A DNA stretch of 52,198 bases, taken from assembly GCA_022708025.1 (NCBI GenBank), contig JAKIZM010000019.1, positions 1-52,198 of the forward strand, written 5' to 3'. Numbering within the stretch: the stretch's first letter is position 1; the number at the start of each line of letters is the position of its first letter. Origin of the DNA: Bacteroidota bacterium. Its GTDB lineage: Bacteria > Bacteroidota > Ignavibacteria > Ignavibacteriales > Ignavibacteriaceae. The notes beneath the pieces were generated by a model, which saw only the letters and a program-made list of their open reading frames with translations, did no database searches and had not been told where the DNA came from. Below, one piece after another: positions 1 to 52,198 of this stretch. Both the position numbers and the translations under genes were made by a program.

Positions 1-84
1 AAAGTAAATAATTATGAAAAATTGCATTTGCTTAGAACATCCTTAAAAACAGAATTAAAGATTAAACAAAAGAAAGCAGCCTGA
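1..84 (+). CDS. C-terminal tail of an upstream gene (partial)
   Basis: Frame 1 is open from the first base to a TGA at 82-84, giving 27 residues rich in lysine and ending KQKKAA. The stop lies 54 bases before the next start, a normal spacing, so this is probably the end of a gene that begins outside the window. No domain can be recognised in so short a piece, and in AT-rich DNA an open stretch of this length could be chance. Confidence 0.35.
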   Translation, partial: KVNNYEKLHLLRTSLKTELKIKQKKAA

Positions 85-138
85 TAAAATGGAGTCTCTA
101 TTTTCAACTAAGTTTGACTTTTTGCCTAAGGTGATAAA

Positions 139-1929
139 ATGAAAGCAATAAATAAAATAGTTTTAATTGTATTTCAGATAATTTTCTCGATAACAATTTA
201 TGCACAGGAATCTGTTCAAATAAATAATAAGCTTTATTCAGATTCAGATTGTCCTGTTGGAGTTCCATCAAATCCAAATCCACCTGATGGAACAACAAAT
301 ATAAGATGGAACGCAACTACTTTAAACTGGACAAATGGTACCGGTACAACAAAAAATGAGATATGGTTTGGAACACAAGGAAATCTGGTTAAAATTTATG
401 ACGGACCGGCAATAACATCTTGTGAAATATCAGTACTTCAAGATTCTACACAATACTATTGGTTTGTAATTTGTAAAAATGATAGTTGTGGAACTCAAGG
501 CCCATTCTGGACATTTACTACAGAAAAACGATACACTACAGTTTGGGATTGGGAAGATGAATTTGATAATTTAAATAACTGGACTATTGTGGGACCTCAA
601 GGTTTGATAAATTGGTATGCGTTCCCATCCTCAGTTGCTGGTAGTAATGCACCTGAATTAAGAATGAGTTGGACTCCTTCATTTAATGGGAAATCTTTAA
701 TAAGGTCAGTACCAATTTCCCTCCCATACAATTGGCCGGTCGCATATTCGTTTTTTTTCTATTTGGATTACTTTACTGATCCAAGCGGCACTGTAACAGT
801 TAGTGTTACTTATGATGGTGGTTTAACTGAACAAATCTTGTATCAATTAATCAATCCTACTGCAAATGTTGGCCCGTATTTTATCAGTGATCTTTTTGTA
901 ACTCCTGCATCAGGTTCATACAATGCGCAACTTCAAATCTGGTTCGAAGGTTATTCGTTTAATATCGATTACATATATTGGGATAGAATTCAATTAAATG
1001 CCTGGACAAGGGATCCACCTTATCCTCCGGAAAACCTTACTGCTCAGATAATTTTTAATTTTGCTCCGCAAGTAAAACTTAACTGGCAAAATATATTATT
1101 GGATGAATTAGGATTTAAAATCTATAGAAAGTTTGGTTCTCAAAACGATCCCGGTTATTATATTTTGATTGGGACTGTTGGTCAAAATCAAACTCAATAT
1201 ATTGATACAACTGTTCTTCAGGGAACAATATATTCATATCAAGTCTATGCGTACGATGAATATATGCAAACCGGAAGCAATAAAGTAACAATTAATGTCC
1301 CTATTCCGGTAGAGTTAATTTCATTTACTGCGGAAGTTGAAGAAAGTACTGTTAAACTTTTCTGGCAGACTGCTACTGAGACGAATAATTCAGGATTTGA
1401 GGTTCAAAGATCGCAAGATTATAAAGATAAAAAATTATCCGAATGGATTTCTTCAGAACAAGATTGGGAAGTAATTGGATTTATTGCAGGGAAAGGAACA
1501 ACAACAGAGGTTCAAAACTATTCATTCACAGATAATCTTTCTCATAATCTTAATCAAGTAATTCATTATCGCTTAAAACAGATAGATTACGATGGTTCAT
1601 TTAAATTTTCGTCTGAAATCGAAATAGAGATACAAGCACCGGATATATTTTCACTTGAACAGAATTATCCTAATCCCTTTAATCCGACGACGAAAATAAA
1701 ATATAGTATACCGACAGTCACTCTTCGACAAGCTCAGAGTGACAACTGGGTTACATTGAAATTGTACGATGTATTGGGGAATGAAATTACCACACTCGTT
1801 AACGAAAGAAAGCCGGCAGGAAATTATAAAGTTGAATTTTCAGGAAGTGATCTGCCGAGCGGTGTTTATTTTTATCAGCTTAAAGCCGGTTCGTTTATTC
1901 AAACAAAGAAGATGATTTTACTTAGATAG
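139..1929 (+). CDS. T9SS-secreted fibronectin-type III protein with type A sorting domain
   Basis: Secreted or surface protein of 596 residues. Residues 1-23 are a signal peptide ending in YAQ. An FN3-like domain follows at about 42-130 (PNPPDGTTN ... TLNWTNGT), then a beta-sandwich-like region to about 290, a second FN3 at about 297-390, and the 'PVELISFTAEVEESTVKLFWQTA' type region common in this lineage. The last 90 residues are a type IX secretion sorting domain: QNYPNPFNPTTKIKY, LYDVLGNE, GVYFYQL and a basic end. The protein should cross the outer membrane through the T9SS. The substrate or partner cannot be told. The start ATG has AAGGTGAT just upstream. A TAnnTTTG element at 109-116 could be its promoter. 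The sorting domain carries a palindromic repeat in frame (see 1717-1743). Confidence 0.9.
   Translation: MKAINKIVLIVFQIIFSITIYAQESVQINNKLYSDSDCPVGVPSNPNPPDGTTNIRWNATTLNWTNGTGTTKNEIWFGTQGNLVKIYDGPAITSCEISVLQDSTQYYWFVICKNDSCGTQGPFWTFTTEKRYTTVWDWEDEFDNLNNWTIVGPQGLINWYAFPSSVAGSNAPELRMSWTPSFNGKSLIRSVPISLPYNWPVAYSFFFYLDYFTDPSGTVTVSVTYDGGLTEQILYQLINPTANVGPYFISDLFVTPASGSYNAQLQIWFEGYSFNIDYIYWDRIQLNAWTRDPPYPPENLTAQIIFNFAPQVKLNWQNILLDELGFKIYRKFGSQNDPGYYILIGTVGQNQTQYIDTTVLQGTIYSYQVYAYDEYMQTGSNKVTINVPIPVELISFTAEVEESTVKLFWQTATETNNSGFEVQRSQDYKDKKLSEWISSEQDWEVIGFIAGKGTTTEVQNYSFTDNLSHNLNQVIHYRLKQIDYDGSFKFSSEIEIEIQAPDIFSLEQNYPNPFNPTTKIKYSIPTVTLRQAQSDNWVTLKLYDVLGNEITTLVNERKPAGNYKVEFSGSDLPSGVYFYQLKAGSFIQTKKMILLR
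1717..1743. repeat. REP-like palindrome inserted in frame in a coding sequence
   Basis: Perfect 8-base arms (GTCACTCT and AGAGTGAC) flank an 11-base centre. Read on the minus strand the centre contains GAGCTTGTCGAAG, the core of a family of dispersed extragenic palindromes known from many bacteria. It is exactly 27 bases, codon-aligned, and encodes residues 527-535 (VTLRQAQSD) inside the T9SS sorting domain, between the two beta-strand motifs 'KIKYSIP' and 'VTLKLYD'. I saw no second copy in the window. Confidence 0.75.
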
Positions 1930-1962
1930 TATCAAAAAAGTAAACGATAAAATATTATTTAG

Positions 1963-1992
1963 CGGATTGTCAGTATAAGAGCTGACAATCCG
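1963..1992. terminator. Hairpin between convergent genes, probable terminator
   Basis: Perfect 11-base inverted repeat (CGGATTGTCAG / CTGACAATCCG) with an 8-base loop, lying between the plus-strand T9SS gene and the minus-strand transporter operon. On the plus strand it is followed by GATGTTTT, so the T-run is short. Position and stem strength favour a terminator serving one or both sides. Confidence 0.65.
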
Positions 1993-2013
1993 GATGTTTT
2001 ATCAAAAACAATT

Positions 2014-2127
2014 TTATTTATTTTTCTTTTGCCCTTTAAATACTTTGAAAAAGGTATATGTAACCAGAATAATTATTATTGTCCAGGCAGTGATCAAAAA
2101 GATATAGCCGGCAGTTGTTAAACCCAT
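2014..2127 (-). CDS. Small single-span subunit of the NSS transporter (MetS-like)
   Basis: A 37-residue protein starting MGLTTAGYIFLITAWTII, with one hydrophobic span at about residues 7-27 and a basic C-terminus (KGQKKNK). Its ATG overlaps the transporter stop codon as TAATG, and its Shine-Dalgarno AAGGAGG lies inside the last codons of the transporter, so the two are translationally coupled. Small subunits of this kind are known next to NSS-family importers (MetS of the MetPS methionine/alanine importer of Corynebacterium). The match here rests on size, topology and coupling, and I could not align the sequence. Likely role: stabilising or modulating the transporter in the inner membrane. 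Confidence 0.75.
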   Translation of the reverse strand: MGLTTAGYIFLITAWTIIIILVTYTFFKVFKGQKKNK

Positions 2128-3686
2128 TATTTTACCTCCTTATGATTATTATCCCATGCTTTTTTTACCAGCCATAAAAATATTAAAGCGATAGTAACCA
2201 TTAATAATCTTGATCCCCAGATATATGGAACATTTTCAGGTTTAACATTTTTAAGCAGCAATGTTGGTAAAGCACTTTCAATAAACCACCAGATCATTAA
2301 TATCATTAAAATTACAGGCGTTATGTATTTCATAATGTAATAAAAGAAAAATGGAATTTTTATATCGCCTCCGTAATTCATTTCTTTCCAGGCTTTATCT
2401 GCACCAAACACCCACATAAAAAGTATTGTTTCAATTAATGCAAAAACAACAAGTCCGAAAGTGCCAGCCCAGTAATCCATTTCATCTAAAAAACCGAATT
2501 TCAGAAAGAACACGACAAACTGAACAGCTATTAGAACTCCTATTGCTAAAAATGCCACTGCTTTTTTTCTGTTCATACCAAGTTCATCTTCTAGGAAAGC
2601 AACAACCGGCTGACCCATTGCGACTGAAGATGTTATACCCGCAAAGAATAAAAGCAGAAACCACATAAATCCAAAAATACTGCCTTGCGGAAATGCTTCA
2701 CTTCCAAAAATTGTTGGCATCGAAACGAAACCAAGATTAAATGCTCCGCCTTTTGCAATTTCTTTTGTTGCTTCTAATCCAAAAAATGCTACTGCAACCG
2801 GAATTGCTATTGAGCCTCCAAGAATCACTTCTGCAAATTCATTAGTAGAAGATGTTGTTAATCCCGATAAAACTATATCATCATCTTTCTTTAAGTAACT
2901 AGCATAAGCTTGTATTGTGCCCATTCCGACTGAAAGAGTAAAGAAAATCTGTCCGGCAGCAGCTAACCAAATATTTGGATTTCCAAGCGCAGAAAAATCC
3001 GGATTCCAGATAAAAGCAAATCCATTTGCAACTGAATTTTCAGGATGAGCAGGATCAGGAGCGCCTAATGTTATAATTCTGATGGCAAGAATTATTGCAA
3101 ATATAAAAAGCAGCGGCATAGCAATCTTAGCAAGCTTTTCAATTCCTTTTGATATGCCTCTGTACAAAACCCAGAAATTAATAAAAAAAGTAAGAAGCAT
3201 TAAAAGATATGCTGTCCAAATTGAACTAAATGTTTCAGAAGTTGTTATACCCTGATAGCTTGATAAGAATCCCGTCATTGTTTCTTTTGTTTCATTGGAA
3301 TACATTCCAAGAATTGAAAACAAGCTGAAGCCAAGGGTCCAGGACTCAATGTAGGTATAGTAAATAAGAATTGTTATTGAGATGAAAAGTCCAAGTGCAC
3401 CAAAGTATTTTGCGAGTTTATTTTTCCATAAAACATCAAACATACCGGGAGCACTGCCATGCTTGTATGAGCCGCCGTATCTGCCTATTCCCCATTCAAT
3501 CCACATTAACGGAATACCGAGTAAAATAAAAAATGTAAAATAAGGGATCATAAAAGCACCGCCGCCATTTTGAGCCGCCTGAACAGGAAACCTTAAAAAA
3601 TTTCCTAAGCCAACAGCATTTCCAGCAACTGCAAGTATCAATCCTAGTTTTGTTCCCCATTGTTCGCGCTCTGTATCTTGGGCCAT
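2127..3686 (-). CDS. Sodium-dependent NSS/SNF-family amino acid transporter
   Basis: Inner-membrane symporter of 519 residues that takes up an amino acid with Na+. The N-terminus carries the NSS signature around TM1 (REQWGTKLGLILAVAGNAVGLGNF and then RFP), including the unwound-helix glycines. About 12 hydrophobic segments follow and the length is normal for the family. A longer reading frame begins at 3704, but the ATG at 3686 is preferred: AGGAGG sits at 3691-3696 right before it, and the protein then begins MAQDTEREQWGTK, as family members do. It is the first gene of a two-gene operon with the small MetS-like subunit. The substrate is not evident from sequence; methionine or alanine would fit the paired small subunit, but that is inference. 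Confidence 0.92.
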   Translation of the reverse strand: MAQDTEREQWGTKLGLILAVAGNAVGLGNFLRFPVQAAQNGGGAFMIPYFTFFILLGIPLMWIEWGIGRYGGSYKHGSAPGMFDVLWKNKLAKYFGALGLFISITILIYYTYIESWTLGFSLFSILGMYSNETKETMTGFLSSYQGITTSETFSSIWTAYLLMLLTFFINFWVLYRGISKGIEKLAKIAMPLLFIFAIILAIRIITLGAPDPAHPENSVANGFAFIWNPDFSALGNPNIWLAAAGQIFFTLSVGMGTIQAYASYLKKDDDIVLSGLTTSSTNEFAEVILGGSIAIPVAVAFFGLEATKEIAKGGAFNLGFVSMPTIFGSEAFPQGSIFGFMWFLLLFFAGITSSVAMGQPVVAFLEDELGMNRKKAVAFLAIGVLIAVQFVVFFLKFGFLDEMDYWAGTFGLVVFALIETILFMWVFGADKAWKEMNYGGDIKIPFFFYYIMKYITPVILMILMIWWFIESALPTLLLKNVKPENVPYIWGSRLLMVTIALIFLWLVKKAWDNNHKEVK

Positions 3687-3818
3687 CACACCTCCTGATA
3701 TCAAGGATTTTAAAATTTTAATGCTGAATATTATGACTTTGAATATTAATTACAACTAAAACAAAGGATTGTTTTTTAGTGAGTTAAATCATTGATAAGC
3801 TTAGATAATGTAAAGGAA

Positions 3819-3849
3819 TTTTCAATTTTAAGATGAATTATTAAATTTG
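3819..3849 (+). promoter_or_regulatory. Bacteroidetes-type promoter for the hydroxylase gene
   Basis: TTTT at 3819-3822, a 19-base spacer, then TAAATTTG at 3842-3849. This fits the -33/-7 pattern (TTTG-N19-TAnnTTTG) with one mismatch in the upstream box. Transcription would start a few bases downstream, leaving a short leader before the ATG at 3878. Confidence 0.45.
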
Positions 3850-3877
3850 CACAGAGGAAATATTGAAAGGAAATAAA

Positions 3878-4513
3878 ATGGCAAAAAATTTCGTATCCAA
3901 TAAAGATGAAACTGTAAGGATGTTTAAAAGTGATTTTATGGAAGCTCTTTCAAAAGTACATCCTTCTGTTCCGGTGATAATTTATTTACCTGTTATACTT
4001 TATATGTTTTACCTGTCGATTTTTGAATATAGTATTTCGGCAGTTAATATTATTGGTTTATTTGTATTTGGAGTTTTTATCTGGACACTAACAGAATACC
4101 TATTGCATAGATTTGTATTCCATCTGAAACTTAAAGGTGATTTGGGTGAAAGGATTCATTTTATTTTTCACGGTGTTCATCACGATTACCCGAGTGATTC
4201 AAAAAGATTAGTAATGCCACCGTCTGTAAGCATTCCTCTTGCTATTCTTTTTTATTTCTTATTTTATTATTTGATCGGAAACATTTTTGTATTCCCGTTT
4301 TTTGCCGGATTTTTAACAGGATATCTCTTTTATGATATAACCCATTATGCAGTGCATCATTTTAATATGCATAGCAAGTTTTGGTTAGCTATTAAGCATC
4401 ATCATATTAAACATCATTTTCAGGATCCTGCAAAAGGCTATGGTGTAAGTTCTCCTGTATGGGATATGATATTTGGAACAGCATTTAATAAAAAAGAAGA
4501 ACCAAAGTCTTAA
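3878..4513 (+). CDS. Fatty acid hydroxylase superfamily membrane protein
   Basis: Integral membrane di-iron enzyme of 211 residues with the histidine clusters of the fatty acid hydroxylase/sterol desaturase family in order: HRFVFH, HGVHHDYP, HYAVHH and HHHIKHH. Four hydrophobic spans surround them. Short family members like this resemble the catalytic part of fatty acid 2-hydroxylases, so it probably hydroxylates an acyl chain of a membrane lipid; the exact substrate is inference. A TTG at 3863 could extend the protein by five residues, but the ATG at 3878 with AAAGGA upstream gives the more usual start. The GH9 gene follows after about 30 bases, so the two may be co-transcribed. Confidence 0.85.
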   Translation: MAKNFVSNKDETVRMFKSDFMEALSKVHPSVPVIIYLPVILYMFYLSIFEYSISAVNIIGLFVFGVFIWTLTEYLLHRFVFHLKLKGDLGERIHFIFHGVHHDYPSDSKRLVMPPSVSIPLAILFYFLFYYLIGNIFVFPFFAGFLTGYLFYDITHYAVHHFNMHSKFWLAIKHHHIKHHFQDPAKGYGVSSPVWDMIFGTAFNKKEEPKS

Positions 4514-4544
4514 AGTCTGATTAACAAAACCTGGAGTAAAGGAA

Positions 4545-6203
4545 ATCAATAATAATTTAATAGTAAAATTAATACAGGCGATCTTTACTCTTTTAATCGT
4601 TTTCGGTTGTAGTTCGGTTAAACCGGGTGAAATATTTATTCATTCTAATCAGACGGGTTTTTTACCACAGGATGTTAAAACCGCTTTGATACTGTCTGAT
4701 ATTGATCTCTCTAAAAAAAGCTTTTCTATTTTAGATGCATCATCCGGGAAAACTGTATTAGAAGATGTAATTGATTCTTCGCCACATTCTTATGGAAATT
4801 TTAATTTTTGTTATGAAATAGATTTTTCAAAACTGAAAGAAACTGGCAACTATAAAATAAAAATCGGGGATAATGAATCGTTTGATTTCAGAATAGATGA
4901 AAAAATATTTAATCCTGTCAGAGATTCATTAAGCTTGTTTTTTAAGGTTCAAAGATGCGGTCCAACTAATCCAATCTTACACAAGCCTTGTCATTTATCT
5001 GATGCTGCATATTTAATTGGTTATAAAGATTCATTAAACAGAGATCTTACCGGCGGATGGCATGATGCCGGCGATTATGTTAAGTTCCTTAAAACAACTG
5101 CTTATACAACCTATCTGTTATTGTTTAGTTATGAATTTGATAATGAAAAATTTGATTTTGATCTTGATGGAAATAATGTTCCGGATATTCTTGAAGAAGC
5201 AAGAGTCGGATTGGATTGGTTAATGCGGGCTAACATAGATAATCAAAAGTTTGTAATTCAGGTTCAAAATGAAACTGATCATTCAATCGGATGGAGGATA
5301 CCTGAAGATGATTCATTACAGTTTAACAGACCAGGATATGTAAGTATAAGTAAGAACTCAATTGGATATTATTCTGCTGTAATGGCTTTAGCCTCACGAA
5401 TATGGAAGGAAAGATTTTTAGATAACGAATTTTCATCTAAGTGTTTAGAGCTTGCGATTAATTTTTATAACTTAAAAGATAATGCTCCTGATTTTGATTC
5501 TATATATTCTAATCATTATCCGGATAATGATTTTAATGGCAAATTAGCTTTGGCAGCAATTGAGTTATTTATTACAACTGGCAAAAAAAATTATTTAGAT
5601 GATGCTGTAAAATATGGAAATCTTGCAGGTGCAGATTATTGGTGGAGTGTCGGACAGATTAATTCTTTAGCTCATTATAAAATAGCAAAATTCAATCCTG
5701 AGTTTGCAAATTATATTTATCAGAATTTAAATGCTGCTAAGACAAATGCTGATAAAAATCTTTTTCATTTAGGGTTGGATTTTTCCTGGGGTACTACTAA
5801 TTGTTTATTAGGTGTTAGTCTCCAGTCAATTCTTTATAAAAAATTAACTGGTTCCAATCTATTTGATTCTTTAAATATTTTTCAGCGTGATTTTGTACTC
5901 GGCAGAAATGTCTGGGGAGTTTCATTTATTTATAATATTGGTAAAAAATTTTCCAAACATCTTCATTCACAGATTGCATTTTTTAATAATGGATATTTAC
6001 CGGGCGGATTAGCTGCCGGACCTGCTCCTTATTCAATATTAAAAACCAAAGAAATTTTAAGAGATAATTTTGATTATGATCGTTTTAATTCAGATGAAAT
6101 AAAATATTATGATGATTATAAAGATTTTGTAACTAATGAACCAACGATAGCTGGCAATGCTACTGCGTTATTTGTTTTCGGATACCTCAGTTCACCAGAA
6201 TAA
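4545..6203 (+). CDS. Glycoside hydrolase family 9 lipoprotein (endoglucanase type), start codon abnormal
   Basis: Predicted lipoprotein of about 552 residues that cleaves beta-1,4-glucan or a related polymer. The coding frame is open from 4521. It encodes a lipoprotein signal with lipobox VFGC (Cys at 4608-4610), then a CelD_N-type Ig domain (IFIHSNQTGFLPQDVK ...), then the GH9 (alpha/alpha)6 barrel. Catalytic elements are visible: GGWHDAGDYVKF with the Asp pair, HLHSQ, and YYDDYKDFVTNEPTIAGNA with the acid Glu. No ATG, GTG or in-frame TTG lies before the lipobox. The first usable TTG is at 4686, inside the Ig domain. I place the start at ATC 4545, which has GGAG eight bases upstream and would give (M)NNNLIVKLIQAIF. 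It could equally be a mutated ATG. It may trim the polymer made by the cluster that follows. Confidence 0.8.
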   Translation: MNNNLIVKLIQAIFTLLIVFGCSSVKPGEIFIHSNQTGFLPQDVKTALILSDIDLSKKSFSILDASSGKTVLEDVIDSSPHSYGNFNFCYEIDFSKLKETGNYKIKIGDNESFDFRIDEKIFNPVRDSLSLFFKVQRCGPTNPILHKPCHLSDAAYLIGYKDSLNRDLTGGWHDAGDYVKFLKTTAYTTYLLLFSYEFDNEKFDFDLDGNNVPDILEEARVGLDWLMRANIDNQKFVIQVQNETDHSIGWRIPEDDSLQFNRPGYVSISKNSIGYYSAVMALASRIWKERFLDNEFSSKCLELAINFYNLKDNAPDFDSIYSNHYPDNDFNGKLALAAIELFITTGKKNYLDDAVKYGNLAGADYWWSVGQINSLAHYKIAKFNPEFANYIYQNLNAAKTNADKNLFHLGLDFSWGTTNCLLGVSLQSILYKKLTGSNLFDSLNIFQRDFVLGRNVWGVSFIYNIGKKFSKHLHSQIAFFNNGYLPGGLAAGPAPYSILKTKEILRDNFDYDRFNSDEIKYYDDYKDFVTNEPTIAGNATALFVFGYLSSPE

Positions 6204-6232
6204 CTAATTAATCTTATTTTCCTGTAAATTCC

Positions 6233-6260
6233 TTGAAAACTAAGGTTGTAGCATTATAAT
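6233..6260 (+). promoter_or_regulatory. Sigma-70-type promoter before the exopolysaccharide cluster
   Basis: TTGAAA at 6233-6238, a 16-base spacer and a perfect TATAAT at 6255-6260. It would start transcription near 6267, about 115 bases before the ATPase gene at 6383. A second TATAAT at 6345-6350 lacks a -35 box at the right distance. Confidence 0.45.
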
Positions 6261-6382
6261 ACACAATAAACTTTTTGTCTCTGTTTAATTCAAAAATTAA
6301 TAACGTTTTGATTGTTTTGAGGCGATAATTAAAAGCTTTTGCGGTATAATTATTGGTAAAAATAACGAAAAAAACATAATTC

Positions 6383-7588
6383 ATGAAAAAAAGCGTGCAA
6401 CTATTTCGTTCTGGGATTCCTATTGTCGATAACGCATGGGGAGGGTTTTATCATGGAGGAACGTATTTGCTTGTCGGAGAACGTAAGACCGGCAAGACTC
6501 TTTTAAGTTTACAATATGCTATTGAGGCAGCAAAAAATAATGAAGTCTGTCTGTTCTTCACAAGTTCACGTCCTAAAGATTTAATAATTCATGCAGCTTC
6601 TATTGATGTTGATCTCGAAAACTATATCAATCAAAACCTTATCATTGTAGTCAGAGTTGCACATCCAACCGATTCAGAAGAATTTAAAACCAGAGATGAA
6701 TTACTAAATGATTATCTAAACGATCTGTTGTCTGTTATAAATCAGTATAAACCTGAAAAGATTATTTTTGATGAGATAACACCGTATGTGGAATTTGAAA
6801 ATCTTAACAATTTACAGGAAGCATTTGGGTCTTTAATTGAATCAATTGAAGAATCAGGTATTACCAGTTTATTGATTTTACGTGAACCTGCAGCTCAAAG
6901 TTCAAAGATGATTTTTAATGTTCTTAATTCATTTGCTACAGGTATCATTCATCTTCATAAAGCAAAAGAATCTGACGAAGAGCAGCCGGGAATAATTGAA
7001 ATTAAACCAAATATCGGACACACTGAAGGTTATTTTAAAGCAAATTATTTTATTGAGCCTTATAAAGGAATCACAACAGATTTTAAAGCACCCAAAAAAT
7101 CTACAAAAGAAAATAATTTGTTGGATATTACTGAACTTCAACCGTCAAAAACTTCACTGAATGCTATTCAGGATTTGTCAATCCCTAATATCTATTCAGT
7201 TAATGATTTCAAATTAATTGTAAATAATCAGATTGCTCTTTATAAAACCACTGGTCAGCCTTTTACAATAGTTTCATTAAGATTAAATCAATATAGCAGT
7301 GCAGAAACAAAAATCAATTTTGACCAATTATATAATGCTGTAAAAACCACAGCGGACAAAAAAAACAAGATATGTGTAATAGGGGAAAAAATATTCATTC
7401 TCTTAACGAAATCTGAAAACGGTATTATTGAAGAGTTTATTAATAAAGTTCATGGTGCGTTAAAAGTAGAAACGAGCGTAAATGTATCTTATCTTGTTCT
7501 TAAGGTTAATCAGTTTATGAATAGTGTGGAGGATATTTTTAACGAGTTTGATCTTGAAGCAGCAAGAACTCAATTAAATCAGAGATAA
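6383..7588 (+). CDS. KaiC/RecA-like ATPase fused to a degenerate GGDEF domain
   Basis: Cytoplasmic protein of 401 residues. Residues 1-220 form a RecA/KaiC-type ATPase (GvpD/RAD55-like) with an intact Walker A, GERKTGKT at 32-39, and a Walker B ending IIFDE at 127-131. Residues 270-390 follow the secondary-structure pattern of a GGDEF domain (VNDFKLIVNNQIAL ... QPFTIVSLRL ... VNVSYLVLKV), but the signature is replaced by IGEKIF and no RxxD inhibitory site is visible, so it cannot be a cyclase. The layout recalls BcsE of cellulose systems, which pairs a RecA-like domain with a degenerate GGDEF that binds c-di-GMP. It heads the same-strand cluster to 20.7 kb, with 15 bases to the next gene. A regulatory NTP or nucleotide sensor is the most reasonable inference. 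Confidence 0.75.
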   Translation: MKKSVQLFRSGIPIVDNAWGGFYHGGTYLLVGERKTGKTLLSLQYAIEAAKNNEVCLFFTSSRPKDLIIHAASIDVDLENYINQNLIIVVRVAHPTDSEEFKTRDELLNDYLNDLLSVINQYKPEKIIFDEITPYVEFENLNNLQEAFGSLIESIEESGITSLLILREPAAQSSKMIFNVLNSFATGIIHLHKAKESDEEQPGIIEIKPNIGHTEGYFKANYFIEPYKGITTDFKAPKKSTKENNLLDITELQPSKTSLNAIQDLSIPNIYSVNDFKLIVNNQIALYKTTGQPFTIVSLRLNQYSSAETKINFDQLYNAVKTTADKKNKICVIGEKIFILLTKSENGIIEEFINKVHGALKVETSVNVSYLVLKVNQFMNSVEDIFNEFDLEAARTQLNQR

Positions 7589-7603
7589 AAGTGATAATCT
7601 GCG

Positions 7604-10450
7604 ATGAAATCATTTTACTCTCGACAGTTATTTTTGTTAATTTTTTTAATTAACCCCTTTATTTTTCCTCAATCTCAAAACCCTGAGAAATTTAAATCTG
7701 AAGCTTTGCAATTAATGGATTATGGTCGTTATGGCGAAGCTATTGACCAGTTAAATAAATATGTTTCGGCAGTGCCAACATCTGCTGAAGGATTTAACCT
7801 GAGAGGTGTATGCTATGAAAAACGTGGGAATTATGAATATGCTGTCTATGATTTCAGAACTGCTAAAAAACTAAAACCAGATGATAAAGAGATAAATTCC
7901 AATCTTAACAGAACGATATCCAGTTGGTATAAAATCCTTTATAATAAAATTGAAGGACATAAAAGAGAAATAGCTATAGATCCGAACTCGGCAAAAAATT
8001 ATCTTGAAATAGGGAAGTGCTTTAAACATTTAGGCAATTGGAGTGAAGCAGAAATATGGTATGATCAGTATCTGGAAAAAGAAACAGCATCTGCTGATGA
8101 GATAATCAGGTATAGTGAAATTCTAGCTAAGAATAACCAATTAGTTAAAGGCGAAAAGGTTTTAAAAGTTTATACAGAAAAATATCCGGATGATCATAGA
8201 TTACTTTCTAGATATGGATATTTTTTATTATGGTTAGGGAAAAATAAAATTGCCGTTGATGTTTTTACTAAATCACTTGAAATAAGACCTTTCTTTAAAG
8301 AAGCAATGGATGGACTCGATTTGGCTAAAGGCAAGGGTTACATCTATTCAATAAATGATACAACTATCCGTTATAATTATGGTATTACACCTGAACCAAA
8401 AGAGTATATAATAGATAAATATTACAGATTATTGAAAAAAGATTATGAAGATGCTGAAACGAGATATAAACTGATTGAAGAATTAATTAAAGCAAATAGG
8501 TTTGAAGAAGCTAAGGATCAGTTAAAGTTTTTAACTGCAAATACAGATTATCTGCAAAAGAGTGTTGAACTATCTCAAAGAATTTCATTACTAAGCAACT
8601 CGTATTATTCAGATAAAGTTAATTATTATGAAGATATCTTGAGTAAGAATCCTGATAATAAAATAGCTTTGTTAGAGCTTGCTAAATATTATTCATATAA
8701 GAAAGAATATGATAGTGCAGTTAAATTATATAAAAGATATTTAAATCTTAATCCTTCTGATAAGGAAGTGAGATTTCATTTAGCTCAGGTCTTAATGTGG
8801 CAGAATAATCTTTGTGAAGCGCTTGAAATAATTGAATCTCTTGTCCAGCAGGAGAAAAACAAAGTTGAATACTTATTATTTGCAGCAAAGTTAAATTACT
8901 GGCTTGATTCTGATCCAGCTAAAATAAAATCCATTTATGAAAAAGCGCTTAAAATTGATCCAGCAAATTATGAAGCAATGATTGGGCTTGCAAATGTGTA
9001 TTTAGCAGCTTCAGATTTTAAGAACTTTGAAGAGGTTGTTAATAATATTTCCAGGATTGACAGTTTATCAGGTGAGTATAAAAAAATATTACAGGAATAT
9101 TCTGTTATTCAAAAGAATATTGAAGAAAAAGAATTAAACGCAAAGCTTGATAAAGCAAGGTTTTTAGCTGCTGATAAAAATTACATTTCAGCAATCAAAA
9201 CATATAATGATTATTTATCTTCTGTTGATTCAAATGACAATGTTAAGATGGAACTTGCTGGCATTTATATTCTTAATAACCAAAAAGACAAAGCAATTTC
9301 AATTTATAAAGGTCTGTTAGCAAATAAATCTGATTATGAAGTCAGGAAAAAACTTGCCAAGTTATATTTATGGTCAAGTGATTCAAGTTTAGCTTTGAAT
9401 GAGTTTATTGATCTGCATTCCCAAAAACCTGATGATGTGGAAACCAAAATATTGTTAGGTGATGCTTATTTACAAAATCATCAGATAGAATCAGCAAGAA
9501 CTATTTATTCAGACCTGCTTAAGGAATCTCCAAACTCACATATTATTAAAACCAGGTTAGCGTGGATTGATGGCACTGAAAAATTTTCATTTGCTCAATT
9601 TCCAACATATATACAATTAATTCCAAGAGCATCTTACTTTAATGATAATACGAACTTCAGTTATTCAAACATTGGTCTTGGTTTTGATTTAGGAGTTACT
9701 GGTTTTTTAAGTCTTGGGTTCTCAGGATCAGCAGGTACACTTGCTTCTAAAGAACTGAGTGTAAGATTTAATCAGTTTAAAGGTACTGCTTATTTTAAAG
9801 TTAACCGTTTTATTTCAGGTTCAGCTTCAATTGGACAGAATAGATTTATTGATGAAAAGAATTCTAATTTATATGAGCTTACTTTATCTGCTGGTAAAAA
9901 AGATGTTTTTAATTTCACTACATTTGCAAATTATTCAGACGCAGTATTTATACTCTATTCACCATTTCTTGTCAATAACCGAATCAGTGTAAATCATCTC
10001 GGTATAATGGGCTCCTATAAATTCAAAAATAAATTGATGGTTTCTGGTAAGTTTCAATATTTTGATCTTTCTGATAAAAATTCTGGAAACCAGTTGCAAC
10101 TAAGATTAGGGAAAGAGTTTGAAAATGATCTTAGCGCTGGTTATGAATATTTTTATTATGACTTTAAGCATACAATTCCATTATACTGGAGTCCTGAAAA
10201 TTTTGAATCTCACTCTCTCTGGGCTGATTGGAATTTGTATAAAGATGAAGAAGTAAGATTTACTATTGGAGGTAAAGGGGGATTAATTCCTGAAAACAAT
10301 TACCTGTTATCTGAATTCTATGCTGAGTTCGATTATTTGATTATTAAATCACTAATGTTTCAAACCAGATTTACAACAGGTAGTTCGTTCAGATCAGGAA
10401 CCGGTTATCGATCAAATTCTATTTCCGGAAGTATAATCTGGAGTCTTTAA
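7604..10450 (+). CDS. TPR protein with C-terminal outer-membrane barrel, exopolysaccharide exporter type
   Basis: Protein of 948 residues. A signal peptide (about residues 1-22, ending FPQ) is followed by many TPR-type helical repeats to about residue 660, for example at 33-95, 135-235 and 350-640. From about 665 to the end comes a beta-barrel of the YaiO/PgaA type, with alternating aromatic strands such as RASYFNDNTNFSYSN and final residues SIIWSL. PgaA, PelB and BcsC share this plan, in which the TPR superhelix guides a nascent polysaccharide through the periplasm to the outer-membrane pore. Its place just before a processive synthase gene supports the same job here. It ends 177 bases before the synthase gene. 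Confidence 0.82.
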   Translation: MKSFYSRQLFLLIFLINPFIFPQSQNPEKFKSEALQLMDYGRYGEAIDQLNKYVSAVPTSAEGFNLRGVCYEKRGNYEYAVYDFRTAKKLKPDDKEINSNLNRTISSWYKILYNKIEGHKREIAIDPNSAKNYLEIGKCFKHLGNWSEAEIWYDQYLEKETASADEIIRYSEILAKNNQLVKGEKVLKVYTEKYPDDHRLLSRYGYFLLWLGKNKIAVDVFTKSLEIRPFFKEAMDGLDLAKGKGYIYSINDTTIRYNYGITPEPKEYIIDKYYRLLKKDYEDAETRYKLIEELIKANRFEEAKDQLKFLTANTDYLQKSVELSQRISLLSNSYYSDKVNYYEDILSKNPDNKIALLELAKYYSYKKEYDSAVKLYKRYLNLNPSDKEVRFHLAQVLMWQNNLCEALEIIESLVQQEKNKVEYLLFAAKLNYWLDSDPAKIKSIYEKALKIDPANYEAMIGLANVYLAASDFKNFEEVVNNISRIDSLSGEYKKILQEYSVIQKNIEEKELNAKLDKARFLAADKNYISAIKTYNDYLSSVDSNDNVKMELAGIYILNNQKDKAISIYKGLLANKSDYEVRKKLAKLYLWSSDSSLALNEFIDLHSQKPDDVETKILLGDAYLQNHQIESARTIYSDLLKESPNSHIIKTRLAWIDGTEKFSFAQFPTYIQLIPRASYFNDNTNFSYSNIGLGFDLGVTGFLSLGFSGSAGTLASKELSVRFNQFKGTAYFKVNRFISGSASIGQNRFIDEKNSNLYELTLSAGKKDVFNFTTFANYSDAVFILYSPFLVNNRISVNHLGIMGSYKFKNKLMVSGKFQYFDLSDKNSGNQLQLRLGKEFENDLSAGYEYFYYDFKHTIPLYWSPENFESHSLWADWNLYKDEEVRFTIGGKGGLIPENNYLLSEFYAEFDYLIIKSLMFQTRFTTGSSFRSGTGYRSNSISGSIIWSL

Positions 10451-10572
10451 TTTCCTTAAAATATTTACGATTTAGCAATTTTTGTCGCTGTTTGATAATG
10501 ATACAATTCAAATCAAAATCCAAAATTGGTAATCAGTAAATAGAAATTCATTGTAAAAAATTCCCTAAAAAA

Positions 10573-10590
10573 AATGCCTTTAATGGCATT
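10573..10590. other. Small hairpin in the leader of the GT2 gene
   Basis: The 177-base gap between the TPR porin gene and the synthase gene holds AATGCC / GGCATT with a 6-base loop, preceded by a run of A and not followed by a T-run. It is not a convincing plus-strand terminator, and I recognise no riboswitch. It could be a processing or attenuation structure that separates the porin from the synthase. Confidence 0.3.
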
Positions 10591-10627
10591 ATTATTGAAA
10601 ATTTATGGCAAACTATCTTTCGGATAA

Positions 10628-12058
10628 ATGAAATTTAATCAACTCGTTACGCGTGCTATAATAACTATTTCAAACCGAGAGGAAGAAAAAAAAGGAGAAA
10701 ACCTAGAGCAAAAGTATTTACGAAGGATCCTTGTAAGCGGAATAATGTCTTTATTGCTTATTCTGATTATCATTTATTCTTTGCCTTATACAATATTATC
10801 GTATAGTTCTCTGTTTGAGTACTCAACGATTGTTGCTATGGTAATCTTTCTCTTCATCCTTTTGGTAAGATATTTTGCAATCCTTATATCGGCATACTTG
10901 TATATAAACGAATATACATTCTCGTCCGTTAATGGATATGCACCGTTCGTTTCAATTATAGTTCCGGTTTATAACGAAGGTAAGGTTATCCGTAATTCGA
11001 TTTCATCATTATTGAAACTGGATTATTTTCATTATGAAATTATCATTGTTAACGATGGCTCTACTGATGATACGAAACAAATAGCTGAATCAATGGTTGG
11101 ATATCAGGATGGTCTTTATGGAAAAGTATTGGTTTCATTAATAAATCAGCCTAATCTTGGTAAAGCAAGGGCATTGAATGCTGGTATATTTTATTCTAAA
11201 TCAGATTTTGTTCTTTGTATGGATGGTGATTCACAATTATCTCCGGAATCCATAAAAGTTGCTGTACGACATTTTAAAGATCCTAAAATAGGCGCAGTTG
11301 CCGGAAATGTAAAAGTGCAAAATAGAAAAAGATTTTTTACTGATCTGCAGGCACTGGAATATATTGAAGGATTAAATATGGCCAGAAGTGCTCAAAGTTA
11401 CTTCAGACTTGTTAATATAATACCGGGGCCAATTGGAATTTTTAGAAGATCTGCTATTGAACAGGCAGGATTTTATTCAAGTGATACTTATGCAGAAGAT
11501 GCTGACCTGACATTGAAACTGCTATCAAAGGGCTGGAAAATTTATTATGAGCCAAAATCAATATCATATACTGAAGCGCCGGTTACTTTGCAGCAGTTAT
11601 TAAAACAAAGATACAGATGGACAAGAGGAATATTACAATCTATAAGAAAACACAAAAAAATAATGCTTAGCCCTGCTACACATTTTGCTCAGGCATTTAT
11701 TCTCTGGGTTATGTCTTTTGAGGCATTGATATGGCCTACAATGAATATTGCTGCTAACGCTTTTTTTATTTTTGCAGCTTTGTTTTTTGGATTTTCTCAT
11801 TTGATTTTCTTTTGGTGGGCAGGATTAGCAATATTGGATCTTGTAACTGCACTTTATTGTGTTGCGGTTGAAAAAGAAGAATTCAGACTTATTTGGTACG
11901 CCATTATTTATAGAATGTTTTTTATTTTAATCATTGATATTTGTAAAACCATGTCAACAATAGAAGAATTTTTAGGAATTAGAATGACATGGGGTAAATT
12001 AGAAAGAACAACGTCCGGCAAATCTGGAAAGATTGCTGTTAATACTGTAGGAAATTAA
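10628..12058 (+). CDS. Processive GT2 glycosyltransferase, exopolysaccharide synthase (PgaC/IcaA-like)
   Basis: Inner-membrane synthase of 476 residues that polymerises a sugar from its nucleotide donor. Two hydrophobic spans lie at about 33-57 and 63-92, then the GT-A domain with VSIIVPVYNEGKVI, the first Asp in VNDGSTDDT, DxD at D199-G-D201, the acid/base motif EDADL at 290-294, and QRYRW at 327-331. At least three more spans follow. This is the layout of processive synthases such as PgaC/IcaA (poly-GlcNAc) and NodC. There is no PilZ domain, so it is unlike BcsA. The polymer cannot be read from sequence. Its stop codon abuts the ATG of the next gene, so the two are co-translated. Confidence 0.85.
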   Translation: MKFNQLVTRAIITISNREEEKKGENLEQKYLRRILVSGIMSLLLILIIIYSLPYTILSYSSLFEYSTIVAMVIFLFILLVRYFAILISAYLYINEYTFSSVNGYAPFVSIIVPVYNEGKVIRNSISSLLKLDYFHYEIIIVNDGSTDDTKQIAESMVGYQDGLYGKVLVSLINQPNLGKARALNAGIFYSKSDFVLCMDGDSQLSPESIKVAVRHFKDPKIGAVAGNVKVQNRKRFFTDLQALEYIEGLNMARSAQSYFRLVNIIPGPIGIFRRSAIEQAGFYSSDTYAEDADLTLKLLSKGWKIYYEPKSISYTEAPVTLQQLLKQRYRWTRGILQSIRKHKKIMLSPATHFAQAFILWVMSFEALIWPTMNIAANAFFIFAALFFGFSHLIFFWWAGLAILDLVTALYCVAVEKEEFRLIWYAIIYRMFFILIIDICKTMSTIEEFLGIRMTWGKLERTTSGKSGKIAVNTVGN

Positions 12059-12511
12059 ATGGAACTTATACCGATATTGTCCACTATAATTCTTGTTGCC
12101 ACTATATGCACTTTTATTCTGGCTGTGGGGGCTTATATCCTTTATAAGATTAGAGAAGGCAAACAGCAATATGCATATCAGACAAAACCTTCTACTATAA
12201 AAGCTGAATTGGTTGTTCCAAACGAGACAGCAATTGGAAAAGTTTCTGTTCAGCCTGAACAAAAAAGAACACTATCAGTGGAACCGGGAATTACAAGAGA
12301 AGAATACACCAAACAACAGCAACCATCTCAATCAAAATTAACTCCTGAGCCAAAAGAATACAAAGCTGAGGAACCTAAAGTTGAAAAACAAAAAGTCAAA
12401 TTGCGTACAACTACTCGGCTAAGTGATGAAAATAAATTCCTGAAATATACTTCTGAAGGGTATATCCCGACTCAGGAAGATAGAAGTTCAGGGGAACTAA
12501 AGTGGCGGTAA
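12059..12511 (+). CDS. Small single-span membrane protein of the polysaccharide cluster
   Basis: Protein of 150 residues with one N-terminal hydrophobic segment (about 4-28, ending AYILYK) and a hydrophilic, Lys/Glu/Gln/Pro-rich cytoplasmic-type region ending in a more ordered SEGYIPTQEDRSSGELKWR. I do not recognise a family. Position right after the synthase and the small size recall PgaD, which assists PgaC, but PgaD has two spans and binds c-di-GMP with PgaC, so the analogy is positional only. The ATG touches the synthase stop, and its 3' end overlaps the next gene by 10 bases. Confidence 0.75.
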   Translation: MELIPILSTIILVATICTFILAVGAYILYKIREGKQQYAYQTKPSTIKAELVVPNETAIGKVSVQPEQKRTLSVEPGITREEYTKQQQPSQSKLTPEPKEYKAEEPKVEKQKVKLRTTTRLSDENKFLKYTSEGYIPTQEDRSSGELKWR

Positions 12512-14397
12512 ATAAAATCTTTGGGGTAAAGGTTAATCAATTCTTTATTATTTTATCAGGAATAGTAATACTCATTTCAGCTTTTCTGATTTATTATTTT
12601 ATTTTACGCAGTATATATGGCCGCTTTGATGTTGACGATGTTATTCCCAATCAAACTGTGATAGAAGATTTCTTGTTCGGGAAATCACCTGAAGTTGCAA
12701 TACTTTATTCCAAATACACAGAAAACACTTTACCGGTTGGAAGTACCTGGCTAAATGATAATTTATCAACCTGGAAAAAATTTCTTGATAATCTGAATAT
12801 TAAGTATGATGTAATTTCAGATCAGACTATTGAAAACAGTCAACATTTCAAATACAAATTAATTGTTCTGCCGGGCACAAAATCAATAAGCAATGAAGAA
12901 GCGTTACAATTAAAAAAATATCTGGAAGATGGTGGAAGCATTTTTGCAACAGGCGGAATAGGTTCTTACTCTGATGATGGAAAATGGAGAGGTTGGGAAT
13001 ATCTTAATCAGGTTTTTGGAATTCAATTTTCGTACGAACTTAAACCCAATGAGTTTTCAAAAATTCACACCGTTTGTGGTAGCTTGCCAATCACAGCTAA
13101 TATTCCCACAGGATTTCCATTAAAAGTTGCTACATGGGATAGACCAATGGCTGTTGAAGTATTAGATCCAAGAACAACACAAGTAAGTTTTTGGTATAAT
13201 TATCGTCTTGATGATGGTTTAGTTCGGGAAGAAATTAAAAAGTCTGCCGGTATTGCTTTTGGCAATTATGGTAAAGGAAGATTTATGTGGATGGGTTTTG
13301 AACTAAACTCTATAATTGGTGTTCAGGAAGACTACATATATTTTGAAAGACTATTTAATAACTCAATCAAATGGCTTTTATATTCACCGATTGCTTATGT
13401 AAGAGACTGGCCCACAGGATATGAAGCAGCTGCGGTAATTATTCCTGTTCTTTCAGATAGTATCGCAAACATTAATAATTTGCTCCCGGTTTTAAGAGAT
13501 GAAGGATTGCCTGCAACTTTTTTTGTTGATCCGCTGACTGCAGAAATGAATAAAAGTGTAATTAAAAATATTTCCAATTATGGTGAAGTAGGTGCGTTGG
13601 TTGATATTGGTTTTATGAATTCAATTAATGATAAAAAGAATAAACTGAATAATTACAATTTACAACTTGAAAAAATTTCAAAAGCCAAAAGTGTTCTTGA
13701 AAATATTGTATCCAAAAGTGTAACTGGTTTGCTTCCGTTGTACGGATTGTTTGATAATAGCACCTTAAATGCCGTTGTAAATGCTGATTACAAATATGTA
13801 TTAACTGATTCACTTACAGACCGCTCCGTTCCGAAAACGATTATTCGCGGTGATAAACGAATTGTCACAATGACTAAAACAGCAAGAGATGATTATGAAG
13901 TTATAAGGGATTTTGGATTAACACTTCCTGGTTTTCAGTTCTATACTTATCAGGAAGATCTGGACCGCACTCTATTCGAAGGCGGGATGTACATCTTTAA
14001 AGTTCATACTGATTATCAATGTAAAAGTGAAAATATTGGTGTTCTAAGAGATATAATTAAAGAGTTGAAGCGGAAAAGATTCTGGATAACAACTGCTTCT
14101 GAAATCCAAAAATGGTATGAAAAAAGAGATTATATTGAAATAAGATCTGATAGAAGAGGGAAAACAAGAGTCGCAGTTAAAGTCTCAAATCCCGGCGTGG
14201 ATAATATTAATAATCTTGTTATCGATATCGATTTAAATGATTTTGCAAATAATGTTACGATTGGGTCTGAGTTAATCGGAACAAAACCGGCAAGTGTAAA
14301 ACACAGCAACGGTTCACAAATGGTATATCTTTTTATAGATGATCTTAAACCAGGTGAATCAAGACAGTATTATTTGGATTATGATCAGGTAAACTAA
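12502..14397 (+). CDS. Membrane-anchored GATase-like plus catalytically dead polysaccharide deacetylase-like protein (first paralogue)
   Basis: Protein of 631 residues from a GTG start with AGGGGA upstream. One N-terminal span (about 14-37) anchors it, with the rest periplasmic. Residues 60-290 look like a GATase/ThuA-like flavodoxin fold (VAILYSKYTENT ... KLIVLPGTKSISNEEALQLKKYLEDGGSI). Residues 300-540 follow the NodB deacetylase fold. However, the TFDDG motif reads IPVLSDS, the HxxxH metal motif reads GALVDIG and the RxPYG motif reads LLPLYG. Only the last His (FKVHTDY) remains, so metal-dependent catalysis is unlikely. A C-terminal beta domain closes the protein. It occupies the place that PgaB has in poly-GlcNAc systems and probably binds or guides the polymer. 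Confidence 0.7.
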   Translation: MAVNKIFGVKVNQFFIILSGIVILISAFLIYYFILRSIYGRFDVDDVIPNQTVIEDFLFGKSPEVAILYSKYTENTLPVGSTWLNDNLSTWKKFLDNLNIKYDVISDQTIENSQHFKYKLIVLPGTKSISNEEALQLKKYLEDGGSIFATGGIGSYSDDGKWRGWEYLNQVFGIQFSYELKPNEFSKIHTVCGSLPITANIPTGFPLKVATWDRPMAVEVLDPRTTQVSFWYNYRLDDGLVREEIKKSAGIAFGNYGKGRFMWMGFELNSIIGVQEDYIYFERLFNNSIKWLLYSPIAYVRDWPTGYEAAAVIIPVLSDSIANINNLLPVLRDEGLPATFFVDPLTAEMNKSVIKNISNYGEVGALVDIGFMNSINDKKNKLNNYNLQLEKISKAKSVLENIVSKSVTGLLPLYGLFDNSTLNAVVNADYKYVLTDSLTDRSVPKTIIRGDKRIVTMTKTARDDYEVIRDFGLTLPGFQFYTYQEDLDRTLFEGGMYIFKVHTDYQCKSENIGVLRDIIKELKRKRFWITTASEIQKWYEKRDYIEIRSDRRGKTRVAVKVSNPGVDNINNLVIDIDLNDFANNVTIGSELIGTKPASVKHSNGSQMVYLFIDDLKPGESRQYYLDYDQVN

Positions 14398-14410
14398 TAG
14401 CAGAAAAAAA

Positions 14411-15985
14411 TTGAATATTCAAAAAAAAATATCGTTTTTCATTATTTTAATTTTATTTGCTTCGGTTGAATTAAACGCACAAACCCGCATTGCTGTTTTA
14501 TATTCGGAGTTCTCTCAAAAGTCATTTTATTCTGATACTAATAATTATTTAGATGAATTTACTGCATGGGAGATTTTCTTAATGCAGAATAAAATTAAAT
14601 ACAAAGTAATTTATGATGAGGATTTGGATTCTGATCTGGCTGATGATTTTGATATTTTAATATTACCGAGATACAATATTCAATCAACTGAGAAATACTC
14701 AGTAATAAAGAATTTTTTACTTTCAGGTAAATCTGTTCTATCTGTAAACTCTTTTAACTCAACTTTATCAAGTATTAATACTAATGAGTTAAAAGATTTG
14801 TTTGGTATAACATTAAAAAATGAAATATTTAATAACAACCTTAGTTTTACTCAAACAATATTTGCAAGCCCGATAAATTCGTTCAAAAGCCCGGCAAGTT
14901 TTTTAGTCTCAGCAAAAGGCAAGAATCAGTATGTTGATTTAAAAAGATTTAATTATTCTGCAGCCGGATTTGTATTGGGAACTGATGTAAATTCTGAAGT
15001 AAGTTCAATTGTATATGGATATAATAATTCCGGCAGATTTGTTTTTATCGGTTATGGATTAACAGATCTTATTGGCGGATCTGAAGAATATAAAAACTTT
15101 GAATTGTTTCTGCTTGATGCTTTGAAATGGTTGAATACTGAAGTTGATGCATTCCCATATTTAACTATAAATAAAAAGGAACAGTTCAAACTGCTTCTTG
15201 TACAATATAATAACGCTCTTAGCAAAGATTTTATTGATGTGCTAATACAAAATGATTTTAATCCGCATATTCTTATAAACGAAACATCTCAACTGGAAAA
15301 AATTCCTTTAGAAAAAATTTCAGAAGATCAGATTATTTTGGATTTAAGAGCATTTAATCAGGGGAATAAAAATCAAAACATCATTGAGTATTTAAGAAGT
15401 TTTGAGATGCTTGGTGAATTAAAAATAAAATCAGTGTTTATTACCTCTAATTTTGCTACTTCACTGATTAATCAGATAAAAGAATACGGAGTAAATAATT
15501 TTATATTCTCTGATAAGGAGATTACCGGCACACAGTTAAATAATGATAAAAGTTTATTCATATTTTTTAATCCTGCAGAGCAATCTTTAAAAAATAATTC
15601 AATAGAAATAATTTATTTTCTTCCAAAAATTGATTGCAATAAAGATATCGAAAATGACTTCCTGATAGATCTTAAAAATAAAGTAAATGACAGGACAGTA
15701 TTTACAGATATATCCTCGCTAAGAGATAAACTGATGCTGGAAAGAAAAATAAAAATAAGAGTTCAAAAAAATCAGAATGTAGAAATTAATGTCATAAATG
15801 ATAACCTGGTAGAGATTAAGGACCTCATTTTGTTCGTGAAGATTGATGATTTTAATATTGTGACTGATAGTCGAAAATCCATTTTAAGTTATACCACTGA
15901 TCAAAGAAACGGGATGAAAAAAATATTTATAAATAAGATCTTCCCAAGATCAGAAGAAAAAGTTATCTTCAATTCAGGCAGATAA
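14411..15985 (+). CDS. Secreted paralogue of the preceding GATase-like/deacetylase-like protein
   Basis: Protein of 524 residues from a TTG start, with a signal peptide (about 1-23, ending LNAQ) instead of a membrane anchor. Its whole length parallels the preceding gene product: RIAVLYSEFSQKSFY against VAILYSKYTENTLP, FDILILPRY against YKLIVLPGT, the segment SGRFVFIGYGL against KGRFMWMGFEL, and the same C-terminal beta domain. The deacetylase-like part has degenerated further, and even the last His is lost (IIYFLPKID against YIFKVHTDY). A tandem duplication followed by divergence is the simplest explanation. It ends TAATG, overlapping the next start by one base. The function is unknown; a non-catalytic periplasmic partner of polymer export is inferred. 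Confidence 0.68.
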   Translation: MNIQKKISFFIILILFASVELNAQTRIAVLYSEFSQKSFYSDTNNYLDEFTAWEIFLMQNKIKYKVIYDEDLDSDLADDFDILILPRYNIQSTEKYSVIKNFLLSGKSVLSVNSFNSTLSSINTNELKDLFGITLKNEIFNNNLSFTQTIFASPINSFKSPASFLVSAKGKNQYVDLKRFNYSAAGFVLGTDVNSEVSSIVYGYNNSGRFVFIGYGLTDLIGGSEEYKNFELFLLDALKWLNTEVDAFPYLTINKKEQFKLLLVQYNNALSKDFIDVLIQNDFNPHILINETSQLEKIPLEKISEDQIILDLRAFNQGNKNQNIIEYLRSFEMLGELKIKSVFITSNFATSLINQIKEYGVNNFIFSDKEITGTQLNNDKSLFIFFNPAEQSLKNNSIEIIYFLPKIDCNKDIENDFLIDLKNKVNDRTVFTDISSLRDKLMLERKIKIRVQKNQNVEINVINDNLVEIKDLILFVKIDDFNIVTDSRKSILSYTTDQRNGMKKIFINKIFPRSEEKVIFNSGR

Positions 15986-17271
15986 TGAACAAAAATATCC
16001 GGAATATTTTTTTGAATTTTAGTAAGTCCTGTTTTTCTTTTATCAAAATAGTTTTCGTGCTGCCTTTTTTTTATGTTTCTTGCGCTGAATGGAGCAGTGA
16101 ACCTGATAATAATTTCAATGATGGTAAAAAGATTCAGATTACTTATCCGAAAAGCGGAGATACCATTTCTGAAGGTTTGATAAATATTTACTATAATGTA
16201 AATCAGCCTTACTCAACAAAGTTTCTTGAATTATATATAAATGGAAATTTTGTAAAAAATATTCCTCCTAATTCTGACGGTACACTTCCGGCTATAAACT
16301 ACTTTTTTGATTCTGCTTGGATAAATAAAGTTTTTAATCTGTATTTGATATATTATGATAACGAAGGAAAGTCCTATAAAAGCAATATTATTTCTGATAT
16401 AATTATCATTAAAGATAATCATATTCCGTTTAAGCCGTACAATGTAAGGCTTATTAATTTTAATAATGATTCGTGCAACATTAGCTGGAAGGACTCTTCA
16501 AAATATATTGAGCAGTACGAGTTGTGGAGAAAGACGGATTTTGATGGTGAGTATCTCTTACACCAGACATTATCAGGTACATTTTTTAATACAAATGATA
16601 ATGGACTAGATACAAATAAAACTTATTATTATAAAATACGAGGAATAAAATCATCCGGCGTATCTGAATTTAGCTCTGAAGTAAATACTTCCGGAATATT
16701 TAGTTCAGGTGATTTATTGCCAGCAACTAATCTTACTTTACAAATTCTTGAAGATCTTTCGATTCAGGTTAACTGGACTGACAATAGTGATAATGAAAAT
16801 TATTTTTCAGTTGAAAGAAGTACTGATAATAATTTATTCAGTTCGGTTGCTTATTTACCTCCAAACACAACTCAATATATTGATCCTAAAAACGGACTGA
16901 TATTAGGGCAAACCTATTTTTACAGAATAAAAAATTACAGCAGCACTGATTCAGCCGTAAGTACAGTGGCAAGTATTGTATTAAATTCTGTAATACTTAA
17001 TCCGCCGACAAATTTATCCGCAAATTATGATAATACAGTACCTGTTGTCGAACTTAGATGGACAAATAATGATAATAAAATTCTATTTTTTGATATAGAA
17101 AGAAAAACAGAAAATGGTAACTTTGCTTTAATAAAAAGAGTGAATGCCGGAAATAATTTGTATCTTGATTTCAGTATTGTTCCTCAACAAAAATATACTT
17201 ATAGGATAAGAGGATTTGATTTGATCAGATATTCCGATTATTCAAATGAAGTAATAGTATCAACTTATTGA
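15985..17271 (+). CDS. Lipoprotein with three fibronectin type III-like domains
   Basis: Protein of 428 residues. A long N-terminal hydrophobic segment ends in a lipobox-like VSCAEW at about residues 32-37, so it is probably a lipoprotein. An Ig-like domain follows at about 50-140 (IQITYPKSGDTISEGLINIYY), then three FN3-like units near 145-235, 245-330 and 340-428 (for example IQVNWTDNSDNENYFSVERS and VELRWTNNDNKILFFDIERK). FN3 arrays are common spacers or carbohydrate-facing adhesion units in surface proteins. The start overlaps the stop of the preceding gene, placing it in the polysaccharide operon. There is no T9SS sorting domain, unlike the protein at 139-1929. Confidence 0.75.
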   Translation: MNKNIRNIFLNFSKSCFSFIKIVFVLPFFYVSCAEWSSEPDNNFNDGKKIQITYPKSGDTISEGLINIYYNVNQPYSTKFLELYINGNFVKNIPPNSDGTLPAINYFFDSAWINKVFNLYLIYYDNEGKSYKSNIISDIIIIKDNHIPFKPYNVRLINFNNDSCNISWKDSSKYIEQYELWRKTDFDGEYLLHQTLSGTFFNTNDNGLDTNKTYYYKIRGIKSSGVSEFSSEVNTSGIFSSGDLLPATNLTLQILEDLSIQVNWTDNSDNENYFSVERSTDNNLFSSVAYLPPNTTQYIDPKNGLILGQTYFYRIKNYSSTDSAVSTVASIVLNSVILNPPTNLSANYDNTVPVVELRWTNNDNKILFFDIERKTENGNFALIKRVNAGNNLYLDFSIVPQQKYTYRIRGFDLIRYSDYSNEVIVSTY

Positions 17272-17285
17272 TTTTAGGATTAAAT

Positions 17286-20200
17286 GTGTTAACCTTAAAT
17301 AAAGAATGGTTAGATTTTTTTAGTAAGACTGCTGATAAACTTGGCAGTCCTTTGATTATTCTGGATGACTCACAAGAAATTGTTTTTACCAATCAAAAAG
17401 CTATCTCGGATTTTCTGATTGATGATCATAATGTTACTCTGGATCAGGTTTTTGAATCTGAAACAGTAATTGAGTTGAATGATTTAATCGGAATATCTGT
17501 AAATACCTCAGCTAAATTAATAGAAAGGAACATTTCTCTTAAATTAAAAACCGGTGCGATTGAAGATTTTGAGTTAGTACTGGAAACAATATCATCTGAA
17601 TTTGGCGTTAATACAATTCTTTTTTTCATGAAGAAAGATGGAATTGGCAATGATCAGACAAGTGTTATAAAAACTTCTGTTTCGATTGAAAAAATATTGG
17701 CATTGTACCCCGAAATTAAAGTCCTGTATGATGCGGTTAGTTCAAATTCACCGCTTACTATTCTTTCGTTAAAAAATGTTCAAAAAATAGTTGATACTTT
17801 TCCTGAACCAGTGTGGATTAAGACTCCGGATGATAAACTGATCTGTGTAAATGATTCATTTGCTAATAATCTGGATATAGAAAAAAGTTTTGCAACAGGT
17901 AAAAAACATGAGATGTTTTTACCGCTTCATAAACAATTATCCTTACAACTTGTAAATCAATTTGTAAATCAAAACAAAAAACCATTAATTTTAGAAGGAT
18001 TTGTAAAAAAAAATGCAAATTTTAAGGTTTATCAGGACCTGTTACAGATACCGATAATTGATCGGAATAATAGAGTAAATTATATACTTGGTCTGATAGT
18101 TGATAATAAGAAAGATTATAGCGGGACAGGCAAATTAACGGATTTTTTTAGAGAAGTATTAGAAAATTTCAGAAATCCATTAGCAATAGTTGATTTTGAT
18201 GAAAATTTTAAGTTATGTAATCAAAAATTTCTTGAGATTGTTAATCAAAATTCTAATGAAATATTAGATAAAAAATTCAGTGATTTATTTTCTGATGATT
18301 TAGTTGAAAAATTTGTTTCATTTACTGAAAGTGAATTTACAGACCTAACAACCGAAACTAGTTTATTTAATGATAGTAAGAATGTTGAAAACAAATATAA
18401 AGTGTATTTTTGTAAACAAGTTTCTAAATTCAACGCTGAAGAAGTAATAGTAATTACACTTGAATTGATAAATGGTGAAAAGATTTATGAAGATGAAATA
18501 GAATTCATTTTAACTAAAAGAGGAAAAATGTTTGACGTTTTAATTGAAAAGAATCCAGATCCGGTTTTTATATATGATAAAGAGAATTTAAAGTTTCTTG
18601 AAGTTAATGAAGCTGCCGTAAATTTATACGGTTACACACGTGATGAATTCCTTCAGATGGATTTAACTGATTTGTACTCGCCCGAAGATATTCAGACTCT
18701 TCTCGATTCCTCCGGTGATGAAACTTCAACAGCAAGTTTCGGTAAACCTTTCAGACATAGAAAAAAAGACGGAACCATCATTTTAGTTAAAATCAGCAAA
18801 ACTTCATTTATGTTTAACGATAGAGAAGCTCATTTTAATATTGTAAATGATATCACCGATAGCGTTGAGAAGGATAAGCAGAATCAGATGCTTCGTGCAA
18901 TTTTTGCACAATCAGATTTAATGGTACTAACCACAGATGCGGCTGGTTTTATAACTTATATTAATCAGAATTCTATAAAAACACTTGGTTATACTTCGGA
19001 TGAATTATTACGCTCGTCGTTTGCGAGCCTTGTAATAGATGACGAAAGAGCATTGATCAATACTTCGATATTTCAATATCATTTAAAAGATGCTATTGAG
19101 CTTGAAACGACAATCAAATCAGCAGAAGGCAAAGTTATTGATTGTCATCTGTTTGCTTATCCGATTATGGATTTTGAAGGGGAGATAGATTCATTTACTT
19201 TGATATTAAAACCAAAAGTAACTTCATCTGAGCCTAAAGAAATTATTAAGGAAGTTGTAAAAGAAGTTGTAGTAGAAAAATCTGAAGCAGAAGATAAAAA
19301 AACAGTTTTACTTGATTCAAATTTTCTATCGGGAATGTTTCATGAAATACTAACCCCGATAAATGTAATAATTGGTTTTTCTCAGGAGTTGATTAGCAGT
19401 ACTGAAAATCCTACTGAAGAACAAAAAGAAGCAGCAGAAATCATTAATCAAAATCGCATTAAGATGATGGATACAATGAATTCTGTTGTTGAGTATTCAG
19501 ATATTCTTCAGAACAAAACTCCTCTGAAAATTGAAGATATCAGTATTACTGAGATTATTGAAAAACTAGATGAAAACATTCAGAGTATTTCTGGTATTAA
19601 TGATATTCAGTTTTTATACGGAAAAATCTCTTCTTCTCTAAAGTTTAAAAGTGATCTGCATAAGTTTGAAAGCTTTGTTCTTACAGTCATAAAGGTTGTT
19701 TCAAGATTAAGCAAAGACAAAAAAGTATATTTTTCAGCATTCCCGCTTGACAATGATACATTTTTAATCGGCTTAAGTGATCAATATGGTAATCCGTCTG
19801 AGTATGTTGCAAATGTACTTGAGCAGGTTTATGAAAATTACCGTGATCCCAAAGATTTTGGTTTACCAAAACTAACTACATATTTATCAAGAGTGCTTCT
19901 CGATTATCTTGGCGGAAGGTTTTATCGTTCATCAGCTCAGACTTTGCGGCCTGAAACAGGCTTTATTTTCAGTTTAACACTATCACCAAAAAACAGATTT
20001 GAAATTATCAGAACTCAGCCTGATATTAAGGCTGAAAAAAGTGTTGCTGCAGAGGAAGAAAAAACTTCTAAAGAAGTTGATTTAACAGCTGAACCTGAAA
20101 TACCGGAAACAGATGAGGATATTTTTAAACCTGTACAACCAGTATCACAGGAGATAATGAGTAAGCTGTCTGAAAGTATTCCAGAAGAAGATGTAACAGA

Positions 20201-20732
20201 TGAAGAAGCAGAAACCCGTTTTGAGCAGGATGAATCTTTTGAAAGAAAGACAGAAACTACAGATGAAAGTGATAAATTACCCGAACAAGAAAGTATAATA
20301 CCTGAACAGGAAGTAAAAGAAGAGGTTCCTGAGATTGTTCCTGTAAAATCATTGGATCTGTCTAAACTGAATTGTTTATACATAGAAGATCAGGTTGATT
20401 CCCAGCTTTTATTTAAAGTTCAGTTAAAAGAATTACGCGATGTAAAATTTGCAGTTAGTTTTGAAGAAGCTCAATTGCTTTTATTCAATCATCAGTTTGA
20501 TTTTATTGTTATGGATATAAATTTACAAGGCGAATATAACGGACTCGATGCGCTTAAAATTATCAAGTCTATGCCGGCATTAAGTTCAATACCTGTTATT
20601 GCTGTTACCGCTTATGTTCTTCCTGGTGATAAAGAAAAATTTATAGCTGCCGGATTTGATGATTTTATCTCTAAACCTATTTTCAGAGAGAAAATGATAG
20701 CATCTCTTGAAAAGATATTTCTTTCCCAATAA
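17286..20732 (+). CDS. Five-PAS hybrid sensor kinase with eroded ATPase domain and C-terminal receiver
   Basis: Large protein of about 1148 residues with no membrane span. PAS-like units lie near 15-125, 155-280, 285-400, 420-530 and 540-655; the fourth is the clearest (DPVFIYDKENLKFLEVNEAA ... GYTRDEF). After a charged helix comes a HisKA-like H-box (FHEILTPINVIIGFSQ, His686). The following region has no N-box Asn and no DxGxG, and reads LSDQYGNPSE, so ATP binding looks lost. An acidic Glu-rich linker leads to an intact receiver (VMDINLQ, Asp1077, VTAY, SKP). The start chosen is GTG 17286 with AGGA upstream; a TTG at 17268 overlaps the preceding gene. It closes the cluster and probably acts as a phospho-acceptor or scaffold controlling polymer production. 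Confidence 0.75.
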   Translation: MLTLNKEWLDFFSKTADKLGSPLIILDDSQEIVFTNQKAISDFLIDDHNVTLDQVFESETVIELNDLIGISVNTSAKLIERNISLKLKTGAIEDFELVLETISSEFGVNTILFFMKKDGIGNDQTSVIKTSVSIEKILALYPEIKVLYDAVSSNSPLTILSLKNVQKIVDTFPEPVWIKTPDDKLICVNDSFANNLDIEKSFATGKKHEMFLPLHKQLSLQLVNQFVNQNKKPLILEGFVKKNANFKVYQDLLQIPIIDRNNRVNYILGLIVDNKKDYSGTGKLTDFFREVLENFRNPLAIVDFDENFKLCNQKFLEIVNQNSNEILDKKFSDLFSDDLVEKFVSFTESEFTDLTTETSLFNDSKNVENKYKVYFCKQVSKFNAEEVIVITLELINGEKIYEDEIEFILTKRGKMFDVLIEKNPDPVFIYDKENLKFLEVNEAAVNLYGYTRDEFLQMDLTDLYSPEDIQTLLDSSGDETSTASFGKPFRHRKKDGTIILVKISKTSFMFNDREAHFNIVNDITDSVEKDKQNQMLRAIFAQSDLMVLTTDAAGFITYINQNSIKTLGYTSDELLRSSFASLVIDDERALINTSIFQYHLKDAIELETTIKSAEGKVIDCHLFAYPIMDFEGEIDSFTLILKPKVTSSEPKEIIKEVVKEVVVEKSEAEDKKTVLLDSNFLSGMFHEILTPINVIIGFSQELISSTENPTEEQKEAAEIINQNRIKMMDTMNSVVEYSDILQNKTPLKIEDISITEIIEKLDENIQSISGINDIQFLYGKISSSLKFKSDLHKFESFVLTVIKVVSRLSKDKKVYFSAFPLDNDTFLIGLSDQYGNPSEYVANVLEQVYENYRDPKDFGLPKLTTYLSRVLLDYLGGRFYRSSAQTLRPETGFIFSLTLSPKNRFEIIRTQPDIKAEKSVAAEEEKTSKEVDLTAEPEIPETDEDIFKPVQPVSQEIMSKLSESIPEEDVTDEEAETRFEQDESFERKTETTDESDKLPEQESIIPEQEVKEEVPEIVPVKSLDLSKLNCLYIEDQVDSQLLFKVQLKELRDVKFAVSFEEAQLLLFNHQFDFIVMDINLQGEYNGLDALKIIKSMPALSSIPVIAVTAYVLPGDKEKFIAAGFDDFISKPIFREKMIASLEKIFLSQ

Positions 20733-20758
20733 ATAGACATTTAATAATTTTTTAAGTT

Positions 20759-20792
20759 CCTCTTAGTTTTTTCAATTAAGAGGATTTTTTTT
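20759..20792 (+). terminator. Rho-independent terminator of the polysaccharide cluster
   Basis: The stem CCTCTTA / TAAGAGG can be extended to 10 pairs including one G-U, with a short T-rich loop, and is followed by eight T at 20785-20792. It lies 27 bases after the hybrid kinase stop and before the lexA promoter. Confidence 0.8.
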
Positions 20793-20800
20793 ATCTGAAC

Positions 20801-20854
20801 TTGACATTTATTCCATATCGATTTAGATTACCATACAAAAGTATGGTATTTTTG
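20801..20854 (+). promoter_or_regulatory. lexA promoter with palindromic operator
   Basis: TTGACA at 20801-20806 and TAGATT at 20824-20829 are 17 bases apart. A perfect 8-base palindrome, TACCATAC-AAAA-GTATGGTA, occupies 20829-20848, overlapping the -10/+1 zone. A Bacteroidetes-type -7 element TATTTTTG (20847-20854) also overlaps it. A symmetric site at this place, 22 bases before lexA, is what LexA autorepression would need. The binding itself is inferred. Confidence 0.65.
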
Positions 20855-20869
20855 TTATAGGGATAAATT

Positions 20870-21493
20870 ATGAGAAAAGAATTAACAGAGACCCAAAAAA
20901 ACATTCTGGATTTTTTAATCGATCAGATAAAGGGCAAAGGAATTCCACCAACTCTTGCTGATATTGCAAATTATTTTGGATACGCAAACAGAGCAACTGT
21001 TCAGCAGCACTTACAGGCAATTGAGAAAAAGGGATATATAAAGAAAACTCCAAAACTTTCGCGTGGAATAGAGCTAACTCTTGAAGATAAATTTTTTGTT
21101 CCTAAGCCTATACTTGGAGAAGTTGCGGCTGGTAATCCGTTAACCATATATCCAGATGCGATTGATACAGTTAAACTTCCTACAATAGCTAAAATGCCGC
21201 AGGATTCATTTCTGCTTCGTGTAAAGGGCGATAGCTTAAAAGATGCTTATATTTTCAGCGGCGATATTGTAATCGTTAATCCAAATCTGGAACCGAAAAA
21301 CGGACAGATAGTTGTTGCAATACTTGATGATGCTGCAGTTGTGAAAAGATTTTATAAGAAAAAAAATGAGATAGAACTGGTTTCTGAAAATCCCGAATAC
21401 AAGCCAATTGTTATTGACAAAAAATATGCATCATTTAATGTTGTTGGAATAGTTATCGGTATTTACAGAAGTATGGACAAACGGGCAGGATAA
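20870..21493 (+). CDS. lexA: LexA repressor
   Basis: SOS repressor of 207 residues. The N-terminal winged helix (ELTETQKNILDFLIDQI ... RATVQQHLQAIEKKGYI) binds DNA. The C-terminal S24 peptidase domain cleaves itself when RecA is activated. The cleavage bond is Ala87-Gly88 in GEVAAGNP, the nucleophile Ser122 lies in GDSL, and the general-base Lys159 in VVKRF, so the mechanism is intact. Length and order are typical. A palindrome in the promoter suggests autoregulation. The stop codon overlaps the DUF72 start (TAATG), and dinB follows, so the three genes form a DNA-damage unit. Confidence 0.95.
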   Translation: MRKELTETQKNILDFLIDQIKGKGIPPTLADIANYFGYANRATVQQHLQAIEKKGYIKKTPKLSRGIELTLEDKFFVPKPILGEVAAGNPLTIYPDAIDTVKLPTIAKMPQDSFLLRVKGDSLKDAYIFSGDIVIVNPNLEPKNGQIVVAILDDAAVVKRFYKKKNEIELVSENPEYKPIVIDKKYASFNVVGIVIGIYRSMDKRAG

Positions 21494-22380
21494 TGAAACC
21501 GAAATTTAACATTGGCACAGCAGGTTGGTCGTATAAAGATTGGGTACCGAATTTTTATCCTAAAAATCAATCTGCAGGATTTGACTGGCTGCAATTCTAT
21601 GCACATTATTTTAATTGCGTTGAAGTTAATTCAACTTATTATACTTACATAAGCCCAAAAGTAGTTGATGGATGGATAAGAAAAGTTGAAGATTCAAATG
21701 ATTTTGTTTTTCATATTAAGCTTCATCAGGATTTTACACATAAAAGGAAGTTTGATGAACAAAATATAAAAGCAGTTCGTTATAATCTGGAACAACTAAA
21801 AAAATCTGAAAGACTTGGAGGATTATTAATTCAGTTCCCTTATTCTTATTCCTTCGATGGTAGCTCTGTTCAGCATATACAAAAGCTTAGGAATATTTTT
21901 TCGGATATAAGCTGTTTTGTTGAGGTTCGGCATCAAAGTTGGAATAATAATCGTGCGTTGGATTTTTTTAAAGAGAATGATCTAACTTTTTGCACCATTG
22001 ATCAGCCGCAAATAGGAAAGGCGATCGAGTTTAATCCGGTAGTTACTAACGACAAAGCATACATTCGTTTTCACGGAAGAAATGTTGAAGCATGGAAAAA
22101 GTCCTTAGCTAATTTTGGCAAGCCGCAAACTTATGAAGAACAAAGCTCCCGCTACAGTTATCTTTATTCACCTGGAGAGTTGATAGAGATTGAACAGAAA
22201 ATAAAATCAATTCAGAATAAAGTGAAAGAAATTAATGTGATAATGAATAATCATCCGCATGGCGATGCAGTTGCAAATGCTTTTGAGCTTATCCATTTAC
22301 TTGAAGAAAAAAGAAAAGTTGATATGCCGTCAACAATTGTTAAAGCCTATCCGAGACTGGAAGAGATGTTAGTTAATTAA
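21493..22380 (+). CDS. DUF72 (YecE-like) TIM-barrel protein
   Basis: Protein of 295 residues in the DUF72 family. It begins with the family signature IGTAGWSYKDW, and later shows EVNSTYYTY, GGLLIQFPYS, CFVEVRHQSW, YIRFHGRN and the end motif NNHPHGDAVANA. Structures in the family are TIM barrels of unknown enzymatic role. Its ATG overlaps the lexA stop by one base, so it is translated from the lexA message and should be induced with it. Placement between lexA and dinB links it to the DNA-damage response, which is inference from context. Confidence 0.88.
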   Translation: MKPKFNIGTAGWSYKDWVPNFYPKNQSAGFDWLQFYAHYFNCVEVNSTYYTYISPKVVDGWIRKVEDSNDFVFHIKLHQDFTHKRKFDEQNIKAVRYNLEQLKKSERLGGLLIQFPYSYSFDGSSVQHIQKLRNIFSDISCFVEVRHQSWNNNRALDFFKENDLTFCTIDQPQIGKAIEFNPVVTNDKAYIRFHGRNVEAWKKSLANFGKPQTYEEQSSRYSYLYSPGELIEIEQKIKSIQNKVKEINVIMNNHPHGDAVANAFELIHLLEEKRKVDMPSTIVKAYPRLEEMLVN

Positions 22381-22441
22381 TGAAATTGTTTTATTGCTGA
22401 ATTGATATATTGTTGAAAGAAAAATCCAATAACTACAAATG

Positions 22442-22464
22442 ACCAATGACTAATTACCAATGAC
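22442..22464 (+). repeat. Short direct repeat upstream of dinB
   Basis: ACCAATGAC occurs at 22442-22450 and again at 22456-22464, a period of 14 bases, within a longer low-complexity phrase built from AATGACC and AATTACC units that ends just before the dinB ATG. It leaves little room for a normal ribosome site. It resembles dispersed intergenic repeat remnants more than an operator. Confidence 0.5.
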
Positions 22465-22470
22465 CAAATT

Positions 22471-23661
22471 ATGAGAACAATATTTCATCTCGATCTTGAT
22501 GCGTTTTTTGTTTCTGTAGAGAGAATCCTCGATCCAAAGCTTAATGGAAAACCTGTAATTGTTGGCGGCGATCCAAAGTATGGAAGAGGAGTGGTAGCTG
22601 CCTGTTCTTATGAAGCAAGAGTATTTGGATTACATTCAGCGATGCCGATCAGAACCGCATATAAACTTTGTCCGCATGGAATTTACTTACACGGACACGG
22701 TGATGAATACACAAGATTTTCGCAAGCTGTGAAAAATATTTTAGAACAGTATGCCCCTTTAATCGAACAAGCATCAATTGATGAGTTTTATCTTGATATG
22801 ACAGGCACACAAAAAATGTCTGGCTCAATGTTTGGATTTGCATCAAGATTACAAAAAGAAATTTGGGACAAACTTGGGCTGCCTTGCTCGATTGGCATCG
22901 GCAGTAATAAAACTGTTGCTAAGATCGGTTCAGATTGTATGAAACCGAAAGGAATAACTTATATAATTCCCGGATTAGAAAAAGAATTTTTAGCACCTAT
23001 GCCTGTTGAAACAATTCCCGGTGTTGGTAAAGTTATGAAACAAAGTTTAAATGAAAGAGGGATATATTTAATTAATGATATAACAAAGCTTCCTTCGGAT
23101 TATTTTGGAACTGCGTTTGGCAAATACGGAATTGACCTATGGCGGAAAGCTCACGGTGAAGGAGCAGAATATTTAACAATTCAAAGAACAAGAAAAAGTA
23201 TCTCGCGCGAAACTACTTTTGATAATGATGTAACAAGTGAAGAAGAGCTTAGAAATACTTTATTCTATCTGACCGGAAAAGTTGCACAATCATTACGAAA
23301 AAGAGCTTGGGAAGCATCTACAATTGATATAAAACTTCGCTATACGGATTTCCAAACTTTAACCCGCTCTAAAACAATTAAGCAAACTGATGATGATAAA
23401 ATTATTTTTGAAACAGCCTGGGATTTAATGAAGAAAGCAAGAACAAGAAGAGTTGGTGTAAGATTAATTGGTGTTGGTGTTACAAATTTTTCTCCTTTAA
23501 CTGAGCAGGAATATTTATTTGAAGATTATGAAATAAAAAGAAAGAAAATGTTAAGAGCAGTTACAAAAGTAAGAGATAAGTTTGGATATGAGTCCCTGAT
23601 GTTCGGAAGAACACAAGAAAATAAAGAGTTAAGAGGGATGGAAAATTATTTTCAGATTTGA
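22471..23661 (+). CDS. dinB: DNA polymerase IV (Y family)
   Basis: Error-prone translesion polymerase of 396 residues. Catalytic carboxylates are in FHLDLDAFFVSVE (residues 3-15) and ASIDEFYLDM, with the fingers motif CSYEARVFGLHSAMP and the thumb/HhH motif CSIGIGSNKTVAKIGSD ... KPKG. The little-finger region runs to the end, and a possible clamp-binding tail is MENYFQI. Length is slightly longer than Escherichia coli DinB. It lies 90 bases after the DUF72 gene with no clear LexA palindrome of its own, so SOS control probably comes from the lexA promoter. No strong Shine-Dalgarno is visible, only repeat sequence. Confidence 0.94.
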   Translation: MRTIFHLDLDAFFVSVERILDPKLNGKPVIVGGDPKYGRGVVAACSYEARVFGLHSAMPIRTAYKLCPHGIYLHGHGDEYTRFSQAVKNILEQYAPLIEQASIDEFYLDMTGTQKMSGSMFGFASRLQKEIWDKLGLPCSIGIGSNKTVAKIGSDCMKPKGITYIIPGLEKEFLAPMPVETIPGVGKVMKQSLNERGIYLINDITKLPSDYFGTAFGKYGIDLWRKAHGEGAEYLTIQRTRKSISRETTFDNDVTSEEELRNTLFYLTGKVAQSLRKRAWEASTIDIKLRYTDFQTLTRSKTIKQTDDDKIIFETAWDLMKKARTRRVGVRLIGVGVTNFSPLTEQEYLFEDYEIKRKKMLRAVTKVRDKFGYESLMFGRTQENKELRGMENYFQI

Positions 23662-23710
23662 TTTTTAGATGAATAAATAGTAACCTTTAAGAAAGGAAAG
23701 GAAAATCTAC

Positions 23711-23902
23711 ATGAAAGTAAATGAAAAAAGAAGAACAACGATGATAAAAAAGCCATCTGTTATTGTTCCATTAGAAGAATATGAGAGCTGGCAAGAGACA
23801 TTGGAGATTCTATCTGATAACGATTTAGTTAAATCAATATTTAAATCGTTGAATGAAAAAGGAGAAAGAATTTCTCACGAAAAATTGACTAAATCGAAAT
23901 GA
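23711..23902 (+). CDS. Short Phd/YefM-like antitoxin
   Basis: A 63-residue protein whose middle, VIVPLEEYESWQETLEILSDNDLVKSI, matches the central and toxin-binding part of Phd/YefM antitoxins. Usual members have about 80-90 residues with an N-terminal DNA-binding half (SVTEARKNL type). Here that half is reduced to a short basic segment, KVNEKRRTTMIKKPS, so DNA binding may be weak or lost. The ribosome site is purine-rich (AAGAAAGGAAAGGAAA). It overlaps the toxin gene by four bases (ATGA), as in coupled toxin-antitoxin operons. Confidence 0.75.
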   Translation: MKVNEKRRTTMIKKPSVIVPLEEYESWQETLEILSDNDLVKSIFKSLNEKGERISHEKLTKSK

Positions 23903-24156
23903 ATTGGAAAATTGAATACAATAAAGAAGCAGTTAGAAATTTAGAAAAAATATCACTTTCTGATAGAAACAGAATATTTAAAAGAATAAGTCTCTTAAAA
24001 GAGGATCCAGATCTTGGGAAACAACTTATTGGTCCTTTAAAAGGGTTGCGATCGTTGAGAATAGGAAATTATAGAGTAATCTATAAAAAAGAGACACACA
24101 TTATTACAGTTATAATAATTGCAATCGGGCACAGAAAGAATATTTATAAAAAATAA
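23899..24156 (+). CDS. RelE/ParE-family toxin
   Basis: An 85-residue protein of the RelE/YoeB superfamily: MNWKIEYNKEAVRNLEKIS at the N-terminus, then LKGLRSLRIGNYRVIYKKE, and a conserved end IAIGHRKNIYKK. RelE-type members cut mRNA on the ribosome and ParE-type members poison gyrase; the GLRSLRIGNYRVIY and GHR.NIY pattern favours the RelE mRNA-interferase group. It starts inside the antitoxin stop (ATGA overlap). It ends only three bases before the convergent HIT gene, with no room for a terminator. Confidence 0.85.
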   Translation: MNWKIEYNKEAVRNLEKISLSDRNRIFKRISLLKEDPDLGKQLIGPLKGLRSLRIGNYRVIYKKETHIITVIIIAIGHRKNIYKK

Positions 24157-24159
24157 AGA

Positions 24160-24504
24160 TCATCCCGGAGGCCAATTCATTTTTCTTCCGCCAAGTAAAT
24201 GTAAATGCAGATGATAAACTTCCTGTCCCGCATTATTTCCACAATTAAAAACCAATCTGAATCCGTCTTCTGCTATTCCGAGATCTTTTGCGATTTTATT
24301 TGCAGCATCAATCATTTCTCCAAGAAGAGCAGAGTGTTCACTTCCTTTAATATCAGTTACTTTAGGGATTTCAATTTTAGGAATTATAAGAATATGAATC
24401 GGTGCCTGAGGTTTTATATCTTTAAATGCCAGCACATTATCAGATTCATAAACAATATCAGCCGGTATTTCCCTGTTAATAATTTTTGAAAAAATTGTTG
24501 ACAT
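24160..24504 (-). CDS. HIT-family nucleotide hydrolase/transferase (HINT-like)
   Basis: A 114-residue histidine-triad protein: N-terminal FSKIINREIPADIVYE, then FKDIKPQAPIHILIIPK, and the triad HLHLHLLGGR near the C-terminus. HINT proteins hydrolyse purine-nucleoside phosphoramidates such as AMP-lysine in the cytoplasm. Length and motifs are complete. Its ATG overlaps the stop of the sigma-54 regulator (TAATG), and its ribosome site AAAGGAGG lies inside that gene, so the two are co-translated although no functional link is known. Confidence 0.93.
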   Translation of the reverse strand: MSTIFSKIINREIPADIVYESDNVLAFKDIKPQAPIHILIIPKIEIPKVTDIKGSEHSALLGEMIDAANKIAKDLGIAEDGFRLVFNCGNNAGQEVYHLHLHLLGGRKMNWPPG

Positions 24505-25859
24505 TATTCCTCCTTTTCAATTCCATACTTTTTCATTTTATTATAAAGATGGCTTCTTTGGATATCAAGCATTTCTGCCGTTTTACTAATGTTCCAGTCG
24601 TTTGCAATTAATTGCTTTAGAATAAAAACTCGTTCTGCTTTTTCCTTAAACTCCTGAAATGAATTACTTGTATCAACAAGATCATCAACTGACTGCTGAT
24701 TACTTGCAAACATAAATTCAATATCTTTTCGGCTTATTTCTCTTTTATCTACGATGATGATGATTCGTTCAATAATATTCCTTAACTCACGAACATTGCC
24801 TGTCCAGGACTGATTTTTCAGAACTTGAATTGCATCATCAGAAAATTTTGTAAGAGGTTTTTTATGTTTTAAAGAAATATCATTTGCAAAGTGATCGACT
24901 AAAATAGGAATGTCTTCCAATCTTTCACGGAGCGGTGGAACATTAATTGGAATCACATTTAATCTGTGGAACAAATCTTCTCTGAATGTTCCTTTTGAAA
25001 TTTCATCTTTAAGATTTTTGTTAGTAGCAGCAATTAAGCGAACATCAACATCAATTTTTTTCCCGCCGCCAACTCTCTCAATTTTTCCATCCTCAATTGC
25101 TCTTAACACTTTTGCCTGAGCCTGTGAAGACATATCACCAACTTCATCTAAAAATAATGTGCCTCTATTTGCAAGTTCAAATCTGCCAATTCGCTGCTGA
25201 ACAGCACCGGTAAAAGATCCTTTTTCGTGTCCGAACAATTCAGACTCAATTAATTCATTAGGAATAGCAGCACAGTTTACTTCTACAAAAGATTTTTCTT
25301 TTCTCTCACTCTTTTTATGAATAGCACGGGCAACAAGTTCTTTTCCTGTCCCGTTTTCTCCTGTAATTAAAACACGTGTATCAAGCGGTGCAACTTTATC
25401 AATCATTTGTAAGATATTTTGAATGGCTTTGCTTTTACCAAGTATCTCGCCATCGCCAACCCAGACTTTTTTTATCTCTTCGTATTCTTCTTTTAACGAA
25501 GCACTTTCAGTTGCATTGCGAACACTTATTAATAGCTTATCTCTATCAATAGGTTTTTCCAGAAAATCAAATGCACCTAAACGGGTTGCTTTGATAGCGT
25601 TTTCAACACTGCCGTGAGCAGAAATAATTATTACGGAAGCGGATTGCTTTTGCTCTTTTATTTTTTTTAAGACTTCAAAACCATTCATCTCCGGCATTTG
25701 GATATCCAGAAAAACAGCAGCAAAATCTTTTGACGCGAACTTTTCAAGTCCTTCAACCGCACTTGTTGTGAATTCGACATTATATCCTTCATATTCAAGG
25801 ATCATATTAATGCTTTCACAAATCTGAAGTTCATCATCAATAATTAAAACAGATTTCAT
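24504..25859 (-). CDS. NtrC-family sigma-54-dependent response regulator
   Basis: A 451-residue activator. The receiver domain (1-120) has acidic pocket DD at 8-9, phospho-acceptor Asp52 (VFLDIQMPEMNG) and SAHG, KPI. The AAA+ domain (about 135-380) has GENGTGKE, the sigma-54-contact loop as GSFTGA (GAFTGA with Ala to Ser), FLDEVGDM and arginine-finger region. A Fis-type helix-turn-helix ends the protein (WNISKTAEMLDIQRSHLYNKMKKYGI). It should open promoters bound by sigma-54 RNA polymerase after phosphorylation. No partner kinase gene is adjacent. It overlaps the upstream exported protein gene by four bases (ATGA) and the HIT gene by one. Confidence 0.94.
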   Translation of the reverse strand: MKSVLIIDDELQICESINMILEYEGYNVEFTTSAVEGLEKFASKDFAAVFLDIQMPEMNGFEVLKKIKEQKQSASVIIISAHGSVENAIKATRLGAFDFLEKPIDRDKLLISVRNATESASLKEEYEEIKKVWVGDGEILGKSKAIQNILQMIDKVAPLDTRVLITGENGTGKELVARAIHKKSERKEKSFVEVNCAAIPNELIESELFGHEKGSFTGAVQQRIGRFELANRGTLFLDEVGDMSSQAQAKVLRAIEDGKIERVGGGKKIDVDVRLIAATNKNLKDEISKGTFREDLFHRLNVIPINVPPLRERLEDIPILVDHFANDISLKHKKPLTKFSDDAIQVLKNQSWTGNVRELRNIIERIIIIVDKREISRKDIEFMFASNQQSVDDLVDTSNSFQEFKEKAERVFILKQLIANDWNISKTAEMLDIQRSHLYNKMKKYGIEKEE

Positions 25860-26515
25860 AATGTAACTCTTAAAAATTTAAGTGACCTAAATAAAAAAAT
25901 TTGCGATGGTAAAATTGAATTATTTTCTTTAAGTAACTTACCAAATATTCTTCCGTAATCGTTAACATCTAAGTCTCGATAATCAATACTTGACTGCACT
26001 TTAAAACTTTCTTCAAACACTTCTACAAAATAACCAATTAGCTTTCCCAAATCAAAGATTGATGGTTCATATGATAAAAAAGCACTTCCAAAAAAATGAG
26101 CAAGTTTGTCCTTATCACCGTAATTATTGTTAGGTGAGTCCAGAAACAAATATCTCGGGAGGTTATCATTTTTTTTTAGAAAAGTTTCTTCATCTGCTGA
26201 TGTTAATGGATAATAAACAACAGAATTAATTAATGGTAAAGTGATTGGAACTTCTCTATAAGGAACGGTCGCAAGCATTAAGCCAAGTAAAGCATCTCCA
26301 ATGTTACCGTTGCAATATTTCACTGCTTCTAAAAAAATAGAATCACTTGCAGCCAAATCTCCTGATTTATTTCTGATTGATATAAAATTATCTGATGCGA
26401 TATATTCTGATATATAATTTACTGTTTTGGATATTTTACTTTGCTGTGGGTAGAGTAATGAAGTAAACAGAATATTTAGAATTATCAGAAATAATATTGA
26501 TAATTTATTTTTCAA
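25856..26515 (-). CDS. Exported protein of unknown function co-translated with the NtrC-type regulator
   Basis: A 219-residue protein with a signal peptide (about 1-24, ending YPQ). I do not recognise the family. The most conserved-looking stretch is DKLAHFFGSAFLSYE near residue 137, which recalls small periplasmic proteins with a DK-H-F motif; the rest has no clear domain. It starts an operon with the sigma-54 regulator, overlapping it by four bases, and is divergent from the histidine kinase gene at 26595. It might sense an envelope signal for the regulator, but only position suggests this. Confidence 0.7.
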   Translation of the reverse strand: MKNKLSILFLIILNILFTSLLYPQQSKISKTVNYISEYIASDNFISIRNKSGDLAASDSIFLEAVKYCNGNIGDALLGLMLATVPYREVPITLPLINSVVYYPLTSADEETFLKKNDNLPRYLFLDSPNNNYGDKDKLAHFFGSAFLSYEPSIFDLGKLIGYFVEVFEESFKVQSSIDYRDLDVNDYGRIFGKLLKENNSILPSQIFLFRSLKFLRVTL

Positions 26516-26594
26516 GGTATAATTAGATTTATATAAGTATATTATATTTGCTTAAGAAATCTAATAACAGATTACAAAATATTTAAGTTAACTG

Positions 26595-28406
26595 ATGAAA
26601 AATTATTGTTGTGCCAGATTAATCGTAACATTTCTGATTTGTAATGCTTTGGTTTTTAGTCAGAGTAACAAGCATGATATTGATTCAATTAATTTCATCA
26701 GTTATGAAAAAGTAGTTTCAAATCTTGGAAAATCTGCTGAAATATTTACGAAAAACCTGAACAAAGCCCGTGCTATATCTTATCCTCGCGGAGAAGGAAT
26801 TGCGTTAAGTAACCTTGCACTCGTTTATTATTTAAAAGGCAATTATGATAAATCGACTCAATATCACATTGAATCTTTCAAGATCTTTTCTGAAAACAAA
26901 ATGTATAGTGAGTTAAGTAATGCTTATGGTGAATATGGTTATCAATTGAAAAGACGCGATTTGAATAAAGCTGTTGCATATATGGTAGAAGCATTAAATA
27001 TTGCTGCTGAACACGATATTCCTGAAAGTAGTTTGGGAAAACTTTTTGATAATTACGGTGTCTTAAAAGAAATGGGATCAAATCCCGATAGTGCGTTACT
27101 TTTTTATAATAAGGCACTGGAAATTAAAAAGAAAAACAAGGACTATATCGGGATACCTTATAGTTTGAATAAGATAGCTGTTTTAAAAGCTTCTCAGGGA
27201 AAATTCAGCGAAGCAAGAAAATATTTAACTCTTTCCGATCAATATCGTAGTAAAGAATCCGGTGACTTTGGCAGAGTAGAAAACCTGTCTATACATGCAG
27301 ATTTTTTAAAAATGCAGGGCAGGATTGATGATGCAATTAGTGCTTACGATAAATGTCAAAAGATGGCTGATTCTTTGGATTATAATTATATGGTTTTGTA
27401 TTGTTATCAAAATCTTACTGAGTTATATAAACAAAAAAATAATTTTTATAAGGCACTAGATACATACCAGAAGTATTCTGCCTATAAGGATAGCATTATA
27501 AATACAGAGACAAATGAAAAAGTAGCACAAATAGAGATTGCTTATGAAACGGAACAAAAAAATTTACAGATAAAAGAAAGTCAGTATAAACTTAATTATC
27601 GAAATCAGTTATTAATATTTGCTCTTGTTGTTGTTATTCTTTTAGTGCTGCTGTCAATTGGAATTTACAGATATCAGCAATTAAAACGAATTAAGTTAGT
27701 TAAAGAAGTCGAATTTAAAAGTCAGTTAAAAAACACCGAACTTGAAAAAGAATTAGCTGAAGAAAAATTAAATATTTCCAGAGAACTGCACGATAACATC
27801 GGTTCTCAATTGACTTTTATAATTAGTTCATTAGATAACCTTACTTATTCTGCTCAAAAAAATGATGTCTATCAGAAATTAGATGTTTTAAAAAGTTTTA
27901 GTAAAGACGCACTTTATGATTTAAGAAATACTATCTGGGCAATGAAACAAGAAGAAGAGGATAGTGAAAAATTGATAATTAAATTGAACGAAATGATTCA
28001 GAAATTGAATGCAAGTTTATCTTCAGTTAAAATTTCTTTTCAAAATAATTTTAATGGACATCTTAAACTATCTTCAGTGCAGATACTTAATCTATTCAGG
28101 ATTGTTCAGGAAGCAATTCAAAATGCCTTAAAGTATTCATCGGGAAATGAAGTTGATATTATATTTAATAATTACGAAGAAGGTCTTGAAATAATTATTA
28201 AAGATAATGGAAAAGGATTTAATGTTAACGAAGATTGTATAGGGAATGGACTTGTTAATATGAAATCAAGATGTGAGAAAGCCGGTGCCGAATTCAATAT
28301 ATCCAGCGATGAAAATGGAACAACTATAATTTGTAGAATTAAATCCTTTCAAGAAAAAGAAAAAACAATTACTACATCTGCCTTATTGAGTCAGCAGGAT
28401 TCTTGA
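26595..28406 (+). CDS. TPR sensor histidine kinase (HisKA_3, NarX/LuxR-partner type)
   Basis: Membrane kinase of 603 residues. A signal sequence (1-22) leads to about six periplasmic TPR-type repeats (about 30-320), a membrane span near 337-357 (LLIFALVVVILLVLLSIGIY), a coiled coil, the HisKA_3 box RELHDNIGSQ with phospho-accepting His399, and an intact HATPase with N-box QEAIQNALKYS and DNGKGF, GNGLVNM. The phosphate should pass to the LuxR-type regulator 30 bases downstream. The periplasmic TPR sensor is common in Bacteroidetes-related bacteria; its ligand is unknown. A -7 element TATATTTG at 26543-26550 may be the promoter. Confidence 0.92.
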   Translation: MKNYCCARLIVTFLICNALVFSQSNKHDIDSINFISYEKVVSNLGKSAEIFTKNLNKARAISYPRGEGIALSNLALVYYLKGNYDKSTQYHIESFKIFSENKMYSELSNAYGEYGYQLKRRDLNKAVAYMVEALNIAAEHDIPESSLGKLFDNYGVLKEMGSNPDSALLFYNKALEIKKKNKDYIGIPYSLNKIAVLKASQGKFSEARKYLTLSDQYRSKESGDFGRVENLSIHADFLKMQGRIDDAISAYDKCQKMADSLDYNYMVLYCYQNLTELYKQKNNFYKALDTYQKYSAYKDSIINTETNEKVAQIEIAYETEQKNLQIKESQYKLNYRNQLLIFALVVVILLVLLSIGIYRYQQLKRIKLVKEVEFKSQLKNTELEKELAEEKLNISRELHDNIGSQLTFIISSLDNLTYSAQKNDVYQKLDVLKSFSKDALYDLRNTIWAMKQEEEDSEKLIIKLNEMIQKLNASLSSVKISFQNNFNGHLKLSSVQILNLFRIVQEAIQNALKYSSGNEVDIIFNNYEEGLEIIIKDNGKGFNVNEDCIGNGLVNMKSRCEKAGAEFNISSDENGTTIICRIKSFQEKEKTITTSALLSQQDS

Positions 28407-28436
28407 CTTATTTTTTATTAAGGATAATTAGATAAT

Positions 28437-29090
28437 ATGAAAATTAAAATTGCAATAGCTGAGGATAACGATTTTCTTGCTAAGTCGTTGATAGAAAAAC
28501 TTGCTTTAATACCTGAAAAGTTTTCTATGAATTATCGCGCAAGAAATGGTTTAGAGATGGTGGATTATCTTAAGACTTCAAATCTTCCGGATGTGATTCT
28601 TATGGATATTGAAATGCCTGTAATGAACGGTATAGCTGCAACTGCGCAGATCAGCGAAAAATTTCCTGATATAAAGATTATTATGCTTACTGTATTTGAT
28701 GATGAAGATAAAATATTCAAAGCAATAAAATCCGGTGCGAGTGGTTATTTACTTAAAGATGAATCAGTAGAAAAAATTGTTGATGGAATAGATTCGGTTT
28801 TAAATGGCGGTGCTCCAATGTCCGCTGCAATTGCTTCTAAAACTCTTAAGTTATTAAAACAGTCATCAAATATAATTACGGAAAAACCAACTGAAGACTT
28901 TAATTTGTCAAATAGAGAAGTTGAAGTATTAGATTTGCTAAAAGAAGGTTTTGATTATAATCAGATAGCTGAAAAATTATTTATCTCACCTTTTACTGTC
29001 AGAAAACACATCGAAAATATCTATAAGAAGCTGCAAGTAAATAATAAAATGCAGGCTGTTCAAAAAGCTACGACAAACAGAATTATTTAA
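28437..29090 (+). CDS. NarL/FixJ-type response regulator
   Basis: A 217-residue DNA-binding regulator, partner of the preceding kinase. The receiver domain has ED at 9-10, phospho-acceptor Asp57 (VILMDIEMPVMNG), LTVFDD and the KD Lys (GYLLKDES). The C-terminal LuxR helix-turn-helix reads LSNREVEVLDLLKEGFDYNQIAEKLFISPFTVRKHIENIYKKL, split here only by its length. All catalytic residues are present. AAGGAT precedes the ATG. It ends four bases before the convergent carboxylase gene on the other strand. Confidence 0.94.
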   Translation: MKIKIAIAEDNDFLAKSLIEKLALIPEKFSMNYRARNGLEMVDYLKTSNLPDVILMDIEMPVMNGIAATAQISEKFPDIKIIMLTVFDDEDKIFKAIKSGASGYLLKDESVEKIVDGIDSVLNGGAPMSAAIASKTLKLLKQSSNIITEKPTEDFNLSNREVEVLDLLKEGFDYNQIAEKLFISPFTVRKHIENIYKKLQVNNKMQAVQKATTNRII

Positions 29091-29094
29091 ATTG

Positions 29095-30750
29095 TTAAAC
29101 CTGTATAACTCCTGGATTAAATTTTGGGATATCAGGATTATTATTAGCAGCCTCCAGACAAATTGAAATCCATTCACGAGTTTTAGAAGGATCAATTATT
29201 TCATCAATCCACAGTCTTGCTGCTGCATAAAGAGGGTAGCTTTTTTCATCATAAGATTTTATTATATCATCAAGCAGCTTTTTCTTTTCAGCTTCGCTAA
29301 ACTTTTTGCCGCTTTTTTCTTCCTGTTTTACTTTTATGTCAAGCAAAACACTGCCAGCTTGATTGCCCCCCATTACAGAGATTCTTGCGTTTGGATATGC
29401 AAAAATAAATCTTGGATCATAAGCTTTGCCGCACATTGCATAATTGCCCGCACCATAACTGTTTCCGATTATGATTGTAATTTTAGGAACAACTGAATTT
29501 GCAACGGCATTAACCATTTTTGCACCATCTTTAATTATTCCGCCGTGTTCTGCTTTGCTTCCAACCATAAAGCCTGTTACATCTTGTAAAAAGACTAATG
29601 GGATTTTTTTCTGATTACAGTTCATAATAAATCTTGTAGCTTTATCTGCTGAATCAGAATAAATTACTCCGCCAACCTGCATTTCTCCTTGTTCAGTTTT
29701 GACAACACTTCGTTGATTGGCAACGATTCCAACTGCCCAGCCATCAATTCTTGCATATGCAGTAATAATTGTTTTTCCGTAACCAGCTTTGTATTCATCA
29801 ATCTCTGAATTATCAACAATTCGTGAAATTAATTCATAAGTATCATAAGGTTTAATTGTATCTTCGGGCAATACTCCTAAAATTTCACTTGTGGGATATA
29901 TAGGAAGTTTACTTTCAATTCGGTCAAATCCGGCAGTTTCTTTTTTCCCGAACTTTTCAACTAAGCTTCTTATTTGTGCTATACACTCATCATCATTTTT
30001 CATAATGTAGTCAGTAACACCGGAAATATTTGATTGAACAACAGCACCGCCAAGTTTTTCATTATCAATTACTTCTCCGATAGCAGCACGAACCAAATGA
30101 GATCCTGCAAGAAAAACAGATCCTTGTCCTTCAACTATTAAAGATTCATCGCTCATAATCGGAAGATAAGCTCCGCCAGCAACACACGGACCCATTATAG
30201 CAGCTATTTGCGGAATTCCCATTGAAGACATTTTAGCATTATTCCGAAATATCCTTCCGAAGTGTTCTTTATCAGGAAAAATTTCATCTTGAAGAGGAAG
30301 AAATACTCCAGCGCTATCTACCAGATAAATAATTGGCAGATTATTTTCCATTGCAATTTCTTGTGCGCGAAGATTTTTTTTTGCTGTAATCGGGAACCAC
30401 GCACCAGCTTTTACTGTAGCATCATTTGCAACAATTACACATAGCCTGTTATGGATTTTACCGATTCCATAAATTGTTCCTGAAGATGGTGCACCGCCGT
30501 ATTCTTCATACATTCCATAAGCAGCAAAAGTGCTTAACTCATAAAAATCCTTTGGATTATCAATAAGTTTTTCAATTCTTTCGCGTGCTGTTAGTTTACC
30601 TTTGGCTTTGTGTTTTTCAATTGTCTTCTTACCGCCGCCTTCTTTTACCTTACCTTTAACAGCATTTAGTTTTCTTAACAATTCTTTTTGGAAATCTTCT
30701 CGTTTAAGAAAATTATTATCTTCAGATATTCTGCTTCCAATTTGCTTCAT
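29095..30750 (-). CDS. Acyl-CoA carboxylase carboxyltransferase subunit (methylcrotonyl-CoA carboxylase beta type)
   Basis: A 551-residue biotin-dependent carboxyltransferase. The two crotonase-like halves are visible. Motifs typical of MccB-like subunits rather than PccB are GGTIYGIG-like (SSGTIYGIGKIHNRLCVIV), ANDATVKAGAWFPIT, PLQDEIFPDKEHFGRIF and MSSMGIPQIAAIMGPCVAGGAYLP; the second half has FLQDVTGFMVG and GNSYGAGNYAMCG. It would move CO2 from carboxybiotin to a branched acyl-CoA such as 3-methylcrotonyl-CoA in leucine breakdown. The biotin carboxylase/carrier subunit is not in this window. It is last in the minus-strand operon, 3 bases after the dehydrogenase gene, whose final codons provide the AAGGAT ribosome site. 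Confidence 0.9.
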   Translation of the reverse strand: MKQIGSRISEDNNFLKREDFQKELLRKLNAVKGKVKEGGGKKTIEKHKAKGKLTARERIEKLIDNPKDFYELSTFAAYGMYEEYGGAPSSGTIYGIGKIHNRLCVIVANDATVKAGAWFPITAKKNLRAQEIAMENNLPIIYLVDSAGVFLPLQDEIFPDKEHFGRIFRNNAKMSSMGIPQIAAIMGPCVAGGAYLPIMSDESLIVEGQGSVFLAGSHLVRAAIGEVIDNEKLGGAVVQSNISGVTDYIMKNDDECIAQIRSLVEKFGKKETAGFDRIESKLPIYPTSEILGVLPEDTIKPYDTYELISRIVDNSEIDEYKAGYGKTIITAYARIDGWAVGIVANQRSVVKTEQGEMQVGGVIYSDSADKATRFIMNCNQKKIPLVFLQDVTGFMVGSKAEHGGIIKDGAKMVNAVANSVVPKITIIIGNSYGAGNYAMCGKAYDPRFIFAYPNARISVMGGNQAGSVLLDIKVKQEEKSGKKFSEAEKKKLLDDIIKSYDEKSYPLYAAARLWIDEIIDPSKTREWISICLEAANNNPDIPKFNPGVIQV

Positions 30751-30753
30751 AGG

Positions 30754-31911
30754 TTAATCCTTCAACAAATCTCTTGCAATAACTATTCGTTGTATTTCTG
30801 ATGTTCCTTCTCCGATAGTCAGAAGTTTGGCATCACGGTAAAATTTTTCAACGGGATAGTCTTTTATAAAGCCATATCCGCCTAAAATCTGAACAGCTTC
30901 GCTTGCGGCTTTTTCAGCAATTTCACTTGCAAATAATTTTGCTTCAGCAGCTTCTTTTGTATTTGGAATGCCGTTGTCTTTCATCCAGGCAGCACGATAT
31001 GTAAGCATTCTTGCAGCTTCTATATTTGTTTGCATTTCAGCAAGCTTAAATTGGGTTGCCTGAAAATCAGCCAGGAGTTTCCCGAATTGCTTTCTTTCTT
31101 TTGAGTATTTAACAGCAGCTTCTAATGCACCCTGCGCCAAACCCATACTGTTTGCTGCTATAGAAATTCTGCCGCCTTCAAGAACCATCATTGAATTTAT
31201 AAATCCCATTCCTTCTTCGCCCAATAGATTTTCTACTGGAACTTTACAATTTTCAAAAGCTAATTGGGTTGTATCACTTGCACGCATTCCAAGTTTGTTT
31301 TCTTTCTTGCCGATAATTAATCCTTCCATTCCTTTTTCAAGAATAAAAGCGGAGATGCCTTTTTTACCGGCTTCTTTGTTTGTAATTGCCATAACAACAT
31401 AAGTTTCGCCAACAGTTCCGTGAGTTGTAAATTGCTTGCTGCCATTTAAAATCCAATAGTTTCCATCTTTTATTGCATTGCTTTTTAGTCCTGCTGCATC
31501 GCTTCCTGAAACAGCTTCGGTCAAGCCCCACGCACCAATTTTTTTTCCGCTTGCTAAATCAGGTAAATACTTTTTCTTTTGTTCAGGATTACCAAAAAGA
31601 TTGATATGATTTGTGCATAAGCCATTATGTGCTGCAACAGAAAGTCCGATTGATGGATCAACTTTCGATATTTCTTCAATGATTAAAGCATATTCAACAT
31701 AGCCTAATCCTGCGCCGCCAAATTCTTCAGGAACAAGTATTCCTAAAAAACCAAGTTCGCCAAGCTTTTTCATAATCTCCATCGGGAATTCCTGTGTTTC
31801 ATCGTATTTCATAACGACAGGGCGAATAGTTTTCTCTGCAAACTCTCTTATAGTATCTCTAATAAAAATTTGGTTTTCTGTTAGCTCGGGTATAAAAGGT
31901 ATTTGTTCCAT
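30754..31911 (-). CDS. Acyl-CoA dehydrogenase (short/branched-chain type)
   Basis: A 385-residue FAD enzyme making the alpha-beta double bond in an acyl-CoA. Signatures: GAWGLTEAVSGSDAAGLKS (FAD and substrate contacts), the ERKQFGKLLADFQ motif and the C-terminal GEGTSEIQR, where the catalytic Glu sits as in short- and medium-chain enzymes and unlike isovaleryl-CoA dehydrogenase. Length is standard. With the MccB-like subunit downstream and MeaB upstream it fits branched-chain amino acid or fatty acid oxidation. GGAG lies before the ATG. An electron-transfer flavoprotein would be its acceptor and is not encoded here. Confidence 0.92.
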   Translation of the reverse strand: MEQIPFIPELTENQIFIRDTIREFAEKTIRPVVMKYDETQEFPMEIMKKLGELGFLGILVPEEFGGAGLGYVEYALIIEEISKVDPSIGLSVAAHNGLCTNHINLFGNPEQKKKYLPDLASGKKIGAWGLTEAVSGSDAAGLKSNAIKDGNYWILNGSKQFTTHGTVGETYVVMAITNKEAGKKGISAFILEKGMEGLIIGKKENKLGMRASDTTQLAFENCKVPVENLLGEEGMGFINSMMVLEGGRISIAANSMGLAQGALEAAVKYSKERKQFGKLLADFQATQFKLAEMQTNIEAARMLTYRAAWMKDNGIPNTKEAAEAKLFASEIAEKAASEAVQILGGYGFIKDYPVEKFYRDAKLLTIGEGTSEIQRIVIARDLLKD

Positions 31912-31922
31912 TAAAACTCCGT

Positions 31923-32876
31923 TTAAATTCTGTCTTTAAAATCCTGAATTATTTTTTCTGCAATATGATAAGGTGAAAGATTGCCCAAAACTACTTTTTG
32001 TAAAGAAGTGTTTAGAGATTTTTCTCCGGTTTCACTCCACAGTTCATCTTTAAGTTTATTTTCAACAATTTCTTTAATTCTTGTTTTAGCTTGATTTTCT
32101 CTTTTAACTATAAAAAGATTTTTATCCTTCATATACAATTTATGGCGCTCAATTTCTTTTGCTATTTCCTCTATCCCCGTATTTTCTGAAGCAATTGTTT
32201 TAATGATGTCAGGTCTCCAGGAATTTTCATCACGATCTTTAATTAATAATATTGTTTGCAAAGCAGTAAAAGCCTGATGAGCGCCCGGTCTGTCACTTTT
32301 ATTAAGAACAAAAAAATCAGCTATCTCCATCAATCCGGCTTTCATTGCCTGAACAGAATCGCCGCTTTCTGGAACAAGAACAACAATTGTTGTATCGGCT
32401 GTTTGAGCGATATCAAGTTCTGATTGACCAACACCAACAGTTTCAAAAATGATAATATCAAATCCTGCAGCGTCCAGAACATCAGCAGCATCAACTGCTT
32501 TTTTTGATAAGCCACCTAAACTGCCTCGCGTTGCCATACTTCTGATAAATACATTATCATTAGTGCCAATATCTGTCATTCTTACTCTATCACCAAGTAA
32601 AGCGCCGCCCGTAAAAGGAGAGGTTGGATCTACTGCAATTATTCCGACTTTTTTATTATCGCTTAAAAAATATTTTGTTAGCTGATTTGTAATTGTGCTT
32701 TTGCCTGCACCAGGAGGCCCTGTAATTCCAATTCTATATGCGTTGCCGGTTTTGCTGTAAATTTCTCTTAAATATTCTGATGTAAGAAGATTATCAGATT
32801 CAACAATTGAAATAATACGAGCTATTGATCTGCGATCATTTTTAAAAAGATTTTCAATTAAATTCTTATTAATCAT
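31923..32876 (-). CDS. meaB: MeaB/ArgK-type GTPase, methylmalonyl-CoA mutase chaperone
   Basis: A 317-residue G3E-family GTPase. Walker A is GPPGAGKST at 53-61, followed by DPTSPFTGGALLGDRVRM and RSMATRGSLGG (the MeaB signatures), FETVGVGQSE (Walker B and G3) and NKSD for guanine recognition. MeaB loads and protects adenosylcobalamin in methylmalonyl-CoA mutase, so a mutase and propionyl-CoA pathway are expected elsewhere in the genome. It lies between the acyl-CoA dehydrogenase gene (11 bases) and the epimerase gene (3 bases) on one transcript. Confidence 0.94.
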   Translation of the reverse strand: MINKNLIENLFKNDRRSIARIISIVESDNLLTSEYLREIYSKTGNAYRIGITGPPGAGKSTITNQLTKYFLSDNKKVGIIAVDPTSPFTGGALLGDRVRMTDIGTNDNVFIRSMATRGSLGGLSKKAVDAADVLDAAGFDIIIFETVGVGQSELDIAQTADTTIVVLVPESGDSVQAMKAGLMEIADFFVLNKSDRPGAHQAFTALQTILLIKDRDENSWRPDIIKTIASENTGIEEIAKEIERHKLYMKDKNLFIVKRENQAKTRIKEIVENKLKDELWSETGEKSLNTSLQKVVLGNLSPYHIAEKIIQDFKDRI

Positions 32877-32879
32877 TTC

Positions 32880-33800
32880 TTACATATTTGATTTAAAGAA
32901 ATCTACCGTTGCTTTTAATCCGTCTTCAAGTTTTGTAGTTGGTCGCCAGCCAAATTTATTAAATATTTTTTCTGATGTAATAACGCTTCTCATTTGTTCA
33001 CCGGGAGCTGCGGGTCCGTGTTTTTCATCTTTGTTGGCATTAGTAATTTTATTTAGATAATTAAATAATTGATTAACATCCGTTTCAATGCCTGTTCCGA
33101 TATTGTAAATATCAGAATTGTTATCATTAAGTGTGATAACATTTGCTTTTACAACATCTCCGACAAAAACATAATCACGGGTCTGTTTGCCATCTCCGTT
33201 AATGATTGGCTGTTCGCCTTTTAATAATCTTGTTGAAAAGATTGCAACTACACCTGCTTCGCCAAATGGATTTTGTCTTGGTCCATAAATATTTGCATAA
33301 CGCAGTATTGTATAATTTAATTTGTATTCAGAATTATAAAAGAAAAGATATTTCTCAACTGCAAGTTTAGAAATTCCATAAGGTGATTTGGGCTTTGTAT
33401 TATGTTGCTCATCCGCAGGGTAGTAATCCTGCTCTCCATACACAGCGCCTCCGGTTGAAGCAAACATAAATTTCTTAACATTGTATTTAACACAATTCTG
33501 CAGCAGGTTTATTGTGCCGAGAATGTTAGTTGTAGCATCAAATTCCGGATCTCTTACAGATCTTCTTACATCCATTTGAGCAGCGTGATGATTTACAACA
33601 TCAAACTTTTCTTTTTCAAAAAGTTCTGCCAGATTTTTATCGCATATATTAGCTTTTATGAACTTTGCTTTTGGGTTTATATTTTTTTCAAAACCGGTCG
33701 ATAAATCATCTAGAATTACAACCTGATGTCCTTCATTAATAAAAGCATCTGCAATTTGAGAAGCGATAAATCCCGCTCCTCCTGTAACAAGAATTTTCAA
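32880..33800 (-). CDS. NAD-dependent nucleotide-sugar epimerase/dehydratase (SDR)
   Basis: A 306-residue extended short-chain dehydrogenase. The Rossmann motif is TGGAGFIAS (residues 6-14), the catalytic Ser/Thr lies in FASTGGAVYGE and Tyr-Lys in SPYGISK, with the GalE-like RYANIYGPRQ. UDP-glucose 4-epimerase or a related UDP-sugar epimerase is most likely; the exact sugar cannot be decided. It begins with TTG at 33800, directly after the NadD stop codon (TGA), with AAGGAT nine bases upstream. No ATG is available in frame between the two. Confidence 0.9.
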   Translation of the reverse strand: MKILVTGGAGFIASQIADAFINEGHQVVILDDLSTGFEKNINPKAKFIKANICDKNLAELFEKEKFDVVNHHAAQMDVRRSVRDPEFDATTNILGTINLLQNCVKYNVKKFMFASTGGAVYGEQDYYPADEQHNTKPKSPYGISKLAVEKYLFFYNSEYKLNYTILRYANIYGPRQNPFGEAGVVAIFSTRLLKGEQPIINGDGKQTRDYVFVGDVVKANVITLNDNNSDIYNIGTGIETDVNQLFNYLNKITNANKDEKHGPAAPGEQMRSVITSEKIFNKFGWRPTTKLEDGLKATVDFFKSNM

Positions 33801-34382
33801 TCAACTATCCTTATATAGATTATTCTTATTTATATATTCTAAAACTTTTTCAGGAACTAGATAATAAATCGGTAAACCAGCGTGAACTCTGTTTCGGATA
33901 TCTGTAGCGCTTATTTCAATTCCGCGGGTCTGAACAAAAGTTGCAGCTTCAACATACTTATCAATATAATCAATTGGATGTGAAGATTTTCTTCTCAATA
34001 CAACAATGTTTGCAAGCTTTAGTATTTCATCAGGTTCTTTCCAAGTATGAAACTGGAAAATATTGTCATAACCGATTATCAGATCAATTTCATTGTAATA
34101 TTTTTTAAACTCTCTTAAAGTGTCAATTGTATAAGAAACATTGTGTTTTTTAATTTCAAAATCTGAGCATTCAAAAAAAGGAACATCATCCAAAGCAATC
34201 CTTAACATATTTATTCTATGTTCTGCGCTGGACGCTTCCGTATTTTGTTTATGCGGTGAAATATATGTTGGAACAAAAACAATTTTATCAAGTTCTCTGA
34301 TTTCTCTGACAGATTGTGCAGTGATCAGATGTCCATTATGTATAGGGTCAAAAGTTCCCCCGAAGATTCCTATTCTACTCAT
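33801..34382 (-). CDS. nadD: Nicotinate-nucleotide adenylyltransferase
   Basis: A 193-residue enzyme of NAD synthesis that joins nicotinate mononucleotide with ATP. The nucleotidyltransferase HxGH motif is GGTFDPIHNGHL near residues 8-19, with TYISPHKQ, the middle motif IIGYDNIFQFHTW, and the C-terminal ISATDIRNRV. All are complete and the length is normal. It is translationally coupled on both sides: four bases overlap with the gene upstream (ATGA), and its stop touches the epimerase start. Confidence 0.95.
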   Translation of the reverse strand: MSRIGIFGGTFDPIHNGHLITAQSVREIRELDKIVFVPTYISPHKQNTEASSAEHRINMLRIALDDVPFFECSDFEIKKHNVSYTIDTLREFKKYYNEIDLIIGYDNIFQFHTWKEPDEILKLANIVVLRRKSSHPIDYIDKYVEAATFVQTRGIEISATDIRNRVHAGLPIYYLVPEKVLEYINKNNLYKDS

Positions 34383-35068
34383 TTAAGTAAATCCTTATAT
34401 TCAACAAACAAGTGTGTAAACCTTTCATGCATTTCCTGAGAACAGTATTCCAAACTAGTCTTTTGTGACAAATCAATATATAATTTTTTAAAGTCGTTAA
34501 TATCTTTTACTTCAAAAAGATCCTTTGCTAAAGTAATATAGTATTCGCAGGATTCATTAAAACCGAGAAACTTTTGAATTGATAATTCTGATTCAATAAA
34601 AAATCTTAATAATTCTTCTGTATATCCGCAGAACCCAAATACAGATATTTTGTCTGCTGCTGATGATTTTGAAATCAGAATTGTTTTTTCATCTACTCCA
34701 AGCAAGTTCAGATATTTATCAATATCAGATGCACTTAAATTTACAACATTACCTGCAACTAATATATTGTATTTATGATTAATAAACTCTTTAGTGAGCT
34801 TTTCCGACTGAAGAACTTTAATTGAATTTTGTTCTGAAGTAATTAATTGAAAATCGTTTACTGATGCAAGTTCTGAATACATCTCGTCCTTGGACAGAAT
34901 AATAAAGAAATCAGTTTTATCTTTTCTCTTAAGTGTATTTTCCATCAGATTAAGATACAATGTGGTTCTGAAGTAATCTGTATCTTTTTCATTAAAATTA
35001 TTTATCAGATTATCATCGCCGGAGGCAAATAGCAAAGGAGAAAAGATATATATTGCATTCTGATTCAT
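34379..35068 (-). CDS. Unknown cytoplasmic protein, possible GT-A-like fold
   Basis: A 229-residue protein with no signal peptide or membrane span. The beginning (AIYIFSPLLFAS) and the alternating beta/alpha pattern (KTDFFIILSKDE, YNILVAGNVVNLS, KTILISKSSAADKISVFGFCGY) look like a nucleotide-sugar transferase fold such as DUF2064, but the family motifs are not evident. I therefore call it unknown. It sits between the PrsW gene (3 bases) and nadD (4-base overlap) and is clearly part of that operon. Confidence 0.7.
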   Translation of the reverse strand: MNQNAIYIFSPLLFASGDDNLINNFNEKDTDYFRTTLYLNLMENTLKRKDKTDFFIILSKDEMYSELASVNDFQLITSEQNSIKVLQSEKLTKEFINHKYNILVAGNVVNLSASDIDKYLNLLGVDEKTILISKSSAADKISVFGFCGYTEELLRFFIESELSIQKFLGFNESCEYYITLAKDLFEVKDINDFKKLYIDLSQKTSLEYCSQEMHERFTHLFVEYKDLLK

Positions 35069-35071
35069 TTA

Positions 35072-36025
35072 CTATGTTCTTCCAGAATTAGAAAGTAAAG
35101 TCCCGATAAAATTTCTATAATTATCAACATCCATTTGATAATATATTTTACTTACACCTTTTGCATTCCGAAGCTGCATTTTTCTGAATGCCAATGAAGT
35201 TGCTGCGTTAATGTAAATATTTCTTTTTGATTCATCCATCCAGCCTTTACGTTCCCGGTAAGCTGAACTTAATATTTTAAGATGAGCTTTCGGTATTAAA
35301 CCTGATTCAGATTCCTCTTTAAGCTCATTGTAAATTAACAATCTTTCTTTTCTTATTGAAATAATATAAGTAATTATAAAAATGAAAATTGAGAAAATCA
35401 TAAAAATAAATCCAATAGGAGCAGTTCTTTCAAAGCTTGCACTGAAATTCCAGATAAAGTGAATAAACATAGCGATTAACAATCCGGTTATACTTAAAAT
35501 TATTTTGCTAAAGTTTGAGTTAAATTTAGCAAGTGCAAGAAACGCTCCTAATGTTGCAGTTGAAACACAATGCATAACTGCCGAAAATAAACTCCGTATA
35601 ATAACTAATACTATCCAATCATAGGTAGATTCACTGAATGTAACAAAGTAAAGAAAATTTTCTGTCATACCGAATCCCAGACCAATTGCACCTCCGTAAA
35701 CAATACCATCAGTCAGATTATCAAACTTTTTACTGGAAATAGTAATTAAAAGAAAAATTCCCTTAGTGATTTCTTCTACAAAAGGGGCAACTGCTATTGA
35801 GCTGAATCTGGTAAGACTTTCTTTATCAGCAATAAAAAATGAAGCAATACTTGTTAAAATAAAACTGCCGATCAGAGCTAAGAATATTGCTCCTAAAGCA
35901 CCCCATAAGTAATTGATTAGAACAAATTTAAATGGTTCTCTGTCATATCTGTCAAATTTCCAAATCAGAAACAGATAAAAACTCATTGGGATTATAGCCG
36001 CAATGGCAGAAAACATTATTAGCAT
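35072..36025 (-). CDS. prsW: PrsW-type intramembrane metalloprotease
   Basis: A 317-residue membrane protein with about eight hydrophobic spans. The three PrsW/CPBP-like zinc motifs are present: EEITK at 84-88, MHCVSTATLGAF with His152, and HFIWN with His189 and Asn193; TENF near 121-124 adds a conserved Glu. PrsW cuts membrane-bound anti-sigma factors in Bacillus, and most homologues elsewhere have unknown targets. A soluble tail of about 80 residues follows the last span. It is the first gene of the seven-gene minus-strand operon that ends at 29.1 kb. Confidence 0.88.
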   Translation of the reverse strand: MLIMFSAIAAIIPMSFYLFLIWKFDRYDREPFKFVLINYLWGALGAIFLALIGSFILTSIASFFIADKESLTRFSSIAVAPFVEEITKGIFLLITISSKKFDNLTDGIVYGGAIGLGFGMTENFLYFVTFSESTYDWIVLVIIRSLFSAVMHCVSTATLGAFLALAKFNSNFSKIILSITGLLIAMFIHFIWNFSASFERTAPIGFIFMIFSIFIFIITYIISIRKERLLIYNELKEESESGLIPKAHLKILSSAYRERKGWMDESKRNIYINAATSLAFRKMQLRNAKGVSKIYYQMDVDNYRNFIGTLLSNSGRT

Positions 36026-36336
36026 TTAATTATAATTAGAGTAAATAAATAACTTGTTCAAATTATCTATTTAGTGTTAAAAATACCAAATGTATTTTTA
36101 GTTATTATTGCTAGCAGGAAAGATGATTTTTTTAAGAATATATGTGATAAAAAACAGGTTGGTTTTCAAATTACTCAGCATAATAAAAAAAATGATTATT
36201 TTGCATTTAACACGAAAGAAGCTTAGAATTAACAGCATATTTTATAATTAACCCTGATATTTTAACATATCCGAATGTTTGATTATCAGGTCATACAGTT
36301 TTATATTAAGCCTCGTTTTTTGCACATTTTTGCTAT
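36026..36336. other. Divergent intergenic region between the prsW and yceD operons
   Basis: This is 311 bases without a gene. It must hold promoters for both directions. At 36078-36100 there is a 9-base inverted repeat (TAAAAATAC / GTATTTTTA, 5-base loop) that could be an operator or a weak bidirectional terminator. Near 36252-36291 there is a 7-base inverted repeat CCTGATA / TATCAGG around a long loop. No riboswitch or RNA gene is recognised. Confidence 0.4.
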
Positions 36337-36843
36337 ATGATTATTAAAATATCAAATTTAAGCGATGGGGTGCATAATTTCGATTTTGAAGAAAAGATCA
36401 ACACAATCGAACTTGGTGAGCCTTTTTATAATAGCTTTAAATCGAAGGTTAAATTAGATAAACTTCACGATCAGATTATTGTTGATGTATCTTCAGAATT
36501 TAAAGTTAAATTTGAATGTGATAGATGCGGAAAGGTTTACAGAACTAAGCTTAAAAGCGATTATCAGATGGTTTATTTGATGAATGAACCACCGGCAGAA
36601 ACAGATTCATTAAACGTAAGTTATCTATCCAGGGATGCTGTGAAAATTGATATTTCATCTGATGTAAGGGAATATGCTTTACTTTCAATTCCGATGAAAA
36701 AATTGTGTAAGGCAAAATGTAAAGGATTGTGTCCTAATTGTGGTAAAGATCTTAACAAAGAGCAATGTTCCTGTAAAAATGATGAAATTGATCCCAGATG
36801 GAAACCACTAATAGATTTGAAAGATAAATTAAATTTAAATTAA
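36337..36843 (+). CDS. yceD: YceD/DUF177 family protein (23S rRNA accumulation)
   Basis: A 168-residue YceD/DUF177 protein. The N-terminal half has the beta-rich domain and FECDRCGKVYRTKL. The C-terminal half has the metal-binding cysteines CKAKCKGLCPNCGKDLNKEQCSC and ends DPRWKPLIDLKDKL. In bacteria and plants it is needed for accumulation of 23S rRNA, and its gene precedes rpmF, as here (20 bases). It starts the plus-strand ribosomal/fatty-acid operon. Confidence 0.92.
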   Translation: MIIKISNLSDGVHNFDFEEKINTIELGEPFYNSFKSKVKLDKLHDQIIVDVSSEFKVKFECDRCGKVYRTKLKSDYQMVYLMNEPPAETDSLNVSYLSRDAVKIDISSDVREYALLSIPMKKLCKAKCKGLCPNCGKDLNKEQCSCKNDEIDPRWKPLIDLKDKLNLN

Positions 36844-36863
36844 AAATATAACGGAACGATAAT

Positions 36864-37043
36864 ATGCCAAATCCAAAACGTAAGACATCAAAGACGCGCA
36901 GAGATAAACGAAGAACACATTACAAGGCTGTTGCACCTTCATTAGGTACTTGTGCAAATTGTGGTGAAATGAAATTAGCTCATCGTGCTTGCCCTTCCTG
37001 TGGTTATTACAATGAGCGCTCTATGTTTATTCCAAAAAGCTAA
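36864..37043 (+). CDS. rpmF: Ribosomal protein L32
   Basis: A 59-residue protein too short for most gene callers' cut-offs: [19 protein letters not shown] at the start, then two Cys pairs CANC and CPSC as a zinc site, and the end [12 protein letters not shown]. Length and motifs are those of bacterial L32 of the 50S subunit, zinc-binding type. It lies between yceD and plsX, the usual order rpmF-plsX-fab in many bacteria. Confidence 0.97.
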
Positions 37044-37060
37044 TAAAGCTTTCCCATCCG

Positions 37061-38089
37061 ATGGATGATTCTAACAATAAAATTTCAAAATGCAGAATTG
37101 TAGTTGATGCAATGGGGGGCGATTATGCCCCTCAAAATATTGTTACAGGTGCTATTGAAGCTTATAATCAAAGTAAGGATTTTCAACTTTATCTTGTAGG
37201 GAAAAAAGAAGAAATTCTTTCTGTAATAAAAACGAATCAATTGTCTTTTAATGAAAGCTACATTATTGATACACCTGAAGTTATTGATATGGAAGATTCA
37301 CCAACTTCAGCGTTAAAGTCAAAACCAGATTCATCCATTGTTAAGGGATCTCAATTAGTTAAAGAAGGTAAAGCTGAAGCTTTTGTCAGTGCTGGCAATA
37401 CAGGAGCAGTGATGAGTGCTGCAACTTTAATTATGGGTAGAATAAAAGGTGTCGGGCGCCCAACAATCGGAGCTGAGATGCCTAATGTTAACGGAATTTG
37501 TTATTTATATGATGTAGGTGCCGGAAAAGATGCTAAGCCATCTCATTTGTTTGAGTATGCTGTAATGGGAACTATTTACGCCAGAGAAATGGGCGGAATC
37601 TCAAATCCGACAGTTGGAATTTTGAGTATGGGCGAAGAAGAAAGCAAAGGTAATGAAGTATCTACTATTGCTTTTAAACTTTTAAAGGAATCAAAATTAA
37701 ATTTTATTGGTAATGTTGAAGGAAGAGATATTTTAACAAAAGATGTAGATGTTGTAGTTTGTGATGGATTTGTTGGAAATATTATATTAAAGTTCGGTGA
37801 ATCTGTTCCAAGATTATTAAAGCATTTACTAACCCAAACAGCAAATAAAAGTTTTATTGATAAGCTTAAAGTAGGCTTTGCTAAAGGGACTCTTAAAAAA
37901 GCTTTAAAATCTCTGGATTATCAGGAACACGGTGGTGTGCCCTTGCTTGGAGTTAATGGAATATGTATAATTGGTCATGGTTCTAGTACACCAAAAGCAA
38001 TAAAAAATATGGTTTTAAAAGCGTACGAAATGTATAAAACAGATTTAGTTAAAAAAATAGAAAACTCATTTAAAGAATATTCAAAATAA
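37061..38089 (+). CDS. plsX: Phosphate acyltransferase PlsX
   Basis: A 342-residue enzyme that makes acyl-phosphate from acyl-ACP for phospholipid synthesis. Visible family motifs: VVDAMGGDYAPQNIV near the start, AFVSAGNTGAVMSAA, NGICYLYDVGAGKDAKP, ILSMGEEESKGN, VVCDGFVGNIILK and INGICIIGHGSS-like LGVNGICIIGHG. Standard length. It starts 17 bases after rpmF and 13 bases before fabH, so it couples membrane lipid synthesis with the ribosomal protein on one transcript. Confidence 0.95.
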   Translation: MDDSNNKISKCRIVVDAMGGDYAPQNIVTGAIEAYNQSKDFQLYLVGKKEEILSVIKTNQLSFNESYIIDTPEVIDMEDSPTSALKSKPDSSIVKGSQLVKEGKAEAFVSAGNTGAVMSAATLIMGRIKGVGRPTIGAEMPNVNGICYLYDVGAGKDAKPSHLFEYAVMGTIYAREMGGISNPTVGILSMGEEESKGNEVSTIAFKLLKESKLNFIGNVEGRDILTKDVDVVVCDGFVGNIILKFGESVPRLLKHLLTQTANKSFIDKLKVGFAKGTLKKALKSLDYQEHGGVPLLGVNGICIIGHGSSTPKAIKNMVLKAYEMYKTDLVKKIENSFKEYSK

Positions 38090-38102
38090 TTTTAGATATC
38101 TG

Positions 38103-39101
38103 ATGGCTGAAAAAAAATATACTGCAAAAATAACAGGCGTTGGAATGTATGTTCCTGAAAAAGTTCTTGATAATAAATTTTTTGAAGCTATTGTCAATAC
38201 AAATGACGAATGGATCAGAACAAGAACGGGAATAAAAGAAAGACGGATTCTTGAAAACGGCGCAACAAGTGATTTAGCCACCAAAGCCGCTCTTGATTTA
38301 TTAGAAAAGCATAATGTTAATCCTGAAGAACTTGATGCAGTAATAGTTGCTACAGTTACTCCTGATATGTTTTTCCCTGCAACTGCTTGTCTGGTTCAGG
38401 AACGAATCGGAGCAAAAAATGCCTGGGGTTTTGATTTATCAGCTGCTTGTTCAGGATTTTTATTTGCATTTCAAACGGGTGCTTCATTGATTGAAACCGG
38501 CAGATATAAAAAAGTTCTGGTTATTGGTGCTGATAAAATGTCTTCTATTGTTGATTATACAGATAGGAATATCTGTATCCTTTTTGGCGATGCAGGTTCA
38601 GCAGTATTGTTAGAGCCATCAGAAGATGAATCAATCGGAATGCAAAAATCAATTTTAAGAATTGATGGCACTGGTAAAGATACTTTATATATGTTAGGAG
38701 GTGGTAGCTTAAATCCTGCCACATATCAAACCGTAGATAACAAATGGCACTATATCTATCAGGATGGTAAAGCAGTATTTAAAGTTGCAGTAAAAGGTAT
38801 GGCTGATGTATCTGCCGAACTAATGGAATTAAGTGGATTAAAATCTGATGATGTTGCTTATCTTGTGCCTCATCAGGCAAATTTAAGAATAATTGATGCT
38901 ACAGCAGAAAGAATGGGATTAAGTAAAGATAAAGTTATGATAAATATTGATAAATATGGCAATACAACTGCAGCTACAATTCCGCTGTGTTTAACTGAAT
39001 ATTACAGAAACGGAAAACTTAAGAAAGGCGATAACATTATACTATCGGCTTTCGGAGCTGGTTATACGTGGGGTGCTATCCACGTTGTATGGGCAATTTA
39101 A
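38103..39101 (+). CDS. fabH: 3-oxoacyl-ACP synthase III
   Basis: A 332-residue condensing enzyme that starts fatty acid synthesis from acetyl-CoA (or a branched acyl-CoA) and malonyl-ACP. The Cys-His-Asn triad is complete: nucleophile Cys in LSAACSGFLFA, His in VPHQANLRI and Asn in DKYGNTTAA. NDEWIRTRTGIKERRI near the start and FGAGYTWGA at the end are typical. Primer preference, straight or branched, cannot be read from sequence. Confidence 0.96.
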   Translation: MAEKKYTAKITGVGMYVPEKVLDNKFFEAIVNTNDEWIRTRTGIKERRILENGATSDLATKAALDLLEKHNVNPEELDAVIVATVTPDMFFPATACLVQERIGAKNAWGFDLSAACSGFLFAFQTGASLIETGRYKKVLVIGADKMSSIVDYTDRNICILFGDAGSAVLLEPSEDESIGMQKSILRIDGTGKDTLYMLGGGSLNPATYQTVDNKWHYIYQDGKAVFKVAVKGMADVSAELMELSGLKSDDVAYLVPHQANLRIIDATAERMGLSKDKVMINIDKYGNTTAATIPLCLTEYYRNGKLKKGDNIILSAFGAGYTWGAIHVVWAI

Positions 39102-39124
39102 TTAAATTAAATATTATTTGATCG

Positions 39125-40039
39125 ATGTCTAAAAAAGCATTTATATTTCCCGGACAAGGTTCTCAATATATCGGAATGGCGAAGGACCTTTATGATAATT
39201 CTGTTGAAGCAATAGAAATGATAAAAATTGCTGACGATGCTCTGGGAGTTAATCTGTCTTATATTATGTTTAATGGCCCTGAAGAGCAATTGAAACAAAC
39301 GGAATTCACTCAGCCGGCAATCTTTCTTCACAGTGTTGTATTATCAAGCCTGATTAGAACTTTGCAACCGGATGCAGCAGCAGGTCATTCACTTGGTGAA
39401 TATTCAGCCCTGGTTTCTGCTAATGCAATTCAGTTTTATGATGCTGTTAAACTTGTGAGAGCTAGAGGTAAAGCTATGCAGCAGGCTGGGATAGAAAATC
39501 CGGGAACTCTTGCTGCTATAGTTGGATTAGAACCGGAAAAAGTAGAAGAGTTTTGTAAAGAAGCATCTTCTGAAGGTATTGTTCAGTGTGCTAATTTCAA
39601 CTCGCCAGGACAAATTGTTATATCAGGATCTTTAACAGGTGTTAGAAAGGCAATGGAACTTTGTAAAACTGGCGGAGCGAAAATTGTAAAAGAGCTTGTT
39701 GTCAGTGGTGCATTTCATTCTCCTCTTATGAAATCTGCAAAAGATATTTTATTAAAAGAACTTAATGATACGCCATTTTATAATGCACGATTTCCTGTAT
39801 ATGCGAATGTAACAGCTAAACCGGTTACTCAAAAAGATGAAATAAAAAAAATATTGTATGAACAAGTAACTTCTCCAGTAAGATGGGAAGAAACTATTAA
39901 AAATATGATTGCTGATGGATTTGATGAGTTTTATGAAATTGGACCGGGTAAAGTTTTACAAGGTCTTGCTAAAAGAATTAATCCGGATGTAAAAATATTT
40001 GGAATTGACAAATATGAAGATGTGGAGAAATATCTTTGA
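39125..40039 (+). CDS. fabD: Malonyl-CoA:ACP transacylase
   Basis: A 304-residue enzyme that loads malonyl onto ACP. Motifs: FPGQGSQYIGMAKDL at the start, the nucleophile elbow GHSLGEYSALV, the Arg in VRARGKAMQ, the catalytic His in VSGAFHSPLM, and YEIGPGKVLQGL near the end. Complete and normal in length. Its stop overlaps the following DUF3109 gene by one base (TGATG). Confidence 0.96.
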   Translation: MSKKAFIFPGQGSQYIGMAKDLYDNSVEAIEMIKIADDALGVNLSYIMFNGPEEQLKQTEFTQPAIFLHSVVLSSLIRTLQPDAAAGHSLGEYSALVSANAIQFYDAVKLVRARGKAMQQAGIENPGTLAAIVGLEPEKVEEFCKEASSEGIVQCANFNSPGQIVISGSLTGVRKAMELCKTGGAKIVKELVVSGAFHSPLMKSAKDILLKELNDTPFYNARFPVYANVTAKPVTQKDEIKKILYEQVTSPVRWEETIKNMIADGFDEFYEIGPGKVLQGLAKRINPDVKIFGIDKYEDVEKYL

Positions 40040-40644
40040 TGAAACAGATTTCACACCCAAAATATTCTAAATCAATAAATGGAATTTTTATAGACCCGCA
40101 GATATTTACTTTTCCATTTTCCTGCAGATGTGCCGGAGAGTGTTGTAATTACGGAGTATATACTGATTTAAAAGAACACGATTTAATTCTTAGCATAAAA
40201 GATAAAATCATTCCTTTGATGGATGAAACACAATCTAAAAATATTTCAAAATGGTTTGAAGCGCCTGAAAAAGATGAGGATTTTGAAAGTGGAGTAGCTG
40301 TTGGGACAGAAATAATTAATGGGAAATGTACATTCTTGGATAAACATGGATTGTGTACTCTTCAAAAGCTTGCAATGACGGAAGGCGAACACAAATGGAA
40401 ATATAAACCGATTTATTGTGTACTTTTTCCGCTTACTATATTTGAAGATGCATTAACTATAGATGATGAGCATATTGATAGATTAAAAACTTGTAATAAA
40501 AACGGGGCACAAAATACTTCAATATTTGAAGCTTGTCGTGAAGAATTATTATATTTTTTCGGTGAAAAATATTTTGCTGAGCTTGAGGATTATAAGGATG
40601 AATATCTTTTACAATTATATTCAGGAGTTGTAAAAAATGGCTGA
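40039..40644 (+). CDS. DUF3109/YkgJ-like cysteine-cluster protein inside the fab operon
   Basis: A 201-residue cytoplasmic protein with a metal-binding cysteine pattern: FSCRCAGECCNYGVY near residues 29-43, KCTFLDKHGLCTLQ, KPIYCVLFPLTI and LKTCNKN. This matches the DUF3109/YkgJ group, thought to bind zinc or an iron-sulphur cluster; no reaction is established. The start is the ATG at 40039, which overlaps the fabD stop; a TTG three bases earlier is less likely. Its end overlaps fabG by eight bases, so it is tightly co-translated with fatty acid genes, which is not the usual gene order. Confidence 0.8.
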   Translation: MKQISHPKYSKSINGIFIDPQIFTFPFSCRCAGECCNYGVYTDLKEHDLILSIKDKIIPLMDETQSKNISKWFEAPEKDEDFESGVAVGTEIINGKCTFLDKHGLCTLQKLAMTEGEHKWKYKPIYCVLFPLTIFEDALTIDDEHIDRLKTCNKNGAQNTSIFEACREELLYFFGEKYFAELEDYKDEYLLQLYSGVVKNG

Positions 40645-41413
40645 AACACAACAGGGAACTCATAATAAGCGTGCGATAGTAACTGGCGGTACACGAGGCA
40701 TAGGCAGAGCAATTGTTAAAGAATTAGCTTCCGGAAGTTACAGAGGTGTTTTATTTTCTGATATCGCATTTATTTATAATAGTTGTGATGAATGTGCTGA
40801 AGAACTGAAGAATGAAATAAATTTTCCCAATGTTAAAATCCATAGCTTTAAATCGGATGCGGCATCTTTTGAACAAACTCAGGCTACTGTTAATGAAATA
40901 TTAAAAAAGCTGGGCGGAGTTGATATACTGATTAATAATGCCGGAATTACAAAAGATAATCTGCTATTAAGAATGACTGAAAAAGATTTTGATGATGTGA
41001 TAGCTACTAATCTTAAAAGTGTTTTTAATTGTACCAAAGCTGTTGTTAAATCAATGGTTTCACAGAGATATGGAAGAATTATTAACATATCGTCAGTTGT
41101 TGGCTTAATTGGTAATGCCGGGCAGTCAAATTATTCAGCTTCAAAAGCCGGAATAATTGGATTTACTAAATCTATGGCTCGTGAATTAGCATCAAGAGGG
41201 ATTACGGTTAATGCTGTTGCTCCGGGATTTATTCAAACTGATATGACAAGCAAACTTAATGAAGAACAAATAAACAAACTTGTTCAAAATGTACCGATGT
41301 CACGCTTGGGTAAACCGGAAGATGTTGCTAAAGTAGTGGCGTTTTTATGTAGTAATGATGCTGATTATATTACCGGACAGGTAATAGCGGTTGATGGTGG
41401 AATGACAATGTAA
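40637..41413 (+). CDS. fabG: 3-oxoacyl-ACP reductase
   Basis: A 258-residue NADPH-dependent SDR that reduces beta-ketoacyl-ACP. It has the cofactor motif TGGTRGIGRAI, NNAG(ITKD), catalytic Ser in ISSVVGLIGNAGQ, Tyr-Lys in NYSASKAG, and the end VIAVDGGMTM. It is slightly longer than usual because of an N-terminal tail of about 11 residues and a few extra residues around GSYRGVLFSDIAF. Its start lies inside the DUF3109 gene. Confidence 0.95.
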   Translation: MAETQQGTHNKRAIVTGGTRGIGRAIVKELASGSYRGVLFSDIAFIYNSCDECAEELKNEINFPNVKIHSFKSDAASFEQTQATVNEILKKLGGVDILINNAGITKDNLLLRMTEKDFDDVIATNLKSVFNCTKAVVKSMVSQRYGRIINISSVVGLIGNAGQSNYSASKAGIIGFTKSMARELASRGITVNAVAPGFIQTDMTSKLNEEQINKLVQNVPMSRLGKPEDVAKVVAFLCSNDADYITGQVIAVDGGMTM

Positions 41414-41505
41414 TTTGTTAATTCAGGTTGTTTCTTAATTTTTAATTTTATTAAATTTAAACTAATAATTATAAATTCAAATATAAATCAAAAGAGGAGA
41501 AAACT

Positions 41506-41739
41506 ATGGATGTTGCAGCAAAGGTTAAAGAGATCATTATTGATAAATTAGGTGTTGAAGAATCTCAAATTACTCCCGAGGCATCCTTTACAAACGATTT
41601 AGGTGCTGATTCTTTAGATATTGTTGAATTGGTAATGGGATTTGAAAGTGCTTTTCAAATTTCAATTCCTGATGAAGATGCAGAGAAAATTGGTACTGTT
41701 GGAGATGCTATAAAATATCTTTCTGAAAAATTAGCATAA
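41506..41739 (+). CDS. acpP: Acyl carrier protein
   Basis: A 77-residue acidic carrier with the phosphopantetheine site [15 protein letters not shown] (Ser at about residue 36). A strong ribosome site AGAGGAG sits before the ATG, and the 92-base gap from fabG can hold its own promoter. A hairpin with T-run follows it. Both fit the high expression ACP needs compared with the enzymes around it. Confidence 0.97.
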
Positions 41740-41745
41740 TTAAAT

Positions 41746-41771
41746 AGTCGGGATTGACCTCCCGACTTTTT
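41746..41771 (+). terminator. Hairpin with T-run between acpP and fabF
   Basis: A perfect 8-base stem AGTCGGGA / TCCCGACT with a 6-base loop, followed by TTTTT at 41767-41771 (the first T is the last stem base). It has the form of an intrinsic terminator. Because fabF follows on the same strand only 50 bases later, it probably acts as a partial terminator or mRNA 3' stabiliser that yields extra acpP message. Confidence 0.75.
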
Positions 41772-41821
41772 CCTACTATGTTTATTCCATCAAAGAATGG
41801 CAATTCTTTAATTGTAGTTAA

Positions 41822-43069
41822 ATGACTAAAAAAAGAGTTGTAATTACCGGGTTGGGAGCAGTTACACCTATTGGAGTTACTGTCATGGATTTTTGGCAAG
41901 CACTGCTTTCGGGGAAAAATGGCGTTGCTCCTATTACGCTTTTCGATCCTGCAAAGTTTGATACTAAATTTGCTGCAGAAGTAAAAGATTTTAATCCGGA
42001 TAATTATTTTGATAAAAAAGCTGTTAAAAGATTAGATCGCTTTTCACAATTTGCTATTGCTTCCGCTGTTCAGGCAATCGAAGATACAGAATCAAACCTT
42101 GAAAATTTGAACAAAGAAAGATGCGGTGTTGTCTTTGGAAGCGGTATTGGTGGATTAGAAACCCTTCAAAATGAACACTGGAAATATTTCCAAGATAAAA
42201 ATCCCGGAGTATTAAGTCCATTTTTTATTCCGATGATGATTGCAGATCTTGCAGCAGGTCAGATTTCTATTCGCTTTGGATTTAAAGGTCCAAATTATGC
42301 AACTACATCTGCCTGTGCGACATCTTCACATGCAATTTCTGATGCTTTTATGTTAATTCAACGTGGCTCAGCAGATTTAATGATTTGCGGCGGAAGTGAA
42401 GCATCTATTACAGAAATGGGTGTGGGCGGATTTAATGCAATGAGGGCAATTTCAACCTGGAATGACAGATATCTTGAAGCTTCGCGTCCATTTGATAAAG
42501 ATAGAAATGGATTTGTAATGGGTGAAGGAGCTGGTACACTGATTTTAGAAGAGATGGATCACGCTATTGCCAGAGGTGCTAAAATTTACGCTGAGCTTGC
42601 CGGAATCGGATTAACTGCTGATGCATATCATATTACAGCACCAGCACCGGGCGGCGAAGGTGCTACAAGATCGATGAGAATCTCAATTGAAGATGCTGGT
42701 TTAACGATTACGGATATTGATCACATTAATGCGCACGGAACATCTACACCGCATAATGATGTAAATGAAACAAAAGCTATCAAAACTGTTTTTGGTGATC
42801 ACGCCTATAAACTGGTTGTTAATTCTACAAAATCCATGACAGGGCATTTACTTGGGGCTGCTGGTGTTATAGAAGCTATTGCAACTATTTTATCATTAAA
42901 AAATAATTTAATTCCTCCGACTATAAATCTCGATAATCCTGATCCTGAATGCGATCTGAATTACAGTGCTAAAACTGTTACTAAGAAAGAGATCAGAGCT
43001 GCGATAAATAATACATTTGGATTCGGTGGACATAATGCTTCTTTATTATTCACAAAGTTTAGAGAATAG
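41822..43069 (+). CDS. fabF: 3-oxoacyl-ACP synthase II
   Basis: A 415-residue elongating condensing enzyme. The Cys-His-His triad is visible: Cys in TTSACATSSHA, His in INAHGTSTPHND and His in STKSMTGHLLGAAG. The start KKRVVITGLGAVTPIG and the end NNTFGFGGHNASLLF are typical for FabF. Length is normal. It ends two bases before the rnc start codon. Confidence 0.96.
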   Translation: MTKKRVVITGLGAVTPIGVTVMDFWQALLSGKNGVAPITLFDPAKFDTKFAAEVKDFNPDNYFDKKAVKRLDRFSQFAIASAVQAIEDTESNLENLNKERCGVVFGSGIGGLETLQNEHWKYFQDKNPGVLSPFFIPMMIADLAAGQISIRFGFKGPNYATTSACATSSHAISDAFMLIQRGSADLMICGGSEASITEMGVGGFNAMRAISTWNDRYLEASRPFDKDRNGFVMGEGAGTLILEEMDHAIARGAKIYAELAGIGLTADAYHITAPAPGGEGATRSMRISIEDAGLTITDIDHINAHGTSTPHNDVNETKAIKTVFGDHAYKLVVNSTKSMTGHLLGAAGVIEAIATILSLKNNLIPPTINLDNPDPECDLNYSAKTVTKKEIRAAINNTFGFGGHNASLLFTKFRE

Positions 43070-43071
43070 TT

Positions 43072-43854
43072 TTGATTGATTTTTTTTCCCGCTTATTAAA
43101 ATATTTTGGTGTTCTGGGAAAAAATAAAGGTTCGAGTCCGATAGAAAAAATTTTAACCGCTGATAAGTTTGCCCAATTAGAAAAAATCCTTGGCTTTCCA
43201 ATTAAAAATAAATCTTATTATGTCCAGGCATTAATGCACAGATCTTTTCTTGAAGAACTTGAAAGCGGAGATATTTCAAATGAAAGAATGGAATTCCTTG
43301 GTGATTCAGTTTTAAGCTTAATTGCTGCAGAATATTTGTTTGAAGTCTTTCCCGGTGAAGACGAAGGATTTTTAACAAAGACCAGAGCTAAATTGGTTAA
43401 TAGATTTGCATTATCAGATGCAGCTGAATCAATTGGATTAGCGAAGTTTATTTTAATCAATCAAAATCTTTCAAATAGTTTTTCTAAAGCATCCAAAACA
43501 GTTTTGTCTGATGCATTTGAGGCTATTGTTGGTGCTATTTACCTTGATAATGATATCTGTGTAGCCAGAAAATTTATTCGTAATGTTTTAATAGAACCTC
43601 TGATTAAAGAAGGAGAATATTTAAAAGACGAAAACTATAAAAGTCAGCTTCTTGAATATGCTCAGGCAAATAAGCTGGAAACTCCAAGTTATGTTGTAAT
43701 TAAAGAAGAAGGTCCTCAGCATGACAGAATATTTACGATAAAGGTTACAATAGGAAAAGATAGATCGGGAATCGGAACCGGCAAGAATAAAAAAACTGCA
43801 GAACAGAATGCAGCTAAATCCGCTTTACAACAGATTTTTAATTACCATTCTTAA
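43072..43854 (+). CDS. rnc: Ribonuclease III
   Basis: A 260-residue double-strand RNA endonuclease for rRNA and mRNA processing. The nuclease signature NERMEFLGDSVLSLI and the second metal site DAFEAIVGAIYLD are intact. The C-terminal dsRNA-binding domain runs from about residue 185 (YKSQLLEYAQANK ... GTGKNKKTAEQNAAKSAL). The start is a TTG two bases after the fabF stop; an N-terminal tail of about 30 residues precedes the nuclease domain. Position after acpP-fabF is common in bacteria. Confidence 0.94.
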   Translation: MIDFFSRLLKYFGVLGKNKGSSPIEKILTADKFAQLEKILGFPIKNKSYYVQALMHRSFLEELESGDISNERMEFLGDSVLSLIAAEYLFEVFPGEDEGFLTKTRAKLVNRFALSDAAESIGLAKFILINQNLSNSFSKASKTVLSDAFEAIVGAIYLDNDICVARKFIRNVLIEPLIKEGEYLKDENYKSQLLEYAQANKLETPSYVVIKEEGPQHDRIFTIKVTIGKDRSGIGTGKNKKTAEQNAAKSALQQIFNYHS

Positions 43855-43961
43855 TAAAATAAACGACCATTTCTGGTTTTAATCGGACAAAATGATAAAG
43901 ATTTTCTTTAATTTTGTTAAGGAAAAATTTTAATAATCTAACCTAATTAAAGAGTAAAGAC

Positions 43962-46841
43962 ATGAAGAATTTTCAACACCCAGATATTTTTGAACAACGA
44001 CATATCGGTCCTGATCAAGAAGAATTAAAAGAGATGCTGAATATTTGCGGAGTAAATTCACTTGATAGGCTGATAGAAGAAACGGTTCCAAAAGATATCA
44101 GATTAAAAAATAAATTAAACCTTGATAGCCCATTAAGTGAACCTGAATTTATTAAACATCTTAATTATCTTGCTTCAAAAAACAAGGTTTATAAAAGTTA
44201 CATTGGTATGGGATATTATCCCGTAATTTTACCAACAGTTATTCAACGAAATATTTTGGAAAATCCAGGATGGTACACTCAATATACACCTTATCAGGCT
44301 GAAATTGCTCAAGGCAGATTAGAAGCACTGCTTAATTTCCAAACAGTAGTTTCGGATCTTACCGCTTTACCAATTGCAAATGCTTCTTTGTTAGATGAAG
44401 GAACTTCTGCTGCTGAGGCAATGGCTATGTTTTATCATAATAGAAAAAAGGATAAAATAAACTCCAAAAAGTTTTTCGTATCAGATCAGGTTTTTCCGCA
44501 GACGATTGATATTTTAAAAACAAGATCAAAACCATTAGGTATTGAGCTTGTAATCGGCGATCACACTCAGATAAAATTAAATAATGATTTCTTTGGTTTG
44601 CTGGTTCAATATCCCGCAATGAATGGCGAAGTATATGATTACGCCACGCTTTTTGAAACTGCAAATTCTTTTAATATTCTTAAAGCTGTAGCAGCTGATA
44701 TCTTAAGCTTGACTCTACTCGTTCCGCCGGGTGAGTTTGGTGCTGATTGTGTTGTCGGAAGCACTCAAAGGCTTGGTATCCCAATGGGCTTTGGTGGGCC
44801 GCACGCAGCTTATTTTGCTACAACCGAAGATTTTAAAAGAGTTATTCCCGGAAGGATAATTGGTGTGTCAATAGATGCACAAGGTAAACGTGCTTTGCGA
44901 ATGGCACTTCAGACACGTGAGCAGCATATTAAAAGAGAAAGAGCAACCAGCAACATTTGTACTGCTCAGGTTCTGTTGGCTGTTATGGCAGGTATGTATG
45001 TCGTTTACCACGGACCAAAAAATCTGAAAGCAATTGCACAACGAATTAATAATTTAGCATCAGCGCTAAGTGATGCACTGAAAAAGCTGGGATTGAATCA
45101 AATAAATAAAAACTATTTTGATACTTTAACTTTTTCATCGGATGAATCAACAAAAGAAAAAATCAGAACTGAAGCTTTAAAACGAGAGATCAATCTTAAT
45201 TATTTTATTAAAGATTCGATCAGTATTTCTTTAAGTGAAATAACTACTGCTGAAGATGTTATTGAATTGGTTGATTTAATTTCAAATGCACTTGGTAAAA
45301 CAAATCCATTAAAGTCTATTGAATCTTTAACCATCGGTAAACAATCGTTTGAAGATAAATTTAAACGAACAACTGATTATCTGACTCATCCTGTTTTCAA
45401 TTCTTACAGATCGGAAACAGATATTTTAAGGTATATGAAGTATCTTGAAAACAAAGACCTTTCTTTGGTTCATTCAATGATTCCTCTTGGTTCGTGCACT
45501 ATGAAGTTAAATGCTACAACGGAAATGCTTGGAGTAACGATACCTCAGTTTTCTAATATCCATCCTTTTTCTCCGCTTGATCAGGCAGCAGGTTATTCTG
45601 AGATGTTTCAAAAATTTGAAAAAGATCTTGCAGAAATTACCGGCTTTGATTCAGTATCCCTTCAACCAAATTCGGGAGCACAGGGAGAATATACTGGTTT
45701 ATCGGTTATTAAAGCTTATCTGGATGATATAGGACAAACGCAAAGAAATATTGCTTTAATTCCTTCGTCGGCTCACGGAACAAATCCTGCCAGTGCTGTT
45801 ATGGCTGGAATGAAAGTAGTCGTGGTTAACTGTGATGATAAAGGTAATATTGACTTAACAGATCTTAAGAATAAAGCTGAAGCTAATAAAGATAATTTAG
45901 CAGCTTTAATGGTTACTTATCCATCAACTCACGGTGTGTTTGAAGAATCAATTAAAGAAGTATGCGAAGTTGTTCACAAATTTGGCGGACAGGTTTATAT
46001 GGATGGTGCAAATATGAATGCGCAAGTAGGATTAACAAGTCCCGGAGAAATAGGTGCTGACGTTTGTCATTTAAATCTTCATAAAACATTTTCGATTCCG
46101 CACGGTGGCGGTGGTCCCGGAATGGGTCCAATTGCGGTTGCAAAACACCTGACTCCGTTTTTACCTGGTCATTCGTTAGTTAATATAAATAAATCTAAGT
46201 CAATTACTTCGGTATCTGCAGCACCTTTTGGCAGTGCAAGTGTAGTTGTTATTTCTTATGCTTATGTAAAAATGATGGGAGAGGTGGGATTAACGAATGC
46301 GACTAAGTTTGCAATACTTAATGCAAATTATATCAAAGCAAAACTTGAGCCTTATTACAAAGCACTTTATTTTGGTTCTAAAGGAAGAGTAGCTCACGAA
46401 TTAATCTTTGATATGAGAGAGTTCAAACAATCTGCTCATATTGAGGTTGAAGATATTGCTAAAAGATTAATGGATTATGGATATCACGCTCCAACTGTTT
46501 CATTTCCTGTTGCAGGAACTTTAATGGTTGAACCAACTGAAAGCGAATCAAAAGCAGAACTTGATAGATTCTGTGATGCAATGATCAGTATCCGTCAGGA
46601 AATTAAGGATATAGAAAGTGGTGTACTGGATCAAAAAAATAATCCGTTAAAGAATGCGCCGCATACTGCTAATGTTGTTATATCTGATAATTGGAGTTAT
46701 CCGTATTCCAGAGAAAAAGCTGCTTATCCGATAGAGTGGACGAGGTATAATAAATTCTGGCCAAGTGTTAGCAGAGTTGATAATGCTTATGGTGACAGAA
46801 ATTTAGTTTGCAGTTGTTTACCTGTTGAAGAATATAAATAG
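43962..46841 (+). CDS. gcvP: Glycine dehydrogenase (decarboxylating), P-protein
   Basis: A 959-residue single-chain P-protein of the glycine cleavage system; it decarboxylates glycine and passes the aminomethyl group to the lipoyl H-protein. The N-terminal half (about 1-440) and the C-terminal half (about 450-959) are both present. The PLP Lys is in [17 protein letters not shown] of the second half. Other family motifs are [27 protein letters not shown] and [14 protein letters not shown]. Bacteria often have either this fused form or split subunits. The T and H genes are not in the window. No glycine riboswitch is seen upstream. Confidence 0.96.
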
Positions 46842-46879
46842 TATAAGTAATCAATAAATTTGAAAATACAATAACGTTA

Positions 46880-48226
46880 GTGATAGCAATAATCCGAAAG
46901 TTAAAATATACTCTATTACTCTTCGTTATTGTATTTTCATTTACTTTAACTGCGCAAACGACTGACTCTCAGTTCTCCTCAGAACTTTATCCTTTCGTTG
47001 TTGATTCAATTCAAATTACCGGTAATGAAATTACAGAACCATTTATCATTCTAAGAGAATTAAATTTTAAAACCGGAGACACTTTAACACGATCAAATGC
47101 AATTTATAATCGTGAAAGAGTATATAGTCTTGGAATTTTTAATCAGGTTTATTTTAATCCCATTATTATTGATTCAATTAATATTCTTAATATTGATGTT
47201 GATGAGAGCTGGTATATCTATCCGATACCTTTTATTGATGCTAATGAAAGTGATCTAAAAAAATTATCTTATGGAGTCTATTTAAGATTGAAGAATTTTA
47301 GGGGAAGAAATGAAGATGTTATGGCTACCTTTGCACTTGGGTATGATCCATCGTTTTCACTAAGTTATTACAACCCTAATCTTGATTACAAAAATAATTT
47401 ATTTTTCAGGACTTCATTCAGGTACGCTAACATAACAAACAAAAGCCGCATTGCTAAGGAATTATATGGAGCAAATTTCTCTCAAAAATCTATAGGAATG
47501 AGTTTGTTAGTTGGTAAAAGACTTGATTTGTTTAACCGTATATATGCAGTAACAAGCTATAGTTATATTGAAACACCATTCTACATTCCCGGCGTTAATG
47601 CTTCGGATAACAGAATTGATAATTTGCTTGACGTTGGTATTGGATATGAACACGATACACGGGACCTTGCACAGTTTCCGAAAAACGGAATTTTCTCAAG
47701 TGTGAGTTATAATTTGAGAGGACTTGGAATTGATGGAATTAATTACAGTGTTGGCCGAATTGATTTTCGTGAATACAGAAAATTTTTTTACAATCTTATC
47801 AGTAAATGGAGGTTCTCTACAAGAGTTACTTTTGGCGATAATGTGCCTTATTATGATTGCTCAATTATCGGATTAGATGAAAAAGTCAGAGGTCATCTTA
47901 CTGAAAAAATTGAAGGCAAAGAATTTTATTTTGGCTCAATTGAATTATATTATCCGATAATCGAAGAATTAAATCTGGATTTAACTTTTTTGCCAATTAT
48001 TCCAAATCAATTATTGAATTATAGAATAGGATTTTACACCCAGCTATTTGCTGAAACAGCATTAGCAAGATTTAAAGATCAGCCATTCGCATTAAATAGA
48101 TTTAATTCTGGTTATGGTTTTGGACTGACATTTTTAGTTTTGCCTTATCAGATTTTAAGAGTTGAAGTAGCATTTAATGAAAAATTTGAATCACAATTGG
48201 TTTTAGACCTTGGAATATCTTTCTGA
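46880..48226 (+). CDS. Omp85-family outer-membrane protein with a single POTRA domain
   Basis: A 448-residue protein from a GTG start. Signal peptide at 1-25 (ending TAQ), one POTRA-like domain at about 38-112 (DSIQITGNEITEPFIILRELNFKTGDTL ... YSLGIFNQVYFNP), and then a 16-strand-type barrel with the surface-antigen style strands, including DNLLDVGIGYEHDTRD and the conserved DEKVRGH loop (VRGF/Y motif family). The last residue is Phe, as outer-membrane proteins prefer. BamA has five POTRAs, so this is a shorter relative whose cargo is unknown. It overlaps rsmE by 17 bases. Confidence 0.8.
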   Translation: MIAIIRKLKYTLLLFVIVFSFTLTAQTTDSQFSSELYPFVVDSIQITGNEITEPFIILRELNFKTGDTLTRSNAIYNRERVYSLGIFNQVYFNPIIIDSINILNIDVDESWYIYPIPFIDANESDLKKLSYGVYLRLKNFRGRNEDVMATFALGYDPSFSLSYYNPNLDYKNNLFFRTSFRYANITNKSRIAKELYGANFSQKSIGMSLLVGKRLDLFNRIYAVTSYSYIETPFYIPGVNASDNRIDNLLDVGIGYEHDTRDLAQFPKNGIFSSVSYNLRGLGIDGINYSVGRIDFREYRKFFYNLISKWRFSTRVTFGDNVPYYDCSIIGLDEKVRGHLTEKIEGKEFYFGSIELYYPIIEELNLDLTFLPIIPNQLLNYRIGFYTQLFAETALARFKDQPFALNRFNSGYGFGLTFLVLPYQILRVEVAFNEKFESQLVLDLGISF

Positions 48227-48905
48227 TATCGAATTATATTTTTGTAAAACCGTCTATAAAGAACAGAATTATTTTCTTTTGGAAGACGATGAATTCAAGC
48301 ATTGTATTAAAGTAATGCGCAATAAAAAAGGTCAGAAAATCTATGCAACCGATGGAGCAGGAAATTTGTTTGAAGCAGAGATTTCAGAAATAAATAAAAA
48401 TTTTTTAAAGGCAGAGATATCTGGTACTAAAACATTTCAGAATCCTTATACCAATTTTACATTTTGTATTCCGAATCTAAAAAATCCGGAACGCCTTAAA
48501 TTTGCCTTAGAAAAATGCACTGAATTAGGAGTAACTAATTTTATCATCTTTAATTCAGAAAGAACTATTGCAAAGAATATTAATCTTAGCAGATTAAATA
48601 AAATAGTATTTTCGGCATTAAAGCAATCGCTCAGGACATATCTTCCGGAGATTCATATTGCAAATCAGTTAAAAGAAATTGATACTCATAATAAAAAAGT
48701 CATTGTCTTCGATCAGAATTCGGAAGTATATCTAAAGGATTTGACATTTAATCAAAATGAAGAATACTTGTTCGTTTTTGGTCCGGAAGGAAGTTTAACT
48801 AAGGAAGAAATAAAATTTCTAAATCCAGATAAAATTGTTAAGCTATCTGAAAACAGATTGAGATCAGAGACTGCTATAATTAAAGCTGCATCAATTTTAT
48901 TATAA
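48210..48905 (+). CDS. rsmE: 16S rRNA m3U1498 methyltransferase
   Basis: A 231-residue SPOUT methyltransferase. An N-terminal PUA-like domain (FLLEDDEFKHCIKVMRNKKGQKIYATDG) is followed by the knotted SAM domain with LEKCTELGVTNFIIFNSERT, FVFGPEGSLTKEEI and the end LRSETAIIKAASILL. Length is normal. The TTG start at 48210 lies inside the end of the Omp85 gene; no later start would keep the PUA domain whole. Confidence 0.93.
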   Translation: MEYLSDIELYFCKTVYKEQNYFLLEDDEFKHCIKVMRNKKGQKIYATDGAGNLFEAEISEINKNFLKAEISGTKTFQNPYTNFTFCIPNLKNPERLKFALEKCTELGVTNFIIFNSERTIAKNINLSRLNKIVFSALKQSLRTYLPEIHIANQLKEIDTHNKKVIVFDQNSEVYLKDLTFNQNEEYLFVFGPEGSLTKEEIKFLNPDKIVKLSENRLRSETAIIKAASILL

Positions 48906-48909
48906 ATAT

Positions 48910-49335
48910 ATGAGATTGAGAATTAAACTGATTTTATCACTTTGCTTTTTATTGATCCTTGCCGCTTGCAGTTCTACATCACGATACACTAAAACTTATG
49001 AGGATAATGATAATAAAACAGAATACAGATTTTTAGAAGCTCGAACGGGTATTGCTTCATTTTATGCAAGTGAGTTCCAGGGAAAGAAGACATCAAGCGG
49101 TGAGATTTATAATATGAATGAATTAACAGCCGCACATCCGGATTATCCATTTAATACCATTGTTTTAGTTACTAATCTTAAAAATAATAAAAGTGTTCAG
49201 GTTAGGATAAATGACAGAATGCCCAATTTTAAAAACAGGATAATTGATTTGTCTTTAAAAGCTGCAGAAAAGATTGATATGATAAGAGATGGTATTCAGG
49301 AAGTAAAGGTTGAAGTATTAAAATGGGGAAAATAA
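48910..49335 (+). CDS. RlpA-like septal ring lipoprotein (double-psi beta-barrel)
   Basis: A 141-residue lipoprotein. The signal ends in the lipobox LAACSS (Cys at about 20). The rest is a single double-psi beta-barrel: TGIASFYASEFQGKKTSSGEIYNMNELTAAH, FNTIVLVTNLKNNKSVQVRINDRMP and IDLSLKAAEKI. RlpA proteins cleave or bind denuded peptidoglycan at the septum; the catalytic Asp and His of active members have counterparts here (NDRMP, AAHPDYPF). There is no SPOR domain. It starts four bases after rsmE. Confidence 0.88.
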   Translation: MRLRIKLILSLCFLLILAACSSTSRYTKTYEDNDNKTEYRFLEARTGIASFYASEFQGKKTSSGEIYNMNELTAAHPDYPFNTIVLVTNLKNNKSVQVRINDRMPNFKNRIIDLSLKAAEKIDMIRDGIQEVKVEVLKWGK

Positions 49336-49339
49336 AAAA

Positions 49340-49354
49340 CCCGGATAAACCGGG
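49340..49354. terminator. Short bidirectional terminator hairpin
   Basis: CCCGG / CCGGG with a 5-base loop between convergent genes (plus-strand lipoprotein gene ends 49335, minus-strand gene ends 49364). An A-run precedes it and TTTAT follows, so it could end transcripts from both sides, although the stem is only five G-C pairs. Confidence 0.65.
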
Positions 49355-49363
49355 CTTTATAGA

Positions 49364-49693
49364 TTAGAAATTTTTCCAGATTTCATTCTTGATAATATCG
49401 TATTTAAGTTTTTGTTTTTTATCCAACAAAGATTCTAATTTAGTCTGAGCTTGATTGATAGATTGACTTTTAGATTCCGGATTAGCTGAAATTTTATTTT
49501 GTAGTTCGTTTATAATTTCTTTTACTTTGGATTCCTGTTCACTTGTAAGTAATACTTTTTGCTTTAGAATATTTGTTATCTCATCAGTCTTTTTTCCATT
49601 TTGCTGAAGACCGAAAGTGTAATTATTTGTAAAAAGAACAAAAGTAAATACGATTAGTAAAACCTGAATAAAATTTATTTTTATAGCTTTCAT
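49364..49693 (-). CDS. Small exported helical protein (LTxxQ/Spy-like)
   Basis: A 109-residue protein with a signal peptide (about 1-29, ending TFG) and a charged, helical mature part (VLLTSEQESKVKEIINELQNKI ... LLDKKQKLKYDIIKNEIWKNF). The 'LTSEQ' followed by a long amphipathic helix resembles periplasmic LTxxQ proteins such as CpxP and Spy, which act as envelope stress chaperones. The resemblance is weak, and no function is claimed. The ribosome site AAAGGAG precedes the ATG. It is divergent from rnhC. Confidence 0.75.
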   Translation of the reverse strand: MKAIKINFIQVLLIVFTFVLFTNNYTFGLQQNGKKTDEITNILKQKVLLTSEQESKVKEIINELQNKISANPESKSQSINQAQTKLESLLDKKQKLKYDIIKNEIWKNF

Positions 49694-49769
49694 CGTTTTC
49701 TCCTTTGTAACTATTCGTAATATAAATTAATTTTAACCAAAAAAATAATCAAACTTTATAACCTATCTT

Positions 49770-50693
49770 ATGCAACATCTATTCCAAAAAGGCGCACAAG
49801 CAGAAATCAAGAAAATTGAGCAAAAACTAACAAATTTAGGTTTTCAAGTTTCTGAACTGACTACAAAAAACTTCAATTACGAAATAATAGTAAACAACAA
49901 TAAAGAGAATGTCAAGGTATTAGTTTATTTCGGAAAGAAAGGTGTAAAAACTGTTTTACAGGGCAATAAGGAATCAGAAATCTATAAACTGGTTTTCAAC
50001 CAGCTATTTGGAGAAGAATTATTTGAAGAAAACAATAATTCCGATGAAATTAATTTTGATGAATATATTGGTACTGACGAATCAGGCAAGGGAGATTATT
50101 TTGGACCATTAGTGACTGCTGCAGTTTATACAAATAAACAAATCAATTATGAGTTGGAACAAGTAGGAGTTAAAGACAGCAAGCTTATTCCGGATAATGA
50201 AATAAAGAAAATTGAAGTTGATTTAAAAAAGATTGTAAAGGATAAGTATGATATAATTACTATAAATCCGGAAAAGTATAATTCATTATTTGAGCAGTTC
50301 AAGAATCTTAACAAGATATTAGCCTGGGCCCACACCAAAGCAATACAAAATCTTATTGATAATGTTAATTGCAAAAATGTGATAAGTGATAAATTTGGAA
50401 ATGAATTTCTTATAAAATCGGAACTATCTAAAAAAAATATTGATATAAATATTTATCAGACTACAAAGGGAGAAAGGTTTACTGGTGTAGCAGCAGCATC
50501 GGTTCTTGCAAGAGCAAAAGTAATTGATTGGTTTAAAACAAAAAGTAAAGAAATCGGATTCGAAATTCCCAAAGGTGCAGGAGAACAAGTAAATTTAATT
50601 GCTCAAAAAATTTTACAAAAAACAAATAAAGAATATTTATCTAAAATGATTAAATTTCATTTTAAAAATTCTCATAACATTTTTATGAAATAA
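49770..50693 (+). CDS. rnhC: Ribonuclease HIII
   Basis: A 307-residue enzyme that removes the RNA strand of RNA-DNA hybrids. An N-terminal TBP-like substrate-binding domain (about 1-85) is followed by the RNase H fold with DEYIGTDESGKGDYFGPLV, which contains the catalytic Asp and the Glu that replaces the second Asp of type HII. Later motifs are VGVKDSKL and FTGVAAASVLARAKVI. The domain order identifies HIII rather than HII. It ends 13 bases before pfkA. Confidence 0.95.
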   Translation: MQHLFQKGAQAEIKKIEQKLTNLGFQVSELTTKNFNYEIIVNNNKENVKVLVYFGKKGVKTVLQGNKESEIYKLVFNQLFGEELFEENNNSDEINFDEYIGTDESGKGDYFGPLVTAAVYTNKQINYELEQVGVKDSKLIPDNEIKKIEVDLKKIVKDKYDIITINPEKYNSLFEQFKNLNKILAWAHTKAIQNLIDNVNCKNVISDKFGNEFLIKSELSKKNIDINIYQTTKGERFTGVAAASVLARAKVIDWFKTKSKEIGFEIPKGAGEQVNLIAQKILQKTNKEYLSKMIKFHFKNSHNIFMK

Positions 50694-50706
50694 GAGGAAA
50701 AAAATT

Positions 50707-51804
50707 ATGCCCAAGAGAAACGAAATAAGAAGAATTGGATTATTAACGGGCGGTGGCGATTGCCCCGGATTAAATGCAGTTATAAGAGGAGTAACCAAAC
50801 CAGCCGAAGATTATGGAATGTCGGTTTATGGCCTTCTTGATGGATTTGAAGGATTAGTAGAAGGTAAAGCAAGGGAGCTTAAAAATTCAGATGTTTCAGG
50901 TATTCTTGCTCGTGGTGGAACTATCTTGGGTTCATCTAACAAAGGTGATCCGTTTCATTGGCCTGTTGAAGTAAATGGTAAAATTGAAATACAAGATAAA
51001 TCAGATGCAGCAGTTCAGAATTATAAGACTTGGGGATTAGATGCTCTGATTGCTGTTGGTGGCGACGGAACTATGCATATTGCTCACAAACTTTCTCAAA
51101 AGGGAATAAATGTAATAGGGGTTCCAAAAACAATTGATAATGACCTTGATGCAACAGATGTAACATTTGGTCATGATTCAGCAGTATTTGTTGTAGCCGA
51201 GGCTTTAGATAGACTGCATACAACTGCTTCATCACATCATCGGGTAATTGTAACTGAAGTAATGGGTCGTTATGCTGGTTGGATTGCACTGCACGGTGGA
51301 TTATCGGGCGGGGCAGATATTATTTTGATTCCGGAAATTCCTTTTTCTTGGGATAAAGTAGCGGAAAAAATTCGCGAAAGAGAGTTGAAGGGAAAAAGAT
51401 TCTCTTTAGTTTGTGTTGCTGAAGGGGCTAAGCCAATTGGCGGTGAAGTTGTAGCAAAAGGCAGTGATATTAAAAGAACTGATCCGGTACAATTAGGTGG
51501 AATTGGAAAGGTAGTTGCAGATAAGATTGCAGAATTAACCGGCAGAGAGACAAGAGTAACAGTATTGGGACATCTTCAGCGTGGTGGAAGCCCAACACCT
51601 TATGACAGAATACTATCTACAAAATTTGGTGCATTTGCGATTGATCTGGTTGCCAATAAGAAATTCGGGAAAATGGTAGCCTTAAAAGGTAACGAAATTA
51701 AAAGTGTAAAAATTGAAGATGCTATTTCCAAACAAAAACTAGTTCAATTGGACGATCAGGGTGTTTTTGCAGCCAGAGCAGTTGGTATTTCGTTTGGGGA
51801 TTAA
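50707..51804 (+). CDS. pfkA: 6-phosphofructokinase
   Basis: A 365-residue glycolytic kinase making fructose 1,6-bisphosphate. Motifs: LLTGGGDCPGLNAVIRG, GGTILGSSNKGDP, VGGDGTMHIA, PKTIDNDLDATDVTFG with the catalytic Asp in TIDND, VTEVMGRYAGWIA and HLQRGGSPTPYDR. The phosphoryl-donor site has Gly in GGDGT (as ATP enzymes) but Lys in PKTIDND (as many PPi enzymes and plant-type ATP enzymes), so ATP use is likely but not certain. A good ribosome site (AGAGGA) precedes the ATG. Confidence 0.95.
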   Translation: MPKRNEIRRIGLLTGGGDCPGLNAVIRGVTKPAEDYGMSVYGLLDGFEGLVEGKARELKNSDVSGILARGGTILGSSNKGDPFHWPVEVNGKIEIQDKSDAAVQNYKTWGLDALIAVGGDGTMHIAHKLSQKGINVIGVPKTIDNDLDATDVTFGHDSAVFVVAEALDRLHTTASSHHRVIVTEVMGRYAGWIALHGGLSGGADIILIPEIPFSWDKVAEKIRERELKGKRFSLVCVAEGAKPIGGEVVAKGSDIKRTDPVQLGGIGKVVADKIAELTGRETRVTVLGHLQRGGSPTPYDRILSTKFGAFAIDLVANKKFGKMVALKGNEIKSVKIEDAISKQKLVQLDDQGVFAARAVGISFGD

Positions 51805-51807
51805 CAT

Positions 51808-51838
51808 TTTGAATTATTAAGCAGTAGCTATATATTTG
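51808..51838 (+). promoter_or_regulatory. Bacteroidetes-type promoter of tRNA-Asp
   Basis: TTTG at 51808-51811, 19 bases, then TATATTTG at 51831-51838. This is a complete match to the TTTG-N19/20-TAnnTTTG consensus of the Bacteroidetes primary sigma factor. Start of transcription would be just before the tRNA 5' end at 51853. A sigma-70 reading (TTGAAT-N16-TATATT) is also possible. Confidence 0.65.
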
Positions 51839-51852
51839 CCGTGCGAAAAAAA

Positions 51853-51926
51853 AGGGGTCGTAGTTCAGTTGGTTAGAACGCCTGCCTGTCACGCAGGAGG
51901 TCGCGAGTTCGAGTCTCGTCGGCCCC
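51853..51926 (+). tRNA. trnD: tRNA-Asp (GTC anticodon)
   Basis: A complete cloverleaf. The acceptor stem GGGGTCG pairs with CGGCCCC, with one G-U. The anticodon stem CCTGC / GCAGG carries a loop with GTC at 51887-51889, and the T arm has GTTCGAGTC. The CCA end is not encoded (the discriminator G is followed by CATT), so it is added after transcription. Promoter upstream and terminator downstream are both visible. Confidence 0.97.
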
Positions 51927-51933
51927 GCATTCT

Positions 51934-51967
51934 TAAAACCCTGTAAGTAAAGCACTTACAGGGTTTT
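51934..51967 (+). terminator. Strong Rho-independent terminator after tRNA-Asp
   Basis: A perfect 14-base stem (AAAACCCTGTAAGT / ACTTACAGGGTTTT) with a 5-base loop ending in five T at 51963-51967. It lies eight bases after the tRNA. The A-run on the other arm would also let it stop minus-strand transcripts. Confidence 0.9.
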
Positions 51968-52198
51968 TGATTTTAAACAATGTGAATTCAAAAATAATTT
52001 TTGCAAATGTTCTACGTTAAAGAGAGGTATTTAGTTTCTATCAAAGGGTCGTTTAAATTATGCTTGAGTCAATGCAGTTTATTAATCTTAAATCCGAAAT
52101 AGAAATACAGAAAGGACTATTTAAATATCAAAAAAAGGGATAAATTAGAGAAAAAAATATTCACCAATTGGGTGAAATAAATTTTCAACAATACTTAT
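51968..52198. other. Right end of window, no gene supported
   Basis: About 230 AT-rich bases after the tRNA terminator. A 27-codon open frame from an ATG at 52060 has no ribosome site or recognisable product. A 6-base hairpin (TTCACC / GGTGAA) lies at 52160-52176. This is probably the upstream region of a gene beyond the window. Confidence 0.4.

Follow-up and report, generated by a model that had tools for sequence, protein, structure and literature searches.

Gene content and conservation of the cluster

The window, which is the whole 52,198-nt stretch of DNA that was analysed, carries eight open reading frames, A to H, all on the + strand and at the positions that the initial annotation had given, and several of them overlap as it had described, with D and E sharing 10 bases, F and G 1 and G and H 4. 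A (6383..7588) encodes a KaiC/RecA-like domain followed by a putative GGDEF-like C-terminal domain in a BcsE-like layout; B (7604..10450) encodes a TPR protein with a signal-like N-terminus and matches to TPR families, a predicted BcsC-like export porin; C (10628..12058) encodes a processive-type GT2 synthase that is nearest to PgaC (PF13641, 4.7e-31); and D (12059..12511) encodes a one-span protein of no known family whose long tail ends in Trp plus one residue. E (12502..14397) is a predicted membrane-anchored pseudo-deacetylase that runs from a helix through a ThuA/GH42-trimerisation-like and a CE4-like domain to a beta domain, F (14411..15985) is its paralogue and likewise lacks CE4 motifs, G (15985..17271) is an FN3 lipoprotein (PF00041, 6.7e-11) and H (17268..20732) is a multi-PAS protein with HisKA and receiver domains in which HATPase is weak or undetected. 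A Pfam scan of these eight genes and ten neighbours bore out the domains that had been proposed for them (KaiC, at 4.3e-29, GT2, fn3, PAS, HisKA and receiver), and a PADLOC search for defence systems returned no match for A, D, E, F or H. On the same strand, 5' of A, lies a gene that the initial annotation had missed and that goes with the cluster: it encodes a lipoprotein-like CelD_N plus GH9 endoglucanase (4521/4686..6203; PF00759, 8e-71), whose first standard start codon is at 4686; read from 4521, however, the open frame includes a signal peptide.

A promoter-like site is also found 5' of A (6233..6260, + strand; TTGAAA-16-TATAAT, 11/12 consensus), and we treat it as a pattern only because the region holds 83 such sites against 96.2 in shuffles. 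The strong terminator claimed for the end of the cluster is present as a pattern, namely a hairpin of 11 pairs followed by T8 that lies 3' of H (20758..20784, + strand), with a second terminator-like hairpin at 20829-20848, but such patterns hardly exceed shuffles: nine were found in the region against a shuffle mean of 7.1 (sd 2.8).

We carried out the synteny search that had been suggested as a check and found the genes together on one strand across Ignavibacteriales, in one genome from a different order (G131) and, as regards the core, in distant relatives; the scattering of homologues in related genomes that had been named as evidence against a single system was not seen. Gene E is present in 40 of 43 genomes of the order Ignavibacteriales, and across the 40 loci that we fetched C, D and E were each found in all 40, B in 39, A, G and H in 37 and GH9 in 35, with no cluster gene on the opposite strand and with median gaps of -10 (D-E), -1 (A-B), 7 (G-H), 22 (C-D) and 22 (E-G) bases. 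G is thus missing in 3 of the 40 loci, and F in most. C is absent from all three genomes of the order that lack E, a joint loss: the best C match there reaches 7.8e-23 to 4.8e-25 against 1.4e-236 to 1.1e-267 in four E-bearing genomes, and A is also missing in two of the three. Among 13 distant loci, which by name belong partly to Rhodothermales, ten hold D and E with a second E-like gene (E') adjoining E and six hold the complete A-B-C-D-E-E' series; neither GH9 nor H was found in these 13 stretches. The core of the cluster is B, C, D, E and A. H is separable from it, and an H-like protein that spans the C-terminal two thirds persists in a genome that has no A, C or E (G180).

Cultured hosts that carry the cluster are Melioribacter roseus (G153), Ignavibacterium album (in which D is IALB_2028), Stygiobacter electus (L147) and Rosettibacter firmus (P0014), so the system can be tested. 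A literature search over titles and the starts of abstracts found, among the matches listed, no description of this cluster; the main text of PMC7112194 does not mention Ignavibacter, Melioribacter, Rhodothermus, Bacteroidetes, KaiC or Chlorobi, and no passage on these genes was found in the accessible portion of PMC5492636.

Properties of the encoded proteins

Among the E. coli porins tested, B scored best against BcsC (57.7 bits; NfrA 37.5, PgaA 4.9), and its profile match to BcsC (2.8e-20) aligns to BcsC residues 211-1114, while the PgaA model TIGR03939 gave 71.2 bits for B against a cut-off of 366.65. Of the proposed PgaA/YaiO-type TPR porin, the TPRs and the predicted porin stand, with the likeness corrected from PgaA to BcsC, and B is predicted from its sequence to be an outer-membrane export porin. 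C had been called a PgaC-like GT2 protein, and PgaC is indeed its top-scoring synthase among those tested (180 bits; NodC 112, BcsA 65.5). The PgaC/IcaA model TIGR03937 reaches 203.3 of the 422.3 bits of its cut-off and is still the best NCBIfam model for C, and the BcsA model TIGR03030 reaches 59.5 of 699.1 bits. The motifs are kept across 40 relatives (DGD(S/A) in 39, AEDAD and QxxRW in all 40). In a GT2 tree the C members stand apart from PgaC, NodC and BcsA, and we rest no claim on this tree because its deep forks are weak and these sequences sit on long branches.

D, first described as a small one-span protein, has one helix by simple hydropathy, belongs to no Pfam family and carries its terminal Trp in 39 of 39 sequences and in 13 of 14 in a set with distant members (L186 lacks it). 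Against E. coli PgaD it gave 3.4 bits by hmmsearch and no match by hhalign. That D might anchor A in the manner of BcsF was attractive since, according to excerpts of PMC11470070, the tail of BcsF binds the degenerate NTPase of BcsE; this link is not supported because G131 keeps D with A absent genome-wide and G211 keeps A with C, D and E absent from its locus.

The KaiC domain of A is single (residues 9-198), and A does not fit circadian KaiC, for which two fused domains and a full-length match are expected, NF006799 giving 63.2 of 408 bits. Of the KaiC-like ATPase with a degenerate GGDEF domain that had been proposed, the first part is confirmed, but A has no PF00990 match, so that A does not qualify as a GG(D/E)EF diguanylate cyclase, and the GGDEF-like end rests on the helix/strand order of residues 268-401 in the structure model, which fits GGDEF, and on sub-threshold GGDEF_2 matches in 2 of 4 distant relatives. 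The fold-search matches listed for A were all KaiC-type and spanned residues 2-236, not the C-terminal part, and a profile comparison of that part with degenerate GGDEF proteins from the genomes that encode A ran in register without reaching significance (E 0.11). The BcsE family PF10995 scored 15.4 bits in the window copy against a cut-off of 25, and 2 of 28 relatives of A match it at E 0.05. The Walker Lys is changed to Arg in 22 of 28 A proteins; the window copy retains it, and therefore its ATPase may be active. A survey of three c-di-GMP families (PilZ, EAL and GGDEF) in 14 Ignavibacteria-class genomes found PilZ in none, EAL in none and one GGDEF-family protein in each, with the GG[DE]EF motif in 0 of 14; a strong GGDEF match (4.8e-46) occurs in one of 13 distant genomes. 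We considered c-di-GMP control of A and dropped it, for the alignment shows no RxxD-GGDEF by eye and the 14 genomes hold no intact protein of the three families.

The structure model of E has a pLDDT of 88.4, and its fold matches support the domain assignment. CE4 motifs 1 and 2 are present in 0 of 57 E/F proteins, with controls at 6/6 and 5/6 (the motif-2 pattern also misses PgaB itself), in agreement with the view that both are dead deacetylases, and the proposed paralogy is borne out by 24% identity between F and E (2.3e-12). Judging by the model, we regard E and F as having a predicted deacetylase fold from which the catalytic motifs have been lost. A second E-like gene was found in 4 of 40 loci by profile and in a fifth (L041) by BLAST. 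E has no profile match to E. coli PgaB, an active de-N-acetylase with a hydrolase, and none to E. coli BcsB, nor does any of the eight genes have a BcsB Pfam match. Among the Foldseek matches of E the PelA structure 9cgy stands at rank 31, and the CE4 pseudoenzyme BA3943 (PDB 7bkf; mutants 6hm9, 6hpa) matches only residues 302-542.

In 22 of the 24 loci with room for it, GH9 lies no more than 1 kb from A. Over the fetched loci the median distance between GH9 and A is 146.5 bases, and GH9 was found in two more loci after extension; its catalytic motifs, DAGD and the C-terminal NE, are each kept in 22 of 23 relatives. By gene order and a mass of 58.0 kDa, the GH9 protein of M. roseus matches Mros2241. 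In G131, which belongs to another taxonomic order, GH9 stays with the cluster in a different arrangement, its gene lying downstream of G. Genes outside the cluster are also partly conserved, and the link of GH9 to the cluster may thus owe something to synteny. Raw counts in the 40 loci are 35 for GH9, 16 for a fatty-acid hydroxylase gene (FAH), whose position often falls beyond the stretch, and 16 for lexA; counting only loci with room, lexA comes after H in 16 of 36 and FAH lies before GH9 in 6 of 11, with two more overlapping the extended GH9 frame. An SGNH-type protein occurs in 17 of 40 loci, and all three such proteins tested match Lipase_GDSL_2, two of them over the cut-off. G is an FN3 lipoprotein as first described, its lipoprotein signal having been read by eye. 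H had been called a PAS hybrid kinase, and its PAS, HisKA and receiver domains are confirmed, with the HisKA His and the receiver Asp present in 27 of 27 H proteins, but Pfam detects no HATPase domain in the window copy and HATPase_c in 5 of the 27. We use this Pfam count and discard a HATPase-box pattern (0/35), which the control CusS did not pass either. Simple hydropathy of 12 H sequences found no membrane helix.

Proposed function and alternative readings

The exopolysaccharide system that the initial annotation had proposed is supported by synteny and by the failed Pga, Bcs and Pel tests: GH9-A-B-C-D-E-F-G-H is probably a synthase-dependent system that makes and exports a beta-linked exopolysaccharide, with E and F as proteins of predicted deacetylase fold that lack the catalytic motifs. 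We infer an exopolysaccharide product, and with it the polymer and its control. Given its family and intact motifs, C would polymerise a UDP-sugar and push the chain across the inner membrane, and D, which is inherited together with C and E, would be the small membrane partner that C requires. In the Pga system, PgaC needs PgaD. E, anchored beside C and D and joined by F where present, would hold the chain in the periplasm and may guide it like PelA, with no deacetylation, and B, by analogy with BcsC and PgaA, would receive the chain on its TPR arm and let it out. The GH9 lipoprotein may trim the chain, as the GH8 enzyme BcsZ does for cellulose, and the SGNH-type protein would edit the polymer. 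A, BcsE-like in layout, would set synthase activity from the cytosol. Since the Walker Lys is gone from most copies and no intact c-di-GMP protein of the three families surveyed was found in the 14 genomes, A would respond to a different nucleotide or to a protein. The weakest step is H, which would add PAS/phosphorelay input in Ignavibacteriales. More tentatively, the cluster might represent a new class of exopolysaccharide secretion, found in Ignavibacteriales and Rhodothermales, in which a pseudoenzyme shell takes the place of c-di-GMP control: a KaiC-GGDEF sensor of ATP or another nucleotide, a synthase-bound, tailed D, PelA-like pseudo-deacetylases passing an unmodified chain to the porin and, added in Ignavibacteriales, a pseudo-kinase relay.

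We think it rather unlikely that the product is of cellulose type, that is, a beta-1,4-glucan or mixed beta-glucan with GH9 corresponding to BcsZ, A to BcsE and the SGNH-type protein to an acetyl-editing enzyme. The frequency of GH9 and its intact motifs point that way, as do the BcsC-like B, the BcsE layout of A and Mros2241, which the accessible part of PMC3534657 names as a likely source of the cell-bound CMCase bands of M. roseus, whereas C is closer to PgaC and NodC than to BcsA, PilZ is found in none of the 14 genomes, A, D and E have no sequence match to BcsE, BcsF and BcsB, and GH9 is missing from the distant stretches. It is similarly doubtful that the genes are not one system, with B-C-D-E as a synthase unit and GH9, G and H as neighbours by shared synteny with FAH upstream and lexA downstream: the H-like protein of G180, the absence of GH9 and H from the distant stretches, the recurrence of FAH and lexA and the GH9-A gap would fit this, but GH9 precedes A in nearly all loci with room, is found downstream of G in G131, which is from another taxonomic order, and, in the split cluster of G140, goes with A and B.

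A divergent Pga system, with poly-beta-1,6-N-acetylglucosamine as its product and E and F as remote PgaB proteins, appears quite improbable, for although PgaC scores above NodC and BcsA, TIGR03937 is the best model for C and B has a sub-threshold PgaA match, both models stay below their cut-offs, E has no PgaB match, D gives 3.4 bits with PgaD, E and F lack the CE4 motifs and a GH9 gene adjoins. Many GT2 enzymes make short glycans, and the search of titles and abstract starts gave, among the matches listed, no polymer from these bacteria, but it is very improbable that C builds a short envelope glycan (a glycolipid or protein glycan) and no secreted polymer, with a BcsC-like TPR protein in 39 of 40 loci and the QxxRW of processive synthases in 40 of 40.

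A synthase-dependent exopolysaccharide system of this kind raises the question of how a GT2 synthase switches without c-di-GMP, and Mros2241, a published cell-bound cellulase candidate, can be re-read as an enzyme that probably serves in making the polymer as well as in the use of cellulose. Since Ignavibacteria occur often in anammox granules and in subsurface waters, which accords with the titles and abstract starts found in the literature search, their matrix polymer may matter in practice.

Comparison with Pga, Bcs and Pel

As first claimed, the cluster matches none of the Pga, Bcs and Pel systems by the tests of membership applied, save for the endoglucanase of Bcs. With E. coli pgaABCD it shares a TPR porin, a PgaC-type GT2 synthase, a small membrane protein beside the synthase and a deacetylase-fold protein; it differs in that synthase and porin score below the thresholds of the curated models, nothing matches PgaB or PgaD and the CE4 motifs are lost, and in the addition of GH9 and the KaiC-like protein. 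With type II Bcs (E. coli bcsRQABZC/bcsEFG) it shares a BcsC-like porin and an endoglucanase in the cluster, GH9 in 35 of 40 loci here and BcsZ in E. coli. A, like BcsE in excerpts of PMC7439463 and PMC11470070, has a RecA/KaiC-like domain followed by what is, in A, a putative GGDEF-like one, and the NTPase of BcsE is, in the same excerpts, also degenerate. Unlike Bcs, the cluster has no BcsA- or BcsB-like gene, its 14 genomes have no PilZ, its endoglucanase is GH9 and not GH8, no REC* domain is seen in A, and A and D have no sequence match to BcsE and BcsF.

E is predicted to follow the order of alpha/beta (ThuA/IFT52-like), CE4-like and beta domains of PelA (CE21; PDB 9CGY) as given in the accessible part of PMC12022489, and differs from PelA in having no hydrolase domain, in its membrane anchor and in its pairing with a GT2 synthase; the model reproduces the domain order in part, and the D-H-H metal-triad motifs are absent from E. 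The claim that the deacetylase-like proteins are unlike those of known operons thus holds in that the Pga and Pel tests failed, but E and F are not wholly unfamiliar because E has PelA's predicted domain order without its hydrolase. What the cluster shares with synthase-dependent exopolysaccharide systems in general is a processive-type GT2 synthase and a TPR protein of predicted porin function in one conserved cluster, and it would add a conserved secretion system to the short list of Bcs, Pga, Pel and Alg.

Gene layout and conservation within Ignavibacteria

An initial annotation proposed that eight genes, A to H, at 6383..20732 of the window form one undescribed exopolysaccharide synthesis and export system. 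The window corresponds to contig 13 in a genome of 3.45 Mb, and all eight ORFs were borne out at the positions given, on the forward strand: A (KaiC/RecA-like and GGDEF-like), B (a TPR protein and predicted porin), C (a GT2 synthase), D (a one-span protein), E (a membrane-anchored pseudo-deacetylase), its paralogue F, G (an FN3 lipoprotein) and H (a multi-PAS/HisKA/receiver protein). Gene overlap was confirmed for D/E, F/G and G/H, and the terminator said to close the series was found as a hairpin with a T run at 20758-20784, after which a second hairpin lies at 20829-20848. LexA, DUF72 and Y-family polymerase genes lie 3' of the cluster. On the upstream side, a GH9 endoglucanase is encoded at 4686-6203 and a fatty-acid hydroxylase (FAH), often found before GH9 in relatives, at 3863-4513. 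The product of 139-1929 has a Por secretion C-terminal sorting domain, which suggests that the organism possesses type IX secretion.

A search for E in 245 genomes of the class gave matches in 50 at an E-value threshold of 1e-3. Strong full-length matches came from 40 genomes of the order Ignavibacteriales, the cluster's own included, and from one genome of another order (G131); among the non-matching genomes listed, sorted by kinship, were three of the order (G180, G203 and G211). Stretches of up to 20 kb from the 39 other order genomes and G131 were then compared, with presence counted by family profiles built from these same 40 loci. C, D and E were found in all 40, B in 39 and A, G and H in 37 each, alongside GH9 in 35/40, an SGNH-type protein between B and C (X) in 17/40 and a second E-like gene in 4/40. 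These counts are minima, since a contig end truncates H in two loci and stretch ends truncate GH9 in four. Given that A and GH9 of G237 were found just outside the fetched stretch and that G140 carries GH9-A-B together on a different contig, A is present in 39/40 genomes and B in 40/40; a search of the whole G131 genome found A nowhere. The initial annotation took scattered homologues as refuting the one-system proposal; instead, they are co-localized in the 40 loci, with no core gene on the opposite strand. Median gaps are -10 bases for D-E, -1 for A-B, 7 for G-H, 22 for C-D and E-G, 146.5 for GH9-A and 244 for B-C.

A second set, comprising the best 80 of 132 named contigs and sharing some genomes with the first, gave E in 80, D in 79, C in 76, G in 68, H in 66, B in 61, A in 59 and GH9 in 46, again with no cluster gene on the opposite strand. 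Absences fell mostly on contigs too short for the gene, G being the exception (4/12). Five loci (L040, L084, L110, L115 and L120) carry two or three A-like genes in tandem upstream of B. In the G131 locus (L180), a protein of 1041 aa encoded from 4958 has a GT2 end resembling C; it clusters with a long glycosyltransferase fusion from a Prevotella plasmid (support 99/97).

Joint loss and relatives outside the class

The three order genomes without E also lack C, their best C scores being 7.8e-23 to 4.8e-25 compared to 1.4e-236 to 1.1e-267 in four positives tested. A is absent from G180 and G203 and retained in G211, where a remodelled cluster without C, D, E and G lies between FAH and lexA (4397-12475 of locus L215) and encodes A, a 507-aa TPR protein, a GT2 other than C and a 690-aa H. 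This GT2, a natural swap of synthase, scores 47.5 bits against the C profile and does not approach the cut-off of any NCBIfam family. Together, the joint loss and the G211 locus indicate that C, D and E travel together and that A and H can accompany another GT2. An H-like protein is present in G180 (model positions 382-1095 of 1096), and H searches in G203 and G131 returned generic matches only; H is the least certain cluster member.

Across 395 genomes of the phylum, 77 matches to the E profile were obtained at 1e-3, among them larger E proteins in families outside the class. Among 13 distant loci fetched, whose protein names are mostly Rhodothermales or Bacteroidota, ten carry D, E and a second E-like gene (E'), six of them as complete A-B-C-D-E-E' (L181, L182, L183, L185, L187 and L188). 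L193 has an A fragment at the contig end, L184 opens with B while the end of a second contig holds its A together with the beginning of a B, L186 is truncated ahead of D, and L189 has C-D-E-E' with A on a different contig. Three loci of one family (f37) carry A-B-C, a larger protein in D's place (matching the D profile in 1/3) and one E. No profile match to GH9 or H was found in any of the 13 stretches, and a weak opposite-strand G match lies at the edge of two.

The GH9 endoglucanase and its neighbourhood

Counting only loci whose stretch leaves room, GH9 lies within 1 kb upstream of A in 22/24, lexA follows H in 16/36 and FAH precedes a complete GH9 in 6/11, with two more (L055 and L067) in which it overlaps the extended GH9 frame. 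FAH was seen in 17/40 loci with a one-sequence profile, often at the stretch edge. FAH is thus retained nearly as well as GH9, and so the link between GH9 and the cluster may in part reflect an old neighbourhood. Against neighbourhood as the whole explanation, GH9 sits after G in G131, which belongs to another order, and G140 keeps GH9 together with A and B.

The GH9 proteins carry DAGD and a C-terminal NE motif in 22/23 relatives each, and a simple lipobox pattern fits 13/23. In the window, the open GH9 frame extends back to 4521, and 4521-4685 encodes a lipoprotein-like signal ending LIVFGC with no ATG, GTG or TTG before 4686; either the start codon is unusual or a base is wrong. In relative L039 the frame begins with a standard start codon. 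Genome G153, matched to Melioribacter roseus, has four GH9 genes agreeing in order and rough size with the four published ones. Its cluster GH9, at 58.0 kDa, equals the mass given for Mros2241, which is named with Mros0757 as likely to account for the cell-bound 55-65 kDa CMCase bands (PMC3534657). This agreement and that proposal make the cluster GH9 a candidate beta-1,4-glucanase, whose natural substrate would be the cluster's own polymer.

Component proteins and comparison with known systems

C keeps the processive GT2 motifs DGD(S/A) (39/40), AEDAD (40/40) and QxxRW (40/40). Its profile scores E. coli PgaC at 180 bits, NodC at 112, BcsA at 65.5 and NfrB at 8.8; it falls below curated cut-offs (TIGR03937, 203.3 versus 422.3 needed), and among its sequence relatives of solved structure are hyaluronan, chondroitin and cellulose synthases. 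The best-scoring E. coli porin tested for B is BcsC, the alignment extending to residue 1114 of 1157. D (IALB_2028 in Ignavibacterium album) has a single N-terminal helix, whose strong conservation spans Ignavibacteriales and Rhodothermales, and a tail that varies but ends in Trp plus one residue in 39/39 proteins of the order and 13/14 of a set with distant members. Its profile finds 1220 proteins, of which one among the 120 listed has a Pfam domain. All three X proteins tested match Lipase_GDSL_2, two above cut-off. All three of the PAS, HisKA and receiver domains are present in 27/27 H proteins, as are the His of HisKA and the Asp of the receiver, and HATPase_c is found in 5/27 at 0.01; H may act as a relay protein in which the kinase domain is failing.

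The c-di-GMP search covered GGDEF, PilZ and EAL domains in 14 genomes: G131 and 13 of the order, ten that have E and three that lack it. PilZ and EAL were found in none, and each genome has exactly one GGDEF-family protein at 1e-3, none with a GG[DE]EF motif; this lone protein is the second pseudo-GGDEF protein seen to be conserved in the class. In five read whole (among L159-L163 and L171-L179) it measures 619-704 aa. The searches matched 8, 5 and 6 of 14 named control genomes for GGDEF, PilZ and EAL, respectively, and one of the 13 distant genomes has a GGDEF protein (4.8e-46).

Gene order and its conservation, the joint loss, the motif states and the lack of intact GGDEF, PilZ and EAL domains in the 14 genomes are observations, the protein folds are predictions, and the polymer, its export, the contacts between partners and the input of A and H are inferred. 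The initial annotation found the regulators and the two degenerate deacetylase-like proteins unlike Pga, Bcs, Pel or Alg operons, and the cluster failed membership tests for Pga, Bcs and Pel. The predicted secretion system is known in outline, and we found no description of this combination: a PgaC-like synthase, a BcsC-like porin, a PelA-like pseudo-deacetylase, a BcsE-like regulator, a GH9 trimmer and a new one-span subunit. We class the cluster as a novel variant within synthase-dependent exopolysaccharide secretion.
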